Assembly: GCA_900546885.1 (NCBI GenBank)
Contig: UREN01000001.1
Span: forward strand, 6,318-70,317
Origin: an uncultured Oscillospiraceae bacterium
Lineage (GTDB): Bacteria > Bacillota > Clostridia > Oscillospirales > Ruminococcaceae
Reading direction: 5' to 3'
DNA length: 64,000 nt
The notes under the pieces were generated by a model. The model had not been told where the DNA came from. It saw only the letters and a program-made list of their open reading frames with translations, and did no database searches. Each line of letters begins with the position of its first letter. Within the stretch, counting starts at the first letter, position 1. Shown in pieces: positions 1 through 64,000 of the stretch. A program made the position numbers and the translations under genes.

Positions 1-3000
1 CCGGGCGCCCCGCGCTGGTGATTTGCGCGGGCGAGGCGGATGCCGTGCGGTTTGCCACGGATGCCACGGCCTTCGGGCAGCGGGCCGAGGCCTTTCCCGC
101 GCGGGATTTCACCTTCCGCTCTGTAGAGGGGCAAAGCCATGAATATGAATACCGCCGCCTTGCCGTTTTGGGCAATGTGGTGGGCGGCCGCACCAATATA
201 GTGTGCGCGGGCGCTGAGGCCTTTTTGCAATACACCGTGCCCAAAGCGGATTTCTGCGAAAACACCATGACCATCCGCGCGGGGATGGCGCTTTCCATGA
301 ACAGCCTTACCCAGCGGCTGTTCAGCGCCGGCTACCAGCGGCGCTTTCAGGTGGAGGGGCCCGGCCAGTTCGCCGTGCGCGGCGGCATTGTAGACCTGTA
401 TGCCCCCGATATGCCAAAGCCATGCCGCATTGAGTTCTGGGGCGACGAGGTGGACAACATCCGCACGTTCGACCTTGTCAGCCAGCGCCGTGAAGGCGCG
501 GTGAAAAAAATCTATCTTTCGCCTGCGCGCGAGGTGCTGTTTGGCGACACGGCCGAGACGGCCGCGCGCCTGCGCGCCGCCATAGGCAGGGCAAAGGGGC
601 CGCGGCGCGCGGCAATGGAGCATGCCGCTGCGGCAGACCTTGCCGCGCTGGACGCGGGCACCATGCCCTGCGCGCTGGATAAATACCTGGGCCTGCGCTA
701 TGAAAAGCCCGCGCTGGTGCTGGAATATTTGGAGCACCCGCTTGTGTTCTTTTCAGAACCCAGCGCCATCCGCGAGGCGGCGCGCGCCCTGGCGTTCCGC
801 TTTGGCGAAGAGATGAAAGGCCTGCTGGAAGAGGGCGTGCTGTGCGCCGGGCTGGATAAATTTTACGAGGATGGCGCCGCGCTGTGGCAGGCGGCCGGGA
901 AACACAGCGCCGTGCTGTGCGAAAATTTTGCCCGCACTGTGCCGGACGTGCGCCTTACCGCCACGGTGAACATGCCCGCGCATGCACTGCCGCCATGGGC
1001 GGGCGAAGTGCGCGCGCTGGCGGAAGAGCTGGAACCCCTGCTGGCCCAGAAATATGCCGTGTGCGTGCTGGCCGGCACCAGGCGCGCGGGCGAGGCCCTT
1101 GCGCGGGACCTTGCGCGCGCAGGCCTCTCTGCCGCCTTTTATGCAAAACTTCCGCAGGCCTGCCCGCCGGGGCATGTGGCCGTGGCGGCAGGCAGCGTGA
1201 CGGCGGGCGCGGAATATCCGTTTGCCCGCTTTGCCCTGTTCACTGCGCGCCAGGGTGCGGCCGCGGCGCCGCAAAAGGCAAAAAGCGCGCGCAGAAAGGG
1301 GCTTTCCAGCCTGTCGGATATCAAGCCCGGCGACTATGTGGTGCATCAAAACCACGGCATTGGCGTTTATGCGGGCATCCGCAGGCTGGACCTGCAGGGC
1401 GTTGTCAAAGATTATTTAAAAATCGAATACGACAAGGGCGACAGCCTGTATGTGCCCGTGACGCAGCTGGACATTGTCAGCCGCTATACCGCGCCGGGCG
1501 ACGGCGAGCGCGTAAAGCTGGCCAAGCTGGGCGGCGACGCATGGGCCAAAACCAAAACGCGCGTGCGCAAGGCCACGCAGGAAATGGCCAAAGAGCTGAT
1601 TGAACTTTACGCCCGGCGCCAGCAGGCCGCGGGGTTTGCCTTCCCCGCTGACGGCGATTGGCAGCGGGATTTTGAGACGCGCTTTGAATACGATGAGACA
1701 GACGACCAGCTTGCCTGTGCGGCCGAAATCAAAAAGGATATGGAGCGCCCCCACCCCATGGACCGCCTTCTGTGCGGCGACGTGGGCGTGGGCAAAACGG
1801 AAGTGGCCCTGCGCGCGGCTTTCAAATGCATCATGGGGGGCAAGCAATGCGCCATTCTGGTGCCCACCACCATCCTTGCCTGGCAGCACTACCAGACGGC
1901 CGCCGCGCGCATGCAGGCTTTCCCGGTCAAGATGGGGCTGTTATCCCGCTTTGCCACGCAAAAGCAGATGCGCGCCACCTTGCGCGGCCTTGCGGACGGC
2001 ACGGTAGACCTTGTTGTGGGCACACACCGCCTTTTGCAAAAGGATGTGAAATTCAAAGACCTTGGCCTTGTCATTGTGGACGAAGAACAGCGCTTTGGCG
2101 TAAAGCACAAGGAAAAGCTGAAAGAGGCGTTTTTGGGCGTGGATATGCTGACGCTTTCTGCCACGCCCATCCCGCGCACACTGAGCATGGCCATGAGCGG
2201 CCTGCGCGACATGAGCACCATTGAGCAGCCGCCGGTAGAGCGCCGCCCGGTGGAGACCTATGTGATGGAATATGACGACGGCCTTGTGGCCGAGGCCCTG
2301 CGGCGCGAGCTGGACCGCGGCGGCCAGGCCTATTATATTCACAACCGCATTGACACCATTGAACAGTGCGCCGCCCATGTGGCGCAGATGTGCCCGGGCG
2401 CGCGCATTGCCACCGCGCACGGCCGCATGGACGAGGCCTCGCTTTCCCGCGTGTGGCAGCAGCTGCTGGACGGCGAAGTGGATATTCTTGTGTGCACAAC
2501 GCTTATCGAGACAGGCGTGGACGTGCGCAACTGCAACACCCTCATCATTGAGGACGCCGACCGCATGGGCCTTGCACAGCTTTATCAAATTCGCGGGCGC
2601 GTGGGCCGCTCGGGGCGCAAGGCGTATGCCTATTTCACCTTCCGGCGCGATAAAGTGCTGACGGATGTGGCCTCAAAGCGGCTTTCCGCCATACGAGAGT
2701 TCACCAGCTTCGGCTCCGGCTTCCGCATTGCCATGCGCGATCTGCAGATACGCGGCGCGGGCAACCTGTTGGGCCAAAGCCAGCACGGCCATATGGAGGC
2801 CGTGGGCTATGACATGTATATGAAGCTGCTGAACCAGGCCATTGCCGCCGAAAAGGGCGAGGCGCCCGCGCCGGACAAGACGGAATGCCTCATTGACATC
2901 ACCGTGGACGCCTACATTCCCGAAAGTTATATTCAGGATGCGGCGGGGCGCATTGAGGCCTATAAGCGCATCGCAGCCGTGGCCGCGCGCGAGGACGCAG

Positions 3001-3335
3001 ACGATGTGCTGGACGAATTGCGCGACCGCTACGGCAAAGTGCCCGCCAGTGTGGCCGGCCTGGTGGACATCAGCCTGGCCCGCGTGCTGGCTGCACAGCT
3101 TGGCATCTATGAGGTGACGCAAAAGCGCGATGACCTTATTTTGTATTCGGACGCGCTGGACCTTACCGCCGTCAAGCGCCTGCTGCGCGGCACCGCGCGG
3201 CGCATGATGGTGAACGCCTCGGCAAAGCCATACCTCTCGGTGCGGGTAGAGCCCGGCGAAAAGCCGCTGGATGTGCTTGGGGAAGCGCTGGCGCACCTGG
3301 AGGCCGCAAAGACAATTTCTTGCGAAGAACTGTGA
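1..3335 (+). CDS. mfd: Transcription-repair coupling factor Mfd (5' end outside window)
   Basis: Superfamily 2 DNA translocase that removes RNA polymerase stalled at DNA lesions and recruits UvrA. The reading frame is open to the left edge (first full codon at position 3), so the N-terminus is cut off only by the window; about 1,110 residues are visible against a usual 1,150-1,180. Visible in order: a UvrB-like N-terminal region, the RNA-polymerase-interacting domain (YVVHQNHGIGVY, about residue 445), helicase Walker A GDVGVGKT, the DEEQ box (VDEEQRFG), helicase motifs IV-VI ending in QIRGRVGRSGR, and the C-terminal TRCF domain. It is followed by a SurA/PrsA-like lipoprotein gene whose promoter overlaps the mfd stop codon. 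Confidence 0.97.
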   Translation, partial: GRPALVICAGEADAVRFATDATAFGQRAEAFPARDFTFRSVEGQSHEYEYRRLAVLGNVVGGRTNIVCAGAEAFLQYTVPKADFCENTMTIRAGMALSMNSLTQRLFSAGYQRRFQVEGPGQFAVRGGIVDLYAPDMPKPCRIEFWGDEVDNIRTFDLVSQRREGAVKKIYLSPAREVLFGDTAETAARLRAAIGRAKGPRRAAMEHAAAADLAALDAGTMPCALDKYLGLRYEKPALVLEYLEHPLVFFSEPSAIREAARALAFRFGEEMKGLLEEGVLCAGLDKFYEDGAALWQAAGKHSAVLCENFARTVPDVRLTATVNMPAHALPPWAGEVRALAEELEPLLAQKYAVCVLAGTRRAGEALARDLARAGLSAAFYAKLPQACPPGHVAVAAGSVTAGAEYPFARFALFTARQGAAAAPQKAKSARRKGLSSLSDIKPGDYVVHQNHGIGVYAGIRRLDLQGVVKDYLKIEYDKGDSLYVPVTQLDIVSRYTAPGDGERVKLAKLGGDAWAKTKTRVRKATQEMAKELIELYARRQQAAGFAFPADGDWQRDFETRFEYDETDDQLACAAEIKKDMERPHPMDRLLCGDVGVGKTEVALRAAFKCIMGGKQCAILVPTTILAWQHYQTAAARMQAFPVKMGLLSRFATQKQMRATLRGLADGTVDLVVGTHRLLQKDVKFKDLGLVIVDEEQRFGVKHKEKLKEAFLGVDMLTLSATPIPRTLSMAMSGLRDMSTIEQPPVERRPVETYVMEYDDGLVAEALRRELDRGGQAYYIHNRIDTIEQCAAHVAQMCPGARIATAHGRMDEASLSRVWQQLLDGEVDILVCTTLIETGVDVRNCNTLIIEDADRMGLAQLYQIRGRVGRSGRKAYAYFTFRRDKVLTDVASKRLSAIREFTSFGSGFRIAMRDLQIRGAGNLLGQSQHGHMEAVGYDMYMKLLNQAIAAEKGEAPAPDKTECLIDITVDAYIPESYIQDAAGRIEAYKRIAAVAAREDADDVLDELRDRYGKVPASVAGLVDISLARVLAAQLGIYEVTQKRDDLILYSDALDLTAVKRLLRGTARRMMVNASAKPYLSVRVEPGEKPLDVLGEALAHLEAAKTISCEEL

Positions 3336-3348
3336 AAAGTCGTATAAT
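3320..3348 (+). promoter_or_regulatory. Sigma-A promoter for the SurA-like lipoprotein
   Basis: TTGCGA (3320-3325), a 17-bp spacer and TATAAT (3343-3348). The elements overlap the last codons and stop of mfd, so the next gene can be transcribed on its own. Confidence 0.75.
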
Positions 3349-3414
3349 CAAAAAGTATTTTTGAAATGCAAAGGCGGCCCGCCCCGCCTTCTGCAAGTTC
3401 GGAGGGTCAATATC

Positions 3415-4458
3415 TTGAAACTGAAACGCCTGTTGTGTGCGGCAAGCTGCGCCGCGTTTTGCCTTTCCCTTGCCGGGTGCGTCATCTCTGCGCCGCAAAC
3501 CGTCCTCACGGTGGACGGCGAGGCCATTCCGGCGGGGCTGTATCTCTCTTATCAGTACAGCGCCTACACCGAAGCTGCCTCGCAGCTTTCCTCCAACGAA
3601 ACACTGGAGGACGCCACCATTGACGACGTGCCTGCCGACGAGTGGGTGCACAACCGCACCATAGAGCTTATTCGCCAGCACGTCTATGTAGAGCGCGCCT
3701 TTGAAGAGCAGGGCCTCACCATCCCGGAGGCCGAGGCCGCCAGCGCGCAGAGCACGGCGGACCAGTATTACGATGAAAACGAAGACCTGATTGCGGCAAA
3801 CGGCATTGGCAAAGAAAGCTACCGCACCTTTTATATGAGCCAGGTAAAGTACAATGCCCTGCTGCAGGCCTACCTGGAAGAGCACCGCAGCGAAGTAACG
3901 GTGGATGAGGCCAAGGAATACATGGACACCACCTATGCCCACATCATGCAGCTTACCCTGCCCAGCACGGATGCCTCTTACCAGCTGCTGGATGAAGACG
4001 CTGCTGCCGCCCTGATGGAGGCGGCCAACAACGCCATCGCCCAAATGGAGGACGAGGGCGCCACGCTGGACGAAGTGGCGGACGATGTGCTGCAGGAGGT
4101 GCTGCCCCTGTCCGGGCGGGAGTACACCGACAGCTCTGTGTCGGAATACCTCAGCGAGCGCTATGTGTCTGAGAACAGCACCTTGTACGGCAACGATTTT
4201 TCGCTTGCCATGCTGGCCGCCGAGGTAGGCAGCTGCGGGCTGTACACCGCCTCTACCTCGCCTCTTCTGTATGAAAAACTGCCCAATTACGAGACAGACC
4301 AGCAGTTTGAAGAGGAACATTTTGCCGCAATGGCAGACGAAATCAACGCCAGGGCCTTTGAAGAGGAAGTAGACGAAAAGGCCGGGGCCCTTTCCCTGGA
4401 GGAAGACGCTGCTGCCGTGCGCACCTATTCCGTGTATAATATCAAGACAGAAGTGTGA
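3415..4458 (+). CDS. SurA/PrsA-like foldase lipoprotein
   Basis: Predicted surface lipoprotein of 347 residues. It starts at TTG 3415, preceded by GGAGGG at 3401-3406 with 8 bases of spacing. The signal peptide is KLKRLL plus a hydrophobic stretch ending in the lipobox LAGC, so the mature protein should be lipid-anchored at Cys. The N-terminal part (VLTVDGEAIPAG, then long amphipathic helices) resembles the SurA-N/PrsA chaperone fold. I cannot see a clear parvulin isomerase domain; the segment YAHIMQLTLP is the nearest thing to the start of one. A PrsA/SurA gene directly after mfd is a common order in Clostridia. The role is inferred: folding of exported proteins outside the membrane, perhaps as a chaperone only. 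Confidence 0.75.
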   Translation: MKLKRLLCAASCAAFCLSLAGCVISAPQTVLTVDGEAIPAGLYLSYQYSAYTEAASQLSSNETLEDATIDDVPADEWVHNRTIELIRQHVYVERAFEEQGLTIPEAEAASAQSTADQYYDENEDLIAANGIGKESYRTFYMSQVKYNALLQAYLEEHRSEVTVDEAKEYMDTTYAHIMQLTLPSTDASYQLLDEDAAAALMEAANNAIAQMEDEGATLDEVADDVLQEVLPLSGREYTDSSVSEYLSERYVSENSTLYGNDFSLAMLAAEVGSCGLYTASTSPLLYEKLPNYETDQQFEEEHFAAMADEINARAFEEEVDEKAGALSLEEDAAAVRTYSVYNIKTEV

Positions 4459-4464
4459 GCCCGC

Positions 4465-4495
4465 GCGCCCCGCCGCATCGGCGGGGCGCCGTTTC
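4465..4495 (+). terminator. Rho-independent terminator after the lipoprotein gene
   Basis: An 11-bp GC stem (GCGCCCCGCCG / CGGCGGGGCGC) with a CAT loop, followed by GTTTCTT. The U tract is short, so termination may be partial. Confidence 0.55.
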
Positions 4496-4527
4496 TTACC
4501 CAGAATGCTCACGCAAAAGAGGTTTTT

Positions 4528-5361
4528 ATGCAGACATTGTATATCACCGACCTGGACGGCACACTGCTTGGGGCGGACGGGCGCGTCTCTGCCGAAAGCG
4601 TGCGCATTCTGGCGCCCATGCTGCGGCGGGGGCTGCCCCTCACCGTGGCCACGGCCCGCTCGCCCGCCACGGTGGTGCAGCTTTTGCAGGCCCTGCCCAT
4701 CACGCTGCCGGCCGTGCTGATGACAGGCACTATTTTATACGACCTGCCCGCCCGCCGCACCATTGGCACCCAGTGCCTTTCTGCACAAAGCGTTGCCGCC
4801 ATGTGCGGCGTGCTGCGGCGCGAAGGGGCCGAAGCGCTGGCCTACAGTGCAAAGGGCGGCCAGCTGTATGTGTATTACAAACAGGTGTGCTGCCCCTTTG
4901 AAGAGGCCTTTATTGCCCAGCGCCGCGGCACGCCCTATAAGCTGTTCCGTCAGGTGCCGGAATACGAGGCGGCGCTGGCCGGCGGCGACACGCTGATGTT
5001 CCTGTTCTGTGTGCCAACGCTGCAGCGGGCGGAATATCTGTTCCGCGCGCTGGACGAGGTGCCGGGCATTGTGAAATACTTTTACCCGGACGAATATGCC
5101 CGCGGCGGTTATCTGCTGGAGGTATACCCCGCCGGCGCATCGAAAGCAACCGCCATTGAAAAGGTAAAGGCCATGACGGGCGCCGCCGACATTGTGAGCT
5201 TTGGCGACAACATCAACGACCTGCCCATGTTTGCCGCCAGCCGCATCAGCTGCGCGGTGGCAAACGCCGCGCCCGAGGTGCGCCGGGCCGCAAGCTGCGT
5301 CATCGGCCACCACGACGAAGCCGCCGTGGCGCGCTGGCTGTGCGAGCATGCCGTGTTCTGA
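4528..5361 (+). CDS. Cof-type HAD-IIB phosphatase
   Basis: Cytosolic sugar-phosphate or nucleotide phosphatase of the haloacid dehalogenase superfamily, 277 residues, the usual size for Cof/YidA proteins. HAD motif I is near the N-terminus (DLDGTLLG, nucleophile Asp about residue 8), motif II Thr lies in TVATARS, and motifs III/IV are the Lys of GASKATA and GDNINDLPMF near the C-terminus. The long insert between them is the IIB cap domain. An AAGAGG ribosome site lies 5 bases before the ATG. mutY follows 23 bases after the stop, so the two are probably co-transcribed. The substrate cannot be told from sequence. Confidence 0.88.
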   Translation: MQTLYITDLDGTLLGADGRVSAESVRILAPMLRRGLPLTVATARSPATVVQLLQALPITLPAVLMTGTILYDLPARRTIGTQCLSAQSVAAMCGVLRREGAEALAYSAKGGQLYVYYKQVCCPFEEAFIAQRRGTPYKLFRQVPEYEAALAGGDTLMFLFCVPTLQRAEYLFRALDEVPGIVKYFYPDEYARGGYLLEVYPAGASKATAIEKVKAMTGAADIVSFGDNINDLPMFAASRISCAVANAAPEVRRAASCVIGHHDEAAVARWLCEHAVF

Positions 5362-5384
5362 TATTTGCCAGGGAGGGAAAAGCC

Positions 5385-6482
5385 ATGCAGGAGATTGCAC
5401 AGCCTTTGCTGCGCTGGTTTGATGAAAACAAGCGCAGCCTGCCCTTCCGCGCGCACAAAACGCCCTACCGGGTGTGGGTGAGCGAGGTGATGCTGCAGCA
5501 GACGCGTGTGGCGGCTGTGCTGCCGTATTACGAGCGCTTCATGCGCGAGCTGCCCACCGTGCAGGCCCTTGCCGCCTGCCCGCCGGAAAAGCTGGCCAAG
5601 CTTTGGGAGGGCCTGGGCTATTACAGCCGGGCGCGCAACCTGCAAAGGGCGGCGCAGGCCGTGGTGGAACAATACGGCGGCGAGCTGCCCGCCAGTTACG
5701 AAGCGCTTCGCGCATTGCCGGGCATTGGCGATTACACCGCCGGGGCTGTGGCAAGCCTTGCATTTGGCCTGCCGTACGCCGCGGTGGACGGCAATGTGCT
5801 GCGTGTGTGGAGCAGGCTGCACGCCGATGACGCAGATATTTCAGCCCCCGCCACAAAGCGCCGCATGGCTGCCGAGGTGCAGGCGGCCCAGCCGGCGCAG
5901 CGCCCGGGCGACTTCAACGAGGCCCTGATGGAGCTGGGCGCGCTGGTGTGCCTGCCCAATGGTGAGCCGTTGTGCGCGCAATGCCCCTGGGGCGGCATCT
6001 GCCTGGCCCGAAAACAGGGCAGGCAGGCCATGCTGCCGGTTAAGGCGCCGCGCAAAGCGCGCAAGGCGCTTTGCTATACGGTGGCGCTGGTGGTGCGCGG
6101 CGGGCCCAGGCCGGCCCTTCTGCTGGAACAGCGCCCCGCCTCCGGCCTGCTTGCAGGGCTGTGGCAGCCGCTGCTGCTTGAGGGCACGTTGCCAGAGGAA
6201 GCCGTGCGCCGCGCCCTTGCCGCGCGCGGCGTGCAGGGCCTTGCAAAGGGCCCCGCTGCGCAGCTGCCTGCGGCAAAGCATGTGTTCACGCACCTGGAAT
6301 GGCACATGACGGGCTGGCACTTTTGCTGCGGGCCGGATGCGCCTGTGCCGGACGGCTGCGCGTTTGCCGCGCCGGAACAGCTGCAAGCACAATATTCTGT
6401 GCCGGGTGCTTTTCACGCATACAGACAATATGCAGAAAAAATACTTTTCGCATCTTGTAAAACAGAAAAAAACGGGCTATAA
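5385..6482 (+). CDS. mutY: A/G-specific adenine glycosylase MutY
   Basis: Removes adenine mispaired with 8-oxoguanine or guanine in base excision repair. 365 residues from ATG 5385, chosen because GGGAGGG sits 7 bases upstream. Visible features: the family start region (KTPYRVWVSEVMLQQTRV, with the catalytic Glu before VMLQQT), the helix-hairpin-helix LPGIGDYTAGAV followed by the catalytic Asp in VDGNVLRV, and the 4Fe-4S cluster ligands in C-X6-C-X2-C-X5-C spacing (residues about 195-215). A NUDIX-like C-terminal domain that reads 8-oxoG fills the last 120 residues. The promoter of the next gene overlaps its stop codon. Confidence 0.95.
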   Translation: MQEIAQPLLRWFDENKRSLPFRAHKTPYRVWVSEVMLQQTRVAAVLPYYERFMRELPTVQALAACPPEKLAKLWEGLGYYSRARNLQRAAQAVVEQYGGELPASYEALRALPGIGDYTAGAVASLAFGLPYAAVDGNVLRVWSRLHADDADISAPATKRRMAAEVQAAQPAQRPGDFNEALMELGALVCLPNGEPLCAQCPWGGICLARKQGRQAMLPVKAPRKARKALCYTVALVVRGGPRPALLLEQRPASGLLAGLWQPLLLEGTLPEEAVRRALAARGVQGLAKGPAAQLPAAKHVFTHLEWHMTGWHFCCGPDAPVPDGCAFAAPEQLQAQYSVPGAFHAYRQYAEKILFASCKTEKNGL

Positions 6483-6483
6483 T
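6455..6483 (+). promoter_or_regulatory. Sigma-A promoter inside the end of mutY
   Basis: TTGTAA (6455-6460), a 17-bp spacer and TATAAT (6478-6483), which overlaps the mutY stop codon. Transcription should begin near 6490 and read the small membrane protein gene. Confidence 0.75.
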
Positions 6484-6666
6484 AAGAAAAAGATTTCCAT
6501 GCGGGGGTGTTTTGGTATGAGGCCGTTGCGGCACCGCATTGCCAAAAACGCCGCACAGCTGGCGCCCGCTGCCGTTGTGGCAGGCCATTTGCTGCACCAG
6601 AGCAGAAAACTTCGCCGCAATGTGCGCACCGCGTTCCATCCCAATGAGAGAAAGGATGTCATCACC

Positions 6667-6864
6667 ATGAAAAAGTCCACCTTTGCAGCCATCATTGCAC
6701 TGCTGGCTGCCATTGCCGGTGCACTGGGCGCCGCTTTCTTCTATCTGCGCCGACGCGAAGAGGAGCTGGATGAATACGAACAGCTTCTGTTCAGCGAGGA
6801 TTACAGCGATGAGATGGGCGAAATGCCCAAGCAGGCAGAGGAAGAACCTGCGGACGAAGAGTGA
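6667..6864 (+). CDS. Small single-span membrane protein
   Basis: 65-residue protein with Lys-Lys at the N-terminus, one hydrophobic helix (about residues 6-27) and a very acidic tail rich in Glu, Asp and Met. I do not recognise a family. The start at ATG 6667 is preceded by a weak AAAGGA site. The same frame is open from ATG 6517, which has GGGGGT 9 bases upstream and lies just downstream of the predicted transcription start; that would give 115 residues with a basic N-terminal extension. Both starts are possible. It has its own promoter and terminator, so it is a monocistronic unit between mutY and a GntR-type locus. Confidence 0.6.
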   Translation: MKKSTFAAIIALLAAIAGALGAAFFYLRRREEELDEYEQLLFSEDYSDEMGEMPKQAEEEPADEE

Positions 6865-6898
6865 TCACGCGGCTTTTCTTCTTACTTTGTCTCATGCG

Positions 6899-6928
6899 CC
6901 GGCCTCAGCGGAAGCTGAGGCCGGTTTT
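6899..6928 (+). terminator. Terminator of the small membrane protein gene
   Basis: 11-bp stem CCGGCCTCAGC / GCTGAGGCCGG with a GGAA tetraloop, followed by TTTT. Confidence 0.8.
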
Positions 6929-6983
6929 CTGTATCATTTGCCCCTGCGCATCTTCTGTGCAGCGGCACCTTACCGCAAGGCAG

Positions 6984-7022
6984 AAAAATACCGGCAAGCC
7001 CAAAGGGCATGCCGGTATTTTT
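6984..7022 (-). terminator. Terminator of the GntR operon (bidirectional)
   Basis: 13-bp perfect stem AAAAATACCGGCA / TGCCGGTATTTTT enclosing a second small stem GCCC/GGGC. A and T runs flank both sides, so it can act in either direction; the minus-strand GntR gene ends just beyond it. Confidence 0.8.
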
Positions 7023-7048
7023 ATTTTTATGCAGGCGCCAGCCCGGCC

Positions 7049-7783
7049 TCACTCAATATGTGAGCGAATGGTAAAGGTATGGCTGTCTGTGACAATCAGC
7101 TCATCGTTGTGGTAAATCACATCGCCGTTCGCATCCAGCACCCACTGAAACACCCCCAGCAGGGGCTTATCCGGCGGGATGCCCAAATATTTCGCCTGCT
7201 GTGCGCTGGGGTACTGCACGCGAAATTCATCCACATAATTGCGCGGAAGAATGTTCATCTCTTCCGCCAAAATGCCGAAGATAGAGCGGTTGTCCAGCTG
7301 CATGCCCAGCAGCATTTCATATTTCATGGAAAAATAGTCTTCCTCGTAGATGGCCGGGACGCCGTCCACATAGCGGATGCGCACCAGGCGCACCATCTGC
7401 GTGGGGCCGGGCAGTTGCAGCTTGTGCATCAGCTCGCCCCGCACGGTCACAACAGAATTGGCCACCACCTTGGTGCTGGGGCGCCGGTTCTGGTTCAGGC
7501 AGGAGCCTGTGAAGCTGTGTTCTTTCACCACCACATCGTCCATAAATGCCGGAAAACTGACATAGGTGCCCTTGCCCTGCCTGCGGGAGAGCACGCCGCT
7601 CTCCACAAGCCTGTCCACTGCGCGGCGCACCGTCACCCGGCTTACGCCGTAATGGCGGCTCATCTCTGCCTCAGACATAATCTTATCGCCGCAGCGAAGC
7701 TCGCCGCTGCTCACGGCCTGCTCCAGCTGCTGCGCCACCTGCTGGTAAAGCGGGGTGATGCTTTGTGTGTCCAATGGTGTCAT
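7049..7783 (-). CDS. GntR/HutC-family transcriptional regulator (UTRA domain)
   Basis: DNA-binding repressor with a small-molecule sensor, 244 residues. The N-terminal winged helix (residues about 10-75) carries the GntR pattern SEAEMSRHYGVSRVTVRRA and RRQGKGTYV. The C-terminal UTRA domain (about 95-240), with RIRYVDGVPAIYEEDYF, binds the effector in this family. It is the last gene of a three-gene minus-strand run (PfkB kinase, ureidoglycolate-lyase-like protein, regulator). It probably controls that run and the divergent ECF transporter operon through palindromes near 9494-9508. The effector is unknown and may be the transported compound or its phosphate. Confidence 0.9.
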   Translation of the reverse strand: MTPLDTQSITPLYQQVAQQLEQAVSSGELRCGDKIMSEAEMSRHYGVSRVTVRRAVDRLVESGVLSRRQGKGTYVSFPAFMDDVVVKEHSFTGSCLNQNRRPSTKVVANSVVTVRGELMHKLQLPGPTQMVRLVRIRYVDGVPAIYEEDYFSMKYEMLLGMQLDNRSIFGILAEEMNILPRNYVDEFRVQYPSAQQAKYLGIPPDKPLLGVFQWVLDANGDVIYHNDELIVTDSHTFTIRSHIE

Positions 7784-7876
7784 ACCGTTTCACTCCAACT
7801 GGCGTTCTCGCCCTGCCATGGCGGGGCACAGCTCTATTCTAGCAGAAGCGCACGCTTTGTTCCAGATGCTATGCGG

Positions 7877-8359
7877 TCATTCTTCTACCGTAATTGGGCC
7901 CCCCTCAATGGGCTGCCATTCCGTCGGTTCGCCCTCGTATACATTCGCCAGCCAATAGTAATAGCTTTCTGTATACAGCCCGTGCGAGGCGCTGTGCCAC
8001 ACCCCGCGGTCCAGCACGGCAACATAGCCTTTGGGAATCATAACGGCCTTTACGTCTTTCGCATTGGGGCGCGGCGCATCCGTGGCAGGGGCAACCAGAA
8101 ACACAATGGGCTGGCTTTCGGGTATCTGCGCCTCCTGTGTGTGGCCGTGGCGCTCCATCTGCTCTGCCGTAAAGGGCAGGCCGGCGCTTTTGGTATAGCC
8201 CAGACTGCCCAGGGTGTCAATCACAGGGGCGGCCGTATAGCTTCCCGTATAATCTGCCGCGCAGGAATAGCAAAGCCCTTCGCCCTCCGCGCGCAAATTA
8301 AACAGCTTTCCATAGGGGGTAAAATCAATGGTTCTTGCGTCTACAACCTTCAGTTTCAT
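7877..8359 (-). CDS. Ureidoglycolate lyase-like (AllA-fold) protein
   Basis: 160 residues with the start at 8359, preceded by GGAGG; the longer open frame upstream lacks support. It resembles the AllA cupin-type fold: KVVDARTIDFTPYGKLF at the start, ERHGHTQEAQIP in the middle (compare ERHPLGTQAFIP in E. coli AllA), a strand ending FLVAP, then GVWHSA near the end where AllA has NVWHHP. AllA splits ureidoglycolate into glyoxylate and urea. No other allantoin or purine-ring catabolic gene lies nearby, so the true substrate is open. It sits 43 bases after a PfkB kinase and 93 bases before the GntR gene, in the same operon, suggesting a step in handling the compound imported by the neighbouring ECF system. 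Confidence 0.65.
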   Translation of the reverse strand: MKLKVVDARTIDFTPYGKLFNLRAEGEGLCYSCAADYTGSYTAAPVIDTLGSLGYTKSAGLPFTAEQMERHGHTQEAQIPESQPIVFLVAPATDAPRPNAKDVKAVMIPKGYVAVLDRGVWHSASHGLYTESYYYWLANVYEGEPTEWQPIEGGPITVEE

Positions 8360-8402
8360 TTTTATTTCCTCCATTCTGTACCGGGGGCCGCCATGCCCCG
8401 CG

Positions 8403-9380
8403 TTATCGGTTCTGCCCCAGTGCCGCTGCAATCTCTCCGGCCCGGGGCTCTGCGCGCCGGCGCATAAATTCCAGCACGGGCTGCGTGCCCACAGCGCCGC
8501 TGCGCGCCCCCAGCGATGTGATGGCCAGCGACGCCGCATAGGTGGCAAAGGTGCCGGCCAGGGCAGGGTCGCCGCACGTCTCCATCATGCTGACAAAGCT
8601 GCTGCAATAGGTGTCGCCCGCGCCCGTTACGTCCACCACGTCCACCGGCACGCCCGGCACGTCGATGGTGCGGCCCGGGCAATAGATGCGGCTGCCGTGC
8701 TCGGCCAGCGTCACCACCAGCATACCCACACCGCTTTGCAGAATATCTGCACTGGCCTGTTCGGGCGCACGGCCTGCGCACAGGCGCGCAAAGCCAATCT
8801 CGTTCATGAACAGAATATCGGTGCTGGCAAAATAGGGGCGCAGGTCTTCCTCGATATCGGCCACGTCAATGTCGCAGCACACCCGCGCGCCCGCGGCCTT
8901 CCACTGGGCCATCACCTGCGGCCCCGCCAGCGCGCCGCAGCGCAGGTGGCGCACCTCGCAGTAGTTGGAATAAACCACAGAGGCCCCGCAGATCATTTGC
9001 TGGGTATGGGGCGGTATTTCGATGGTGTTCAGCTCTGTGTCAATGATGAACACGGTGTGTTCGTGCTCTTCCTTCGACAAAAAAATCAGGCATTTGGAAT
9101 CTTTCAGGTTGTCATCGTAGATGATATGCTCTGTGCCAATACCCGCTTCGCGCAGGCCTGCGCACAGCTTCTCTGTGATGGCGCCCCGGTTCAGCGCGCT
9201 GACGAATTCGGTTTTATGGCCGAACGATGCATAAACTGCCGCGGCATTGGCCACCATGCCGCCCATCTGTGCGGGCAGCATGCGCGTGCCCACCTTTTCT
9301 TTTACGGCAGGGAAGCGCTGCACTTCATAGTATTCGTCCAGTGCCACATCCCCCACAAATACCGTATAGCCCTGCTTCAT
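8403..9380 (-). CDS. PfkB/ribokinase-family kinase
   Basis: ATP-dependent kinase of sugars or nucleosides, 325 residues. The start at 9380 is preceded by AAGGAGGG 7 bases upstream. PfkB signature 2 is clear near residue 255 (DVVDVTGAGDTYCSSF, catalytic Asp in GAGD). The N-terminal substrate lid region is VFVGDVALDEYYEVQRFP, followed by the glycine-rich MGGMVANAA. First gene of the minus-strand operon that faces the ECF transporter. The family covers ribokinase, adenosine kinase, fructokinase and pseudouridine kinase; the sequence alone does not choose between them. Its likely job is to trap the imported substrate by phosphorylation. Confidence 0.88.
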   Translation of the reverse strand: MKQGYTVFVGDVALDEYYEVQRFPAVKEKVGTRMLPAQMGGMVANAAAVYASFGHKTEFVSALNRGAITEKLCAGLREAGIGTEHIIYDDNLKDSKCLIFLSKEEHEHTVFIIDTELNTIEIPPHTQQMICGASVVYSNYCEVRHLRCGALAGPQVMAQWKAAGARVCCDIDVADIEEDLRPYFASTDILFMNEIGFARLCAGRAPEQASADILQSGVGMLVVTLAEHGSRIYCPGRTIDVPGVPVDVVDVTGAGDTYCSSFVSMMETCGDPALAGTFATYAASLAITSLGARSGAVGTQPVLEFMRRRAEPRAGEIAAALGQNR

Positions 9381-9422
9381 CCAAATGCCCTCCTTCGGCA
9401 AAATTCTAGGGTTTCTGCACAT

Positions 9423-9451
9423 ATCATATCATGAGAAATATACACTTGCAA
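9423..9451 (-). promoter_or_regulatory. Promoter of the kinase/AllA-like/GntR operon
   Basis: Minus-strand TTGCAA (9446-9451), a 17-bp spacer and TATGAT (9423-9428), about 45 bases upstream of the kinase start. Confidence 0.7.
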
Positions 9452-9488
9452 CAAAATTAAACAAATTTTTATAATTTTATTGATTAAA

Positions 9489-9545
9489 TGAACAACATAT
9501 GTTAACATGTCTACAATATGATGCCGTGCCGGACCGGCAGGCATC
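9489..9545 (+). promoter_or_regulatory. ECF operon promoter, palindromes and 5' hairpin
   Basis: TGAACA (9489-9494) and TACAAT (9512-9517) are 17 bp apart and form the best plus-strand promoter; TTGATT (9480-9485) with TAACAT (9503-9508) is an alternative. Two overlapping perfect palindromes, AACATATGTT (9494-9503) and ATGTTAACAT (9499-9508), lie in the spacer and are candidate operators for the GntR regulator. Just downstream, 9520-9545 can form a hairpin (GATGCC...GGCATC) at the 5' end of the mRNA. Confidence 0.55.
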
Positions 9546-9581
9546 GCGCCAATGTTCACAATATAAAAAGGAGGACTCATC

Positions 9582-10214
9582 ATGTCACAAATGAAAGGTT
9601 CCAAAAACGTAAGCAAAATGGCGTTCTTTCTGCTGCCGCTGGGCATTGCGGTAAACTTCATCGGCGGGCAGGTGGCCACGCTGCTGAACCTGCCCATCTA
9701 CCTGGACGCCATTGGCACCATGGTGGTGGCCGCCCTGTGCGGGCCCGTCTACAGCGTGGCCACGGCGCTCGTCACGGGGCTTCTGATGTCCATCACTCAC
9801 CCCACAAACCTCGTTTACATTGGCAACTATTTGGCGGTGGGCCTGTTCTCCGGCCTGTTTGCCTACTGGGGCTTTTACAAAAACGTGTGGAAATCGTGCA
9901 TCGCGGGCGCTGTGGTAGGCCTGTTCTGCGGTGTTGCCGGCTCCACCGTCACCGTGGCGGTTATGGGCGGCTACAGCGCCAGCATCCGCGGCATCATCAC
10001 CGCCTTCCTTGCCCAGACTTTCTCGCTGTCCATCCCGGTGGCCAACATGCTTTCCGAAATTTCCACCGATATCCTGGACAAGATCCCCTCTGCCATCATC
10101 ACCTATCTGCTTGTGTTCCGCATTCCCAACAAGTTCCTTCTGAAACTGCCCTATGGCAACAAATACATCTGGGGCGCCAAGAAAGAAGAAGCGAAAACCG
10201 AGCAGGCGAAATAA
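9582..10214 (+). CDS. ECF transporter substrate-binding (S) component, unknown substrate
   Basis: Integral membrane protein that captures a micronutrient for an energy-coupling factor transporter. 210 residues with about six hydrophobic segments; AAAGGAGG lies 7 bases before the ATG. The family-like N-terminal helix INFIGGQVATLLNLP-type (here starting VNFIGGQ) leads into LDAIGTM, a pattern seen in riboflavin/queuosine-type S components, but I cannot assign a ligand. A charged Lys/Glu tail ends the protein. It begins a five-gene plus-strand operon with its own EcfT, two EcfA proteins and a BtpA-like enzyme, so this is a dedicated (group I) ECF transporter. Confidence 0.85.
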   Translation: MSQMKGSKNVSKMAFFLLPLGIAVNFIGGQVATLLNLPIYLDAIGTMVVAALCGPVYSVATALVTGLLMSITHPTNLVYIGNYLAVGLFSGLFAYWGFYKNVWKSCIAGAVVGLFCGVAGSTVTVAVMGGYSASIRGIITAFLAQTFSLSIPVANMLSEISTDILDKIPSAIITYLLVFRIPNKFLLKLPYGNKYIWGAKKEEAKTEQAK

Positions 10215-10230
10215 GAAAACCGTCAGCCTT

Positions 10231-10271
10231 ATGGGGCCGGCCCTGCGCTTTCTTCGGCAGGCCGGCCCCAT
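10231..10271 (+). other. Stable intra-operon hairpin between S and T genes
   Basis: 15-16 bp stem ATGGGGCCGGCC(CTGC) / (GCAG)GCCGGCCCCAT with one bulged base. It is not followed by a T run, so it is unlikely to terminate. It probably shields the upstream S-component mRNA from 3' decay, or is a processing point. Confidence 0.65.
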
Positions 10272-10294
10272 CGGGCGGCAACAGGGTGTGAACT

Positions 10295-11080
10295 ATGAAT
10301 ACTGAATTTATCGATTCCTTTCGCAGGCCCAAACTGCACGGCAATTTTATTATGGACCTGAACCCCTTTTCCAAGCTGAACCTGTGCGCGCTGATTGCCG
10401 CCTTTGCAGGGGTTATCGGTGGGGTAGCTTCCTCTGTGGTTGCCATTCTGCTTTACATCGCCATCACGGCCGCGGCCGGGTGCCTGAAAAAGTTTTGGGG
10501 CCTGTTTTGGAAAGTGGGCGCGCTTTTGTTCTTCTTTATTTTCATGATTCGCTCTGCCTTCTGGCCCGGCACCACGCTGCTGTTTGAGTGGTGGATTGTG
10601 CACTGGACCGTAGAGGGCATGGAGAACGGCCTGTGGTTTGCTTTGCTGGTAATTCAAATTTGCGGCGCAGTGATGCTGTTTTACAACATCACCCCCATGA
10701 AAGATTTGATGTATGCCATCGAGATGCTGGGTGTTTCTCATTCGGCCTCGTTCGTGGTGCTTTCTGCCATGCAGACCATCACAGACCTTGGCAAAACAGC
10801 CAACGTCATTATGGATTCCCAAAGCGCGCGCGGCATTGAAACCACCGGCAACCTGAAAACGCGTTTCAAGGCCTTCATCCCGATTTTGGGGCCGCTTGTG
10901 CTGGGGGCCATTGGTTCCACGGAAGAAAAGACCATTGCCATGGAGACGCGCGCCTTTTCTTCCCATAAGCATACCACGCATATCTACGAGCTGCGCAAAA
11001 CGCCGCTCTGGGAAAAAGCAGGGTGCATCCTGTTGGACATTGCCTTTGTGGCAGCCCTGGTGTGGAGGATCGCAGCATGA
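10295..11080 (+). CDS. ecfT: ECF transporter transmembrane component EcfT
   Basis: Membrane scaffold that couples the two ATPases to the S component, 261 residues. Four to five hydrophobic helices lie in the first 130 residues, followed by the cytoplasmic helices typical of the CbiQ/EcfT family. The coupling-helix pattern is visible as DSQSARGIET (residues about 172-181), matching the family Ala-Arg-Gly box; a second such box may be METRAFSSHK near residue 214. The stop overlaps the ATG of the first ATPase gene (ATGA at 11077-11080), indicating translational coupling. Confidence 0.9.
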   Translation: MNTEFIDSFRRPKLHGNFIMDLNPFSKLNLCALIAAFAGVIGGVASSVVAILLYIAITAAAGCLKKFWGLFWKVGALLFFFIFMIRSAFWPGTTLLFEWWIVHWTVEGMENGLWFALLVIQICGAVMLFYNITPMKDLMYAIEMLGVSHSASFVVLSAMQTITDLGKTANVIMDSQSARGIETTGNLKTRFKAFIPILGPLVLGAIGSTEEKTIAMETRAFSSHKHTTHIYELRKTPLWEKAGCILLDIAFVAALVWRIAA

Positions 11081-11922
11081 ACAGCATCGTATTATCGAAT
11101 ATCACCTACCGTTACCCGCTTACCGATTTTGACGCCCTGCACAATGTCAACTTCTGCTTTGAAGAGGGGAAATTTTACGGCGTCATCGGGCCGAACGGCG
11201 CGGGCAAAACCACGCTTTGCAGCCTTGTGAAAGGGCTGATTCCCGGGTTTTTCCAGGGCGAGCTGACCGGCGAAGTGCAGATATTGGGCAAGCGTATGGA
11301 AGATTGGGACGAAAGCGAGCTTACCTCGCGCGTAGGCTATATCTTCCAAAACCCCTTCACACAAATCAGCGGCGTAAAAGACACCGTGTTTGAAGAAATC
11401 GCCATTGGCCTGGAAAACCTGCGCATGCCCAAGGAAGAGATTATTTCGCGCGTGGTAGACATTGTGCGCCTGATTGGCATTGAAGACCTGATTGAGCTGA
11501 ACCCGAACGAGCTTTCCGGCGGGCAGCGCCAGCGCGTGGCCTTTGCCTCGATTCTGGCCATGAACTGCGATATTTACGTCATTGATGAACCCACGTCCCA
11601 GCTGGATCCGGATGGCACAGAAAAGGTGTTCCAAATTATTTCCGCGCTGAAAGAACAGAAAAAAACCGTCATTTTGGTAGAACACAAAATAGACCTGCTG
11701 GCGCAATATGCCGACGAGATTCTGGTGATAGAAAAGGGCTCTATTTTGAAAAGCGGGCCCACCGCCGAGGTGCTGGCAGACCTTTCCCTGCTGGAACACG
11801 AGGTGGCGCTGCCGCAAACCGTGCTGTTCGCGCGCGACATGGCGGCGGCGGGCAAGCCGCTGCGCGAGGCACCCATTACTTTAGAGCAGGCCCGAAGTCT
11901 TGTGCTGGAAAGGGGGCAGTGA
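11077..11922 (+). CDS. ecfA1: ECF transporter ATPase EcfA1
   Basis: ABC ATPase of the ECF module, 281 residues. ATG 11077 is chosen for GGAGG at 11064-11068 and for overlap with the ecfT stop. All motifs are intact: Walker A GPNGAGKTT, Q-loop YIFQNP, signature LSGGQRQRVA, Walker B YVIDEP followed by the D-loop SQLDPDG, and the switch His in LVEHKID. The C-terminal helix fits EcfA dimer proteins. It pairs with the next gene, whose signature motif is degenerate, so ATP hydrolysis may depend mostly on one composite site. Confidence 0.93.
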   Translation: MNSIVLSNITYRYPLTDFDALHNVNFCFEEGKFYGVIGPNGAGKTTLCSLVKGLIPGFFQGELTGEVQILGKRMEDWDESELTSRVGYIFQNPFTQISGVKDTVFEEIAIGLENLRMPKEEIISRVVDIVRLIGIEDLIELNPNELSGGQRQRVAFASILAMNCDIYVIDEPTSQLDPDGTEKVFQIISALKEQKKTVILVEHKIDLLAQYADEILVIEKGSILKSGPTAEVLADLSLLEHEVALPQTVLFARDMAAAGKPLREAPITLEQARSLVLERGQ

Positions 11923-11925
11923 ACA

Positions 11926-12720
11926 TTGGATTGCATCGAATTTAAAAACGCTTCGTTCCGTTACCCGAACGGCACGCTTGCCAATGAAGAACTGAACCTG
12001 CGCATTGAGCAGGGCGAGCGCGTGGCCATTATTGGGCAAAACGGCGCGGGCAAAACCACGGCCGTCAAAATGATGAACGGCCTGCACAAGCCCACGCAGG
12101 GTGACGTAATTGTAAACGGCGTGAACACCAAAGAGCGCACCACGGCGCAAATTTCGCACATGGTGGGCTATGTGTTTCAAAACCCGGATGACCAAATCTT
12201 CAACACCACCGTGCGCGCAGAGCTGGAGTTCTGGCCCAAATATCAAAAGCTGCCGCAGGAGGATATGGATGCGCGCGTGGCGCGCGCAGTGGAGATGACG
12301 GGCATTCGCCAGTATATGGACCTGAACCCGTACGAGATTCCTTATTCCACCAAAAAATTCGTGTCCATCGCGGCCATTCTTGCAGTGCAGACGCCTTATC
12401 TTGTGCTGGACGAGCCCACTGCCGGGCAGGATATCCATGGCGTAAACTGCCTGGTGCACATCATGGACACCCTTCGCAGCGAGGGCAAAGGCGTCATTGT
12501 CATCACGCATGACATGGAATTTGTCGCCCGCAATTTCGAGCGCGTAATTGTAATGGCGCACAGGCATATCATTGCCGACGGGCCTGTGCACGAAGTGTTT
12601 CAGAATGACGAAGTGCTGCGTGCGGCGGCCATTCAAAAGCCGCAAATTGGCCAGCTTGCGGCCAGCCTGGGCCACCCGGATATTTTGTTTAGCGAAGACC
12701 TTGTGAAAGTGCTGCATTGA
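11926..12720 (+). CDS. ecfA2: ECF transporter ATPase EcfA2 with degenerate ABC signature
   Basis: Second ABC ATPase, 264 residues, starting at TTG 11926 with GGGGG 9 bases upstream and only 3 bases after ecfA1. Walker A (GQNGAGKTT), Q-loop YVFQNPDDQI, Walker B (YLVLDEPTAGQD) and switch His (VITHDMEF) are normal. The signature that should read LSGGQKQRVA is instead IPYSTKKFVSIA. In ABC dimers the signature of one subunit completes the ATP site of the other, so the site made with the EcfA1 Walker A should be weakened or inactive. The reading frame is otherwise intact, so this looks like specialisation, not decay. Confidence 0.9.
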   Translation: MDCIEFKNASFRYPNGTLANEELNLRIEQGERVAIIGQNGAGKTTAVKMMNGLHKPTQGDVIVNGVNTKERTTAQISHMVGYVFQNPDDQIFNTTVRAELEFWPKYQKLPQEDMDARVARAVEMTGIRQYMDLNPYEIPYSTKKFVSIAAILAVQTPYLVLDEPTAGQDIHGVNCLVHIMDTLRSEGKGVIVITHDMEFVARNFERVIVMAHRHIIADGPVHEVFQNDEVLRAAAIQKPQIGQLAASLGHPDILFSEDLVKVLH

Positions 12721-12753
12721 AAAAGACTTTGATAAGAAAGAAGCGTAGAGTTT

Positions 12754-13488
12754 ATGAAACAACCGGATTTTTTGTCGTTGTTCCCCAGAAAAAAGCCCAT
12801 TCTTGCCATGCTGCACCTGCGCGGGGAAAGCCGCCAGGAGAAATATGAGCACGCCCTGTTAGAGGCCGGGCAGCTGATTGGCGGCGGCGCAGACGCTGTG
12901 ATTGTGGAAAATTACTTTGGCGATTACGAGGATATGGAAACGGTGCTGGAGGCATTTTCCCGGGAAAAAGTAGACTTTATCTATGGCGTAAACGCCCTGC
13001 ACAACGACGCCCTGGGTTTTGAACTTGCCAAAAAGTACGGTGCAAGCTTCATTCAGCTGGATTCTGTTGCCGGGCATTTGACGCCGGAAGACGACGCTGT
13101 CTTTGGCGAATCCATTGCCAAATGGCGCGCAGGGTATGACGGCTTTGTCATTGGCGGTGTGCGCTTCAAATATCAGCCCTACCTCTCTGGCCGCACCCTG
13201 GAGGAAGATTTGCACATTGGCATGAGCCGCTGCGATGCCATTGCCGTCACCGGCGAGGGCACCGGCAAAAACACGCCCATGGATAAGGTGCGGGAATTCC
13301 GACGCATTGTGGGCGATTTTCCCCTTGTGATTGCAGCCGGTATGACACCGGAAAGCTGTGCGGAGCATTTGGCCATAGGAGATGCCGCCATTGTGGGCAG
13401 CTATTTCAAGAAAGAGTATCTGGACGACGGATATGTAGACCCGGCGCATGTGCGCACCTTTATGCAGGCGGTGGAGCGCTGCCGCTGA
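12754..13488 (+). CDS. BtpA/SgcQ-family TIM-barrel protein
   Basis: 244-residue protein of the BtpA/SgcQ family (TIM barrel; named after a cyanobacterial photosystem I biogenesis factor and an E. coli sugar operon gene; enzymatic activity not established). Visible family elements: PILAMLHLRG at the first strand, GADAVIVENYFGD near residue 50, a middle YGVNALHND, DGFVIGGVRF, then AIAVTGEGTGK and the phosphate-binding-like VIAAGMTPES and AIVGSYFKK at the end. It lies 33 bases downstream of ecfA2 with a weak ribosome site, as last gene of the ECF operon. Together with the divergent PfkB kinase it suggests processing of a phosphorylated sugar or nucleoside-like import; this is inference from context. 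Confidence 0.78.
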   Translation: MKQPDFLSLFPRKKPILAMLHLRGESRQEKYEHALLEAGQLIGGGADAVIVENYFGDYEDMETVLEAFSREKVDFIYGVNALHNDALGFELAKKYGASFIQLDSVAGHLTPEDDAVFGESIAKWRAGYDGFVIGGVRFKYQPYLSGRTLEEDLHIGMSRCDAIAVTGEGTGKNTPMDKVREFRRIVGDFPLVIAAGMTPESCAEHLAIGDAAIVGSYFKKEYLDDGYVDPAHVRTFMQAVERCR

Positions 13489-13515
13489 GCATCCTCCCTT
13501 TTCCCAAAAACGCAA

Positions 13516-13549
13516 AAAACGGCAGGGGCCTTGCATCCCCTGCCGTTTT
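13516..13549 (+). terminator. Bidirectional terminator between the BtpA and HtrA genes
   Basis: 13-bp perfect stem AAAACGGCAGGGG / CCCCTGCCGTTTT with an 8-base loop. It serves the plus-strand ECF operon and the converging minus-strand protease gene. Confidence 0.88.
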
Positions 13550-13562
13550 ATTATCTATATCA

Positions 13563-14816
13563 TCAGCCCTCCACGGGTTGTGCCGTGGTGCCGGCTGTTT
13601 TCTCTTGCAGCGTCACATTCAGGCTGAGCACCTGTTTATCACGCACGACCTGCACCTCAATGACATCGCCCACCTGGTGTTCATCCAGCACGGCCGTCAC
13701 ATCACTGGTGGTAGACACCGCTGTGCCATCCACGCTCACGAACAAATCGCCCACTTGCAGGCCCGCCTGCTCTGCGGCCGAGCCCGGGTCTACGCTTTGC
13801 ACATAGACGCCCAGCTGGGAAACGCCTGCCTGCATGGCTGTCTGCAAATCTGTAATGGCAATCACCTGAATGCCCATGGCCGGGCGCCCGCTGACATAGC
13901 CGTTTGCAATCAGCTGCTCTGCCACCTCCATGGCGGTGTTGATGGGCACGGCAAACCCGATGCCTTCTACATTATCACCGCCGGACTTTGCGTTCACAAT
14001 GCCCACCAGTTCGCCCTTTTCGTTGAACAGGCCGCCGCCAGAGTTGCCCGGGCTTACGGCTGCCGAAGTTTGCAGAAGCGTCATGTTTTTGCCTTCCACC
14101 GTAACCTCGCGGTCCAGTGCCGAAATAATGCCGTCCGTCACAGTACCGCCCAGCTCACCCAGCGGGTTGCCCACGGCCACGGCCGTCTCGCCCACCACAA
14201 GGCTGTCGGAATCGCCAATCACGGCGGGCGTCAGGCCGCTGGCCTCTATTTTCAGCACGGCAATGTCCGTTTTGTCATCGGTGCCCACAACGGTGGCATC
14301 GTATTCCTGTCCGTCGCTGGTGGTCACTTTGATGGAGCTTTGGCCCTCTATCACATGGTTATTGGTCAGAATATAGCCGTCTTCCGAGATAATCACGCCA
14401 GAACCCGCGCCCTCTGTGACATACTGTGCAAAAATGCCGTTGGTCTGCACAGAACTGGTGGTCACTTCCACCACGCTGGGCTTTACTTTTTCGGCAATTT
14501 GCGCAATGGTCAGCGCATCGCCGCTGGCAGCGGTTGTGCTGGCGCTGGTGCTGCCGTCGCTCTGCACGGCCTTATATACCACCGGCCCGGACGTGCTGCG
14601 CATCAGTGCAGCGCCCAGCACGCCGCCGCCAACACCTGCCAGCGCGCACACCAGCACCAGTGCAACGGCCGCCAGCGTCTTTTTGGTGCCCGGGCGCTTT
14701 TTCTTCGGCTGCTGGTCTGACGGCTCGGGCCCGCCCATCGAGGGGTCGGGCGACGGTTGTGTATACTGCGGCTGTGCATAGCCGTTCGAATAATCATATT
14801 GCCAATTGTTATCCAT
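13563..14816 (-). CDS. htrA: HtrA-type membrane-anchored serine protease
   Basis: Surface quality-control protease of the S1C (HtrA/DegP) family, 417 residues. A Pro/Gln-rich cytoplasmic N-terminus of about 43 residues precedes a basic stretch and one transmembrane helix (about 45-70). The catalytic triad is visible: His in TNNHVI, Asp in KTDIAVLKI, Ser in SPGNSGG. One PDZ domain follows (GVYVQSVDPGSAAEQAGLQVGD), so the architecture matches B. subtilis HtrA/HtrB. A second paralogue lies at 19573-20769. It appears to be a single-gene unit facing the BtpA gene. Confidence 0.94.
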   Translation of the reverse strand: MDNNWQYDYSNGYAQPQYTQPSPDPSMGGPEPSDQQPKKKRPGTKKTLAAVALVLVCALAGVGGGVLGAALMRSTSGPVVYKAVQSDGSTSASTTAASGDALTIAQIAEKVKPSVVEVTTSSVQTNGIFAQYVTEGAGSGVIISEDGYILTNNHVIEGQSSIKVTTSDGQEYDATVVGTDDKTDIAVLKIEASGLTPAVIGDSDSLVVGETAVAVGNPLGELGGTVTDGIISALDREVTVEGKNMTLLQTSAAVSPGNSGGGLFNEKGELVGIVNAKSGGDNVEGIGFAVPINTAMEVAEQLIANGYVSGRPAMGIQVIAITDLQTAMQAGVSQLGVYVQSVDPGSAAEQAGLQVGDLFVSVDGTAVSTTSDVTAVLDEHQVGDVIEVQVVRDKQVLSLNVTLQEKTAGTTAQPVEG

Positions 14817-14958
14817 AATCCATGCCTCCCTGGCAGATGAATCGGCCCGGCCCTCCGGCCGGCCCTGTTAACCTTTTGCTCTGGTATCATCATATCCAGC
14901 GAGTGTGAAAGAAATATCATAGCCAAGTGAAAAAAGCGTGAAAGCGGCGCGGGGGCGC

Positions 14959-15858
14959 TCAGGGCGCCGGCCGCATCTCTTTCAGAAGGCACACCGCTAT
15001 GGGCGGCTGCCCGGCCTCGTGCCGGAACAGATGCACTGCCACCTTGCAGCCCTGCCCGCGCAGGGCACCCGCCCAGGCCAGCACCGCGTCGCGCTCGGCC
15101 GTGCCCTGCATGCCGCCGGAATACGCACACACGGTCAGTGCGCCGCCCGGCAAAAGGGCCCGCCATGCGGCATCCAGTGCGGGCAGGCTGTGCTGCGGGG
15201 TGGTGAACACCGCGTGGCTGCCGCCCGGCAGATAGCCCAAATTAAACATCACCGCGCACGGCCGCCCCTCTTTTTCGAAAATATCTGCCAGCCCGGCATG
15301 GTCTGCCTTTATGGCCCGGCCAATTTGGGCAAGGCCCATCTTCTGCAGGCGCATGTTGGTGGCGTCTACTGCTTTCTGCTGAATATCCAGCGCCAGCACG
15401 CGCCCCTGCGGGCCCACCGCATGGCACAGAAACACCGTATCGTGCCCATTGCCCGCCGTGGCGTCCACGGCAAAGCCGCCCGGCACAAGATGGGCGCGCA
15501 CAAAAGCGTGGGCACAGGCCACGGCGTTATCTGCCGCGGTGCGCACGCCGCGGCACAGCACCGGCCCGGCACCCTGAAACCCGCATTGGCGCAAAAACGC
15601 CTGTGCGGCGCCGTTTTCTGCGCGCGCCCAAAGCCCGCGCGGGCCTACCCTGCACACACGGCGCAAAAGGAATGTGCCATAGCCACGGCGGCGCCACTCC
15701 GGCACGATATAAAGCCTTTGCACCCACGCGCCCTCCCGCAGGGCGGCGCCAATGGCAATGCCGTCCTTTTCCAGCACCAGCGCGTCAAAGCGGCCGGAAA
15801 GGCCGGCCGCACACAACAGCGGCCCGTCACCCGGCACCGCCTGCCGCACCTGCATCAT
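14959..15858 (-). CDS. mnmM: GNAT acetyltransferase fused to MnmM (YtqB)-like tRNA methyltransferase
   Basis: 299 residues from ATG 15858 (GGGGGTGG upstream). Residues about 1-100 are a short GNAT fold: VQRLYIVPEWRRRGYGT is the acetyl-CoA-binding motif A. Residues about 120-299 are a class I SAM methyltransferase of the YtqB/MnmM family: motif I VDATAGNGHDT and the family hallmark NLGYLPGG. MnmM methylates the wobble uridine nm5s2U34 to mnm5s2U in tRNAs of Gram-positive bacteria. Known MnmM proteins are about 190 residues and stand alone, so the fused GNAT domain is unusual. It may only be a covalent partner, or may act on the same tRNA or another substrate; this is not settled by sequence. 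Confidence 0.8.
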   Translation of the reverse strand: MMQVRQAVPGDGPLLCAAGLSGRFDALVLEKDGIAIGAALREGAWVQRLYIVPEWRRRGYGTFLLRRVCRVGPRGLWARAENGAAQAFLRQCGFQGAGPVLCRGVRTAADNAVACAHAFVRAHLVPGGFAVDATAGNGHDTVFLCHAVGPQGRVLALDIQQKAVDATNMRLQKMGLAQIGRAIKADHAGLADIFEKEGRPCAVMFNLGYLPGGSHAVFTTPQHSLPALDAAWRALLPGGALTVCAYSGGMQGTAERDAVLAWAGALRGQGCKVAVHLFRHEAGQPPIAVCLLKEMRPAP

Positions 15859-15913
15859 CTGCCACCCCCTTTTGCCGCTTTGGCGGCCCGCCAAAACGGG
15901 CGCTGCCATTTTG

Positions 15914-15949
15914 AAAAAAGCCTGCGAAGGGCAGCAAGCCCCCGCAGGC
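15914..15949 (-). terminator. Terminator after the GNAT gene
   Basis: On the minus strand, GCCTGCG / CGCAGGC stem with a 16-base loop followed by a run of six T (plus-strand 15914-15919). Confidence 0.65.
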
Positions 15950-15978
15950 CAGCCGGCACACCTGCGCCGGCGCACAAT

Positions 15979-16407
15979 TTACTGCATGGTGCGCACAAAA
16001 CCATACCGCTCTTTTAAAAAGCCGCGCTTTTCCAAAAAATCCTGGCTGGAGCCATCCACCTTCCGGCAGGATGCCGTAATGGCTGCACAGCCCGCGGCTT
16101 TCAGCTGCGTGGTAAGCGTCACTAAAAGCGCCGTGCCCACATTGCGGCGTCGGCGGTCTTCCCGCACAAAAAAATCCTGAATTACGCCCACCTTTTTGCC
16201 AAGCATCAGGCTGTCGCGCTGCTGTGCGTCTGCAAACCCCACCGCCTCGTCGCCTTCCCAGGCAATCAGCAAACGGCGGGTAGGGTCCTCCAAAGCCAGG
16301 GCATAATAGGCGTCAAACACCTCGCGCGGCGGCGCCGCGCGGCTGTAAAGGCAGACAAGGCCATACAGCGCACGGGCGTCCTCCAACCTTGCTTTTCGTG
16401 CCACCAT
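15979..16407 (-). CDS. GNAT-family N-acetyltransferase
   Basis: 142-residue acyl-CoA-dependent acetyltransferase. The start at 16407 (MVARKARLEDA) marks the beginning of the GNAT fold; a longer upstream open frame has no family support. Motif A is visible as VREDRRRRNVGTALL near residue 95, and the C-terminal DFLEKRGFLKE fits motif B. The acceptor substrate is unknown. It follows rnfA by 97 bases on the same strand, with a 10-G homopolymer in the gap, and could be read through from that operon. Confidence 0.85.
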   Translation of the reverse strand: MVARKARLEDARALYGLVCLYSRAAPPREVFDAYYALALEDPTRRLLIAWEGDEAVGFADAQQRDSLMLGKKVGVIQDFFVREDRRRRNVGTALLVTLTTQLKAAGCAAITASCRKVDGSSQDFLEKRGFLKERYGFVRTMQ

Positions 16408-16480
16408 ACTGCCTCGCCTTCCTCTCTGTGCCGGCGGCAGCGGGGCTGCCGCACATGAAATATTTTTCCCGGCTGCGCCA

Positions 16481-16490
16481 GGGGGGGGGG
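16481..16490. repeat. Homopolymer of ten G
   Basis: Uninterrupted G10 (C10 on the coding strand of the surrounding minus-strand genes) between rnfA and the GNAT gene. Tracts of this length can slip in replication; it lies outside coding sequence. Confidence 0.9.
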
Positions 16491-16504
16491 TAAAAGCGCC
16501 CGGC

Positions 16505-17116
16505 TTAGAAAGCCGCCATGTGGCCGGTAAACCCGTAAATGGCCAGCGCCAGAATGCCAATGTACAAAAGCGTGATGGGCAGCCCGCGGAACATGGCGGG
16601 GATTTTTTCACTCTCCAGCCGCTTTTCGCCGCCCATCACCACCACAACAGCCAGCACATAGCCAATGCCGCTGCCCAGCGCAAAGCCAAGCGTCTGTGCA
16701 AAATTAAAATTTTGCACAGAGCTGATGAGCAATGTGCCCAAAAGACAGGTGTTGAACGTGGCCATGGGCAGCACCGCCACCGCGCGGCGGGCGCCGTCCA
16801 CCCGGAAGATAACCACAGAAAACAGCAGCACCACAAAAAAGGCCACAGCCGCACAGCCAAGGAACACCAGCGGGCGAATATAGTCGCGGTACGGCAGCTG
16901 CGAAATCCACCCGCTGGCAAAATAGCCCAGCGGCGCGCTGATAAGCTGCACCGCGCACAAAAGCGAGCCAAACATCACGGTATCCACCGTGCCGTCATCC
17001 ACCAGTTTCACCACGCGCGAAACACCCAGCGCGCGGGTAAACACGGCGTTTTGTGCAAACACAGCCACCACTGCATATACAAAGAACGAGGCCAGGGCCT
17101 GCAACACTTCTTCCAT
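16505..17116 (-). CDS. rnfA: RnfA-like membrane protein, cofactor cysteine region altered
   Basis: 203-residue, six-helix membrane protein of the RnfA/NqrE family; GGAGGG upstream of ATG 17116. In known RnfA the segment NNFxLxRFLGxCPFLGVS carries a Cys that helps hold a 2Fe-2S centre between RnfA and RnfE. Here the matching segment is QNAVFTRALGVSRVV, with the Cys-Pro-containing stretch missing. The second conserved site, normally TTNCAVLG, reads TFNTCLLG, so the Cys is shifted by one. The C-terminal part (VVVVMGGEKRLESEKIPAMFRGLPI) matches the family well. Last gene of the rpe-rnfD-rnfE-rnfA operon, 2 bases after rnfE. Confidence 0.82.
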   Translation of the reverse strand: MEEVLQALASFFVYAVVAVFAQNAVFTRALGVSRVVKLVDDGTVDTVMFGSLLCAVQLISAPLGYFASGWISQLPYRDYIRPLVFLGCAAVAFFVVLLFSVVIFRVDGARRAVAVLPMATFNTCLLGTLLISSVQNFNFAQTLGFALGSGIGYVLAVVVVMGGEKRLESEKIPAMFRGLPITLLYIGILALAIYGFTGHMAAF

Positions 17117-17118
17117 GT

Positions 17119-17760
17119 TCAGCCCTCCTCTACCCCAAGCTGGTGTTTGGCCGCCGTGACAAAGCCGCGCCACAGCGCCACAAGAACCGCCAGGAAAATG
17201 AAGCCGCCGCTGGGCAGCGTGGCAATGGGCAGAATAGGCTGCTGAAACACCACCACGCCATACAGCGTGCCCGCGCCAATCAGCTCGCGCATCGCACCCA
17301 CAATCAGCATCACCAGCACATAGCCAATGCTGGTAATGATGCCCTTGCGCAGGGCCGTGCCCACGCGCTCGCGCTGCGGGCGCTCGTACCGTTTCAAAAT
17401 GATGGGGTCTGCCACCAAAAGCGGCAGGTACAGCCCCAGGGGTGCAATGTCGGTGGCGGGGAACAGCTGCCCCACACACCAGCGCACACCCACATAGATG
17501 AGCGCCGAGCTGAACGCATAGGTAAGCCCGCGAAAACGAAAATACGAAAACCGGCTCAGCATGGCTGCCAGAATGCGCGTGGGCGTAAGTAAAAGCAAAA
17601 CGGCCACGCCCAGAATCACAGCGTTTTTCAGGCTGGTGGCCGCCACCACCAGGGGCGCCAGGCCAAGGCCCTGCATCACCACAGGGTTGTTCAGAAATAC
17701 GCGGTCGCGCTTGATTTTTCTTCGCAGCTCTTCCGAGCGCCTGCGCTCTTCATTCGTCAT
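17119..17760 (-). CDS. rnfE: RnfE-like membrane protein lacking both conserved cysteines
   Basis: 213-residue membrane protein of the RnfE/NqrD family with a basic cytoplasmic N-terminus. The family signature NPVxVQxLGxCPTLAVT appears as NPVVMQGLGLAPLVVAAT: Cys is replaced by Ala. The second signature, LPLIVVNCIILGRAE in known proteins, appears as LPLLVADPIILKRYE: Cys is replaced by Pro. These two Cys are ligands of the RnfA/RnfE 2Fe-2S centre, so that centre cannot form in the usual way. The rest of the family pattern (GIITSIGYVLVMLIVGAMREL) is kept. The start overlaps the rnfD stop by 4 bases. Confidence 0.82.
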   Translation of the reverse strand: MTNEERRRSEELRRKIKRDRVFLNNPVVMQGLGLAPLVVAATSLKNAVILGVAVLLLLTPTRILAAMLSRFSYFRFRGLTYAFSSALIYVGVRWCVGQLFPATDIAPLGLYLPLLVADPIILKRYERPQRERVGTALRKGIITSIGYVLVMLIVGAMRELIGAGTLYGVVVFQQPILPIATLPSGGFIFLAVLVALWRGFVTAAKHQLGVEEG

Positions 17761-18746
17761 CGCGCCACGCCCCCTTTCCTGTGCTGCCGTGAGGTAAACA
17801 GCTTGTCCAGAAAGCCGGTCAGGGCGTTCACGCCCAAAACAGCGAAACACACGCTGTTGTCATATGTGCCGAAATAGCGGAACATCATGGCCATAAAGCC
17901 CATCAGCAGCCCGTAGGCAAAGTGCGCCTTTGCCACCCGCGGGCGTGTGACAGGCTCGTTTACCAAAAACACGCCTGCAAACAGCAGTGTGCCGGTAAGC
18001 AGCTCATATTTCACAGACTGGTAGCGCATATACAGCTCCTGCCACGGCCAGGCAAGGCCCACGTCGCCAATGCGCGGGAAGAAAAACGCCACGCACACAA
18101 TGGAGAGGAAGAAACCCGCCGGAATGGACACCGTAATATCGCGCCGCACCCACAAATACAGCGCGCAGGCAATAATCACCAGCACAGACGTTGTGCCAAT
18201 GGCGCCCGCATAGTTGCCCAGCACCAAATCCAGCGCGCGAAGGTTGGGTGTGCCGCCCGCGCGCAGCGCCATGGCGGGCGATTCCACCAGCGTGGCATTC
18301 TGCGTGCTGGCAATGGTAAGCTGTGTGAAGGGCGCCGGGTAGCGGAACACCTGCTGCGGCCAGCTTACCGCAACCACCGCATAGCCCAGCGCAGAGGGAT
18401 TGAAGGGGTATTCGCCCCAGCCGCCGAACGCCTCTTTGCCCAGCACCACGCCCACGGCCACAGCCACAATCACAATATAATAGCTTACCGACGCAGGCAG
18501 CATCATGGTGGTGACAAGCGCCATGGGAATGCTGGAATTTTCGGCAGAATCGTGCGTGCGGCCGCGCATCCACGCCGTGAGGTGGTCGCACACCACAGCC
18601 GTGGCCACGGCCACACAGCACATCACAGCGGGCCGCCCGCCGTACAAATAACAGGCCACCACCAAAAGCGGCAGCATCATAAAGATGATGTCACGGTTTG
18701 CCTCGCGCGCGGGCGGCGCACTGGGCAGGCTGTAAGTACCGTTCAT
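17757..18746 (-). CDS. rnfD: RnfD-like membrane protein lacking the FMN-threonine
   Basis: 329-residue, roughly ten-helix membrane protein of the RnfD/NqrB family. Family hallmarks are kept: GKEAFGGWGEYPFNPSALGYA, the swP box VSWPQQVF, DLVLGNYAGAIGTTS, and near the end NEPVTRPRV plus FAVLGVNALTGFLD. The covalent flavin site, normally SGATPL with FMN on Thr, reads SPAMAL at the aligned place, so Thr is replaced by Met and covalent FMN is not expected. It follows rpe by 18 bases. No rnfC, rnfG or rnfB is present here, although typical clusters carry all six genes. Confidence 0.82.
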   Translation of the reverse strand: MNGTYSLPSAPPAREANRDIIFMMLPLLVVACYLYGGRPAVMCCVAVATAVVCDHLTAWMRGRTHDSAENSSIPMALVTTMMLPASVSYYIVIVAVAVGVVLGKEAFGGWGEYPFNPSALGYAVVAVSWPQQVFRYPAPFTQLTIASTQNATLVESPAMALRAGGTPNLRALDLVLGNYAGAIGTTSVLVIIACALYLWVRRDITVSIPAGFFLSIVCVAFFFPRIGDVGLAWPWQELYMRYQSVKYELLTGTLLFAGVFLVNEPVTRPRVAKAHFAYGLLMGFMAMMFRYFGTYDNSVCFAVLGVNALTGFLDKLFTSRQHRKGGVAR

Positions 18747-18764
18747 CGTGTCGCCTCTTTCCGG

Positions 18765-19433
18765 TCAGATTTTTGCCGCTTCACAGGCGGCGCGCAAAGC
18801 CTTCACCGCAGCGGCAGGGTCTGGCGCGCCAAACACGGCGCTGCCCGCCACCAGCGCGTTCGCGCCCGCGGCGGCGCACTGGGCGCCGGTGGCCTCCTGA
18901 ATGCCGCCGTCCACTTCCAAAATCAGGCCCTGCTTGCCGCGCGCTTCGGCCGCGCTGTGCAAAAAGCGCAGCTTGTCCAGCGCCTGCGGCATAAACTTCT
19001 GGCCGCCAAAGCCAGGCTCTACACTCATCACCAGCACAAGGTCCAGCTCGTCCAAATACGGCAGCACCGCTTCGGGCGAAGTGGCCGGCTTGATGGAAAG
19101 CCCCGCCAGCACGCCCTGCGCGCGGATGGCGCGCAGCGTCTGGCGCACGTCGCTTTTTGCCTCCAGATGAAAGGTGATGGCGTTCGCCCCCGCCTTTGCA
19201 AACTGGGGAACATACTCCAGCGGGCGCTCAATCATCAAATGCACATCATAAAAAGCGTCCAGGTCTTTGGCAAGCCCCGCCAGCACAGGGATGCCCAACG
19301 AGATGTTCGGCACAAAAATGCCGTCCATCACGTCCACATGCAGCATGTCGGCCCCTGCCTGCACCACGCGCCGGCAGCTCTCGCCAAGCCTTGCAAAATC
19401 TGCCGACAAAATGGAAGGTGATATCCGTATCAT
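18765..19433 (-). CDS. rpe: Ribulose-phosphate 3-epimerase
   Basis: Interconverts ribulose 5-phosphate and xylulose 5-phosphate in the pentose phosphate pathway; cytosolic TIM barrel, 222 residues, full length. Family signature at the N-terminus (ISPSILSADFARLG, catalytic metal-site region) and HVDVMDGIFVPNISLG with the catalytic Asp; VMSVEPGFGGQKF and the second catalytic Asp in EVDGGI follow; the phosphate-binding AGSAVFG is near the end. It opens an operon with the three Rnf-like genes, an unusual pairing; the gene is more often found near rsgA/prkC. Confidence 0.96.
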   Translation of the reverse strand: MIRISPSILSADFARLGESCRRVVQAGADMLHVDVMDGIFVPNISLGIPVLAGLAKDLDAFYDVHLMIERPLEYVPQFAKAGANAITFHLEAKSDVRQTLRAIRAQGVLAGLSIKPATSPEAVLPYLDELDLVLVMSVEPGFGGQKFMPQALDKLRFLHSAAEARGKQGLILEVDGGIQEATGAQCAAAGANALVAGSAVFGAPDPAAAVKALRAACEAAKI

Positions 19434-19538
19434 ACCTTGCGCCCCCCGCTTCCCGTTGTTTCAAAGTTTCCGGCCGCCGTGCCATGCCGCGGCCAATATG
19501 GCCCACACCGCACACAGGGCACCGCAGGCCATTTTTGT

Positions 19539-19567
19539 ATTGTACCGCATCTGCCCAAGAAAAGCAA
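19539..19567 (-). promoter_or_regulatory. Promoter of the rpe-rnfDEA operon
   Basis: Minus-strand TTGCTT (19562-19567), 17-bp spacer, TACAAT (19539-19544), in the 139-base gap between the second HtrA gene and rpe. It shows that rpe and the Rnf-like genes form their own transcription unit. Confidence 0.7.
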
Positions 19568-19572
19568 ACGCC

Positions 19573-20769
19573 TTAGCCCTCTTCCAGGCTCTCTACCAGG
19601 GCGGCATCCACCTCTATGACGCTGCCGCTGCCATATTTCTGCACTTTCAGGTGCACAGTTTCGCCCAGCTTATGGCTCTGCACCACGGCGCTCAGGTCCG
19701 CCGCGGTCTCCATCACCTGGCCGTCCGCTTCCAGGATGATATCCCCCACCGTCACATCACTGCGCACAAGGTCGCTGTTGGCGGCAATTTCCGAGATGTA
19801 AAGCCCCTGTGCGGGCAAGCCATTGGGCGGGCCGTTCACGCCCGTGAGGGCGATGACGGTTACGCCAAGCACGCCGCGGTCCCGCACATAGCCGTATGCA
19901 ATCAGGTTTTCCACCACAGGCTGCGCGGTGCGCGTGGGGATGGCAAAGCAGATGCCCTCAAAAAAGGCGCTGTTCATGCGGGCAGAGTTGATGCCCACCA
20001 CCTGGCCAAAGCGGTTTACCAGCGCGCCGCCGGAGTTGCCGGGGTTGATGGCCGCATCCGTCTGAATCAGCGACATGGTGACGTCGCGGCCGCCAACGGT
20101 GACTGTAACCTCCCGGTCCAGCCCAGAGATGACCCCCTGGGTCACCGTCCCGTCAAATTGCCCGGCGGCATTGCCAATGGCCACAGCGCGCTCGCCCACG
20201 GCAAGGGCGCCGGAATCGCCGAATTCCGCGGGCACAAGGCCTTCCCCGGCCACTTTAATTACCGCAAGGTCTGTTTTTTCGTCCACGCCAATTATGCGCG
20301 CGTCCATCTCGGTGCCGTCGGCAAACAGCACATTGATGCCGGACGCCCCCTCCACCACATGGGCGTTGGTAATGATATACCCGTCTTGCGTCAGCACAAC
20401 ACCGCTGCCCATGGAAGAAGGCGCGAGGGAATCCTGCTCATAAATATGAACAGACACCACACTGGGCGCCACGCGCTGGGCAATTTCCGCCGTGGTGAGG
20501 CCGCCATCGGCCGTCTCTGGCAAATCGTCCAGCTGCATGGTCACAGGCTTTTCGCCGCCGGCGTCCGGCTGGCTGGCCGGCACCCCGGCGGCAAGCCGCC
20601 ACACCAGGCCACCCAGGGCCACAATGGCCGCCAGAGCCAGGCACAGCAGCGTCACCGTCACGCTCAGCGCCCAGCGCGGCGTGTGCGTGTGGCGCGGCCG
20701 GGTGCCCTGTGCGCCGTGCACCGGCGCAGCCTCTTCACTGCCCGTCTGCCGGGTCTGCTCCTGCTCCAT
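19573..20769 (-). CDS. htrA: HtrA-type membrane-anchored serine protease (second copy)
   Basis: 398 residues: cytoplasmic N-terminus, one transmembrane helix (about residues 33-60), then an S1C protease domain with His in TNAHVV, Asp in KTDLAVIKV and Ser in NPGNSGG, and a C-terminal PDZ domain (YISEIAANSDLVRSDVTVGD). It is the third gene of a response regulator/histidine kinase/protease operon; its first 35 bases overlap the end of the kinase gene, which implies translational coupling. Operons of this make-up (like YycFG/HtrA or CssRS/HtrA) respond to cell-envelope or secretion stress; that role is inferred. Confidence 0.93.
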   Translation of the reverse strand: MEQEQTRQTGSEEAAPVHGAQGTRPRHTHTPRWALSVTVTLLCLALAAIVALGGLVWRLAAGVPASQPDAGGEKPVTMQLDDLPETADGGLTTAEIAQRVAPSVVSVHIYEQDSLAPSSMGSGVVLTQDGYIITNAHVVEGASGINVLFADGTEMDARIIGVDEKTDLAVIKVAGEGLVPAEFGDSGALAVGERAVAIGNAAGQFDGTVTQGVISGLDREVTVTVGGRDVTMSLIQTDAAINPGNSGGALVNRFGQVVGINSARMNSAFFEGICFAIPTRTAQPVVENLIAYGYVRDRGVLGVTVIALTGVNGPPNGLPAQGLYISEIAANSDLVRSDVTVGDIILEADGQVMETAADLSAVVQSHKLGETVHLKVQKYGSGSVIEVDAALVESLEEG

Positions 20770-22264
20770 CTTCCGGCCCCCCTTTCAGCCTTTCCGGCCC
20801 TGTTTTCTCTTTTTCGCCCTTTTCTCGGCGCTTTTGCGGTTTCTGCCCCGCGGGAAGCGTGAACAGGAACTCTGTATACTCGCCCGCTTTGCTGTCGGCC
20901 CATATCTTCCCGCCGGACAAATTCACCAGCACCTTGCAGATATGCAGGCCCAGCCCGGCGCCGGATGTGTTCAGCCCGCGGCTTTTGTCCTCTTTATAAA
21001 ACCGGTCGAACACATGGGGCAGCGCCTCGGGCGCAATGCCCTCGCCCGTGTTGCGCACGGCCACGGTGACAGCGCCCTTGCTTTGCGTGACAGAAAAGCG
21101 GATTTCGCCGCCCACGCCGCAGAATTTGATGGCGTTATCCACCAGGTTGTACACCACCTGGTACACAAGGTCTTCATCGGCATACACCATCGTTTTGGAG
21201 GGCGCAAAGCCCGTAATTTGGATGCTGTTTGCCTCAATGCGCTGCTCGGCAGCGAACACCACGCCGGTGATGGTTTGCCAGATGTCATAGCTGTGGGCGT
21301 TCACTTTATATTCGCCCGCCTCCAGCTTTGTGATGTCCAGCATATTTTTGATAAGCCGCGTCAGGCGGCCCACTTCCTGCGAGACAATCTCCAGATAATG
21401 CTGGTGGTTCTCGGGCGGGATGGTTCCGTCCAGCATCCCATCCACAAAGCCCTTCACAGTCGTCATGGGCGTGCGCAGCTCGTGCGCAATATTGCCCATA
21501 AAGCTGTAGCGCGAAGAATCGATTTTCTCCAAATTTTCCGCCATGCGGTTAAACGTGGCGGCCAGCTGCGCCACCTCATCGTCCCCCTCTACCGGCACCC
21601 GGGCGGCAAAATCGCCGTTGCCGAATTTCTGCGCCGCGTCCGAAATGCGGCGCAGCGGGGTTGTCATGTGCGAGGTAAGCACAATGGACAGCACGCTGGA
21701 CACCAGCAGCATCAGCCCTGCCGACAGAATAAACATGGAAAACAGGTTTGCAATATATTCGTTCAGCCGCCGCGCATCTGAAGAGGCAAAGGCATAGCCG
21801 CTGGCGCCGTTTTCGCCAATGGGCTTGCAGGCCACATAGTGGCGTGTTCCAAACAGCCCGTCCAGGGTTCCAAGCTCGGTATAAGTGCCGCGGCTTGCCG
21901 CGCTGGCCAGCACGCGGGGCGAAATAGCCTGCCCCAGGTAGTTTTCCTCCTCGCCCTGGGTGCTGCACACCACAACCACGCCGTCTGCGTCCGTCAAAAA
22001 GATCTGGCCGCCGGACGCACGCGCCGTAATGAGAATCTCGCGCTTAATGGCCTCCACGGCCTCCTCATCCCCCGGGGCGGCGCTGCCCCCTGCCTCCTGC
22101 AGGATGCGAATGGTGTTGTCTACAGTGGCCAGCAGGTTTTCATCGTTTTCCGTGCGGAAATAGCCCATGGCCAGGTACATCTGAATAAACCACATCAGCG
22201 CCACGCCGCACACCAGCAAGAACGCCGTGGAATAGAAATAGCGCGTGGTAATGCTTTTTCTCAC
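20735..22264 (-). CDS. Sensor histidine kinase
   Basis: 509-residue membrane sensor of a two-component system. An N-terminal transmembrane helix (about 10-30), an extracellular sensor of about 140 residues, a second helix (about 165-190), a HAMP linker, the dimerisation/phosphoacceptor box NIAHELRTPM (His about residue 262), and the ATPase domain with N-box NLVDNAIKF and G-boxes GEGIAPE and GAGLGLHIC. The C-terminal tail is charged and poorly ordered and overlaps the next gene. It should phosphorylate the response regulator encoded 49 bases upstream. The signal sensed is unknown. Confidence 0.93.
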   Translation of the reverse strand: MRKSITTRYFYSTAFLLVCGVALMWFIQMYLAMGYFRTENDENLLATVDNTIRILQEAGGSAAPGDEEAVEAIKREILITARASGGQIFLTDADGVVVVCSTQGEEENYLGQAISPRVLASAASRGTYTELGTLDGLFGTRHYVACKPIGENGASGYAFASSDARRLNEYIANLFSMFILSAGLMLLVSSVLSIVLTSHMTTPLRRISDAAQKFGNGDFAARVPVEGDDEVAQLAATFNRMAENLEKIDSSRYSFMGNIAHELRTPMTTVKGFVDGMLDGTIPPENHQHYLEIVSQEVGRLTRLIKNMLDITKLEAGEYKVNAHSYDIWQTITGVVFAAEQRIEANSIQITGFAPSKTMVYADEDLVYQVVYNLVDNAIKFCGVGGEIRFSVTQSKGAVTVAVRNTGEGIAPEALPHVFDRFYKEDKSRGLNTSGAGLGLHICKVLVNLSGGKIWADSKAGEYTEFLFTLPAGQKPQKRREKGEKEKTGPERLKGGPEDGAGADPADGQ

Positions 22265-22313
22265 CGGCCCGCGCCCCCTTCCCCGGCGTGCCGTGACGCC
22301 GGTTTTGCTCTGC

Positions 22314-23003
22314 TCAGTCTTTCACCTCAAATTTATAGCCCACGCCCCAAACGGTCTTCAGGCCCCATGCGTCCGAAGCGCCCTCCAGCTTTTCACGCAG
22401 GCGCTTCACATGTACGTCGATGGTGCGGGAATCGCCATAATATTCAAACCCCCACACCTCGTCCAGCAGCTGGTCGCGCGTGAACACGCGGTTGGGGTGG
22501 CTGGCAAGGTAATACAGCAGCTCCAGCTCTTTGGGCGGGGCCTCTACCGTCTTGCCCTTCACTTTCAGCTCGTAGCGCGCCAGGTCCACCGAGAGGTTGT
22601 CGTATGTGATAAGCCCTTCGCGCGCCTGCTCTGCCGGCGCGCAGCGGCGCAGCACCGCCTTGATGCGCGCCACCACCTCTTTTGAATCAAACGGCTTTAC
22701 CACATAGTCGTCGGCGCCAAGTTCCAGCCCCAGCACCTTGTCAAACGTCTCGCCCTTTGCCGTAAGCATAATCACCGGTGTGTTGCCCTTTTCGCGTATT
22801 TTCCGGCACACTTCCCAGCCGTCCATTTTCGGCATCATCACGTCCAGCAGAACAAGGTTTGGCTTTTCGCGCTCGAACGCCTCGAACGCGGCCTCGCCGT
22901 CATATGCCTGCGTGACGGCATACCCCTCTTTTTCCAGATACAGCCGCAGCAGTTCACAGATATTCTTGTCGTCGTCCACAATCAGGATTTTTTCCCCTGC
23001 CAT
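22314..23003 (-). CDS. OmpR/PhoB-family response regulator
   Basis: 229 residues. The start at 23003 (MAGEKILIVDDD) has AAGGAGG upstream; the open frame extends further but without a ribosome site. The receiver domain carries the acidic pair in IVDDD, the phosphorylated Asp in LLDVMMPKMDG, Thr in MLTAK and Lys in VVKPF. The C-terminal winged helix contains TRDQLLDEVWGFEYYGDSRTIDVHV split as the usual OmpR pattern, ending in TVWGVGYKFE. First gene of the two-component/HtrA operon. A TACAC-N7-GTGTA inverted repeat at 23084-23100 next to its likely -10 could be its own binding site. Confidence 0.94.
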   Translation of the reverse strand: MAGEKILIVDDDKNICELLRLYLEKEGYAVTQAYDGEAAFEAFEREKPNLVLLDVMMPKMDGWEVCRKIREKGNTPVIMLTAKGETFDKVLGLELGADDYVVKPFDSKEVVARIKAVLRRCAPAEQAREGLITYDNLSVDLARYELKVKGKTVEAPPKELELLYYLASHPNRVFTRDQLLDEVWGFEYYGDSRTIDVHVKRLREKLEGASDAWGLKTVWGVGYKFEVKD

Positions 23004-23079
23004 GCCGTCGCCTCCTTTTTTGCACGCCCCGCACACCCGGCGCAGGGCACAAAACACCATGTTATCAAAATACTTTTTC

Positions 23080-23100
23080 ATTATACACGATAATTGTGTA
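23080..23100 (-). promoter_or_regulatory. Likely -10 and inverted repeat upstream of the response regulator
   Basis: Minus-strand TATAAT (23080-23085) overlaps an inverted repeat TACAC-N7-GTGTA (23084-23100). I see no good -35 at 17 bp, which would fit a promoter needing an activator. Confidence 0.45.
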
Positions 23101-23140
23101 CAAAAAAAGTATTTCTGCCGTTTCGCACCGGAAACCGCAG

Positions 23141-23169
23141 TTGCGCGCGGGCCCCGCTTTGTTTATAAT
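23141..23169 (+). promoter_or_regulatory. Sigma-A promoter of ychF
   Basis: TTGCGC (23141-23146), 17-bp spacer, TATAAT (23164-23169), 35 bases before the ychF start. Confidence 0.78.
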
Positions 23170-23204
23170 AAGAAAGAACATTACCGGAAAAGAGGAACAA
23201 TGTT

Positions 23205-24314
23205 ATGAAACTGGGCATTCTGGGGCTTCCCAACGTGGGCAAATCCACTTTGTTCAATGCCATCACCAACGCCGGGGCGGGGGCGGCAAATTACCCGTTC
23301 TGCACCATCGAACCCAATGTCGGCGTGGTGCCCGTGCCGGACGCACGGCTGGACAAGCTGGCCGAAATATGGCAGACCAACAAAAAAACGCCTGCCATTG
23401 TGGAATTTGTTGATATTGCCGGTCTTGTAAAAGGCGCCTCGAAAGGCGAGGGGCTTGGCAACAAGTTTTTGGGCAACATTCGCGAATGCGATGCCCTGGT
23501 GCATGTGGTGCGCTGTTTTGACGGCACAGATATTGTGCATGTGGAGGGCAGCGTAGACCCTGTGCGCGACATTGAGACCATTGACACCGAGCTGATTTTA
23601 AGCGACTTGGAAGTGGTGGAAAACCGCCTTGCCAAAATGGAGAAGGCCGGCAAAACGGGCGACAAAAAGGCCGCGGCGGCCGCCGCCTGGCTGGCCCCCC
23701 TGGCCCAGCACCTGGGCCAGGGCAAAAACGCCCGCACGTTTGCCTTTGACGAAGAGGATGACGAGCAGGCGGCCATGGTGCGCGAGATGGGCCTGCTGAC
23801 CAAAAAGCCCATCATCTATGCCGCCAACATGAGCGAGGACGACCTTCTGGGCGGCATGCAGGAAAACCCGCACTATCAAACCGTGAAGCGGCTGGCCGAG
23901 GGCGAAGGGGCAAAGTGCATCCCCATCTGCGCCAAAACGGAAGAGGACATTGCCGATTATTCCCCCGAGGAAAAAAAGGCTTTTCTGGCAGAAATGGGCA
24001 TTGAGGCCACCGGCCTCGACAACCTCATCCAGGCCAGTTACAGCCTGCTGGGGCTCATCAGCTTCCTGACGGATGGCAAAAAAGAGTGCCGCGCATGGAC
24101 CATTCGCGCCGGCACCAAGGCCCCGCAGGCCGCAGGCAAAATCCATTCCGATTTCGAGCGCGGCTTCATCCGCGCGTCGGTGGTCGCCTATGACGATTTC
24201 GCTGCGTGCGGCTTCAGCATGGCCACCGTAAAGGCCAAGGGCCTGCAGCGCACCGAGGGCAAGGAATATGTGGTAAAAGACGGCGACATCATTGAATTTC
24301 TGTTCAATGTATAA
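23205..24314 (+). CDS. ychF: Ribosome-binding ATPase YchF
   Basis: Obg-family P-loop NTPase that prefers ATP and binds ribosomes, linked to translation quality and oxidative stress response. 369 residues, full length. G1 is GLPNVGKSTLFNA at residues 6-18, the G2/G3 region is DIAGLVKGASKGEGLGN, and the altered specificity loop NMSED replaces NKxD, as expected for the ATP-using YchF subfamily. The coiled-coil middle and the C-terminal TGS domain (SVVAYDDFAACGF... KDGDIIEFLFNV at the very end) are complete. It is followed 38 bases later by the MTA/SAH nucleosidase gene, likely in one transcript. Confidence 0.97.
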   Translation: MKLGILGLPNVGKSTLFNAITNAGAGAANYPFCTIEPNVGVVPVPDARLDKLAEIWQTNKKTPAIVEFVDIAGLVKGASKGEGLGNKFLGNIRECDALVHVVRCFDGTDIVHVEGSVDPVRDIETIDTELILSDLEVVENRLAKMEKAGKTGDKKAAAAAAWLAPLAQHLGQGKNARTFAFDEEDDEQAAMVREMGLLTKKPIIYAANMSEDDLLGGMQENPHYQTVKRLAEGEGAKCIPICAKTEEDIADYSPEEKKAFLAEMGIEATGLDNLIQASYSLLGLISFLTDGKKECRAWTIRAGTKAPQAAGKIHSDFERGFIRASVVAYDDFAACGFSMATVKAKGLQRTEGKEYVVKDGDIIEFLFNV

Positions 24315-24352
24315 TTGCCCGCCGCCGGAACCCGAAAAGGAGCATTGATTGT

Positions 24353-25039
24353 ATGGATATCATTGGCCTGATGGGCGCCATGGAGGATGAAATTGCCCCT
24401 CTGGCAGCCTGCATGGTGGCAAAAGAAAGCACCTCCCTTGGCGGCATCCGCTTTACCAGCGGCCTGCTGGGCGGCAAAAAGGTGGTGCTGTGCTGTGCCG
24501 GCATGGGCAAGGCACAGGCTGCGGCTGCTACACAGCTGCTGTGCACCCATTTTGGGGCCACGGCCATTGTGTTTTCCGGCATTGCCGGCAACATGACAGA
24601 CAAAATTGGCGTGGGCGATGTGTGCCTGGGCGGTACGCTGGTTTACCACGACGGCGAGCCGCGCATGTTTGCCGAGACATACCCCCACCAGCAGGAATTT
24701 CACTCGGACGCGCGCCTGCTGGCCGCAGCCGCCTCAGCCTGCGAAGTGGCCGGGGTAAAACATATCGTAGGCAAAATTGCCACCGGAGACCGGTTTGTGG
24801 GCGACAAGGCCACCAAAGAGGCCATTGCCGCAAAATGCGCGCCCGATTGCGTGGAGATGGAGGGGGCGGCCGTGGCGCACATTGCAGCAAAGAACAACGT
24901 GCCGTTCGTCATTCTGCGCGCCATGAGCGACAACGCAGATGAAAGCGCATATGAAACGCTGGTGGTAAAACAGTTTGATGTGGGCGAATATTGCCGCACC
25001 GCCGCCAAAATCAGCGCCGCCCTCATTGCGGCACTGTAA
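24353..25039 (+). CDS. mtnN: 5'-methylthioadenosine/S-adenosylhomocysteine nucleosidase
   Basis: Hydrolyses MTA, SAH and 5'-deoxyadenosine to adenine and the thioribose, clearing products of SAM-using enzymes. 228 residues, standard size; AAAGGAG lies upstream of ATG 24353. The key residues are visible: Glu in GAMEDEI (about 12), Glu in EMEGAAVAHIA (about 173), and the catalytic Asp in RAMSDNADE (about 196). A strong terminator follows. Confidence 0.96.
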   Translation: MDIIGLMGAMEDEIAPLAACMVAKESTSLGGIRFTSGLLGGKKVVLCCAGMGKAQAAAATQLLCTHFGATAIVFSGIAGNMTDKIGVGDVCLGGTLVYHDGEPRMFAETYPHQQEFHSDARLLAAAASACEVAGVKHIVGKIATGDRFVGDKATKEAIAAKCAPDCVEMEGAAVAHIAAKNNVPFVILRAMSDNADESAYETLVVKQFDVGEYCRTAAKISAALIAAL

Positions 25040-25051
25040 CCGCAAAAAACA

Positions 25052-25083
25052 AACGGCACAGCCCCGCGGGGCTGTGCCGTTTT
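25052..25083 (+). terminator. Terminator after the nucleosidase gene (bidirectional)
   Basis: 14-bp perfect stem AACGGCACAGCCCC / GGGGCTGTGCCGTT, followed by further T; A-rich on the other side, so it may also end the converging GntR gene. Confidence 0.85.
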
Positions 25084-25115
25084 CCATTTTCAGGCGCAAA
25101 GGCCCGCCATGCCGG

Positions 25116-25844
25116 CTATGGAATGTCAAACGCGTAGCGGCTGGCGACAATGAAGTTATCTGACACGGTTACCGGCCTGCCGTTTTCCAGCGTAAGGCAC
25201 GAGCGCATCTCAAACAGCGGCTCGCCCTCCGGCACGCCAAGCAGGCGGGCGTTTTCGGCGTCTGCCCGCACCATCTCCAAATGGCAGGTGCTTGTGCCCA
25301 CGGGGCACAGGCCCTTGCGCTGCAAAAGCGGGTACAGAGGGGCGTTTAAATTTTCCTTTTGCAAAAACGCATACGGCTCGTAGGGGTATATGGCGTTCTC
25401 TACCATCACGGGTTCTGCGTCCGCCGTAAGCAGGCGCTGCGTCTGCAGCACCCGCGCCCCGGCAGCAAGGCCAAACTGCTGCTGTTCCTCCGGCGTGGCT
25501 CTGCGCGCCGCGCAGGCCAGCAGCCGGTGCGCCGCGCGCATACCGCACTTGTCACAGGCGTCCTGAAAACTCAACACGTTCACAATTTTGCGGTGAAGCT
25601 TCGGCTTCGAGACAAACGTCCCCTTGCCCTGTTTGCGCACCAGGCAGCCCTGGCCGCACAGCTCGTCCACAGCCGTGCGCACCGTGCGGCGGCTTACCTG
25701 GTAGTGCTCCATCAGTTCCTGCTCGCTGGGCAGCCTGTCGCCTGCCTTCAGCTCGCCCGCTTCTATTTTCTGCTTGATGCCTTCCAAAATCTGCCTGTAT
25801 AACGGAATGGTAGATTGCCGCAAACGGCCTGCGCTTTGTTCCAT
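25116..25844 (-). CDS. GntR/HutC-family regulator (UTRA domain)
   Basis: 242 residues from ATG 25844 (AAAAGGGA upstream). The winged helix lies in residues about 12-80 (EQELMEHYQVSRRTVRTAV, RKQGKGTFVS). The UTRA sensor fills residues about 95-240, with QRLLTADAEPVMVENAIYPYE and VTVSDNFIVAS. It is transcribed away from the NagB-like/PfkB operon, so it is probably the local repressor; NagR/YvoA, a well-known relative, responds to glucosamine or N-acetylglucosamine phosphates. The actual effector here should be the substrate of the neighbouring, altered NagB-like enzyme. Confidence 0.9.
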   Translation of the reverse strand: MEQSAGRLRQSTIPLYRQILEGIKQKIEAGELKAGDRLPSEQELMEHYQVSRRTVRTAVDELCGQGCLVRKQGKGTFVSKPKLHRKIVNVLSFQDACDKCGMRAAHRLLACAARRATPEEQQQFGLAAGARVLQTQRLLTADAEPVMVENAIYPYEPYAFLQKENLNAPLYPLLQRKGLCPVGTSTCHLEMVRADAENARLLGVPEGEPLFEMRSCLTLENGRPVTVSDNFIVASRYAFDIP

Positions 25845-25935
25845 GTTCTCGTCCCTTTTCCCAACAGGCGGCAATTCTGCACACAAACAAGGCGGCCCTG
25901 CCGCCTTTGCCTGCTGGCCGCACTATTTTGGGGAT

Positions 25936-25964
25936 ATCATAGCATACCCTGTATTGCTTTTCAA
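25936..25964 (-). promoter_or_regulatory. Promoter of the second GntR gene
   Basis: Minus-strand TTGAAA (25959-25964), 17-bp spacer, TATGAT (25936-25941). Confidence 0.7.
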
Positions 25965-26071
25965 GAAAGGCGCCTGGCATTGTCAGCTTTTTTCATCCGT
26001 TTTGAGTTGTCTCTCCGGTTCTATTGGTAAGAGCGCACAAAACGTGCCGCAGATATTTAGTAAAATGCCTA

Positions 26072-26134
26072 TTTCATTGCACATCGCTTGAAAAGAGGCA
26101 TTTTGGCCTTTATACTTATAACGTAACATAACGT
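26072..26134 (+). promoter_or_regulatory. Promoter and candidate operators of the NagB-like operon
   Basis: TTGAAA (26088-26093), 17-bp spacer, TATACT (26111-26116). The -35 is enclosed by a perfect 9-bp inverted repeat AAAATGCCT (26072-26080) / AGGCATTTT (26096-26104). Two direct copies of ATAACGT (26118-26124 and 26128-26134), spaced exactly 10 bp, cover the predicted start of transcription and are a candidate repressor site. Confidence 0.65.
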
Positions 26135-26194
26135 CCCGTATCATTCCGGCCGAGCAGCCGCCGGGGCGTATGAAACGGAAAGGAACGATGTGGT

Positions 26195-27100
26195 ATGCAG
26201 GAATACCGTATTTCCCGGGAAGAGATGCTGCACTGGTGCAGCATCCCGAAAGAAGAGCTGGCGCACCACCCCGAGAGCAAAGTGCAGCATTTCATCATGA
26301 AAAAAGAGCGGCAGCAGGTCATGAATGTGGCCGCCGACATGATGTGTGAAGAACTTGTGCGCAACAATGCCGCGGGCAGGCCCACCAAGTGGGTGCTGGG
26401 CAGCGGCCCGGCAGACCATTACCCCCGTTTCATCGAGCGCGTGAACCGCGAGCGCATCAGCCTGAAAAACTTATATGTGTTCCAAATGGACGAATGCCTG
26501 GACTGGGAAGGGCGCAAATACCCTTTGGGCGTGCACAAAATGAGCTGCGAAGGCCGTATGCGCGCACAGTTTTACGACCAGATAGACCCCGAGCTGAATG
26601 TGCCGGAAAGCCAGCGCATCTGGCCCACACTGGAGGACCTGGACGGCCCGGACAGGCTGTGCGAGCAGATGGGCGGCATTGACACCGTGTGGGCCGGCGT
26701 GGGCTACAAGGGCCTGGTGGCCAACAACGAAACCCCGCTGGACCCTTATCAGCGCGTGACGCTGGAGCAATACGCCAACTCGCGCACGCGCGTGGTGTAC
26801 TGCACACCGGATAATATCATCCAGTACAGCGAGCGGGATTTTGGGGGCTGCTACGACCTGTGCAACCCCATGATGCTCACCATCGGCATGAAGGTGATGC
26901 TTTCGGCAAAGCGCGCCGTATATATGATTACCACCGGCTCGTGGAAAAAAACCGTGCTGCGCGTGGCCATGTTCAGCGAGCCCACGCTGGAATATCCGGT
27001 GACGCTGTTCCCCAAATATGTGCCGGACATTACGCTTTTGTGCGATGAATTCACGGCAGACCATCCGCTGAGCCACCCGAACAACCTTGTGTGCGAATGA
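26195..27100 (+). CDS. Glucosamine-6-phosphate deaminase-like protein lacking catalytic residues
   Basis: 301-residue protein of the NagB/RpiA-like isomerase fold; classical NagB is about 240-266 residues. The Asp of the ring-opening site is present (QMDECLDW; E. coli Asp72). The hallmark GxGxDGHIAFNEP appears as GVGYKGLVANNETP: the catalytic Asp141 and His143 are Lys and Leu, while Glu148 stays. The following SRTRVV and CNPMMLTIGMKVML match the NagB segments SRTR and TVGVGTLL. So the fold is clear, but ordinary deamination of glucosamine 6-phosphate is doubtful. It is first in an operon with a PfkB kinase and divergent from a GntR regulator, which suggests a sugar or amino-sugar pathway. Confidence 0.78.
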   Translation: MQEYRISREEMLHWCSIPKEELAHHPESKVQHFIMKKERQQVMNVAADMMCEELVRNNAAGRPTKWVLGSGPADHYPRFIERVNRERISLKNLYVFQMDECLDWEGRKYPLGVHKMSCEGRMRAQFYDQIDPELNVPESQRIWPTLEDLDGPDRLCEQMGGIDTVWAGVGYKGLVANNETPLDPYQRVTLEQYANSRTRVVYCTPDNIIQYSERDFGGCYDLCNPMMLTIGMKVMLSAKRAVYMITTGSWKKTVLRVAMFSEPTLEYPVTLFPKYVPDITLLCDEFTADHPLSHPNNLVCE

Positions 27101-27113
27101 AAGGAAGGCGCGT

Positions 27114-28064
27114 ATGAAGCCTGTGGATGTGCTGGTGCTGAACAACATTGGCGGCGGGTTTGACATTCTGGTAAAGCGCCTGCCGAACCCGCATGAAACC
27201 ATTATGATGAAGCAGATGCGCCTGACAGAAGACCTTGCCAAGGGCGGCAACGTGGCCGTGGCCCTTGCGCGCCTGGGTGTTTCGTGCGCCATCATTGGCA
27301 AAATTGGGGACGACGAGGCCGGAAAGCGAGACCTTGGCTGGATGCAGGCCGCCGGGGTGGACACCGGCGAAGTGCTTGTAAGCCCGGACGTGGCCACCGG
27401 CCAGGGCATTGGCATCATTGCCGAAAACGGCGATAATATCCTCATCACGGGCGAGAGCTCCAGCGAAAAGCTCACCTGGGAAGAGGTGCAGGCCGCCATG
27501 CTGCGCCGCAGGGGCGCAGGGTATTTCATCACCGGCCTTGAAGTGCGCATGCCGCTGGTGCTGCGCGCCATCCAGCTGGCCAAACAGCTGGGCATGCGGG
27601 TGATGTTCAACCCCAGCCCTGTGCCGGAGGGCGGCCTGCCCGCCCCGCTGCACGATGTGGACGACTTTTTCGTGAACGAGGTGGAAGCCCAGCTGCTTTT
27701 GGGCCTGCCCGCCGCCGAAATAGACAACACCTTTGACCCGCGCGGCGTGTGCGAGGCGCTGCGCGCGCGTTACCAGCCCGCCCGCGTGTTCCTCACGCTG
27801 GGCGCCAAAGGCAGCTATTGCCTGGACGGGCGGCAATTCTTTTTCACGCCGCCCGTGCCCGTCACTGCAGTGGACAGCTGCGGCGCAGGCGACGGTTACC
27901 TTGCCGCCGTGGCAGCAAACCTGGTGTGGGGCAAGCCGCTGCCGCAGGCTTGCCGCTGGGCTGCGGGCTATTCCGCCTATGCTGTTACGCAGCGCGAGTG
28001 CCTGCCCGGCTATGCCAGCCGGGCCACTGTGGAAGCATTTCTGGCCGCACATGGCGGCGCCTGA
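27114..28064 (+). CDS. PfkB/ribokinase-family sugar kinase
   Basis: 316 residues from ATG 27114, with GGAAGG 5 bases upstream and 13 bases after the NagB-like stop. Signature 1 region is GGNVAVALARLGV preceded by MRLTEDLAKG, and signature 2 is VDSCGAGDGYLAA, with the catalytic Asp in GAGD. The N-terminal VLVLNNIGGGFDILVKRLP is less usual than the ribokinase DxxG motif. The paired NagB-like gene suggests that the two enzymes act in sequence on one sugar. Substrate unknown; distinct from the kinase at 8403-9380 (they share only family motifs). Confidence 0.9.
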   Translation: MKPVDVLVLNNIGGGFDILVKRLPNPHETIMMKQMRLTEDLAKGGNVAVALARLGVSCAIIGKIGDDEAGKRDLGWMQAAGVDTGEVLVSPDVATGQGIGIIAENGDNILITGESSSEKLTWEEVQAAMLRRRGAGYFITGLEVRMPLVLRAIQLAKQLGMRVMFNPSPVPEGGLPAPLHDVDDFFVNEVEAQLLLGLPAAEIDNTFDPRGVCEALRARYQPARVFLTLGAKGSYCLDGRQFFFTPPVPVTAVDSCGAGDGYLAAVAANLVWGKPLPQACRWAAGYSAYAVTQRECLPGYASRATVEAFLAAHGGA

Positions 28065-28180
28065 AGGCGTGTTTTGCCGCGGCCCCGGCCGCGCTTGCTT
28101 CACCTTTCTGATGCTTTGTCTCTATCCATGTTTCTTCATGCGGCAAGCTTTCTCTCCGCCTGACGCATGCCGGGGCACAG

Positions 28181-28218
28181 AAAAAGCCGCGCCCATTTTA
28201 CAATGGGCGCGGCTTTTT
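28181..28218 (+). terminator. Bidirectional terminator between the PfkB gene and the helical protein gene
   Basis: 17-bp perfect stem AAAAAGCCGCGCCCATT / AATGGGCGCGGCTTTTT with a TTAC loop. Confidence 0.92.
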
Positions 28219-28229
28219 TAAAAAAGGCG

Positions 28230-28661
28230 TCACAAGAACTGGGCAAGCTGGCCTGCATAGGCATTTTCCGCATGCTGCAGGCGCTGGGCCAACGCCACGG
28301 CGCCGGGGTTGGCGTTCTCGGCCTCCTTGATGGCCATCGTGAGGTCTGTCACGCCCATATGGTTGCCCTCTATCATCATTTGGGCCAGGTTGCGCGAAGA
28401 GGCATCGCGCATTGTTTTCATGGCAATACCCATCTGGGCGCTCATCTTTGCCATGGCGCTTTCGGGCTTTACCTCACAGCCGTCCGCCGCCAGCATCGCG
28501 CGGGCGCGGTTCGATATATCCTCGTGGGTGGCAAGCTGCTCGTGTATCTTCTTTTTCAGCTCGGCGTCCTTGGTAATGCCAATCAGCTTGTTCAGCGTGG
28601 TTTGGCACATCTGTGTGTTCTTCACCACAGCGCCCAGCAGTTTCTGCGTCTGGCTGTCCAT
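28230..28661 (-). CDS. All-helical protein of unknown function
   Basis: 143 residues with AGAAGGAGAG upstream of ATG 28661. I do not recognise a named family. The sequence predicts four amphipathic helices in the manner of a ferritin-like or DUF2383-type bundle: N-terminal MDSQTQKLLGAVVKNTQM, a helix rich in Lys/Glu, a Met-rich stretch (SAMAKMSAQMGIAMKTM), and a C-terminal helix. No ExxH iron ligands are evident. There is no signal peptide, so it should be cytosolic. Monocistronic, between two units unrelated to it. Confidence 0.7.
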   Translation of the reverse strand: MDSQTQKLLGAVVKNTQMCQTTLNKLIGITKDAELKKKIHEQLATHEDISNRARAMLAADGCEVKPESAMAKMSAQMGIAMKTMRDASSRNLAQMMIEGNHMGVTDLTMAIKEAENANPGAVALAQRLQHAENAYAGQLAQFL

Positions 28662-28796
28662 ATCGCGTCTCTCCTTCTCTGCGGTTTGGCTTGGCTTTGG
28701 CGCGCCAGGCGTCTGCGGCCTTTGCGCGCCGTGGTTAGTATGCGCAGGTGCAGCCTGAAAATACCTGTTCGCAGAGAATGGGGCGGCGCCGCAGGC

Positions 28797-30275
28797 TTAC
28801 GCCCTGCCGTACCTTTCGCACACAGTGCGGATGTGCCTTGCCAGCTTGGGCGTCAAAGCGTCCGCTTCACAGCGCCAGCGCCAGTTGCTGCCGCCTATGG
28901 TGCCCGGGGTGTTGATGCGCCCCGCTTTGCCAAGGCCCAGCCAATCAGCCATGGGCACCACGGCCAGCCGGGCCGGGCTTTGCAGCACCCCGCGCAGAAG
29001 GCCCGCGGTCTCGCCCTCTTCGGCAGAAAGGCCCAAATATGCCCGCGCGTGGCGCTTTTCCTTTGCGCGGGCGGTGCGCCACCAGTCCAGCAGGGTGGTG
29101 TTGTCGTGCGTGCCCGGGTATGCCACGCAGTTTTCCGTATAGTTGTGGGGCAAATGGTCGTTGCCAGGGCCCGCGCCGAAAGCAAACTGCAGCACCTTCA
29201 TGCCGGGGAAGCCTGTCTCATTCCGCAGCACGCGCACACTTTCAAACATCTCGCCCAAATCTTCCGCCACGATGCCGGCGCCCGGCACAGCGCGCAGCAC
29301 CTCGCGCCACAGACGCATGCCCGGCCCCTGCCGCCATTCGCCTTTCCGCGCGTTGGGCGCACCATAGGGGATGGCGTAATAGGTGTCAAACCCGCGGAAG
29401 TGGTCGATGCGCACGGCATCGTACAATTCCAGCGCAAAGCGCACGCGCTTGATCCACCACGCATACTGTGTATGTTCATGCCAGGCCCAGTTATACAGCG
29501 GGTTGCCCCACAGCTGGCCGTCGGCCGAAAAATAATCTGGCGGGCAGCCCGCCACCTCTTTGGGCAGGCCCGCCTCGTCCAGCCAGAACAGTTCGCGCCC
29601 GGCCCAGACATCGGCAGAATCGGGCGAGACATAAATGGGGATATCCCCCAAAATGCGCACGCCCTTTTCATTCGCATAAGCTTTCAGCGCACGCCACTGG
29701 GCAAAAAACTGGTACTGGCAGAATTTCCAAAAGTGCACCTCGGTTTCGTGCCGGGCATACAGCTCTTGAATGGCGCCTGCCTCATGCATGCGCAGCGCCT
29801 CGGGCCACTGCTGGTAATGCCTGCCCCCCTCAAGGCCCTTTGCCGTCATGAACAGGGCATAGTCTTCCAGCCACCAGCCCTGTTCGTAACAAAAGTGATA
29901 GTAATCGTCCGGGTACCATTTGGAAAACCGTGCAAATGCCTTGCGCAGCACAGAAAAATGCGTCTCGCGCACGGCGTCATAATCCACCGCGGCGGGCGTT
30001 TTTCCAAAGGGCAGGGCGGCATATTCTTCCCGCTTCAAAAGGCCCTTTTTGCGCAAAGGCTCAAAATCGATAAAATAAGGGCTGGCCGCAAAGGCCGAAC
30101 AGCTTTGATACGGGCTGTTGCCAAACCCTGTGGGCGACAGCGGCAATATCTGCCACACGCGCTGGCCCGCGCGGGCCAGAAAATCTACAAAATCATAAGC
30201 ACTCTTGCCCAGCGTGCCAATGCCAAACGGCCCCGGCAGGCTGGAAACCGGCATCAGAATGCCGCTCTCCCGCAT
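28797..30275 (-). CDS. malQ: 4-alpha-glucanotransferase (amylomaltase, GH77)
   Basis: Transfers alpha-1,4-glucan segments between maltodextrins, serving maltose/glycogen metabolism in the cytosol. 492 residues from ATG 30275 (GGGAGGG upstream), the usual bacterial size. Visible: the N-terminal ESGILMPVSSLPGPFGIGTLG, the substrate loop SPTGFGNSPYQS, the nucleophile Asp in VRIDHFRGF, the acid/base Glu in IVAEDLGEM, and the third acidic residue in YPGTHDNTT. It is divergent from the AlaX-type gene. No other maltodextrin gene is in the window. Confidence 0.96.
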   Translation of the reverse strand: MRESGILMPVSSLPGPFGIGTLGKSAYDFVDFLARAGQRVWQILPLSPTGFGNSPYQSCSAFAASPYFIDFEPLRKKGLLKREEYAALPFGKTPAAVDYDAVRETHFSVLRKAFARFSKWYPDDYYHFCYEQGWWLEDYALFMTAKGLEGGRHYQQWPEALRMHEAGAIQELYARHETEVHFWKFCQYQFFAQWRALKAYANEKGVRILGDIPIYVSPDSADVWAGRELFWLDEAGLPKEVAGCPPDYFSADGQLWGNPLYNWAWHEHTQYAWWIKRVRFALELYDAVRIDHFRGFDTYYAIPYGAPNARKGEWRQGPGMRLWREVLRAVPGAGIVAEDLGEMFESVRVLRNETGFPGMKVLQFAFGAGPGNDHLPHNYTENCVAYPGTHDNTTLLDWWRTARAKEKRHARAYLGLSAEEGETAGLLRGVLQSPARLAVVPMADWLGLGKAGRINTPGTIGGSNWRWRCEADALTPKLARHIRTVCERYGRA

Positions 30276-30329
30276 AAAAGGTCCCTCCCACCGCGCGCCG
30301 CCCGGGCAGCACGCCTTGCAATTATTTGC

Positions 30330-30355
30330 ATTATAGTACAAAACCGGTGGTTTTG
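30330..30355 (-). promoter_or_regulatory. malQ -10 box with adjoining inverted repeat
   Basis: Minus-strand TATAAT (30330-30335). No -35 match lies at 17 bp; instead the spacer holds a perfect inverted repeat CAAAACC-N3-GGTTTTG (30339-30355), a candidate operator for a sugar-responsive regulator. Confidence 0.5.
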
Positions 30356-30461
30356 GTATACAAAAAATCGGCGCTTTATTTAGTGCTTTTGCCAAAAACG
30401 TATGATAAAATTGAAAAAAGACGACACGCGGCCGCCAGCGGCCCAAAAAGGAGGGCCTGCC

Positions 30462-31631
30462 ATGGCCGGGACAAAAAGGCTGTACCATCAAGACGCATAC
30501 CTGCGGGAATTCTGTGCCAAAGTGCTTTCCTGTACGCCCTGCCCGGACGGCCGCTTCGCCGTGGCGCTGGACGAAACGGCCTTTTACCCCGAGGGCGGCG
30601 GCCAGCCTGCCGACCACGGCGCACTGGGGCCCGCCCGCGTGGTGGACGTGCAGCTTCAGGGCGAAACCATTCTGCACTACACCACTGCGCCGCTGCACAC
30701 GGGCGAGACGGTGCAGGGAAATATCGACTGGGCGCGCCGGTTCGACCATATGCAGCAGCACACGGGCGAGCACATCACCAGCGGCCTCATCAAAAGCCGC
30801 TTCGGCTTTGACAACCTGGGCTTTCACATGGGGCGCGAAAGCGTTGTGCTGGAATGTTCCGGCCAGCTGGATGCCGCCCAGCTGGAGGAGCTGGAGCTTG
30901 CCGTCAACGAGGTGATCTGCCGCGACGGTGAAGTGCGCGCCTGGTTCCCACGGCCGGATGAGCTGGCCGCGCTTACTTACCGCAGCAAAAAAGAGATAAC
31001 GGGTGATGTGCGCATTGTGGACGCCGCCGGGGCGGACGTTTGCGCCTGCTGCGGCACGCATGTGGCGCGCGCAGGCGAAGTGCAGCTTGCCAAATTTATT
31101 GACATCACGCGCCACAAGGGCCACACGGTGATTGAGGCCCTGTTTGGGGGGCGCGCTTTGGCCGATTACCGCAAAAAGCATGCGGCGCTTATGCAGCTTA
31201 GCGCTTTTTATTCCGCCCCGCCGCTGGAGGTGCCGCAGCGCGCGCAGGCCGAGCGCACCGCATGGGAGCAAGGCGCCCTTGCCGCGGCGCGCGTGCAACA
31301 GGCCCTGTTTGAGGCCGAGGCAAAGCTGTGCCCGCCCGGCAGGCCCGCCGTGCGCTTTTGCGAGGGCCTTTCACCGGACGGCGCGCGCCGCTATGCCTGC
31401 GCCCTGGCGGAAACCTGCCCTGCGGCGCTGGTGTTTGGCGGCAGCGAGGGCGCCTATGCCTGTGCCCTGGCCAGCCGCACGGCGGATATGCGCCCGCTGG
31501 GCACGGCGCTGGCCGCAGCGCTGGGCGGCAAGGGCGGCGGCAAGCCCGCGCTGTGGCAGGGGCGCGTTGCCTGTGCGCACAGCGACGCCGAGCGTGAAGC
31601 CGCGCGCATTTTCTCGGAGGCCAGGCTATGA
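30462..31631 (+). CDS. AlaX-type alanyl-tRNA editing hydrolase with DHHA1 domain
   Basis: Removes serine or glycine wrongly attached to tRNA-Ala. 389 residues; ATG 30462 is chosen because AAGGAGGG sits 8 bases upstream. The N-terminal part corresponds to the AlaRS-like beta-barrel (FYPEGGGQPADHG), then the zinc-binding editing site with HxxxH in QQHTGEHI (about residues 104-108) and Cys/His in CCGTHVARAGEV (about 207-212), and a C-terminal DHHA1-like domain with gly-rich LGGKGGGKP. This is the long form (AlaX-L). The stop overlaps the next start (ATGA). Confidence 0.92.
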   Translation: MAGTKRLYHQDAYLREFCAKVLSCTPCPDGRFAVALDETAFYPEGGGQPADHGALGPARVVDVQLQGETILHYTTAPLHTGETVQGNIDWARRFDHMQQHTGEHITSGLIKSRFGFDNLGFHMGRESVVLECSGQLDAAQLEELELAVNEVICRDGEVRAWFPRPDELAALTYRSKKEITGDVRIVDAAGADVCACCGTHVARAGEVQLAKFIDITRHKGHTVIEALFGGRALADYRKKHAALMQLSAFYSAPPLEVPQRAQAERTAWEQGALAAARVQQALFEAEAKLCPPGRPAVRFCEGLSPDGARRYACALAETCPAALVFGGSEGAYACALASRTADMRPLGTALAAALGGKGGGKPALWQGRVACAHSDAEREAARIFSEARL

Positions 31632-32386
31632 GCCGGCTGCCTGCAAAAGGGCGCATTGCCCTGCTGGACTGGGTGAAAGCCGCGGCCATCGTGAACATGG
31701 TGTTATACCATGCGCTGTACGATGCGGCATTTCTGTTTGGGGCAAGCGGAGCGCAGGAATTCATGCGCTCTGCCTTTGCCCATTGGTGGGAGCGTGGCAT
31801 CTGCGGCGCGTTCATTCTGGTGTCGGGCGCGCTGGCGCTGCACAGCCGCAGGCCCTACCGCCGGGCACTGGTGGTGTTCGGCGCCGGCATGCTTATCACC
31901 GCCGTGACGCTGGTGTTCACGCCGCAGTTTTCCATCTGGTTCGGCATCCTCCATTTTCTGGGGCTGGCGGGGCTTGTTACCGCGCTGGCCGCGCCCGTCC
32001 TGCGGCGTGTGCCGCCCTGGGCCGGCCTTGCCGTATGTGCGGCGCTGTTCTGGCTGACGCACACCATCCCCTATGGTCACTGGCCCTGGGGCACGCCGCT
32101 GCCGCAGGCGCTGTATGACGCAAAGTTCTTTCTGTTTCTGGGGTTTTGGCCCATGAACAGCGGCCTTACCTCCAGCGATTATTTCCCGCTGATGCCCTGG
32201 CTGTTTTTGTTCTGGGCAGGGCTATTTGCCCGGCGTGCCGCCAGCGGCACGCCCCTTGCAGCGGCATGCGCCCGCGTGCCGCGCGGCCGGGCCGCAGAAT
32301 GGCTGGCACGCCACGCCCTTGTCATTTATGTGCTGCATCAGCCCCTTGCGGCGGCGCTTGTTTGGTCTATTCTGCGCTTTGCTTGA
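31628..32386 (+). CDS. DUF1624 / heparan-alpha-glucosaminide acetyltransferase-like membrane protein
   Basis: 252 residues with about seven transmembrane helices. The N-terminal pattern RIALLDWVKAAAIVNMVLYHALYD matches the DUF1624/HGSNAT-like family in pieces (LDWVKA, YHALYD), where a conserved His in the first loop helps transmembrane acyl transfer. C-terminal LARHALVIYVLHQPL is the other family hallmark. The likely role is transfer of an acetyl or acyl group across the membrane to a glycan, but no substrate is known for bacterial members of this size. It is translationally coupled to the AlaX-type gene. Confidence 0.8.
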   Translation: MSRLPAKGRIALLDWVKAAAIVNMVLYHALYDAAFLFGASGAQEFMRSAFAHWWERGICGAFILVSGALALHSRRPYRRALVVFGAGMLITAVTLVFTPQFSIWFGILHFLGLAGLVTALAAPVLRRVPPWAGLAVCAALFWLTHTIPYGHWPWGTPLPQALYDAKFFLFLGFWPMNSGLTSSDYFPLMPWLFLFWAGLFARRAASGTPLAAACARVPRGRAAEWLARHALVIYVLHQPLAAALVWSILRFA

Positions 32387-32411
32387 AAGGGCACTGAAAA
32401 CCTGTTAAAAT
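32383..32411 (+). promoter_or_regulatory. Promoter overlapping the DUF1624 stop
   Basis: TTGAAA (32383-32388, includes the TGA stop), 17-bp spacer, TAAAAT (32406-32411); it would drive the permease and cysE. Confidence 0.65.
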
Positions 32412-32498
32412 GAAAGTGTTAACGTACAAACGGCCGCCGGGCGCGCAAAAAGGCCAAAGGGCCGGCGCGGCTGCGCGGGGAATGTGAGGCGAGACGGT

Positions 32499-33776
32499 TT
32501 GAAGCTGGAAAAGGGTACGGTGCGCACGCTTGCGTTTGTTCTGTTCGGCGCCATTTTGTTCTACTGGGCGCTGGACCATTGGGAGTTGCTGTGGAATGCG
32601 GTGCGCCTGTGCGCCAGGCTGACGTTTCCGTTCTTTCTGGGCTTTTGCATTGCCTTTGTGCTGAATGTGCCCATGCGGGCGCTGGAAAAAAAATTCTGGC
32701 CGGAAACCGATAAAAAAGCACTGAACGCCCTGCGCCGGCCCATGTGTATTCTGGTTTCGCTGGTGCTTATTCTGGCCATTCTCACCGCAGTGGTGATGCT
32801 GGTGGTGCCCGAGCTGGTGAATGCATTTGGCGTGCTGGCAGACCAGATTCCCGTTTTTCTGAAAAATGCGCAGGCCTGGCTTCTGGCCAATGGGGACGCC
32901 TTCCCCGCTTTGCAAGATTGGCTGTCTGCCGCGCAAATCGACTGGAACAGCATTGGCCAAACCCTGCTTGGCTATGTAACCACCGGCGCGGGCAACCTGC
33001 TGGGCGGCACGGTGCATGTGGTAACCGGCATTGCCGGCGGCGCCACCAACACCATCATCGCTTTCATTTTTGCTTTGTATATCCTGCTTGGAAAAGAAAA
33101 GTTCAAACACCAGCTTATTGTGCTGGGGCAGGCATTTTTGCCGCAGCGCGCCTGCAACGCGCTGGCCCATGTGGGCAAGGTGGCGGCGCGCACATTTGCC
33201 AAATTTGTGTCGGGGCAGTGTATCGAGGCCTGTATTTTGGGCACGCTGTGTTGGCTTGGCATGCTGCTGTTCCGCTTTCCCTATGCGCCCATGGTGGGCG
33301 CGCTGGTGGGCATCTCGGCGCTGGTGCCCATTGTGGGCGCGCTGGTGGGCACCGTGGTGGGGGCCTTTATGATTATGATGGTAGACCCCATTTTGGCCGT
33401 ATGGTTTGTGGTGTTCCTGCTGGTGCTGCAGCAAATTGAGGGCAACCTCATTTACCCGCGTGTGGTGGGCTCTTCGGTGGGGCTGCCGCCGGTATGGGTG
33501 CTGGTGGCCGTCACTGTGGGCGGCAGCTTGTACGGTGTTGCGGGCATGCTGTTTGGCGTGCCCACGGCCAGCGTGGCCTACACGCTGGTAAAAGAGGCCG
33601 CTGCCCGGCGCCTGGCCGCAAAGGCGGCGGGCAATGCGCCCGCAGGCGGCACTTTGCCGCAAAGCGCACAGCCCGGCGCGCCCGGTGCCAAAGAGGAAAA
33701 GCCCGTGCCTCAGCCTGCCGCAAAACGTGCGCGGCAGCCGAAGAAGAGCGGCACCGGGCCGCAGGAAGGCCGGTGA
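32499..33776 (+). CDS. AI-2E-family transporter (PerM/YdiK-like permease)
   Basis: Multi-pass membrane protein of the AI-2E exporter superfamily, 425 residues. I prefer TTG 32499 (GAGG 9 bases upstream) over an in-frame GTG at 32484. About seven to eight helices: an N-terminal pair, a long extracytoplasmic segment (about 90-160), and the C-terminal core with the family stretch YAPMVGALVGISALVPIVGA, QQIEGNLIYPRVVG and GGSLYGVAGMLFGVP. Members act variously as exporters or sodium/proton antiporters, so the cargo is not predicted. The last 60 residues are a low-complexity, Ala/Pro/Lys-rich cytoplasmic tail. Confidence 0.9.
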   Translation: MKLEKGTVRTLAFVLFGAILFYWALDHWELLWNAVRLCARLTFPFFLGFCIAFVLNVPMRALEKKFWPETDKKALNALRRPMCILVSLVLILAILTAVVMLVVPELVNAFGVLADQIPVFLKNAQAWLLANGDAFPALQDWLSAAQIDWNSIGQTLLGYVTTGAGNLLGGTVHVVTGIAGGATNTIIAFIFALYILLGKEKFKHQLIVLGQAFLPQRACNALAHVGKVAARTFAKFVSGQCIEACILGTLCWLGMLLFRFPYAPMVGALVGISALVPIVGALVGTVVGAFMIMMVDPILAVWFVVFLLVLQQIEGNLIYPRVVGSSVGLPPVWVLVAVTVGGSLYGVAGMLFGVPTASVAYTLVKEAAARRLAAKAAGNAPAGGTLPQSAQPGAPGAKEEKPVPQPAAKRARQPKKSGTGPQEGR

Positions 33777-33806
33777 GCCTTGCGCCACGGCCGGAAAGGA
33801 ATTTTC

Positions 33807-34436
33807 ATGAGTTTATTGTCAGATGCGAAAAGCATGCTGAAAAAAGACCCCGCGGCCCGCAGCCTTGCGGAAGTGATGCTTTTGTACCCGGGGTTCCACG
33901 CGCTTATTTTTTACCGCATCTCTCACTGGCTGTTCGGCCACCGGCGCTTTTTTCTGGCGCGCACCGTCAGCCAGTGGGGCCGGGGCTTTACCGGCATTGA
34001 GATCCATCCCGGCGCCACCATAGGCGACGGGCTTTTCATCGACCACGGCGCGGGCGTTGTGGTGGGCGAAACGGCCGAGATCGGCAACAATGTCACAATT
34101 TACCACGGCGTTACGCTGGGCGGCACGGGCAAGGACGAGGGCAAACGCCACCCCACGGTGTGCGACAATGTGCTGATTGGCACGGGCTGCAAAGTGCTGG
34201 GGCCCATCACCATTGGGGAAAACAGCCGCATCGGCGCCAACAGCGTGGTGCTTACCGATATTCCCGCCAACGCCACTGCCATCGGCATCCCCGCCAGCGT
34301 AGTGCGCATCAACGGCAACAAAGTGGTGCACGAAAGCGAAGTGCTGAACCAGCGCGATTACCCGGACGTGGTGCATGCCGAGCTGGCCGCCCTGAAACAG
34401 CGCCTGGATGCACTGGAACAGCAAGATGGGAAATAG
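33807..34436 (+). CDS. cysE: Serine O-acetyltransferase
   Basis: Makes O-acetylserine from serine and acetyl-CoA, the first step of cysteine synthesis. 209 residues from ATG 33807 (AAAGGA 6 bases upstream), the shorter EpsC-type found in Firmicutes. The N-terminal helical domain is followed by a left-handed beta-helix of hexapeptide repeats; the active-site loop is [14 protein letters not shown] with the catalytic Asp-His, and the acetyl-CoA region [14 protein letters not shown]. The C-terminus adds a helical tail. No cysK is adjacent. The permease gene ends 30 bases upstream. Confidence 0.95.
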
Positions 34437-34442
34437 GCATAC

Positions 34443-34470
34443 AAAAGCCATGGGCGCGCCCATGGCTTTT
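34443..34470 (+). terminator. Palindromic terminator after cysE
   Basis: 28-bp perfect palindrome with arms AAAAGCCATGGGCG / CGCCCATGGCTTTT. It can act in both directions, for cysE and for the converging arsR-type gene. Confidence 0.85.
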
Positions 34471-34520
34471 CTGTTCTCTTTCTTTTCTGCAAAAGCCCCG
34501 GCCAGGCACCAGGGCGGCCC

Positions 34521-34871
34521 CTATCGCTCGCAGAGATGCTCCAGCGCCTTTTCCAGAATATCTTTCACATGGGCATCATTCAGGGAATAATACACATTCT
34601 TGCCCTCTTTGCGCGAGCGAATCAGTTTTGCCGTGCGCAGTGCGCGCAGCTGATGCGACACGGCGCTGGTGGTCATGTTCAGCAGCGCGGCCAAATCACC
34701 CACGCACAGCTCGCCCTGCTCCAGCGCCCAAAGAAGCTGAATGCGCGTGCCGTCACCCATCACTTTGAAAAAATCGGATAAATCGTACAGCACAGACGTA
34801 TCCGGCATGCTGGGGCGCACAGCTTCCAGCCTCTGCTGCTGCCCGCTGGCACGTTTTTCCTTGTTTTCCAT
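34521..34871 (-). CDS. ArsR/SmtB-family metal-sensing repressor
   Basis: 116-residue winged-helix repressor. The helix-turn-helix reads LCVGDLAALLNMTTSAVSHQL and the wing is SRKEGKNVYYSL. In the alpha-3 position many cadmium/lead sensors have CVC; here it is CVG, so that site is incomplete. The alpha-5 site is present: DAHV near residue 100 and the downstream EHLCE, as in the zinc/cobalt sensors SmtB and CzrA. Divergent from the HMA protein and P1B ATPase genes, with an SmtB-like operator between them; metal binding should release the DNA and turn on efflux. Confidence 0.9.
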   Translation of the reverse strand: MENKEKRASGQQQRLEAVRPSMPDTSVLYDLSDFFKVMGDGTRIQLLWALEQGELCVGDLAALLNMTTSAVSHQLRALRTAKLIRSRKEGKNVYYSLNDAHVKDILEKALEHLCER

Positions 34872-34960
34872 ATGCTTCGGCGCCCCCGTTTCGCTGTTCG
34901 TTCAAGTAAAAAATGGCGCGGCCCTGTTGCCGCCGCACCCAAAACAGCACGTTTTTTCTT

Positions 34961-34989
34961 AGTATAATCTTTTTTTGCGGGAAATGCAA
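34961..34989 (-). promoter_or_regulatory. Promoter of the ArsR-family gene
   Basis: Minus-strand TTGCAT (34984-34989), 17-bp spacer, TATACT (34961-34966), back-to-back with the efflux promoter. Confidence 0.7.
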
Positions 34990-35007
34990 AATTTTTTCTG
35001 AAATATA

Positions 35008-35037
35008 TTGACATTTGAGCAAATATTCAAGTATAAT
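35008..35037 (+). promoter_or_regulatory. Metal-efflux promoter with SmtB/CzrA-type operator
   Basis: Consensus TTGACA (35008-35013) and TATAAT (35032-35037) with an 18-bp spacer. The spacer holds TGAGCA-AA-TATTCA (35016-35029), close to the SmtB operator TGAACA-N2-TATTCA, so repressor binding would block polymerase directly. Confidence 0.85.
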
Positions 35038-35090
35038 GGCAGCAGAACGAACCGCGGCCTGCCCGCGGCCGACTGATGGAGGGAATCGAT

Positions 35091-35309
35091 ATGAAAAAGA
35101 CATTCAAGCTGGACGAAATTGACTGCGCGAACTGCGCGCTGAAGCTGGAAGACGCCCTGCGCAAAGTGGACGGTGTGCAGGACGTAAAAGTAAACTTCCT
35201 TTCCCAGAAGCTGACACTGGCCGCCGCGGACGATGCCTTTGACAGCGTGCTGAAGCAGGTGGTGAAAACCGCCCGCAAGGTAGAGCCAGACTGCGAAATC
35301 ATCCTGTAA
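35091..35309 (+). CDS. Small HMA-domain metal-binding protein
   Basis: 72-residue ferredoxin-like HMA domain with the metal-binding motif DCANCA (Cys pair at residues about 11-14); GGAGGG lies upstream of ATG 35091. It is a stand-alone domain equivalent to the N-terminal metal-binding domain of ZntA/CadA ATPases. The ATPase 84 bases downstream lacks this domain, so the two together look like a split ZntA. It may deliver metal to the ATPase or sense metal load. The start of the protein (KKTFKLDEIDCANCALKLED) fits the ZntA/CadA type more than copper chaperones. Confidence 0.88.
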   Translation: MKKTFKLDEIDCANCALKLEDALRKVDGVQDVKVNFLSQKLTLAAADDAFDSVLKQVVKTARKVEPDCEIIL

Positions 35310-35393
35310 AACGGGCGCGCAGGGCTGTGCGGCAGCCAGTTTGCCGCCCGCGCCTGCGGCCGCATCTTATCAGAAGGAAAGGGGCTTTTTTCC

Positions 35394-37250
35394 ATGAGCA
35401 AAAAGCAGAAGAAAGGCCTTGTGCGCATTGGCGCAGGCGCCGTTCTGCTGGTGGCCGCATACCTGCTGCCGGTGGAGGGCTGGGCCGCGCTGGTGGCATT
35501 CCTTGTGCCGTACGCTGTGGTTGGCTGGGACGTGCTGTGGAAAGCTGTGCGCAACATTCTGCACGGGCAGGTGTTTGACGAAAACTTTTTAATGGCCCTG
35601 GCCACCATAGGCGCCTTTGCCACAGGCGAATATTCCGAGGGCGTGGCCGTGATGCTGTTCTACCAGGTGGGCGAATGGTTCCAGCGCTATGCCGTGGGGC
35701 GCTCGCGCCGGTCCATCGCGGCGCTGATGGATATCCGGCCGGACCACGCCAACCTTGTGGGCCCGGACGGCACCGCCCGGCAGGTGGACCCGGATGAAGT
35801 TCAAGTGGGAGATGTCATTCTGGTGAAGCCGGGCGAACGCGTGCCGCTGGACGGCACTGTGCTGGAGGGCAACAGCATGATGGACACGGCGGCCCTCACC
35901 GGTGAAAGCGTGCCGCGCCGCACGGCGGAAGGCGACACCGTCATCAGCGGCTGCATCAACGGCAGCGGGCTGCTGCGCGTGCGTGTGGAGAAGCCGTACG
36001 GGGAATCTACGGTGGCCAAAATACTGGACCTTGTGGAAAACGCCGGTGAGAAAAAGGCCAAAGCGGAAAACTTCATTACAAAATTTGCCCGCTGGTATAC
36101 CCCCGCCGTGGTGATTGCCGCGCTGGCATTGGCCGTATTGCCCCCGATGGTGCTGGGTGGCGGCTGGGCCGATTGGGTGCGCCGCGCGCTGATTTTCCTT
36201 GTCATCAGCTGCCCGTGTGCGCTGGTCATCAGTGTGCCGCTCTCGTTCTTTGGGGGAATTGGCGGCGCCTCGAAGCGCGGCATACTGGTGAAGGGCGGCG
36301 CTTATATGGAGGTGCTGGCCAACGCCCGCACGGTGGTGTTTGACAAAACGGGCACGCTGACGAAGGGTGTGTTCAGCGTGACGGCCGTGCACCCGCACGA
36401 AATTGACAAAACCCATCTTGTGGAGTTGGCCGCGCTGGCCGAAAGCTATTCCACACACCCCATTGCCGTCTCGCTGCGCGCGGCATACGGCAAAACGCCG
36501 GACGCCGCCCGTGTGGCCGGCTATGAAGAGCTTTCCGGCCGGGGTGTGCGCGCCAGGGTGGACGGCCACACCGTATGTGTGGGCAACGGCAGGCTGATGG
36601 ACGAAGCCGGGGCCCAATGGCATGAATGCCATTTGACAGGCACGGTGGCGCATGTGGCGGTGGACGGCAGCTATGCCGGGCACATCGTCATTTCCGACGA
36701 AGTGAAGCCGGACGCCGCAGCGGCCATTGCCGCACTGAAAGAAGCGGGCGTGAAAAAAACGGTGATGCTGACGGGCGACGCCAGGGAAGTAGGCGAGGCT
36801 GTGGCAAAACAGCTTGGCATAGACGAAGCTTACACCCAGCTGCTTCCGGCCGATAAGGTAGAGCACATGGAACGTTTGCTGGCCCGGCAGCCGAAAGGTG
36901 AGGCACTGGCCTTTGTGGGTGACGGCGTGAACGATGCCCCGGTGCTGGCCCGCGCCGATGTGGGCATTGCCATGGGCGGCATTGGCTCGGACGCGGCCAT
37001 TGAGGCAGCGGACGTCGTGCTGATGGACGACAAGCCCTCCAAGCTGGCCGAGGCCGTGCGCATCTCGCGGCGCACACTGCGCATTGTGCATCAGAACATT
37101 GCGTTCGCGCTGGTGGTAAAAGCGCTGGTGCTGGCGCTGGGCGCGCTGGGCATGGCCACTATGTGGGAGGCTGTGTTTGCCGATGTGGGCGTGATGGTGC
37201 TTGCCATTTTGAACGCCATGCGCGCGCTGAAAGCACCGCAGGAGCCATGA
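35394..37250 (+). CDS. zntA: P1B-type zinc/cadmium/lead-exporting ATPase without N-terminal HMA domain
   Basis: ATP-driven heavy-metal efflux pump of the plasma membrane, 618 residues. Visible: actuator loop LTGESVP, the membrane metal site CPC in ISCPCALVIS, phosphorylation site DKTGTLTKG, the HP motif STHPIA, nucleotide-hinge MLTGD and GDGVNDAPVL. The last helices contain NIAFALVVKA and ADVGVMV, the Lys and Asp pattern of the P1B-2 (Zn/Cd/Pb) class. No metal-binding domain precedes the first helix; the protein starts almost directly with membrane segments. It is controlled by the adjacent ArsR repressor and operator. Confidence 0.94.
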   Translation: MSKKQKKGLVRIGAGAVLLVAAYLLPVEGWAALVAFLVPYAVVGWDVLWKAVRNILHGQVFDENFLMALATIGAFATGEYSEGVAVMLFYQVGEWFQRYAVGRSRRSIAALMDIRPDHANLVGPDGTARQVDPDEVQVGDVILVKPGERVPLDGTVLEGNSMMDTAALTGESVPRRTAEGDTVISGCINGSGLLRVRVEKPYGESTVAKILDLVENAGEKKAKAENFITKFARWYTPAVVIAALALAVLPPMVLGGGWADWVRRALIFLVISCPCALVISVPLSFFGGIGGASKRGILVKGGAYMEVLANARTVVFDKTGTLTKGVFSVTAVHPHEIDKTHLVELAALAESYSTHPIAVSLRAAYGKTPDAARVAGYEELSGRGVRARVDGHTVCVGNGRLMDEAGAQWHECHLTGTVAHVAVDGSYAGHIVISDEVKPDAAAAIAALKEAGVKKTVMLTGDAREVGEAVAKQLGIDEAYTQLLPADKVEHMERLLARQPKGEALAFVGDGVNDAPVLARADVGIAMGGIGSDAAIEAADVVLMDDKPSKLAEAVRISRRTLRIVHQNIAFALVVKALVLALGALGMATMWEAVFADVGVMVLAILNAMRALKAPQEP

Positions 37251-37272
37251 GCCTGCGGCATGACGGAACCAT

Positions 37273-37313
37273 AAAAAGAGGCGGCCTGTGGGTTTCACAG
37301 GCCGCCCCTTTTT
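37273..37313 (+). terminator. Terminator after the metal ATPase gene
   Basis: Stem AAAAAGAGGCGGCCTGTG / CACAGGCCGCCCCTTTTT with one mismatch and a GGTTT loop, followed by a T run. Confidence 0.87.
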
Positions 37314-37387
37314 GCTGTTTTTTGCAACCGCGCCCTGGCTGCCCCCTGCGCAGAGCACGCTGAAAACACCCGCGCCCCGCACGGCGG

Positions 37388-38254
37388 TTAGCCCAGCATG
37401 GGCTTTAAAAGGAAGAAATAAACCAGCACGATGGCGCCCAGCACAATGCGGTACCAGCCGAACACTTTGAAATCGTGCCGCTTCACATAGTTCATCAGAA
37501 AACGAATGGACAGCATGCTTACCACAAAGGCCGTCAGCATGCCCACGCCCAGCACGGCCAGTTCGGCCGCCGAGAATGAAAAACCAAATTTCAACAGCTT
37601 GATAAGGCTGGCACCCGCCATGACGGGGATGGCAAGAAAGAACGTGAATTCCGCCGCCAGCGTGCGTGAACAGCCCAGCAGAATGCCCCCCAGAATGGTG
37701 GCGCCGGAGCGGGATGTGCCCGGCACCAGGCTAAGCACCTGAAACAGGCCAATGCCAAACGCCGTGGCCCAGCTGAGGCTTTCCACCGTGGCCATTTTCA
37801 CCCGGCGCGGGCTCGATTCCACCACAATGAACAGCACGCCATACAAAATAAGCATGGCGGCCACCACGGGCGGGTTATGCAGGTGTTCGGTCATCCAGTC
37901 GTCCAGCGGAAGGCCAACCAGCATGGCGGGCAAAACCGCCACCAGCACCTTGAACCACATCAGCCACACATCCTGCCTGCAATAGCGGCGCACAAGGTAA
38001 TGGCCCGCCCCCTCGCCGTTATGGCGCACGGCCCTGCGGTTGCAGAAGGGCCACAGCTTGCCCCAGAACAGCACCACCACCGCCAGAATGGCCCCAAACT
38101 GGATAACCACATCGAACATCTCTTTAAATGCGTCCGACATGCCCAGCGAAATAAATTCATCCACCAGAATCAGATGGCCTGTGCTGGAAATGGGCAGCCA
38201 TTCCGTAATGCCCTCCACAATGCCCAAAATGGCCGCTTTCAACAAATCTAGCAT
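37388..38254 (-). CDS. uppP: Undecaprenyl-diphosphatase UppP (BacA)
   Basis: Dephosphorylates undecaprenyl diphosphate to recycle the lipid carrier for peptidoglycan; gives basal bacitracin resistance. 288 residues from ATG 38254, GGAGG 10 bases upstream; eight or so membrane helices. Both catalytic motifs are present: EGITEWLPISSTGH at residues about 16-29 and PGTSRSGATI at about 180. It is 85 bases downstream of exonuclease III on the same strand, with a nested palindrome in the gap that may separate the two transcripts. Confidence 0.96.
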   Translation of the reverse strand: MLDLLKAAILGIVEGITEWLPISSTGHLILVDEFISLGMSDAFKEMFDVVIQFGAILAVVVLFWGKLWPFCNRRAVRHNGEGAGHYLVRRYCRQDVWLMWFKVLVAVLPAMLVGLPLDDWMTEHLHNPPVVAAMLILYGVLFIVVESSPRRVKMATVESLSWATAFGIGLFQVLSLVPGTSRSGATILGGILLGCSRTLAAEFTFFLAIPVMAGASLIKLLKFGFSFSAAELAVLGVGMLTAFVVSMLSIRFLMNYVKRHDFKVFGWYRIVLGAIVLVYFFLLKPMLG

Positions 38255-38277
38255 AATGAAAAAACCTCCGTTTTGGC

Positions 38278-38331
38278 GGCCGGGCAAAGGTGCGCTTCGG
38301 GCCCCGTACGGGGCCCGCCATTTGCCCGGCC
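38278..38331. repeat. Nested palindromes between exonuclease III and uppP genes
   Basis: Outer arms GGCCGGGCAAA (38278-38288) and TTTGCCCGGCC (38321-38331) enclose an 18-bp perfect palindrome GGGCCCC-GTAC-GGGGCCC (38299-38316). It can form a branched RNA structure. There is no strong T run after it on the minus strand, so it may act as an mRNA end-protecting structure more than as a terminator. Confidence 0.7.
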
Positions 38332-38338
38332 AATGCTG

Positions 38339-39094
38339 TCAATCACGCAGAAGCACGCCCACCGGGCAATGGTCCGAGCCCAGCACATCCGAATAGATCA
38401 TGGCGTCCTCCAGCTGCGGCACAAGCCGGTTGGAAATGACAAAATAGTCAATGCGCCAGCCGGCATTGGTGTCGCGCGCACGGCGGAAATAGCTCCACCA
38501 AGTATATGCGCCCGTTTTGTCCGGATATTTCTGGCGGAAGGTGTCGGCAAAGCCGCTTTCCAGAAGCTGGGTAAACTTGCCGCGCTCTTCATCGGAAAAG
38601 CCGGCCGACCCCCGGTTCGGCCCGGGGTTTTTCAAATCGATGGGCTGGTGTGCCACGTTCAAATCGCCGCAGTACACCACGGGTTTTTTGGCATCCAGCC
38701 CAAGCAGGTATTCGCGCAGCGCGTCTTCCCACTGCATGCGGTATGCAATGCGGCGCAGGCCGTCCTGACTGTTGGGCGTGTAGACGTTTACCAGGTAAAA
38801 GTTTTCAAATTCCAGCGTGATGGCCCTGCCTTCATGGCTGTGCTCTTCCGCACCGATGCCGTAGCAGACGGCCAGCGGGGCGCGCCTTGTAAACACCGCC
38901 GTGCCGGAGTAACCCTTCTTTTCCGCCGAATACCAGTATTGCTCATAGCCGGGCGCGTCAAACTGCGCCTGCCCGGGCTGCATTTTTGTCTCTTGAATAC
39001 AGAATACGTCTGCATCCAGCTTGCGGAATGTCTCTTCAAAACCCTTGTTCAGCACGGCGCGAAAGCCATTTACATTCCAGGAGATAAGCTTCAC
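38339..39094 (-). CDS. xth: Exodeoxyribonuclease III
   Basis: AP endonuclease and 3'-5' exonuclease of base excision repair, 251 residues. I take GTG 39094 as start: VKLISWNVNGFR is the normal family N-terminus and GGTGG lies about 8 bases upstream; the longer frame upstream has no homology. Catalytic residues are visible: Asn in WNVNG, Glu in IQETKMQ, Asp-Asn in GDLNVAH, and the terminal GSDHCPV. A possible promoter 200 bases upstream leaves a long, structured leader. Confidence 0.95.
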   Translation of the reverse strand: MKLISWNVNGFRAVLNKGFEETFRKLDADVFCIQETKMQPGQAQFDAPGYEQYWYSAEKKGYSGTAVFTRRAPLAVCYGIGAEEHSHEGRAITLEFENFYLVNVYTPNSQDGLRRIAYRMQWEDALREYLLGLDAKKPVVYCGDLNVAHQPIDLKNPGPNRGSAGFSDEERGKFTQLLESGFADTFRQKYPDKTGAYTWWSYFRRARDTNAGWRIDYFVISNRLVPQLEDAMIYSDVLGSDHCPVGVLLRD

Positions 39095-39157
39095 TGTCCT
39101 TGCCACCTTTCCTGTCGTTCTGCGGCACATTGCGCACAGCATTTTTGCCTGTGCCAT

Positions 39158-39296
39158 AAAAAGCCCCGCCATGCGGCCCAAAGCCTGGCTTGCGGGGCCG
39201 CTTACAGGCCTTGGCACCGCATTGGGGCCTGCCCTGCCGCCGCAAGGCGGGCGCACTTGTTTCAAAAAGCCTTGGCCTTTTGGGCCCGCCGGGCGC
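39158..39296 (-). ncRNA. Candidate leader or small RNA upstream of exonuclease III
   Basis: A minus-strand extended -10 (TGGTATAAT, box at 39303-39308, T-rich -35 region) would start RNA near 39296. Downstream, GCGGGGC/GCCCCGC (39192-39198 with 39163-39169) is followed by five T (39158-39162), a terminator shape. The segment GGGCCGC (39195-39201) can pair instead with GCGGCCC (39173-39179), so two helices compete. This could be a small RNA or an attenuator. No known riboswitch, 6S or SRP RNA motif is recognised. Confidence 0.35.
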
Positions 39297-39302
39297 GGAA
39301 AC

Positions 39303-39331
39303 ATTATACCATAAAACCAGGCGGGAAAAAA
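39303..39331 (-). promoter_or_regulatory. Extended -10 promoter upstream of exonuclease III
   Basis: Minus-strand TATAAT (39303-39308) preceded by TGG, giving an extended -10, and a T6 stretch 17 bp upstream as a weak -35. Confidence 0.5.
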
Positions 39332-39402
39332 GCCGCAGGCGGCCTGCCATTTGTAACTCTTTTGCAAACAGATTTTCGCAGGTCTGATACAAATTGTTCG
39401 CA

Positions 39403-39418
39403 GAATGTTCAAACATTC
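39403..39418. promoter_or_regulatory. Inverted repeat GAATGTT-CA-AACATTC
   Basis: Perfect 7-bp arms with a 2-base centre, just upstream of a TATGAT box (39423-39428) and the Ser/Thr lipoprotein gene. Candidate operator; the regulator is unknown. Confidence 0.5.
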
Positions 39419-39495
39419 ATTGTATGATACGTCATGTGCTGTGAGAGGGATTTGAACGCAGCACACCATTGGAGAAAAAGGAGTGTATTCAGATT

Positions 39496-39750
39496 ATGAA
39501 AAAGATGTTAGCCGTTCTGGTGGCTGCCTGTGTTCTGGCGCTGGGCCTTGTTGCCTGCAGCTCTACTACAAGCAGCAGCACGCCTGCTTCCACGTCTTCC
39601 AGCGTGGCCAGCACCAGCGAACCTGCTTCCACCTCTACCAGTGAGCCCGCTTCCACCTCTACCAGCGAGCCCGCTTCTGCTTCCACCAGCGAGTCTGCTT
39701 CCACATCTGAGTCTGGCAGCAGCTCTCTGTCTGCTTCCACAGCCGAGTAA
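39496..39750 (+). CDS. Short Ser/Thr-rich lipoprotein with tandem repeats
   Basis: 84 residues: a basic start (MKKM), a hydrophobic signal of about 17 residues and the lipobox LVAC, then almost only Ser, Thr, Ala, Glu and Pro. AAGGAG lies 11 bases upstream of ATG 39496; TTG 39469 is an alternative start. The mature part is built of ASTSTSEP-like octapeptides and should be extended and unstructured, as a spacer on the cell surface or a glycosylation substrate. I do not recognise a family. It has its own terminator. Confidence 0.75.
   Translation: MKKMLAVLVAACVLALGLVACSSTTSSSTPASTSSSVASTSEPASTSTSEPASTSTSEPASASTSESASTSESGSSSLSASTAE
39622..39693 (+). repeat. Three tandem 24-bp repeats in the lipoprotein gene
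   Basis: Units at 39622-39645, 39646-39669 and a diverged third at 39670-39693, each encoding an eight-residue PASTSTSE-like unit. The first two differ at only two bases, which points to recent duplication. Confidence 0.85.
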
Positions 39751-39772
39751 GCAGCAACACCGGCAAACAGCC

Positions 39773-39817
39773 AAAGCCCGCAGGGCACGCCAAATTCGGC
39801 GCGCCCTGCGGGCTTTT
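39773..39817 (+). terminator. Bidirectional terminator between the lipoprotein and ZIP genes
   Basis: 14-bp stem AAAGCCCGCAGGGC / GCCCTGCGGGCTTT with a 16-base loop. Confidence 0.85.
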
Positions 39818-39896
39818 CATTTTGAGCCCCGGCCCTGTCCCAAAAAGGCAGGCGGCAGTGAAAAGCAGGCTTTGCCTTTCCGCTGTGCGCCGGGGT

Positions 39897-40700
39897 TCAG
39901 CCAAGGGCCACATCCATCACCATCATAATAACAAAGCCAGCCAGCACGCCCCATGTGCCGGTGTGAGAATGCTCGCCCAAATTTGCCTCGGGAATCAGCT
40001 CTTCCACCACCACATAAATCATGGCGCCCGCCGCAAAGCTTAAAAACCAGGGCATCAGCGGCTGCACACCACCTGCCACCAGCACGGCCAAAATGCCGCC
40101 CACAGGCTCTACAATGCCAGAGAGTGCGCCGTATGCAAAGCTGCGCGTGCGGGAAAGGCCCTCTCTTCGCAGCGGCAGGCTGATGGCCGCCCCCTCGGGG
40201 AAATTTTGCAGGCCGATGCCAAGCGCCAGCGCAAGGGCCGAGGCCATTGTCACTGCTCCGCCGGGCACACTTTCCGCCGAGGCTGCCAGGGCGCATGTAA
40301 GGCCCACGGCCATACCCTCTGGAATATTATGCAGCGTCACAGCCAGCACCAGCAGCGTGGTGCGCTTCAGCGGTGTGTGCGGGCCCTCCGGCTCTCTGGC
40401 GCCGGGGTGCAGGTGCGGCATCACCGCATCCAGCACCAGCAGAAACGCCGCGCCCAGCAAAAAGCCGCCCGCCGCGGGCACCCAGCCGGGCAGGCCGCCG
40501 GCCTCTTCCGCCATTTCAATGGCCGGAATCAGAAGGCTCCATACACTGGCCGCCACCATCACCCCGGCGGCAAAGCCCAGAAATACCCGCTGAAAAGCGT
40601 GGCTGACCTCTTTGCGGAAAAAGAACACCACGCTGGCACCGGCCGCCGTCATCAAAAAGGTAAACCCTGTGCCCAGGGCCGTCATACTCAATGCATTCAT
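39897..40700 (-). CDS. ZIP-family divalent metal transporter
   Basis: Membrane importer of zinc or related metals, 267 residues with eight helices, close to ZupT/GufA proteins. Start at 40700 with GAGGAGAG upstream. The metal path is visible as HNIPEGMAVG in helix 4 and QNFPEGAAIS in helix 5; the His-rich loop VMPHLHPGA lies between helices 3 and 4. A second acidic box FLSFAAGAMIYVVVEELIPE matches the family C-terminal half. Direction and metal are inferred from the family. Confidence 0.92.
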   Translation of the reverse strand: MNALSMTALGTGFTFLMTAAGASVVFFFRKEVSHAFQRVFLGFAAGVMVAASVWSLLIPAIEMAEEAGGLPGWVPAAGGFLLGAAFLLVLDAVMPHLHPGAREPEGPHTPLKRTTLLVLAVTLHNIPEGMAVGLTCALAASAESVPGGAVTMASALALALGIGLQNFPEGAAISLPLRREGLSRTRSFAYGALSGIVEPVGGILAVLVAGGVQPLMPWFLSFAAGAMIYVVVEELIPEANLGEHSHTGTWGVLAGFVIMMVMDVALG

Positions 40701-40829
40701 ATTATCTCTCCTCTTGCCCGGCAAACGCCCGGCGCATGGGGCCGGCAGATGCCCGGCGCCCGCAGGCGGCTGCCTGCAGCCCTCTGCTGTTATCATATCA
40801 CATCTGCACGGTGCGTGTGAATCCTGCGC

Positions 40830-40865
40830 AAAAAAAGAAAAGCCGGGGGCACGCTGTGCCCCCGG
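40830..40865 (-). terminator. Terminator of ftsH
   Basis: 10-bp stem CCGGGGGCAC / GTGCCCCCGG with a three-base loop; on the minus strand it is followed by TTTTCTTTTTT. Confidence 0.85.
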
Positions 40866-40874
40866 AAAACGGTG

Positions 40875-42743
40875 TCAGGCCGCTTTTTCGTCATTCAAAA
40901 TGCGCATGAACTCTTCGCCGGTGATGGTTTCTTTTTCCAGCAGGTACCGGGCCAGCTCGTGCAGTTTATCCATATTTTCTTTCAAAATCCCCACGGCCTT
41001 TTCGTGCGCTTTGCGAATGATGGCCGTCACCTCTTTGTCCACCTCGGCGGCCGTCTGTTCACTGCAGGCCAGCGAGGCATCGCCGCCCAGATATTTGTTG
41101 TTCACCGTCTCAAGCGCGGTCATGTCAAATTTCTCGCTCATGCCAAGGCGTGTCACCATGCTGCGCGCCAGCTTGGTGGCCTGCTCGATATCGTTGGACG
41201 CGCCGGAGGTGACACTGCCGAAAATAAGCTCTTCGGCGCTGCGCCCGCCGGTGAGGGTGGCAATTTTGGCCAGCGCCTCTTCCTTGGAAAGCAGCACCTG
41301 GTCTGTCTCCGGCGTCTGCATGGTATAGCCCAGCGCGCCGGAAGTGCGCGGCACGATGGTGATTTTGGTGACAGGCGCCGAATTGCTCTGTTTGGCCGCC
41401 ACCAGGGCGTGGCCCACCTCGTGATACGCCACAATTTCTTTTTCATGCGGCGTGAGGATGGCGTTTTTCCGCTCGTAACCGGCCAGCACCACATCCACCG
41501 ATTCGGTCAGGTCTTCCTGCGTAACAATGCGGCGGCTGTGCTTTACCGCGCGCAGCGCCGCCTCGTTGATCAGGTTGGCAAGGTCTGCGCCGGAAGAGCC
41601 CGCCGTGGCGCGCGCCACGGCAAGAAAATCCACGTTATCCGCCATCATCACATTTTTGGCGTGCACCTTCAAAATGGCCTCGCGGCCCTTCAAATCCGGC
41701 AGTTCCACCGGGATGCGCCGGTCAAAGCGGCCCGGGCGCAGCAGCGCCGCGTCCAGCGTTTCGGGGCGGTTTGTGGCCGCCAGAATGATGATGCCCGTGG
41801 TGCCGTCAAAGCCGTCCATCTCGCTCAAAAGCTGGTTCAGCGTCTGCTCCCGCTCGTCGTTGCCGCCAATGCCCGCGCCATCGCGTTTTTTGCCAATGGT
41901 GTCAATCTCGTCAATAAACACAATGCACGGGGCCTTTTCCTTGGCCTGCTTAAACAAATCGCGCACGCGCGCGGCGCCCTGCCCCACAAACATCTCCACA
42001 AACTCGCTGCCCGCAATGGAGAAAAACGGCACGCCGGCCTCGCCCGCCACCGCCTTTGCAAGCAGCGTTTTGCCTGTGCCCGGCGGGCCCACCAGCAGGG
42101 CGCCCTTGGGCATGGTTGCGCCAATGCTGTTATATTTGGCGGGCGAGTGCAGGAAATCCACAATTTCGCTCAGGGCTTCCTTGGCCTCGTCCTGCCCGGC
42201 CACATCTGCAAAGCGCTTGCCCGTCTGGTTTTCCACATACAGTTTGGCGCTCGACTTGCCCATGCCAAACATTCCGCCGCCTCTTTTTTGCAGATAGCGC
42301 ATCATCCAAACCATGGGCAGCATCAAAATCAGCGTGGGCAGCACCCAGCTAACCAGAAAATCCATCAGGAAACCATTTTCCTGCGGGGTTACTTTTGTGA
42401 ATTTGATGTCTTCATTTGCGCTCAGCCTGTCCACCAGTTCGGCATCCGGAAAAGCACCGGTGGAGTAATAGGACACCTGCCCCGTGGAATCTTTGGCGCT
42501 GAAGATGATCTCTTGCCCATTTTCATCAATTTGGACGGTGTCTACTGTCACGCCCTCCACTTCGCCGTCCACCATGCGCAAAAAGGTGCCGTAATCCACC
42601 TCGGTGATATTGGCGCCATGCAGCATTGGCATTACAAAGGCGTTCAAAAGCATCATAATCAGCAGCGCAATGGCCGCGTATAGAAAGAAATTGCGCCGGT
42701 TCTGGTTCGGCGTCTGCGGGCCAAGGCCCGGTTGGTCGTTCAT
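40875..42743 (-). CDS. ftsH: ATP-dependent zinc metalloprotease FtsH
   Basis: Membrane-bound AAA+ protease that degrades misfolded membrane and short-lived proteins. 622 residues from ATG 42743; AAGGAG is 8 bases upstream of this ATG and only 2 from the in-frame ATG at 42749. Two transmembrane helices flank a periplasm-side domain of about 80 residues. Walker A GPPGTGKT, Walker B IVFIDEID, second region of homology [20 protein letters not shown], and the M41 zinc site HEVGH with the third ligand Asp in the C-terminal helix bundle are all present. Confidence 0.96.
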
Positions 42744-42799
42744 TTGCATATCTCCTTCCGGCGGCCCCTGCCGCCTTCTTAACACAAGGATACGGTAAA

Positions 42800-42829
42800 A
42801 TTATGAAGGTTTCTGCCACGCTGTGTGAA
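42800..42829 (-). promoter_or_regulatory. Probable ftsH promoter
   Basis: Minus-strand TTCACA (42824-42829), 18-bp spacer, CATAAT (42800-42805). Confidence 0.45.
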
Positions 42830-42865
42830 AACACGGTGAAAGGCACCGTGCCGCCCGGCACAGCC

Positions 42866-44098
42866 TTAGAACACCCACTCTCCCCGGGCAAACAGCGGCA
42901 CGGTGCGGCCGTCTTTCGTTTGCCCTGTAATGGTGGTGTCGGCCGCGCCAATCATCACGTCCTCATGCACCAGTGAATCGTTCACGCCAAGGGCCAGAAG
43001 CTGTTCCTTGCTCATGGCGTTGCCGCCCTTCACCGTGCCGGGGTACCCGGCGCCGAAAGCAATGTGGCAGGCGGCGTTTTCGTCAAACAGCGTGCTGTAG
43101 AACAAAATGCCGCTTTGGTTGATGGGGCTGGAGGCAGGCACCAGCGCAACCTCGCCAATGTGGCGCGCACCCTCGTCTGTATCCAGCAGATGGCCCAACA
43201 GCGCCTCGTTCTTTTCTGCGTGATATTCCACCACGCGGCCGTGCTCAAAGCGCACCCAGAAGCCGTCAATAATTTCGCCGTTGTACACATAGGGCTTTGT
43301 GCCGTGCACGATGCCGTCCACCTTGTCTTTGTGGGGGGCGGTGAACACCTCTTCTGTGGGGATATTGGGCAAAAACTCGTAGCCCTGGGGCGTGCGGCCG
43401 CCCGCGGCCTCCCAGGTGTGGTTCTCGGCCAGGCCCACGGTGAGGTTTGTGCCGTTGGCGCTTTCAAAGTGAACGCTTTCCAGCTGCAGCTCGTTCAGGC
43501 GGTTGCGGCGCGCCTCCAGCTTTGCCAGATGTTCACGCCAGGCGGCGGTGACGTCGGTGCCCTCCTGGACGCGGCACACCTGAAAAATGGCCTGCCACAG
43601 CTTTTCCTCTGCGTTTTCATCGCCGGGGAACACCTTTTTGGCCCAGGCCGGGCCGGGGATGGCCACGATGCTCCACTGCACCTTATCCTTCATGGTGTAA
43701 TCGCGCCAGGCGGCCAGCGCCTCGCGGCGCGCCTTGTTGGCGCGTGCAATCTTCTGTGCGTCCAGCCCCTTGAACACCTCCGGGTCGGAATCGTGGATGT
43801 TCAGAATGCAGGCGCCGCCCTCGCTCTCGGCATAGTCCAGATAGCTGCGCAGTATATAGGGCTTCACGTCTTCCAGCGTCTCCACACTTGCATTTTCCAT
43901 CCGGATGCGGGCAATCTGCTCGTCCGTATACTTCATCACCACATCGCGCGCGCCGGCCTCAAAGGCAACTTGGGCGCACAGGCGGGCAAAGGGGGCGCTC
44001 TCTACCGAGCAGGAAATCAGCATTGTCTGCCCCTTCTGGGGGTTCACGCCCACCTTAACGGCAAATTCGGCATATTGTTTCAGCAGGTCTTCTCTCAT
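42866..44098 (-). CDS. M29-family metallo-aminopeptidase (AmpS/PepS-type)
   Basis: Cytosolic dimeric aminopeptidase with a two-metal site, 410 residues, full length. N-terminal half: VKVGVNPQKGQTMLISCSVES. The metal-binding C-terminal half shows NIPTEEVFTAPHKDKVDG (Glu ligand), WVRFEHGRVVEYHAEKNE, GARHIGEVALVP (Glu, His), YSTLFDENAACHIAFG (His) and LVHEDVMIG (His, Asp). These match the M29 ligand pattern. Upstream AAAAAGGAG. Likely trims peptides from uptake or protein turnover. Confidence 0.93.
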   Translation of the reverse strand: MREDLLKQYAEFAVKVGVNPQKGQTMLISCSVESAPFARLCAQVAFEAGARDVVMKYTDEQIARIRMENASVETLEDVKPYILRSYLDYAESEGGACILNIHDSDPEVFKGLDAQKIARANKARREALAAWRDYTMKDKVQWSIVAIPGPAWAKKVFPGDENAEEKLWQAIFQVCRVQEGTDVTAAWREHLAKLEARRNRLNELQLESVHFESANGTNLTVGLAENHTWEAAGGRTPQGYEFLPNIPTEEVFTAPHKDKVDGIVHGTKPYVYNGEIIDGFWVRFEHGRVVEYHAEKNEALLGHLLDTDEGARHIGEVALVPASSPINQSGILFYSTLFDENAACHIAFGAGYPGTVKGGNAMSKEQLLALGVNDSLVHEDVMIGAADTTITGQTKDGRTVPLFARGEWVF

Positions 44099-44160
44099 GG
44101 TGTTGTTCTCCTTTTTCTGCCGCGCACGGCGGAGCGGTTTGCATGATATTGCGCCCTTTG

Positions 44161-45609
44161 TTACAAGCTTTTCTCAAGGCGCGTGAAAAATTCCACCGTT
44201 TTCGCAACTTCTGCCACCGGGATGCGCTCGTCATCGTTGTGAATGAGCCCGCGCTGCTGCGCGGAAAGATGCATGGCGCTGAACTTGTATACATCCTCAC
44301 AGAAGCCGGCATAGTGACGGCTGTCGGAACAGGCAATCATCAAATAGGGCGAGACAAGGCAGCCCTGCCAGGTGTGGGCCACCGCCTTTGCCAGCTTGTT
44401 CCAATGCTCGCCCTCAGTGGACGCATAGGGGCTTGCCTGCTGGGCATCGCGCACCGTGACGGTGACGTTTTCGCCGCCAGCCACCTGCTGCATATACGCC
44501 TGCACGCTGTCGGGCGTATCCGCATTGATCAGGCGCACATTCACACCCGCCGTGGCCTCGTTGGGCATGACATTGATTTGCTTCGAGCCCTGGGCCATGG
44601 TAAAGGCAAAGGTGGTGCGCATCATGGCATTGATCTCGCCGCCCAGCTTTTCCGCCAGGGCGCACAGCAGGCCGCCAAAGCACCACAGGTTTGCCAGCAC
44701 CAGCCGCAGGCCGAAGGGCGTGTGCGGCGCCACCACGCGCAGAAATTCCCGCACGGGCTTGGTGAGGTGCGCCTTCATGGGCTTTGCCTCCAGCTTGGCA
44801 ACGGCCCTGGCCATGCTGCCCACAGCGCTGGGCCGCGTGGGGTGGCTGGCATGGCCGCCTTCGCTTTTGGCCGTAAGCGTCACGTCCATCATGCCCTTTT
44901 CCCCAATGCCAACCACTGCAAGCGGCCGCGTCAGGCCGGGGAACACGCCGTCCACCACAGCGCCGCCTTCGTCCAGCACAAAAGCGGGCTTCACGCCCTG
45001 CTGCTGCAGGTAGGCAATGATGTCCTTTGCCCCGTGGCCAAACACCTCTTCATCGCCGCCAAAGGCAAAGTAGACGTCCCGCTTCGGGACAAACCCCTGT
45101 TTGATCAGGCTTTCCGCCGCCTCCATCACGCCCAGCAGCGTAATCTTTGTGTCCAGCGTGCCGCGGCCCCACAGTTCCCCGTCAAACACTTCGCCGCAGA
45201 ACGGCGGGTGCTTCCAGCGGGCCTCTTCCACCGGCACCACGTCATAATGTGCCATCAACACCGTGGGCCCGGCACTGCTTTCCCCTTTCCAGCGGAACAA
45301 AAGGCCTGTGGTGCGCCCCTCGCCCTGGCACAGCACAGGCGGGCACGCCTCGTGCACGGCCGGGTAAAGTTCTTTCAGCGTTTCGCGGAACGTTTCGAAC
45401 GGCGCTTCATCCACCTTTGCCTCGTCATAATTTGACACCGTGGGGATGCGCACCAGCTGCGCCAGGCGCCGCACAGCGCCTTCGCCGTCCACCGAAATTT
45501 CTTCGCGCTGCCCCCAGTCCTCTTCCACCGGCCTGCAGGCCGCGGCGCGCACGGCAAGCACGGCCACAAACATGGCAAGCGCAGCAAAGATCAGCCAGAT
45601 CCACATCAT
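44161..45609 (-). CDS. Membrane-anchored M20 carboxypeptidase (PM20D1/CPS1-like)
   Basis: 482-residue zinc peptidase. Start at 45609 with AAGGGG upstream. The N-terminus is a transmembrane anchor (about residues 2-22), then VRIPTVSNYD opens the M20 domain. Zinc site: His-Tyr-Asp in VLMAHYDVVPVE, GRGTLDTK, catalytic Glu pair in GGDEEVFGHGA, LDEGGAV, and the late His in LIHNDDERIPV. The size and GRGTLDTK/DEEVFG variants resemble CPS1/PM20D1-type enzymes, which split or form N-acyl amino acids or act on dipeptides. The substrate is not predictable, but the anchor suggests action at the membrane. Confidence 0.85.
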   Translation of the reverse strand: MMWIWLIFAALAMFVAVLAVRAAACRPVEEDWGQREEISVDGEGAVRRLAQLVRIPTVSNYDEAKVDEAPFETFRETLKELYPAVHEACPPVLCQGEGRTTGLLFRWKGESSAGPTVLMAHYDVVPVEEARWKHPPFCGEVFDGELWGRGTLDTKITLLGVMEAAESLIKQGFVPKRDVYFAFGGDEEVFGHGAKDIIAYLQQQGVKPAFVLDEGGAVVDGVFPGLTRPLAVVGIGEKGMMDVTLTAKSEGGHASHPTRPSAVGSMARAVAKLEAKPMKAHLTKPVREFLRVVAPHTPFGLRLVLANLWCFGGLLCALAEKLGGEINAMMRTTFAFTMAQGSKQINVMPNEATAGVNVRLINADTPDSVQAYMQQVAGGENVTVTVRDAQQASPYASTEGEHWNKLAKAVAHTWQGCLVSPYLMIACSDSRHYAGFCEDVYKFSAMHLSAQQRGLIHNDDERIPVAEVAKTVEFFTRLEKSL

Positions 45610-45726
45610 TCCAGAACACCCCTTCTGCCTGTGCGCCCGCCGGCGCGGGCCAGGGCGGCCGCAGCGCAGCGTGCCGGCGGCGTCAAAAGGCCCCGGCAGC
45701 CGCGGCGCACAGAACATGTTTATTTT

Positions 45727-45755
45727 ATCATAGCACAAACGCACTGGAATGGAAA
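45727..45755 (-). promoter_or_regulatory. Promoter of the M20 peptidase gene
   Basis: Minus-strand TTTCCA (45750-45755), 17-bp spacer, TATGAT (45727-45732). Confidence 0.5.
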
Positions 45756-45838
45756 GCGACAAAGTCACACACCGCGGGCACATGCCGCAAACTTTCCTCT
45801 GCTTCAAGTTCTGGCCGCTAAAATAGAACACGCCTCCA

Positions 45839-45867
45839 TTGTGCGGCGCGGCACACGGCCGTATAAT
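45839..45867 (+). promoter_or_regulatory. Promoter of the XRE/TPR regulator gene
   Basis: TTGTGC (45839-45844), 17-bp spacer, TATAAT (45862-45867), 44 bases before the start. Confidence 0.72.
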
Positions 45868-45911
45868 AAAGCTGACCGGCCGGGACAACATCAAATTTAG
45901 GAGGCAGCCAG

Positions 45912-46994
45912 ATGAAATTTCAGGATATTGTGCGCTGCAAGCGCCGCGAGCTGGGCCTGACGCAGGAGCAGGCGGCCCGCAGGCTGGGCGTTTCGCCTGC
46001 CGCCGTAAGCAAATGGGAAAGTGGGCAAAGCCTGCCGGACACACCCCTGTTCGCCCCGCTGGCAAGGCTTTTGCACACGGACCTCAACACCCTGCTTTCC
46101 TTTGAAGAAGAGCCGGAGCCCGCGCGCGTGGCGCAGCTGCTAAACGAGGTTGCACGCCTGCTTCAGGCAGAGGGCTATGAGGCAGCCTTTGCCTATGCCA
46201 TGGATGTGCTGCGGGAATACCCCTCCTGCGACATGCTGGCCTATGGGTTTGCAGCCTCGCTGTTGGGCGGGTTGGAACTGGCCCCGCCTGCGCAGGGGCG
46301 CGAAACCTTTGAAGCGGAGCTGGACAGCCTGCTGGAGCGCGCGGCTGGTGCCGGGGACGCCGGGGTGCGCGTGCCCGCCCAACAGCTGTTGATCAACCGC
46401 TGCATTCAAAAAAAGGACACGGCGCGCGCCGAGGCCCTGCTGGGCCAGCTGCCGCAGGCAACGTTTGAGCCGGCCCTCATCCGCGCTTCCATCCACCGCG
46501 CCAAAGGCGAGGACGGGCAGGCCGCCCGCCTGCTGGAGGGGTTTTTGGCGCAAAGTGCGGCCAACCTGCAGGGGGCGCTGATGCAGTTGAGCGAAATTGC
46601 CCTGAAAGAAGGTGACAGCCAGGCCGCCTGCACCATTGCGCATACGGCGCAGGAAGTATTCCGCTTGCTGGGGCTTTGGGGCCCCAGCCTGGTAACGCCC
46701 ATGCTGCAGCTGAATGCACAGAAAAAAGATGTGCCCGGCACGCTGGCCTGCCTGGAAGAATTTCTGGCCGCGCTGCAGCAGCCCTGGCAGGCAAATGCCA
46801 CGCCGCTATACCGCCATGTGCCTGCCAAAAATGCAGATTTTGGGCCCAATTTTGCCGCCATGATTGCACGCGCGCTGCGCACAGACAAAGATTTTGCCTT
46901 TCTGCACGGGGAGCCCGGCTTCGAGGCCATTCTGCAACAATTTGAGCAGGCGGCCGCCTGCGGGCAGCGGGCGGCAGAACCTGTTGAAATGTAA
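45912..46994 (+). CDS. XRE-family regulator with helical-repeat (TPR-like) C-terminus
   Basis: 360 residues with TAGGAGG upstream. Residues 5-60 are a Cro/CI-type helix-turn-helix (LGLTQEQAARRLGVSPAAVSKWESG). The remaining 300 residues are Ala/Leu-rich helices in pairs, resembling TPR or similar solenoid repeats. Such fusions often bind peptides or partner proteins (RRNPP-like) or simply dimerise. It is divergent from the M20 peptidase gene, which makes that gene a likely target. A terminator follows directly, so it is monocistronic. Confidence 0.85.
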   Translation: MKFQDIVRCKRRELGLTQEQAARRLGVSPAAVSKWESGQSLPDTPLFAPLARLLHTDLNTLLSFEEEPEPARVAQLLNEVARLLQAEGYEAAFAYAMDVLREYPSCDMLAYGFAASLLGGLELAPPAQGRETFEAELDSLLERAAGAGDAGVRVPAQQLLINRCIQKKDTARAEALLGQLPQATFEPALIRASIHRAKGEDGQAARLLEGFLAQSAANLQGALMQLSEIALKEGDSQAACTIAHTAQEVFRLLGLWGPSLVTPMLQLNAQKKDVPGTLACLEEFLAALQQPWQANATPLYRHVPAKNADFGPNFAAMIARALRTDKDFAFLHGEPGFEAILQQFEQAAACGQRAAEPVEM

Positions 46995-47030
46995 AACCGG
47001 GCAGGGGTGTTGCCCTGCTCGGCCTTTGCC

Positions 47031-47076
47031 AAAGCGCCCCGCTCTGCCGTTTACCCGGCAGGGCGGGGCGCTTTTC
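47031..47076 (+). terminator. Terminator after the XRE/TPR gene
   Basis: 12-bp stem AAAGCGCCCCGC / GCGGGGCGCTTT with an inner TGCCG/CGGCA stem, followed by TTTTC. Confidence 0.85.
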
Positions 47077-47185
47077 TGTTTTTTATAAAAGGCACGCAGC
47101 CCCAGCCCCATGGAAACAGAGGCCAGCTGCCTGGCCGCAAAGCGGCACGGCACCCGGCCGCTGCATTTAAGCAAAGCTGCCGGCC

Positions 47186-49207
47186 TCAGTTCAAAGCCGT
47201 CTTTTCTGCAAACAGGCGCTGTGCCGCCGCGCGCAGGGGCGCATTTTCTTCGCTTTGCAGGGCGGGGTCTTGTTCCAGAAGGGCCTGCGCCTCGCTTTGC
47301 GCGGCATACAGTGCGCGCGTATCCGTGGCCAGGTTCGCCACCCGCAGGCTGGGCAGGCCGTGCTGGCGGCTGCCAAAAAAGTCGCCTGGGCCACGCGTCT
47401 CCAAATCAAATTTGGCAACCTCAAACCCGTCCGTGGTGTGGCACAAAAACGACAGGCGCTTTTTAACACTGTCTGTCACATGGTCTGAAATCAGGATGCA
47501 GAAGGCCTCCCCGCCGCCGCGCCCCACACGGCCCCGCAGCTGGTGCAGGGCAGAAAGGCCATAGCGCTCGGCGTTTTCAATCACGATGCAGGTTGCATTG
47601 GGCACGTCCACCCCCACTTCAATCACCGTTGTGGATACAAGCACATCCAGCTCGTGCGCCTTAAAGCTCTGCATCACAGCCGCCTTTTCCGGGCCCTTCA
47701 TGCGGCCGTGCAGCAGGCCGATGCGCCTGCCGGGCAGAAGGGGACGCGCCACTTCGTCAATATACGCCGAAGCGGCCTGCATGTCGCTTTCGCCCTCTTC
47801 AATCAGCGGGCACACAATATATGCCTGCCGCCCCGCGCCAAGCTGCCGGGCCAGAAAGCCGTACATATCGGCCCGCTTTCTGCCCGTGATGGCATATGTC
47901 TTTACCGGGGTGCGGCCGGGCGGCAGCTCGTCCAGCACCGAAATGTCCAAATCGCCAAACAAAAGCAGCCCCAGTGTGCGCGGAATGGGCGTGGCGCTCA
48001 TCACCAGCAGGTGGGGGTTGTCGGCCTTATCGGCCAGCGCCGCGCGCTGGCGCACGCCAAAACGGTGCTGTTCGTCCGTCACGGCAAGCCCAAGGCGCGC
48101 AAACCGCACGCCCTCGCCCAGCACGGCGTGCGTGCCCACCACAAGCTGTGCCGCCCCCGTGCGGATGGCGTCCAGTGCGCTTTGGCGCGCGGCGCCCTTT
48201 ACCCCGGCCGTCAGCAGAGCCACCGAAATGCCCATTGGCTCCAGCATATCCGCCAATGTGGCCGCATGTTGCGAGGCCAGAATTTCCGTGGGGGCCATCA
48301 GCACGCTTTGGTAGCCATTGCGCGCCGCCATATACACGGCCGCGGCGGCCACCAAGGTTTTGCCGCTGCCCACGTCGCCCTGCAGCAGGCGGTTCATGGG
48401 GCTTTGGCCAGCCATGTCGCGGGCAATCTCCTGCACGGCGCGGCGCTGCGCCCCCGTGGGGGTAAAGGGCAGCGAGGCCCAAAAGGGCGCAAAATTCACC
48501 GCCTGCATCTGTGCGCCGGTGCGCACAGCCTCGCGCCCGCGCAAAAGCAGCAGCCCCAGCTGAAGCACCAGCAGTTCTTCGTAAATCAGCCGCCTGCGCG
48601 CCGCATGCACCTCGGCCATCGAGCGCGGAAAATGCATGCTGCGCACCGCCTGCTCTTTGCTGCACAGGCGGTATTTTTCCACCATCCAGGCGGGCAGAGG
48701 GTCTTCGATATGTGGAACCGCCTCAAACGCCGCACGCACGCATTTTTGAATTGACCGGCTGTTAAGCCCCTCGGTTTGCGGGTAGACAGGCACAAAAGGC
48801 GTGGCCGACGCCTCGGCAGGGGACACCACGGTGGGGTTTACCATCTCGCGCTGGGCAAACCCGCCCGCCACCTTGCCGAAGAACAAATAGCTGCGCCCAA
48901 CCTCCAGTTTCTGAGTGGCGTAGCGGCTGTTGAAATAGGTGAGCACCAGGCCGGCCGTCTCATCGCCCGCCATTACGCGCGCCATCAGCTTGCCGCCCTT
49001 TACGCGCACGGGCGCATGCTTTTCATACACCTGCGCGCGCACCACACACTTGGTGTCAAACGGGGCGCTTGCCACCGGGTAGGGTTTGGAATAATCCACA
49101 TAGTCGCGCGGGTAAAACTCCAGAAGGTCTTCCACACAGTGGATGCCCAGCTTTTGCAAAAGCGCGGCGCGCTTTTCTCCCACGCCTTTCAAATAACGTA
49201 TTTCCAT
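47186..49207 (-). CDS. recG: ATP-dependent DNA helicase RecG
   Basis: Remodels stalled replication forks and branched recombination structures. 673 residues from ATG 49207 (AAGGAGGG 8 bases upstream); the frame is open further but this start gives the normal family length. The N-terminal wedge/OB domain begins RYLKGVGEKRAALLQKLG; Walker A is GDVGSGKT, the Walker B-type box is VTDEQHRFG, then SATPIPRTL, TTVIEVGVDVPNA and QLRGRVGRG, and the C-terminal TRG motif FDLETRGPGDFFG. It is downstream of the fakA gene on the same strand with a 277-base gap. Confidence 0.97.
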   Translation of the reverse strand: MEIRYLKGVGEKRAALLQKLGIHCVEDLLEFYPRDYVDYSKPYPVASAPFDTKCVVRAQVYEKHAPVRVKGGKLMARVMAGDETAGLVLTYFNSRYATQKLEVGRSYLFFGKVAGGFAQREMVNPTVVSPAEASATPFVPVYPQTEGLNSRSIQKCVRAAFEAVPHIEDPLPAWMVEKYRLCSKEQAVRSMHFPRSMAEVHAARRRLIYEELLVLQLGLLLLRGREAVRTGAQMQAVNFAPFWASLPFTPTGAQRRAVQEIARDMAGQSPMNRLLQGDVGSGKTLVAAAAVYMAARNGYQSVLMAPTEILASQHAATLADMLEPMGISVALLTAGVKGAARQSALDAIRTGAAQLVVGTHAVLGEGVRFARLGLAVTDEQHRFGVRQRAALADKADNPHLLVMSATPIPRTLGLLLFGDLDISVLDELPPGRTPVKTYAITGRKRADMYGFLARQLGAGRQAYIVCPLIEEGESDMQAASAYIDEVARPLLPGRRIGLLHGRMKGPEKAAVMQSFKAHELDVLVSTTVIEVGVDVPNATCIVIENAERYGLSALHQLRGRVGRGGGEAFCILISDHVTDSVKKRLSFLCHTTDGFEVAKFDLETRGPGDFFGSRQHGLPSLRVANLATDTRALYAAQSEAQALLEQDPALQSEENAPLRAAAQRLFAEKTALN

Positions 49208-49310
49208 CTGTACGGCCCTCCTTCCGCCTGTTTTCCCCGGCCGGGGCATTGCCCGGTTTTGGGGGTAAGAAAACATTGCCCGCAGCCTGCGGCCTTGCGC
49301 TATTACAGGC

Positions 49311-49324
49311 TCAAAGCGCTTTGA
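49311..49324. promoter_or_regulatory. 14-bp palindrome TCAAAGCGCTTTGA in the gap upstream of recG
   Basis: Perfect palindrome about 100 bases upstream of the recG start. Its core AAAGCGCTTT is close to the CcpA cre consensus, with two mismatches at the outer positions. Function uncertain. Confidence 0.4.
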
Positions 49325-49484
49325 CAGCCGCCTGTGGGCGTGCCTGCCGCACTTCCTGGTAATAACATCAAAACCGCCGGGCTGCGGGTGTTTTCAGGGC
49401 CTGGCCGCGGCGAACCACAGCCAGGCCCAATCTGTTTTGCCCAAAGGCAGCCGTTCCGGGCACAGCCCTGGCCGCTCTCTTTTT

Positions 49485-51176
49485 TTATTCCACGCTGATG
49501 ATATAATAATACACCGGCTGGCCGCCAGCCAGCTGTGTCACTTCAATGCCGCTGGGGCATTTTGCCTGCACCAGCTGTGCAGTGCGGGCTGCATCTTCCT
49601 CGCTGACATCACAGCCGGAAATGACGGTGATAAAGCTGGTGTCTTTTTTGCACATGCTGCGCGCAAGGCGATAGGTGGTTTTGGTAATATCGGTGCCGGT
49701 GGCAACCAGCTTGCCGTTTTCAAGCGCCAAAATCTCGCCCTTTTTGATTTTTCTGCCGTCAAAATCGCTGTCGCGCGCGGCGAACGTCACAAGGCCGGTG
49801 GCAACCTTGTCGGCCGCCTGCTGCATAGCCACGGCGTTGGCGCCGGCGTCGGCCTCCGGGTCGAAGTTCAGCATGGCGGTGATGCCCTGCGGAATGGTGC
49901 GCGTGGGCAGCACCACCACCGTGCGGTCTGCCAGCTTCTGGGCCTGCTCGGCCGCCATAATAATGTTTTTGTTATTGGGCAGCACAAACACCGTTTTGGC
50001 AGGCACGCTTTGCACGGCCGCCAGAATATCCGCTGTGGCGGGGTTCATCGTCTGCCCGCCGCTTACCACGGCGTCCGCCCCAAGGTCCATAAACACGGCC
50101 TTCAGGCCCTCGCCCGCCGCCACGGCCACAAAGCCATAGGTGCGCTCCGGATCTACCGCGGCATAGGGAAATTCCGCGCTGGGGGCTTTTTCCTCGGCCT
50201 CGGCCTGCTTTTTCAGGCCCTCGCCCTGCTTCTGGCGCGCCAGGAACTGCTCGTGCATGTTCTCAATTTTAAAATTGGTCAAATATCCATATTCGATGGC
50301 GTGGCTGATGATTTTGCCTGGGTCTGCCGTGTGCACATGGCAGTTGATGACCTCGTCATCTTCAATCACCACCACCGAATCGCCATTCGATTCCAAAAAT
50401 GCCCGCAGCTTTGCCGAAGAGGCCCCCTCGTTCTTATTCACTAAGAACTGTGTGCAGTAGCCGTTCTTGATGTCTTCCACCTTCATCAGGTCATCGGTGA
50501 ACACGCCGCGGCCCGCCGCGTGGGAAGACACCTTGGCCTTCTTTTCCGCCGGCTCGTCGGCGGCAATCAGCTTGCCATCGCGGAACACGGAAAGCATGCC
50601 GTCAAAAATGTACACAAGGCCCTGGCCGCCTGCGTCCACTACGCCGGCTTTTTTCAGCACGGGCAGCTGTTCGGGCGTGTGGGCCAGCGCGTCGCGCGCC
50701 GCTTCGCACACCAGCGCCCACAGGGCCACGGCGTCCTGCTCGGTGCTTTCGGCAGCCTTTTCCCCCGCCACGCGCGCCACGGTGAGCATGGTGCCTTCGG
50801 TGGGTTTCATCACGGCCTTGTAGGCGCCCTCCACACCCTTTTGCAGGGCAGCCGTCAGGTCGGCCGCCCCGGCGGTGCGCTTGCCCGCCAGCGCCTTGGA
50901 AAAGCCGCGGAACAAAAGGCTGGAAATCACGCCAGAGTTGCCCCTGGCCCCGCGCAGCATGGCGCTTGCCGTCACCTTGGCGGCAGCCTCCACCGTGCAG
51001 TCGTCGGGCAGGGCCTGCAGCTCGGCCACGGCGGCGCCGATGGTCATGCTCATGTTTGTGCCGGTGTCGCCGTCCGGCACGGGGAACACGTTCAGCTCGT
51101 CCACGCTTGCACGGCGGTTGGAAAGGTTATGGGCACCAGAGAGGATGCCGTCTCGTAAAATAGCACCAGTGATCAT
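49485..51176 (-). CDS. fakA: Fatty acid kinase subunit FakA (YloV, DhaL/DegV-associated)
   Basis: ATP-binding subunit that phosphorylates fatty acids bound to a FakB protein, for use in phospholipid synthesis. 563 residues, full length. The N-terminal DhaL-like domain holds the nucleotide/Mg site (ELNVFPVPDGDTGTNM with its Asp cluster, GARGNSGVI, and DAGGQGLVYI). A middle domain and the C-terminal FakB-binding domain with FVLPNNKNIIM and VVLPTRTIPQG follow. It lies 85 bases downstream of the Asp23-family gene, the order conserved as yloU-yloV in Firmicutes. No FakB (DegV) gene is in the window. Confidence 0.94.
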   Translation of the reverse strand: MITGAILRDGILSGAHNLSNRRASVDELNVFPVPDGDTGTNMSMTIGAAVAELQALPDDCTVEAAAKVTASAMLRGARGNSGVISSLLFRGFSKALAGKRTAGAADLTAALQKGVEGAYKAVMKPTEGTMLTVARVAGEKAAESTEQDAVALWALVCEAARDALAHTPEQLPVLKKAGVVDAGGQGLVYIFDGMLSVFRDGKLIAADEPAEKKAKVSSHAAGRGVFTDDLMKVEDIKNGYCTQFLVNKNEGASSAKLRAFLESNGDSVVVIEDDEVINCHVHTADPGKIISHAIEYGYLTNFKIENMHEQFLARQKQGEGLKKQAEAEEKAPSAEFPYAAVDPERTYGFVAVAAGEGLKAVFMDLGADAVVSGGQTMNPATADILAAVQSVPAKTVFVLPNNKNIIMAAEQAQKLADRTVVVLPTRTIPQGITAMLNFDPEADAGANAVAMQQAADKVATGLVTFAARDSDFDGRKIKKGEILALENGKLVATGTDITKTTYRLARSMCKKDTSFITVISGCDVSEEDAARTAQLVQAKCPSGIEVTQLAGGQPVYYYIISVE

Positions 51177-51261
51177 GTATATTCCACCTCAATGATAATT
51201 GTCGCGCGCCGCTTTGCAAAAGGCGCAGGAACGCCCGCGTGCGGGCGGAAAGAAAAGCTTG

Positions 51262-51609
51262 TTACACAATATCGTCCACGCACACGTCGATGCGCTGCAC
51301 CTTCAGGCCGGTGGCATCCTCCACTGCATATTTCACCTTGTGGGTGATGCTGCGCACAATGGCCGCAATATTCAGCCCGAACGTCACCTTGATATGAAGC
51401 TCGATCACCAGGCGCCCGTCCTCTTCCGTGACGCGCACACCCTTATCGGGGAAATCTTTGCCAAGCACAAGCGTCTTAAAACTGTCGGACGTACCGCCTG
51501 TCGCCATGCCGGAAACGCCGTAGCAGCTTTTTGCCGCCTCGCCCACAAGGCCCGAAAAATATTCGCCTGTCATGGAAACCTTGCCCAAAGGGGTAAACAT
51601 TTTGATCAA
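51262..51609 (-). CDS. Asp23/Gls24-family protein (YloU-like)
   Basis: 115 residues; TTG 51609 is preceded by GGAG at good spacing, while the internal ATG at 51600 is 14 bases from it. The family pattern is clear: GKVSMTGEYFSGLVGEAAKSCYGVSGMA, GVRVTEEDGRLVIELHIKVTFG broken into strands, and VQRIDVCVDDIV at the end. These proteins lie in the cell envelope region or bind membranes and rise under alkaline or envelope stress; the exact role is unknown. Conserved partner of fakA. Confidence 0.92.
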   Translation of the reverse strand: MIKMFTPLGKVSMTGEYFSGLVGEAAKSCYGVSGMATGGTSDSFKTLVLGKDFPDKGVRVTEEDGRLVIELHIKVTFGLNIAAIVRSITHKVKYAVEDATGLKVQRIDVCVDDIV

Positions 51610-51721
51610 AACCGCTCCACTCCTTTTCAGAGCCGCAGCAAATGCGGCCGGAACAGATATTTCATCTTATTATACAACGCCGCGGCCGCATTGTCGAGAG
51701 AAACCCCCATTTTTTTGGCGC

Positions 51722-51750
51722 TTGCCTTTTCCCTGTGCGGCGCGTACAAT
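51722..51750 (+). promoter_or_regulatory. Promoter of the 51.8-kb lipoprotein gene
   Basis: TTGCCT (51722-51727), 17-bp spacer, TACAAT (51745-51750). Confidence 0.7.
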
Positions 51751-51830
51751 AAAGATGAAATGCGGGCCGCACGGCCGGCCGCGCATGCAGCGGCGCTGTG
51801 CGCCGCATGGAAAAGGAAGTGAGAACTGGT

Positions 51831-52490
51831 ATGAAACCAAAGAAAATATTCCTCGCCGCAGCCGCCTGCGCAGTGTGCGCCGCGCTGTGCGCCTGCAGCC
51901 TGAATTTCTGGGACAAGCCGGAGCCATACGGCACGCATCAGGATACCTCCGGCCAGCAGCCGCCCGTTTATGAAGACATGACACCCTCGTCTGTGCCTGC
52001 TTCCGGCAGCCAGGCCGCAGTGCAGCACACGCTGGAGGGCACGGTGCAGGCCGCAGGCATGAGCGCCGTCACCATCCGGCAGGATTCCGGCGCCGACATC
52101 TCTTTTGCGCTGGAGGGCGCAGAAACGGAAGAGGGGGCCCTGGTGCAGGGCGCCCGTGTGCGCGCCACCTATGAGGGTGAGCTGGATATGGGCCTTGCCG
52201 GCGGCGTGACGCTTTTGAAGCTGGAACTGCTGGAGGCCGCGCCTGCGTCCTCTTCCAGCACAGGCACTGCCGCAACCCAAAGCGTCACCGGCGAAGTGGT
52301 AAGCGCCGCCACCTCCAGCCTGTCTCTTATGGCGGAGGGCGACATGGTGTACGATTTTGATTTTTCCGACACAGGCTGGCCCACCGCCAATGTACCCGGC
52401 GGCGTAACCGTGGGCGCGCGGGTGACGGTGTATTACACCGGCACCTTGGGCGAAAGGGACTGTGTGGTTACACTGATTGACGCGGCCTGA
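51831..52490 (+). CDS. Secreted lipoprotein with two repeated beta domains
   Basis: 219 residues from ATG 51831 (AAAAGGAAG upstream). Signal peptide KPKKIF plus hydrophobic core ending in the lipobox LCAC, so lipid-anchored. After a Pro/Ser linker, two similar stretches occur: about residues 65-130 (LEGTVQAAGMSAVTIRQDSG... GARVRATYEGEL) and about 150-215 (VTGEVVSAATSSLSLMAEGD... GARVTVYYTGTL). Each starts with a GxV strand and ends with GARV plus a Tyr-Gly/Thr-Gly strand, as in a duplicated OB-like or DUF5666-like fold. I do not recognise a named function. Monocistronic with own promoter and terminator. Confidence 0.8.
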   Translation: MKPKKIFLAAAACAVCAALCACSLNFWDKPEPYGTHQDTSGQQPPVYEDMTPSSVPASGSQAAVQHTLEGTVQAAGMSAVTIRQDSGADISFALEGAETEEGALVQGARVRATYEGELDMGLAGGVTLLKLELLEAAPASSSSTGTAATQSVTGEVVSAATSSLSLMAEGDMVYDFDFSDTGWPTANVPGGVTVGARVTVYYTGTLGERDCVVTLIDAA

Positions 52491-52512
52491 ACTTGTGCCC
52501 CCAACAAAGTGC

Positions 52513-52558
52513 ACAGGGGGCCCCGGCTGTTCCGGGGCCCCCTGTGTTAATTTTTTTA
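52513..52558 (+). terminator. Terminator after the lipoprotein gene
   Basis: 14-bp perfect stem ACAGGGGGCCCCGG / CCGGGGCCCCCTGT with a CTGTT loop and a following run of seven T. Confidence 0.92.
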
Positions 52559-52608
52559 ACCCTTACCCGGGCAGCCGCACCCGGGCGCCGCGGGCCCATG
52601 CATAGGGC

Positions 52609-53055
52609 CTACACCGTGCCGCGGCCGCCCTGCAAAGCCGTGCGGGCATTTTTCAGCATCTTGTGAAAAGCAGCTTTCAGCACGGCGCGCTCGGCCGGGG
52701 CAAGGCCCTTTTGCAGCGTGGCAAAAAAGCTTTGCTGGGCGCGGCGCCCCTGTTCCACCACAGGGCCCGCCGCCGGGGTAAGGCGCAGATGCACCGTTTT
52801 GTGATTACCGGCAAGGAACACGCGCTGCAAATACCCCCGCGCCTGCAGTGTTTTCACACTGGCCGACACATGCGATTTTGTGAGGTGCCGCACCTCTACA
52901 ATGTCGGTGGCCGTGTCGTGCACCGGGTTGTTGGCCAGAAACAGAAGGATATTCAGCTCCATGCGCGTCAGCGAGTATTCGCTGCACACGGGCTCCAGCT
53001 TTTCCTGATACAGCCGCTTGAAAAGCGGCAGGCTCTCCCAGTATTCCGCGAGCAT
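52609..53055 (-). CDS. MarR-family transcriptional regulator
   Basis: 148 residues from ATG 53055 (AAGGGGG 7 bases upstream; GTG 53058 is possible). Winged helix with VEVRHLTKSHVSASVKTLQARG as recognition region in pieces (HLTKSHVSASV) and wing HKTVHLRLTPAA, flanked by the dimerisation helices at both ends. It has a consensus promoter with an inverted repeat at the transcription start, so it likely represses itself, and possibly the divergent HAD phosphatase gene. Ligand unknown. Confidence 0.9.
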   Translation of the reverse strand: MLAEYWESLPLFKRLYQEKLEPVCSEYSLTRMELNILLFLANNPVHDTATDIVEVRHLTKSHVSASVKTLQARGYLQRVFLAGNHKTVHLRLTPAAGPVVEQGRRAQQSFFATLQKGLAPAERAVLKAAFHKMLKNARTALQGGRGTV

Positions 53056-53074
53056 CACGCGGCCCCCTTGGTTC

Positions 53075-53125
53075 TTTTTTGAACAATATCAAAAAAATTA
53101 TAAGCCGCCCTGCGCGCTTTGTCAA
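53075..53125 (-). promoter_or_regulatory. Consensus marR promoter with operator at +1
   Basis: Minus-strand perfect TTGACA (53120-53125), 17-bp spacer, perfect TATAAT (53097-53102). Directly downstream is an 8-bp inverted repeat TTTTTTGA-N6-TCAAAAAA (53075-53096), covering the start of transcription: a fitting MarR self-operator. Confidence 0.85.
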
Positions 53126-53146
53126 GAAGCAGGGCGCCCGTGCCCC

Positions 53147-53175
53147 TTGGAAAAACGCCGGGTTTGTCGTATACT
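53147..53175 (+). promoter_or_regulatory. Promoter of the NagD-like gene
   Basis: TTGGAA (53147-53152), 17-bp spacer, TATACT (53170-53175). Confidence 0.7.
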
Positions 53176-53259
53176 GAAAGAAAGGCCGCACGGCGTGGCC
53201 TTGCATGGCGAGAAGATATGGCGCGCAAAGCGCGCTTTGGACAGAAAAGGGGTTTTGGT

Positions 53260-54042
53260 ATGGAACAACTTCGGCAGAGAAAAGGCTTTTTCATTGACAT
53301 GGACGGCGTTATTTATCACGGCAACCGGCTTTTGCCCGGCGTAAAGGAATTTGTGCAGTGGCTGTACGACGAGGACAAGGCGTTTTTGTTTTTGACCAAC
53401 TCCAGCCGGTATACGCCCAAAGAGCTGCAGCAAAAGCTGGCGCGCATGGGCCTTGAAGTGGACCACACGCACTTTTACACCAGTGCGCTGGCCACGGCGC
53501 GCTTTCTTTCCACCCAGGCGCCGGGCTCCAGCGCATATGTGGTGGGTGAGCACGGCCTGTTCAACGCCCTGTATGACGCGGGCATCACATTCAACGAAAT
53601 AGACCCGGATTATGTGGTAATCAGCGAATCGGACAATTTCAACTACGACAGCATTGTAAAAGCCATGCGCTTTGTGAACAACGGCGCAAAGCTGATTGGC
53701 ACAAACTACGACCTCACCGGCCCCGCCGAGGACGGCCTTGTGCCCGCCTGCCGCGCACTGATGGCACCCATTGAGCTTACCACCGGCAAAAGCGCTTATT
53801 ATGTGGGCAAACCCAACCCCCTGATGATGCGCACCGGCCTGCGCCTTTTAAACACCCACTCGGCCGAGACAGCCATGATAGGCGACCGCATGGACACCGA
53901 TATTGTGGCGGGCATTGAAACCGGGTTGGACCCCATTCTGGTGCTGAGCGGCGTAACCACACGCGCCATGATGGCCGAATACCCCTACCGCCCCCGCCTT
54001 GTGCTGAACGGGGTGGGCGATATTGTGCCGGGCACGCACTGA
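53260..54042 (+). CDS. HAD-IIA phosphatase (NagD/AraL-like)
   Basis: 260 residues; ATG 53260 has AAAAGGGG 7 bases upstream, the longer frame has no support. HAD motifs: FIDMDGVIYHG (nucleophile Asp, residue about 14), LTNSSRY (motif II Ser/Thr and the IIA pattern), Lys in YVGKPNPLM, and GDRMDTDIVAG. A C2A cap domain of about 110 residues lies between motifs II and III. NagD-type enzymes hydrolyse nucleotide or sugar phosphates; the substrate cannot be named. Its promoter lies close to the MarR operator, so it may be under that regulator. Confidence 0.92.
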   Translation: MEQLRQRKGFFIDMDGVIYHGNRLLPGVKEFVQWLYDEDKAFLFLTNSSRYTPKELQQKLARMGLEVDHTHFYTSALATARFLSTQAPGSSAYVVGEHGLFNALYDAGITFNEIDPDYVVISESDNFNYDSIVKAMRFVNNGAKLIGTNYDLTGPAEDGLVPACRALMAPIELTTGKSAYYVGKPNPLMMRTGLRLLNTHSAETAMIGDRMDTDIVAGIETGLDPILVLSGVTTRAMMAEYPYRPRLVLNGVGDIVPGTH

Positions 54043-54062
54043 TGCCCGGTAACAACAGAAAC

Positions 54063-54106
54063 AAACGCCCGCGGGCCAGGCAATGCCTGGCCCGCGGGCG
54101 TTTTAT
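54063..54106 (+). terminator. Long bidirectional terminator between the NagD-like and adhesin genes
   Basis: 19-bp perfect stem from AAACGCCCGC to GCGGGCGTTT with an AAT loop and T-rich flank; serves both converging genes. Confidence 0.93.
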
Positions 54107-54135
54107 TTATGTGCGCACACAGCGCCGTGTGCCGG

Positions 54136-57100
54136 TTATTTCTTCGCGGGCGGGGCGCCTTTGCGCCGCCTGCCCCATGCCAGTGCACCGGCAAAGCCCG
54201 CAAGGCAGGCCGCCAGAAGCCCTGCATACAAAAGCGGGTTGGCGCCGTCCCCTGTTTTTACGATGCCGCCGCCCGGCGGATCCTTCCGGTTTGTGAACAG
54301 CGCCGCCGCCGTGCCGCCTGCAGGGATGGTGCCGCTTTCCCCTGTCTGGGTTGTGGCATAGCCGTCTGCGTTTGCCTCCTGCTCTGCCACGGTATAGCGC
54401 ACGCCGCCGGGCAGGCCCTGTGCCTGCACGCTTTCGCCGTGTTTCAGCGCAAAACCGGCCACGCCGTTGTGGAAGGTCATACCTCCATAAGTGCCGTTGA
54501 CAGAGGTGTCGCTGAGGGTGACGGTGAAGTGGAACGCACGGCTTTTATCGCCCTGGGCGCCCTCCACCTTCTTTTCCACACGCAGCCCGCCCAGGGCCAC
54601 GTTTTCCACCGTGAAGCCTGCCCCGGCGTTTCCGCCGTAAATCACCTCGCCATAGCCGTCCGGCAGAGCCACTTCCTCCACGGTATAGGTGATAAAGCTG
54701 CCGTTTGCATCATACTGCGGCAGGCCGGTGAAGGTGTAGCTCCAGGCGTCGTTTTGCCGTGTCATGCCGCGCACAAGGCGCTGCCACAGGCTGGGCGCGG
54801 CGGTTTCTTCTGCCTCGCCCGCCCCGGATGTCAGAAGCTGGCCGCCCTGCGGGGTAAGGCGCACGCGGGCCGCCTCTGTGCCGTTTGCATACAGCGCTAT
54901 ATCGATGCTGGCCGGGCGTATGCCGGCGGCATTGCCGCTGTCTGTCCACAGTTTTTTCACCGGGATATCTATCACCAGCGTGTTCTTCAGCGCATAGCCC
55001 GTCTGCTGCACCTCATAGCCCGCCACAGGCTCTTCCTTCACCGCATAGGTATACAGGTTGCCCTGTTCGTCTGCAGCAGGCAGCTTGTAATAGGTGTAGC
55101 GCCAAACTTCCGTATCCGTACCGGTCCATACGGGCTGGGCGTCTGTCACCTGTTCCGGCTGGCCGCCCGCGGCAGTGCGCCACAGGGTGAGCGAAATGGC
55201 ATCCGGCCGCAGGCCGGCGGCGTTGCTGCCGTCGTTCCAGGTTTTGGTGCCGCTAAGCTCCTGCAGCCAGGTGTTCGTCACCGTAGTTTTGCCCTGTGCA
55301 TCCTCGTAGTGCACGGCAAAGCAAAAATCCGGGTCCTTCACAGGGCGGCCGCCCACAGAGAGTTCGCGCGCATAATAAGTGTATGCCTGGCCTGCCGCGT
55401 CATATTTGGGCAGGTTTGCAAAGCTGCCCTGCCAGTGGTTTGCCCTGGTGAGCACAAGGGTTTTCTGCCCATCGGCGCCCGCCACCTCTTCCGAAGCGGC
55501 ATCGCCCGGCGTGCCGGTGGTGCGCCACAGGCCCACCACCACATCGCCCTGCTGGGCCTGCGGGGTGCCGTGCCACACCTTTTCCACCGCCAGGCGGGTG
55601 GCTTCCACATTGACATAGCGGAACAGGGGGTACTCTGTGCCGCCCGTTTCTATGGTTGCCTGCTCGCTTGCCTGCTGAAGGTAGCCGCCGGGCAGTGTTT
55701 CTGTTACGCGGTACTGTGTTTTGCCGCCCTGGGCAAGGCTGCTGCCCGGCATGGCCTGCGGCAGGTTTTCCCAGACGGCATTCCACGCCTTGTACTCATA
55801 ATAGGGTGCCTGCGGCTGCGTGTCGGCTGTGCCGTACACCGTCACCTGCGCCAGCTTCGTCCAGGCGCCCCCTTCGGCCAGATATTCCAGCGCAAAGGTG
55901 ACAGGCACCGGCGCAGCCGAGGGATTCCACTGCTTTTCGGCATAGATGCGGGTGGGCCGCAGCGTGTTAGAGACGATTTGGGCGGCATCGTCATACGCCG
56001 CCGTATAGGCGGTGTTGTAAATGGCATTGGCGTCCAGAATGTCGGCCGCATTCACCCGGCCGGCCTGTTCCCGCTGCTGCCAGCCGGTTTGCAGCTCGCG
56101 CACGCGGTAGGCATACTGGCGGCCGCTCTCGTCCGCCTGGGGAAGGCCCGCAACGGCCGCGCTGGCATAGCTTTGCCGGTTTGTGCCATACAGCGTCAGG
56201 GTGAGGTCTTGCTCCGCCCCGTTTTGGTACACGGTCACATTCTCCCAGCTGGCCCCGCCATCTGCCGAGCGCTGGATGACAAAGCTTGCCTCCCAGTCAA
56301 AGCCGGTGCGCCCCGTTTCGGGCCGGGTGCCGTAGGCGTTGCCGCCGTCGCCCACCCATTGCTTTGCCACCGAAAACTCTGTGGTTTCAAGCCGGTTATA
56401 CAGCGCCTGCGTTTTGAACAGGTTGTATTCCGTTTCCGGCTGGTTTTTCCCGTTTGCCCAATAGGCCGGGCTGAACAAACCGGGGCTGAACTCATACTGG
56501 TAAGTGCCCGCGGCCTCATCTTCGTTTACCACCGTGACGGTTTGAACCGCCCCGTTGTATGCAATGCCGGCCTCTACCACACGGTAGCGCAGGTAGGTAA
56601 GCCCGCCCGTGCTGTTTGAAATGACGGACGGCAGGTTTGCGAAGGAATACGTTTTGCCCCACACCGCGCTGTCGTTGATGCGGCCCGTTTGGGTTTGGGT
56701 AAAGGAATAGCTGCCAAAAAGTGCCTGATAGGCCTGCGGAGAAAGCGCCTTTTCAAAATAGGTGCCCGCATCGGCCCACTTTGCCCCGCTGGCCGGTTGG
56801 CCGCCCTTGCCGTCGGCCTCTATCACTTGCAGCTGGAAGGTGACGGCCAAATCAAAGCCAAGGTAATCTTCGGTGATGATGCCGCCTGCGCTGTCCACCC
56901 AGCCTTTGCTGTAAGGTGCGCTGGTAAGGATGGTGTTTGTAAGCGGGCGCATGGTGACGGAAAGGGCGCCGCCCGCCTCGCTGCGGCTTTGTTCGCCCAC
57001 CGTGCCGTTTGCCGGCGACATGGTGTATTCGCTGCCGGCAGGCAGGGTTTCTGTCACCTCATAGCGCCACGGCATGCCGTTGGGGGCATAGCGCTCCAGC

Positions 57101-60100
57101 TCACCGGCCCGTGCGCCTGTGACAGAATAGCGCCAGGTATCCCCTGCCTTGCTTGCTTCGTCCCACACCACTGCATAGCTGCCCGCAGGCATTTCCTCTT
57201 TGGCAATGGCGTTGCCCTGGCCGGGCTGGGCGTCGGCATAGCGGCTTACGGTAAGCGTGACGTCCCCGGGGCGCAGGCCGAACTGGTTGCTGTAATCGCG
57301 CCATTGTTTTGTGCCGGAAAGCGCCACGGTCTCGCGCGCCGGCTGCGGGGCGTTCAGGAAGGTGGCCCCCACATACACTTCGTCTGCCGTCTGCCCGCGG
57401 CCGTTGCCCTCATTCAGGGTAATGCGCACTTTTTCCACAGAAGTTTGCCCCGCATAGCCGGGCTGGCCGCGCAGAATCTCCGGCGTGCCGTCCCCGGGCA
57501 TGCCCCATGTGTCATAGCCGCCCAGGGCCTGTTTGTCTTCCGAGATGGCGTATTGGTACGCTTCGCCGTTGGGCGCATAGATATCCAAATTTTCAAACCG
57601 CAGGGTCACTTCCAGCGGGGCCGTTTTATTTTGTGCCGCCTGGTAGGCCGCTTGCACCTCGGCCGAGCTCCACGTCAGGCGCTGCACGGTCTCTGACGCA
57701 GATGTGGTGCCGTCCTGCGCCCGGTAGGTGCGCGTCAGCACAAAGGTGATGGCTGGGAATGCCTCCGGCTGGCCGCTTGCGTCCATGGGCAGCTCCAGAA
57801 ATTTCTTTACCGCCGTGGCGCCCTTCACGCTTTCATATTTGTTTTCCACAAGGTAGGTGTTGATGACGGGGTCGGCATAGACAAGGCCGCTTTCCGGCTG
57901 TGTGGTGCCGTTTGGCCAGGTGACGCTGTTTTCCTTCAGGGTATAGAGGTACAGCCTGCCTTCCGCGTCATATTGGGGCAGCCGGGCCGCACCCGGCTGT
58001 TCGGGCGAAATGGTGATGGCGCCGTTCTCTGCCGTCATAATATTTCCGCCTTCATATTCCATGCGGAACCGGTATGAGCCGTTCTGGTATACGCTGGCCC
58101 ATTCCTCCACCTTCAGCGAGGCCACCTGCACGGCCTCGGCCCCGCTTTGCTGTGCCAAACGGCGGTACAGGCCAAACTCCACATTGGGAAGGTCTACGCG
58201 GGGGTAGCCCGCGGGCAGGGACGCCCACAATTTCTGGCCCTGTACGGTGACGGTTTGATAAATGGCATTGGTAAAGGTGCCCGTTTCACGCAAAGCATAC
58301 TTCGCCGCGGCATCATTGCCTGCGCCGGAAACCAGGGCGAGGTCCAGCGTGTCGCCCTGCTGTACATCTTCGTTCAATTCCAGCGCTGTGCCAATGTCCC
58401 GCAGGCTGCCGCGCTCACCCATGCCGTATGCAACGGGCAGGTAATCAAAGCTCTGCGCGTCCACGGTGGTGTGCTCTACGGCATAATAGATAATCTCATA
58501 CCCATATTCGTCATACTTGGGCAGGCCGCTCAATTCCGCCACCCAATATTCGGCCAGGCTGGTGCCCTCTTCGTCCAAATACGTCCATTTGTAATTTGCC
58601 TGGCGCAGCGACGCCTGCGGGTTTCCGTTTTCATCGTGCCGCACCTGATAAATGTCCAAATAGATGTCTGGCCGTTGGCCCGCCTCATATATGGCGTCAT
58701 CTTTCCAAATTTTGTTCCAGACGGCCGTTTTTGTGCCGCTGAGGCTGTTTGTCACCTGCTGGAACTGTTTGTCTGCCTCGCGGTGCCCGCTTGCCTCATA
58801 CTGCGGCTCTCCATAAGCGGTGCGGTAATCGGCCAAAAGGTTCTGCAGGCCTTCGGGAAGCTGAGACACCTCCACTTCTTCGCCGTCTGCATTCAGCCAC
58901 ACCTCGCGCACGGTGTACTGCACCGCGGCGCCGGTGCGGTCGTATTTGGGCAGTTCGAAAAATTCATAGGTGCTTTCTTTTTGGGTAAAGTCCAGCTTCT
59001 GGCGGGACGCCACAGGGGCCCCCGTGCTGTCTGCAATGGGCACCTGGTCTGCCGGGCTGCCAATTGCCACGGTGTCGCCGCCCGCCCGGCCGCGGCTGAT
59101 GGCATAATACGCCGGCACGTCCTGCCGGGCAAATTCCAGCTGCATTACAAGGGAATATCCGCTTTCTTCGGCCTGCTGTGCAATTTGCGCACGCAGCTCG
59201 CCCGTTCCGTCCTGCCATGTCTTGGTGGCTGTGAAATCGATATTGCCAAAGCGGCGGTTGGCCGCCGTATAAAAGGTGACGCCCTGCAGCACTTCATGGC
59301 TGTAGGTAACCTCGTAACGGTGATAATCGGTTTCATAGGGGATGGCCGTATAAGTATCGTCTTCCGGGCCGTCATATTCCTCTGGCGCCTGCGGCTGTGT
59401 GAAATTTGCAGGGTCTTCCGTAAGCGGCACTGGTGTGCCGCCCACCTGAGTTTCCAGAATATAGACGTCCTCCGGTGCGCGCTGGCCAATGCCCACCCAG
59501 GCATACCACACACCGCCGCCCAGGGTAACTTCGTTCACCTTTTCGTTGGTGGCGCGGTCGTACACGGCCACGGTAACGGCCTCGCGGTGCGAGATATCGC
59601 TGTCGTCCACCCAGCCTTTCCGCACCATAATGCGGTTGCCCTCGCCCGGGCCGTTGTACACTGTGGTGTGGTAGCCCTGTTCGTCGCGCTCTGTTTTGTA
59701 AGTAGGAATGAAATTGGCCGTGCCGCCCTGTTCCAGCAGCAGATACTGATATTGTCCGCCGTTCTCGTCAAACTCGTCCAGCGGCGTCACCGTTGCCTGC
59801 CAGGGCGCTGTCTCCTGTGCCAAGATGCCCAGCGCCTTGTTCACCACCGTGGGCTCTGCGTCTGCCGTGCCGTCCACGGAAAAAACCGCCACCGGCTCGC
59901 CCAGTGCTTCGCCGTTTCGCATGCGGTAAATGGCAAATGTGGCCGTGGCCCCCTGCGGGGGCTGTGTTTCCCCGTTTTCATCCAGCCACACCTTTGCCAC
60001 TTCGTATTGAATGGTGTTGGCAATGGTGTTTGTCACCGTGGTGGAATACCCCTTGCCCGCGCTGCCCGCCTGCCGGATGGCCGAGCGGTACTGCACGGTG

Positions 60101-63066
60101 CGGCCGCCCTGTGCAAGGGTAAATGTGCCCCCGCCGGTTCCGTCCGGGGCAAACAGGTTTTCTTCCGAGCCCGCGCCCTGGTATACGGCGCTTTCCACCC
60201 AGCGGTATTCCAGCTCTTGCCCGCTGGCGTCATACCGGGGCATGGTGCGGCGCACCGAGGCGGAAAGGTTCTCTGCAAAAAATTGCTCCATGCGCTTTGT
60301 CACGCCGGTGGCCTGCCACTGGGCCCCGGGCTGGCCTTTTACGCGGCTTTGCAGCGTCAGCTCTACCACCACGTCCTCAAATTCCGACTGGAAAGCGCTG
60401 GCCTTCCACACCTTGGTGGCTGCGGCTTCTACCGCGTCTGTGATGCGGTTGGACAAAGTGCCCCCATTGTACAAAAACGTGTTGCCGGCCGGGCGCACGT
60501 TCGGGGTGGTGATGTCCACCAGCTCACCGTCCTGTTCAATTCTGTCGGTGATGCTGCCGGTTGCGGCATCCACCTTGCCAAACACCTGTTCATAACTGCG
60601 GGCAGGCGCCCCGTCCAGCGTGGTGCTGTCCAGATATTCGCGCACCACATACAGGTATTCATAGCCCTCCGCGTCATATTTTTCCAGTGCGTCGAACAAA
60701 AGTTCCTGTTCGTCAACCCCGGTATCCAACGGCAGGGTGACAATAGCGCCGTCCGCCCTGCGCACCGGCGCAGCGGTGGTGCTGGGCTGGCCCTTGCGGT
60801 AACGCCACAGCTGAAACTCGCCCGTGGGGCGCTGGCTTTGCGCACCGGCAGCCACGCCTTCGTCCAGCCACACCTTGTGTGCGTCATACGTTTTGCGGCC
60901 TGTCAGCGTCAGATACAAGGTGCCGCCGCTGTACAGCCTGTCGGTTACAGAGCCGAAGTTTGGCGCCGAAGCGTTATCGTAAGAAATGACAAAGTAATCC
61001 CCATTCTGCAGCGAGGGAATTGTCACCTGCCCCGTCTGCTGGCCCTCGGCCTCGCGGATGCTATAGGTGATTTGTGTGCCGTCCAGGTTATATTTCCAGG
61101 CGTTGCCAATTTTCATGGTGCCCGAAGTGGGGTTGTTTGGGTCTGACGAGGGGTCGCGTTCAATGACGAGATCGTCGCCCAAATCTGCCAGCAGATACTG
61201 GCTGGAGGCCTGCCCCGTCTGGACGGTGAGGGCAAAATGCCCGGCAATGGCCTGGCTGATGCCGGGTGCGCTGCCCAGCGTGCCCCAGCGCAGGCGAACA
61301 CCGAAGGTAAGGTCTGTTTGCAGCACATAATACCAGCCCGCTTTGCCGCCGGCCGAGGGGAATTGAGGCAGCTCTTCCTGCTCCACCTTCTGAATGGCAT
61401 AGCCCTCGCAGGCCGTGGGCTCTATCTGCCATTCCACGGTGTGCTGCGTTTCGTCTCCATAGGGGTCTATCTCGGTATACTTCACCGGCAGCGTATGGTC
61501 GCCCACCGTCACAAGATAACTGCCCACGCCGGCCTGCGAAACAGCTGCCTGCGGCATCTGTTGCAGGCCAAGCTGCGCCATGTTTTCCTGCGTAAGCTGC
61601 ACAAACTCGCCCGTGCCGTCCAGCCGGAATTTCAGAATGGGCTGCGGGTACTGCGCCGTATCCGGGCGCAGGGCGGCCTCGTTGTGGTTGTCTACCCAGT
61701 ACAGCGTGCGGTTGAAACTGCTCAGCCACTCATCTATTGCAACAGATGTTTCCTCCGGCCGGCCGGTGCCCAGGCCGCCCTGCCAGGTGGCAAGCACCTG
61801 TGCTCTGGCAGCGCCAAGCTGCTGCGGGGCCGGGGCCTGGCCCTCGGCGGGCGTGTTTTCCATCGTGCCGCCCAGTGTGATGGCCGCGCCCGCAAAGCCG
61901 GGCGCCACGGCAAACGCCTCGCCTGCAAAGGCAAGCGTAAGGCCGCTGATGTCTTCCAGCTCTGCACTTTGCCCCTGCGGCGCCGTACGCCGAAGGGTGA
62001 TGTGCAGCGCATTGCCCTGCACAGCTGCCGTTACCTCTGTATTCTGTGCCAGCCCCGCCAGCGTGGCGACGGGTGTGCCGCCAATGCGGATGACATTGTT
62101 TTCGCACAGGGCCTGGCCCTCGGGCAGGCTGATGCCCTGCGGCAGTTCCAGTGAAAGAGATACGCTTTGGCTCTGCGTATACAGTGCGCCCGCCGCGGCC
62201 GTGTTTTCGGAAATGGCAGACAGCTGGAACGCAAAATCGGGCAGCACGCCGTCTTCTGTGGGCTGCAGCTCTGCCTGCGGGCCCGTGATGGACGCCTGCC
62301 AGCCCTTATATTCTGCCGTCACCTCCATGTCCTGCGCCTGCGCGCTTAAAACCAGGTTGGGCTTTTCCCCGCTGGCGGCAGAAATGCTGTCTTTCACCGA
62401 GATGCAGAAGGGCGCAGAAACACCGTTCGGCACTTGAAACGTGAAATTCTGTTCCACTGCGGGATGTGTTTCGTCCAGGGAAAAAGAGAGCACGGCCCCG
62501 TCCTCGGTCAGGGACAAAACCAGCGCCGTGCCGTTTGCATCCAGGGCAGCGCCGTCTGTCAGCTCGCCCTGCCCGTTGCGGAACTCGCGCAGGGCCGCAG
62601 CCTCCTGCGCATCCAGCGCAACAGACACCTCTGCACGCGAAACACCTTCGCCAAGCTGTGCACGCAGCGTCACTGTGCCCGCAGTGCCGCTGGCCACCGA
62701 CGGCTGCTGCGGCAGCCACTCTACACGCACATCCGCCCCGGCAGGCGCGTTGCCGGCGCCGCCCTCATCTTCAGAAGAGGGCGCAAAGCTTGTGCCGGTA
62801 GAACTGCCGGGGGCGCTTTCCCCCTCCGGCTGCCCTTCGGGCTGGCTGCCGGAAGAAGCGCTTGCGGAAGAGCTTGCCATCGAGCTGCCAAAAGAGCTGC
62901 CGGAGGAACTGCCGGAAGCGCTTTCCGAAGAACTGCCGGGCGTGCTGCCGGGCGCCTGGCCTTCCTGTGCAAAGGCAAGTGCCTGCGCAGGCAGCATGGT
63001 CAGGCAGATAGCCGCAGCCAGCACAGCGCTGAACAGGCGGTGTTTCCATCGGATGTGCTGATTCAT
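54136..63066 (-). CDS. Giant Cna-B repeat cell-surface adhesin
   Basis: 2,976-residue secreted, wall-anchored protein. Signal peptide of about 32 residues (AFAQ cleavage region), then a Ser/Gly/Pro-rich linker (about 35-95), an N-terminal beta-rich region (about 100-720) that may hold the ligand-binding head, about 15 Cna-B-type domains, and a last domain (about 2825-2925) of a different, DUF7601-like type. Domain starts are marked by a Lys-x-Trp motif (for example KVWLDE about 729, KTWQDG about 1284, KQWRDY about 1921, KTWNDG about 2611, KLWTDS about 2705); Lys, Glu in the VxE strand and Asn in the V-x-N-T end strand are the residues that form intramolecular isopeptide bonds in this family. 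The end is GGGIVKTGDG, a hydrophobic helix and RRRKG: a sorting signal of IVKTG type in place of LPXTG. AAAGGAGAT lies upstream; the sortase gene is 26 bases before. Confidence 0.93.
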   Translation of the reverse strand: MNQHIRWKHRLFSAVLAAAICLTMLPAQALAFAQEGQAPGSTPGSSSESASGSSSGSSFGSSMASSSASASSGSQPEGQPEGESAPGSSTGTSFAPSSEDEGGAGNAPAGADVRVEWLPQQPSVASGTAGTVTLRAQLGEGVSRAEVSVALDAQEAAALREFRNGQGELTDGAALDANGTALVLSLTEDGAVLSFSLDETHPAVEQNFTFQVPNGVSAPFCISVKDSISAASGEKPNLVLSAQAQDMEVTAEYKGWQASITGPQAELQPTEDGVLPDFAFQLSAISENTAAAGALYTQSQSVSLSLELPQGISLPEGQALCENNVIRIGGTPVATLAGLAQNTEVTAAVQGNALHITLRRTAPQGQSAELEDISGLTLAFAGEAFAVAPGFAGAAITLGGTMENTPAEGQAPAPQQLGAARAQVLATWQGGLGTGRPEETSVAIDEWLSSFNRTLYWVDNHNEAALRPDTAQYPQPILKFRLDGTGEFVQLTQENMAQLGLQQMPQAAVSQAGVGSYLVTVGDHTLPVKYTEIDPYGDETQHTVEWQIEPTACEGYAIQKVEQEELPQFPSAGGKAGWYYVLQTDLTFGVRLRWGTLGSAPGISQAIAGHFALTVQTGQASSQYLLADLGDDLVIERDPSSDPNNPTSGTMKIGNAWKYNLDGTQITYSIREAEGQQTGQVTIPSLQNGDYFVISYDNASAPNFGSVTDRLYSGGTLYLTLTGRKTYDAHKVWLDEGVAAGAQSQRPTGEFQLWRYRKGQPSTTAAPVRRADGAIVTLPLDTGVDEQELLFDALEKYDAEGYEYLYVVREYLDSTTLDGAPARSYEQVFGKVDAATGSITDRIEQDGELVDITTPNVRPAGNTFLYNGGTLSNRITDAVEAAATKVWKASAFQSEFEDVVVELTLQSRVKGQPGAQWQATGVTKRMEQFFAENLSASVRRTMPRYDASGQELEYRWVESAVYQGAGSEENLFAPDGTGGGTFTLAQGGRTVQYRSAIRQAGSAGKGYSTTVTNTIANTIQYEVAKVWLDENGETQPPQGATATFAIYRMRNGEALGEPVAVFSVDGTADAEPTVVNKALGILAQETAPWQATVTPLDEFDENGGQYQYLLLEQGGTANFIPTYKTERDEQGYHTTVYNGPGEGNRIMVRKGWVDDSDISHREAVTVAVYDRATNEKVNEVTLGGGVWYAWVGIGQRAPEDVYILETQVGGTPVPLTEDPANFTQPQAPEEYDGPEDDTYTAIPYETDYHRYEVTYSHEVLQGVTFYTAANRRFGNIDFTATKTWQDGTGELRAQIAQQAEESGYSLVMQLEFARQDVPAYYAISRGRAGGDTVAIGSPADQVPIADSTGAPVASRQKLDFTQKESTYEFFELPKYDRTGAAVQYTVREVWLNADGEEVEVSQLPEGLQNLLADYRTAYGEPQYEASGHREADKQFQQVTNSLSGTKTAVWNKIWKDDAIYEAGQRPDIYLDIYQVRHDENGNPQASLRQANYKWTYLDEEGTSLAEYWVAELSGLPKYDEYGYEIIYYAVEHTTVDAQSFDYLPVAYGMGERGSLRDIGTALELNEDVQQGDTLDLALVSGAGNDAAAKYALRETGTFTNAIYQTVTVQGQKLWASLPAGYPRVDLPNVEFGLYRRLAQQSGAEAVQVASLKVEEWASVYQNGSYRFRMEYEGGNIMTAENGAITISPEQPGAARLPQYDAEGRLYLYTLKENSVTWPNGTTQPESGLVYADPVINTYLVENKYESVKGATAVKKFLELPMDASGQPEAFPAITFVLTRTYRAQDGTTSASETVQRLTWSSAEVQAAYQAAQNKTAPLEVTLRFENLDIYAPNGEAYQYAISEDKQALGGYDTWGMPGDGTPEILRGQPGYAGQTSVEKVRITLNEGNGRGQTADEVYVGATFLNAPQPARETVALSGTKQWRDYSNQFGLRPGDVTLTVSRYADAQPGQGNAIAKEEMPAGSYAVVWDEASKAGDTWRYSVTGARAGELERYAPNGMPWRYEVTETLPAGSEYTMSPANGTVGEQSRSEAGGALSVTMRPLTNTILTSAPYSKGWVDSAGGIITEDYLGFDLAVTFQLQVIEADGKGGQPASGAKWADAGTYFEKALSPQAYQALFGSYSFTQTQTGRINDSAVWGKTYSFANLPSVISNSTGGLTYLRYRVVEAGIAYNGAVQTVTVVNEDEAAGTYQYEFSPGLFSPAYWANGKNQPETEYNLFKTQALYNRLETTEFSVAKQWVGDGGNAYGTRPETGRTGFDWEASFVIQRSADGGASWENVTVYQNGAEQDLTLTLYGTNRQSYASAAVAGLPQADESGRQYAYRVRELQTGWQQREQAGRVNAADILDANAIYNTAYTAAYDDAAQIVSNTLRPTRIYAEKQWNPSAAPVPVTFALEYLAEGGAWTKLAQVTVYGTADTQPQAPYYEYKAWNAVWENLPQAMPGSSLAQGGKTQYRVTETLPGGYLQQASEQATIETGGTEYPLFRYVNVEATRLAVEKVWHGTPQAQQGDVVVGLWRTTGTPGDAASEEVAGADGQKTLVLTRANHWQGSFANLPKYDAAGQAYTYYARELSVGGRPVKDPDFCFAVHYEDAQGKTTVTNTWLQELSGTKTWNDGSNAAGLRPDAISLTLWRTAAGGQPEQVTDAQPVWTGTDTEVWRYTYYKLPAADEQGNLYTYAVKEEPVAGYEVQQTGYALKNTLVIDIPVKKLWTDSGNAAGIRPASIDIALYANGTEAARVRLTPQGGQLLTSGAGEAEETAAPSLWQRLVRGMTRQNDAWSYTFTGLPQYDANGSFITYTVEEVALPDGYGEVIYGGNAGAGFTVENVALGGLRVEKKVEGAQGDKSRAFHFTVTLSDTSVNGTYGGMTFHNGVAGFALKHGESVQAQGLPGGVRYTVAEQEANADGYATTQTGESGTIPAGGTAAALFTNRKDPPGGGIVKTGDGANPLLYAGLLAACLAGFAGALAWGRRRKGAPPAKK

Positions 63067-63092
63067 GACGGGGGATCTCCTTTCCCTTTGGT

Positions 63093-63845
63093 TTATTGAG
63101 AAGTTTGCTCCAATATGCCAAGCAGGACGAACCTTGCATTTTCAAACTCATAGCTGCAGGTAGAAAGCGTCACCACCCGCTGCCCCGGCTGCGGCATAAG
63201 GCCGCTGTCAAAAGCCGAGCGCCGGGCCGCGGCCTCGCACCACTGCAAAAATTCCTGCTGGGAAGAAAATGCACGCCGCCAGGCATCGCTGTCCGGCGCA
63301 GCCACATAGCCGGCAAACACACGGATGGTATACGCCGCCTGCGGGGTGAACAGGGCCAGTGTGGGGTGCTGTTCATAATAGCCCGGCTGCAGGTAGCCTG
63401 TAAGCGAGGAAAACATGGTGCCGTTTTTCATATGGTGGCCATATAGGATGGTGTGCATGTCGGAAAAATCGGGGCTGCACCCGGCATCCACAAAAATGGC
63501 GCCAGCGCTGTTTTTCTTTTTGCCAAACATGTGGGTCAGGTAATACTCGTTATCTGCCGCCTGCACCACCGGGTAATTCACCGGCGTTTCGGGGCCGTAA
63601 AGCCATGCCACCACGTTTTCGTCTATTTGCCGCAGGGCCTCAAAATCCGCCTGCAGCTGCCCGCCCGTTTCACCATCCGCCGCCTGCGCGCCGTTTTGGG
63701 CCTGAACGGGGGAATACTGCGCCAACACAGCGTATTCACGCCGCCCGGCACGGTATTCCAGCAGGGTGCCGCCCAGCTGAAAGGCGCAGAATGCCGCCGC
63801 ACAGGCAAACAGGGCCGCCAGGCAGGCGGCCACCCTTTTTTTCAT
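63093..63845 (-). CDS. srtB: Class B sortase
   Basis: Transpeptidase that links surface proteins to the wall or joins pilin subunits. 250 residues from ATG 63845, AAGGGG about 10 bases upstream. One N-terminal membrane helix (about 4-24) orients the domain outside. Class B features: the start WLYGPETPVNYPVVQAADNEYYL-type region (seen in pieces: TPVNYPVVQ, NEYYLTHMF), His in ILYGHHMKNG, catalytic Cys in TLSTCSYE and Arg in NARFVLLG. It precedes the adhesin gene in the same operon, so the adhesin is its likely substrate. Confidence 0.93.
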   Translation of the reverse strand: MKKRVAACLAALFACAAAFCAFQLGGTLLEYRAGRREYAVLAQYSPVQAQNGAQAADGETGGQLQADFEALRQIDENVVAWLYGPETPVNYPVVQAADNEYYLTHMFGKKKNSAGAIFVDAGCSPDFSDMHTILYGHHMKNGTMFSSLTGYLQPGYYEQHPTLALFTPQAAYTIRVFAGYVAAPDSDAWRRAFSSQQEFLQWCEAAARRSAFDSGLMPQPGQRVVTLSTCSYEFENARFVLLGILEQTSQ

Positions 63846-64000
63846 GCGCGCCACACCCCTTCCGCCGCCCTGCACGCCCCTCACAGTGCCATAATACTGC
63901 GCCCGGCAGGCCGAAAACGGGCGAAACCTCACAGGCATGCATTCACCTTATGTGGCATTTCTTTTCTTTGTGCAGGCTTCTATAACAATTTTCTTGTTAT
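63846..64000. other. Upstream region of the sortase-adhesin operon
   Basis: No coding sequence seen. A minus-strand TATTAT near 63888 is a weak -10 candidate. At the edge is a perfect inverted repeat ATAACAA-N5-TTGTTAT (63982-64000), possibly an operator or part of something cut by the window. Confidence 0.4.

Follow-up and report, generated by a model that had tools for sequence, protein, structure and literature searches.

In published structures, the cysteines of RnfA and RnfE surround one metal site. The ion path through Rnf is disputed, as is its driving by the charge of the cluster: the available portions of a study on A. woodii propose RnfA and RnfE as the path for Na+, with the reduced cluster drawing Na+ in, and describe Lys32 of RnfA as meeting the cluster of RnfB (PMC11889175), whereas corresponding portions of a rival study place the path in RnfD (PMC9588780). 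NQR uses a cluster of the A/E type together with covalent FMN (excerpts of PMC9588780 and PMC12174285), and two-subunit flavinylated systems that resemble Nqr and Rnf contain an RnfD-like subunit (PMC8238504, in excerpt) without the flavinylation threonine (PMC10979944, in excerpt). A natural membrane core without redox residues can test the ion path of Rnf directly.

We analysed a window of 64,000 nucleotides from an uncultured Oscillospiraceae bacterium (contig UREN01000001.1 of assembly GCA_900546885.1), in which three genes on the reverse strand encode an RnfD-like membrane subunit of 329 residues (17757-18746; PF03116, 209 bits; ATG start and stop codon verified), an RnfE-like membrane subunit of 213 residues (17119-17760; PF02508, 98 bits) and an RnfA-like membrane subunit of 203 residues (16505-17116; PF02508, 66 bits). 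All three frames of this trio are intact and coupled, D and E overlapping in ATGA and E and A being separated by 2 nt, and these coordinates bear out the original prediction of intact frames that overlap or abut. Scores with the NCBIfam models fell far under their cut-offs (rnfD 141 of 207, rnfE 68 of 213 and rnfA 63 of 229 bits), as expected for a diverged branch. PF03116 was the only Pfam domain in the RnfD-like protein, the RnfA-like protein was 95% identical to an RnfA named Ruthenibacterium, which makes a relative of that genus the probable source of the window, and chains of solved Rnf and Nqr structures matched most of the length of D, E and A in a sequence search. The top fold matches of the AlphaFold models were RnfD/NqrB chains for D (mean pLDDT 81) and RnfE/NqrD chains for E (mean pLDDT 88), the E model being less confident around its former ligand positions, in blocks of 75-77.

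The gene for ribulose-phosphate 3-epimerase, rpe (18765-19433, reverse strand; PF00834), lies 18 nt ahead of D, and a gene for a GNAT acetyltransferase (15979-16407, reverse strand; PF00583) lies downstream of A. Genes for a histidine kinase (20735-22264) and a response regulator (22314-23081), both on the reverse strand and identified with Pfam, are syntenic neighbours upstream. One scan of genome contigs yielded a first set of 59 loci from Ruthenibacterium, Faecalibacterium, Gemmiger, Fournierella, Anaerofilum, Pygmaiobacter and Subdoligranulum, along with one record labelled Ruminococcus and others labelled only as Ruminococcaceae, Oscillospiraceae or Clostridia. The rpe gene was found upstream of D in all 59 fetched loci, and rpe, D, E and A followed in the same order on one strand in 58, the contig of the 59th (L047) stopping inside D. 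Upstream of D, the kinase was matched by tblastn in 53/59 loci and the response regulator in 52/59. A GNAT match was seen in 8/59 loci; both genes that had been named as bounds do adjoin the trio, but GNAT is a local neighbour and rpe the conserved one. In the window's clade, no fetched locus had an rnfB, rnfC or rnfG gene adjoining the trio, in agreement with the earlier statement that only D, E and A are present. Two HtrA-type proteases (trypsin-like with PDZ; 13563-14816 and 19573-20769, both on the reverse strand) flank the stretch from rpe to GNAT in the window, and an open frame of 2976 residues at 54136-63066 (reverse strand), with six Cna_B stretches and DUF7601, resembles a giant surface protein.

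We estimated dN/dS from pairs with a dS of 0.05-0.5. The median for D was 0.14 over 32 pairs (range 0.07-0.23); for E it was 0.19 over 51 pairs, with values reaching 0.83, and for A it was 0.24 over 60 pairs, with values reaching 0.77. The high values for E and A may be explained by some automatic starts being too long. These medians, and frames that are coupled in all 58 loci reaching them, support the earlier claim that the trio is under selection. Residues conserved across the clade are also present in the trio proteins.

Ligand columns were read from alignments of trio-type proteins with standard proteins of the same and related genomes. In the window, the two cysteine ligands of RnfE are replaced by Ala35 (codon 17656-17658) and Pro119 (codon 17404-17406), as had been claimed, and those of RnfA by Ser33 (codon 17018-17020) and Thr123 (codon 16748-16750). 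The CPF segment of RnfA, thought at first to be missing, is in fact substituted, with GICPF reading GVSRV. A cysteine at position 124 does lie beside Thr123, as the proposed shift of the second cysteine by one residue would have it, but this cysteine is missing in many relatives. Two repeats (L123 of L026, and L124 of L093) were dropped from the ligand counts, and a spurious RnfE row (L105, 25 bits) was left out, although it stays in the RnfE tree. The first cysteine column of RnfE then held Ala 69, Thr 8, Tyr 5, Pro 4, Val 2, Ser 1 and Gly 1, and the second Pro 59, Ser 20, Gly 8, Ala 1, Thr 1 and Arg 1 (n=90 for each), neither cysteine being kept in any of the 90 aligned trio loci. For RnfA, the first column held Ser 75, Asp 7, Gly 3, Thr 2, Phe 1 and Ala 1, with the cysteine kept in 0/89 aligned trio loci, and the second held Ser 31, Cys 29, Thr 27, Val 1 and Leu 1 (n=89). 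Trio loci consequently have either none (60/89) or one (29/89) of the four [2Fe-2S] cysteines of A and E, and the alignment of trio loci revealed no close relative in which the ligands were restored.

All four cysteines were kept in 32/32 fully readable standard sets (8 of the 40 standard RnfA rows stop before the second cysteine), and both RnfE cysteines in 41/42 standard rows. The exception, L134 (2524-105), is an Rnf cluster in which genes for C, D, G or B are present but RnfE is without both cysteines, so that the split between trio and standard ligands is imperfect. Two other full Rnf clusters, from the phylum sample, also had an RnfE without the second cysteine (L145 and L148), the first RnfA cysteine of L145 being shifted by one, and these three clusters may represent independent losses of ligands.

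The flavin site of RnfD was reported in the original prediction to have changed from SGATPL to SPAMAL. Loss of the threonine was confirmed, but the residue in its column in the family alignment is Ser156 of ESPAMAL (codon 18279-18281) and not methionine, and the local register is uncertain, since pairwise and multiple alignments place the column differently. This column held S 41, G 33, T 11, A 5, N 2 and L 1 in the trio clade (n=93), and threonine in 45/45 standard rows; three D rows that had been scored as ligand-less (L132, L137 and L142) were standard and were reassigned. A genuine Thr/Ser acceptor at this column was considered and rejected, as the residue is unconserved across the clade. 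Ligand-less RnfD-like genes with no adjoining E or A were also seen in two genomes of 0.9 and 0.7 Mb (L094 and L098), each of which had one further match to the Rnf-Nqr family on another contig. Three loci read rnfC-D-G with the FMN threonine kept and no adjoining E, A or B (L101, L105 and L102, the last a 4-kb contig).

We then compared residues of the flavin pocket and of the candidate ion path, using positions given in the available parts of reports on C. tetanomorphum RnfD (PMC9588780) and A. woodii RnfA and RnfE (PMC11889175); the counts include the two repeat loci and the spurious RnfE row L105. In trio RnfD, the column of the pocket residue R130 held Tyr 57, Phe 22, Val 7, Ile 5, Leu 3 and Thr 1 (Arg 0/95), and that of E185 held Thr 39, Ala 32, Val 10, Ser 6 and others (Glu 1/95). 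Positions near the riboflavin stay polar, namely N124 (Asn 49 or His 41) and D248 (Glu 50 or Asp 39, 89/95), and the trio RnfD could conceivably still bind a flavin non-covalently. D248 is an ion-path candidate as well, and several further candidates were kept in the other subunits: Arg in 88/93 at R67 of RnfE, Arg (76) or Lys (11) of 93 at R113 of RnfE and Asn in 89/91 at N112 of RnfA. Other positions fit no simple rule of retention: Glu was present in 47/93 at E115 of RnfE, Thr in 34/91 at T110 of RnfA and Pro in 70/91 at P107 of RnfA, and T111 of RnfA was Phe (61) or Leu (21).

The positions next to the old cluster site had also changed. Standard proteins have Asn before the second RnfE cysteine and Pro, Ser or Ala after the first RnfA cysteine (40/40). 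In the trio type this Asn is replaced by Asp or Glu in 66/89 loci, and all 66 loci with the RnfE acid have Arg or His after the old first RnfA cysteine; in the 23/89 loci without the acid, Arg, Lys or His was found at the RnfA position in 11 and not in 12. The acid and base of the window are Asp118 of RnfE (codon 17407-17409) and Arg34 of RnfA (codon 17015-17017). As the A and E cysteines lie around one metal site, their neighbours should be close, and the RnfE acid and the RnfA base may be in contact.

In an RnfD tree of 75 rows, all 52 trio-type rows were found on one side of a branch with support 100/99, and 29 rows with the acid on one side of another with support 100/99, the two loci without E or A beside D (L094 and L098) being set in the no-acid group by default. 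This topology fits a single origin for the trio type and a single origin for the RnfE acid. The pairing of the acid with the base would then reflect one change and not repeated ones. RnfA and RnfE trees from short searches were weak and did not contradict the RnfD tree; support for the standard branch in the E tree was 59 and the acid group needed 2 changes, and the A tree carried a long-branch warning.

Deeper relatives were surveyed in 119 family, 295 order, 391 class and 398 phylum genomes. The order-level survey gave 164 matching genomes, of which a minority was opened. At the class level, 39/391 genomes matched the D profile at E <= 1e-40 and 20 loci were fetched, and at the phylum level 208/398 genomes matched the E profile at E <= 1e-18 and 15 loci were fetched. 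The loci fetched in these two surveys contained no ligand-less sets outside genomes already in the order-level list, and 11 class-level loci (139-159 bits), including L134, were standard clusters. Several deeper relatives read rpe, an RnfC-like gene, D, E, A and a DUF4015 gene, and others were without the RnfC-like or the DUF4015 gene. The tree fits one loss of the RnfC-like gene toward the lineage of the window, with moderate support (85/94).

It is well supported by these alignments that the redox path of Rnf was lost in the trio clade, even as its members retained their fold family and gene order and stayed under purifying selection. The original prediction of an Rnf fold retained for another job is likewise supported, the ligands being unrestored in relatives and the standard set separate. 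The trio would then be a derived Rnf membrane core in which electrons no longer take the path used by Rnf. With the residues of that path gone and several ion-path candidates kept, and with RnfA and RnfE proposed as the Na+ path in A. woodii, a cation may still pass through these two subunits. The best reading of the trio, as an Rnf core uncoupled from redox that moves a cation, is in our judgement an evenly poised proposition; against it, the ion-path residues were defined in a different species, and E115, T110 and T111 are among those not kept. More tentatively, the [2Fe-2S] switch of RnfA and RnfE may have been exchanged for a permanent pair of Asp/Glu and Arg/His, so that a pump once driven by electrons would have become a cation transporter driven by gradients, although the RnfE acid is absent in 23/89 loci. 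Na+ or H+ would pass through the RnfA/RnfE pair by alternating access, with the fixed acid of RnfE, opposed by the base of RnfA, replacing the charge of the reduced cluster. The flux would be driven by ion gradients, as antiport, symport or leak, and not by ferredoxin, and the RnfD-like subunit would either support the A/E pair or itself provide a further path. In deeper relatives with an RnfC-like subunit carrying two 4Fe-4S motifs, this subunit may serve as a redox gate.

The trio could instead be a solute transporter or channel in which D passes a small solute and A and E form a scaffold, perhaps in envelope glycan work with the DUF4015 protein. Loss of the FMN pocket agrees with such a role, as does a match to the DUF4015 profile directly behind A in 41/58 loci of the first set. 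The Pfam model confirmed DUF4015 in 4/4 proteins tested but matched in only 3 of 12 genomes searched, so that many of these genes are diverged or absent, and the window itself gave only a weak hit of 20 bits at 39445-39747. Urea transporters and AmtB followed the Rnf and Nqr chains in the fold search with D, at weak E-values (from 0.0096); however, ordinary RnfD also resembles these channels in the available text of PMC9588780, which predicts such a match. No substrate is indicated, and we regard a solute channel as rather unlikely.

A further alternative is that the standard RnfB, RnfC and RnfG of the same cell assemble with the trio, which would give them an accessory or alternative membrane core and serve in their assembly or regulation. 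For 23 of the 59 loci, the genomes, all of relatives of the window, were searched with profiles for PF03116, PF02508 and rnfC, and 20 contained a second RnfD with further RnfE and RnfA and an adjoining rnfC. The four cysteines and the FMN threonine were kept in all 20 standard copies, in which B and G were assigned by position and length and not by family search (G in 17/20); the automatic pick of the standard RnfC was correct in 11/20, and this impure profile was used solely for gene labels. A standard C, D, E and A set for the trio to join is thus usually at hand, but the trio locus lies apart from rnf in the sampled genomes and is tied to rpe, and the Lys32 of RnfA that docks RnfB is rarely kept (Lys 5/91 and Arg 16, compared to Lys in 35/40 standard rows). 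Moreover, three ruminant-gut MAGs, which may be incomplete, had the trio type and no standard D, E or A (L049-L051). An accessory core is, on this evidence, improbable. A standard set with C, D, E and A elsewhere in the genome, which might have overturned the original prediction, is therefore usually present, but as a separate, ligand-complete copy that does not overturn it. Stand-alone full-length RnfC-type genes in two of the three MAGs without a standard set (L080, 3737-7303; L081, 6001-9495) were considered as partners and rejected, as they adjoin genes for methylenetetrahydrofolate reductase (MTHFR) and DUF5981.

Equally doubtful is that the trio still carries electrons, through a non-covalent flavin in D and, where present, the 4Fe-4S clusters of the RnfC-like protein. 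The polar riboflavin side of D would allow this, and the RnfD-like subunit without the threonine in Nqr/Rnf-like systems is thought to bind flavin non-covalently (PMC10979944, available portion). In 13/13 loci, and likewise in the best 120 of 427 homologues, the RnfC-like proteins keep two CxxCxxCxxxC motifs, and Pfam confirmed two 4Fe-4S motifs in 3/3 proteins tested. These 13 proteins and 120 homologues are, however, all without the GGxGFPT loop. None of the 13 loci has the RnfE acid. A and E are without their cluster, the FMN pocket has lost both R130 and E185, and none of the loci fetched from the window's clade contained an RnfG, RnfB or RnfC-like gene. A functionless, decaying remnant of a duplicated rnf cluster would account for the loss of ligands and of several subunits, but is in effect refuted by conservation, given coupled D, E and A frames in 58/58 loci reaching them, median dN/dS values of 0.14-0.24 and residues conserved across the clade.

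The trio also bears on annotation. A figure legend lists two putative rnf operons of F. duncaniae for NADH:ferredoxin oxidoreductase, one of them being rnfDEA (CG447_09840-830; PMC10781979), and with the same gene set in the same genus this is very probably the same locus. In Faecalibacterium the trio is thus taken for a second Rnf that conserves energy, and models of butyrate producers would then probably give that route too much weight. Ligand loss is unmentioned in the available part of that article, Faecalibacterium does not occur in the available part of a 2025 review of RNF and NQR (PMC12174285), and we found no description of the loss in this clade in the open-access literature, subscription papers being mostly uncovered. 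The original prediction that no function had been described for such a set accordingly holds for the loss of ligands, but not for rnfDEA as listed in that legend.

Among known systems, the two-subunit systems are like the trio in having an RnfD-like subunit without the conserved threonine, but, as far as the published excerpts describe them, they combine a fused NAD-binding domain with an RnfG-like partner and have no A or E, whereas D of the trio has only PF03116. Neither an RnfG-like partner nor a fused NAD-binding domain was seen among the domains of D or the neighbours of the trio (rpe, E, A and GNAT). NqrB, NqrD and NqrE of Na+-NQR match D, E and A of the trio, respectively, but Na+-NQR has further subunits, none of which was seen beside the trio. 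Compared to the Rnf complex RnfABCDGE, the trio is without adjoining B and G, is without C in the window's clade, and has lost the Fe-S and FMN ligands; D, E and A are nonetheless homologous over their length to the subunits of the A. woodii (9ERI) and C. tetanomorphum (7ZC6) complexes, and the models of D and E indicate that the fold is kept.
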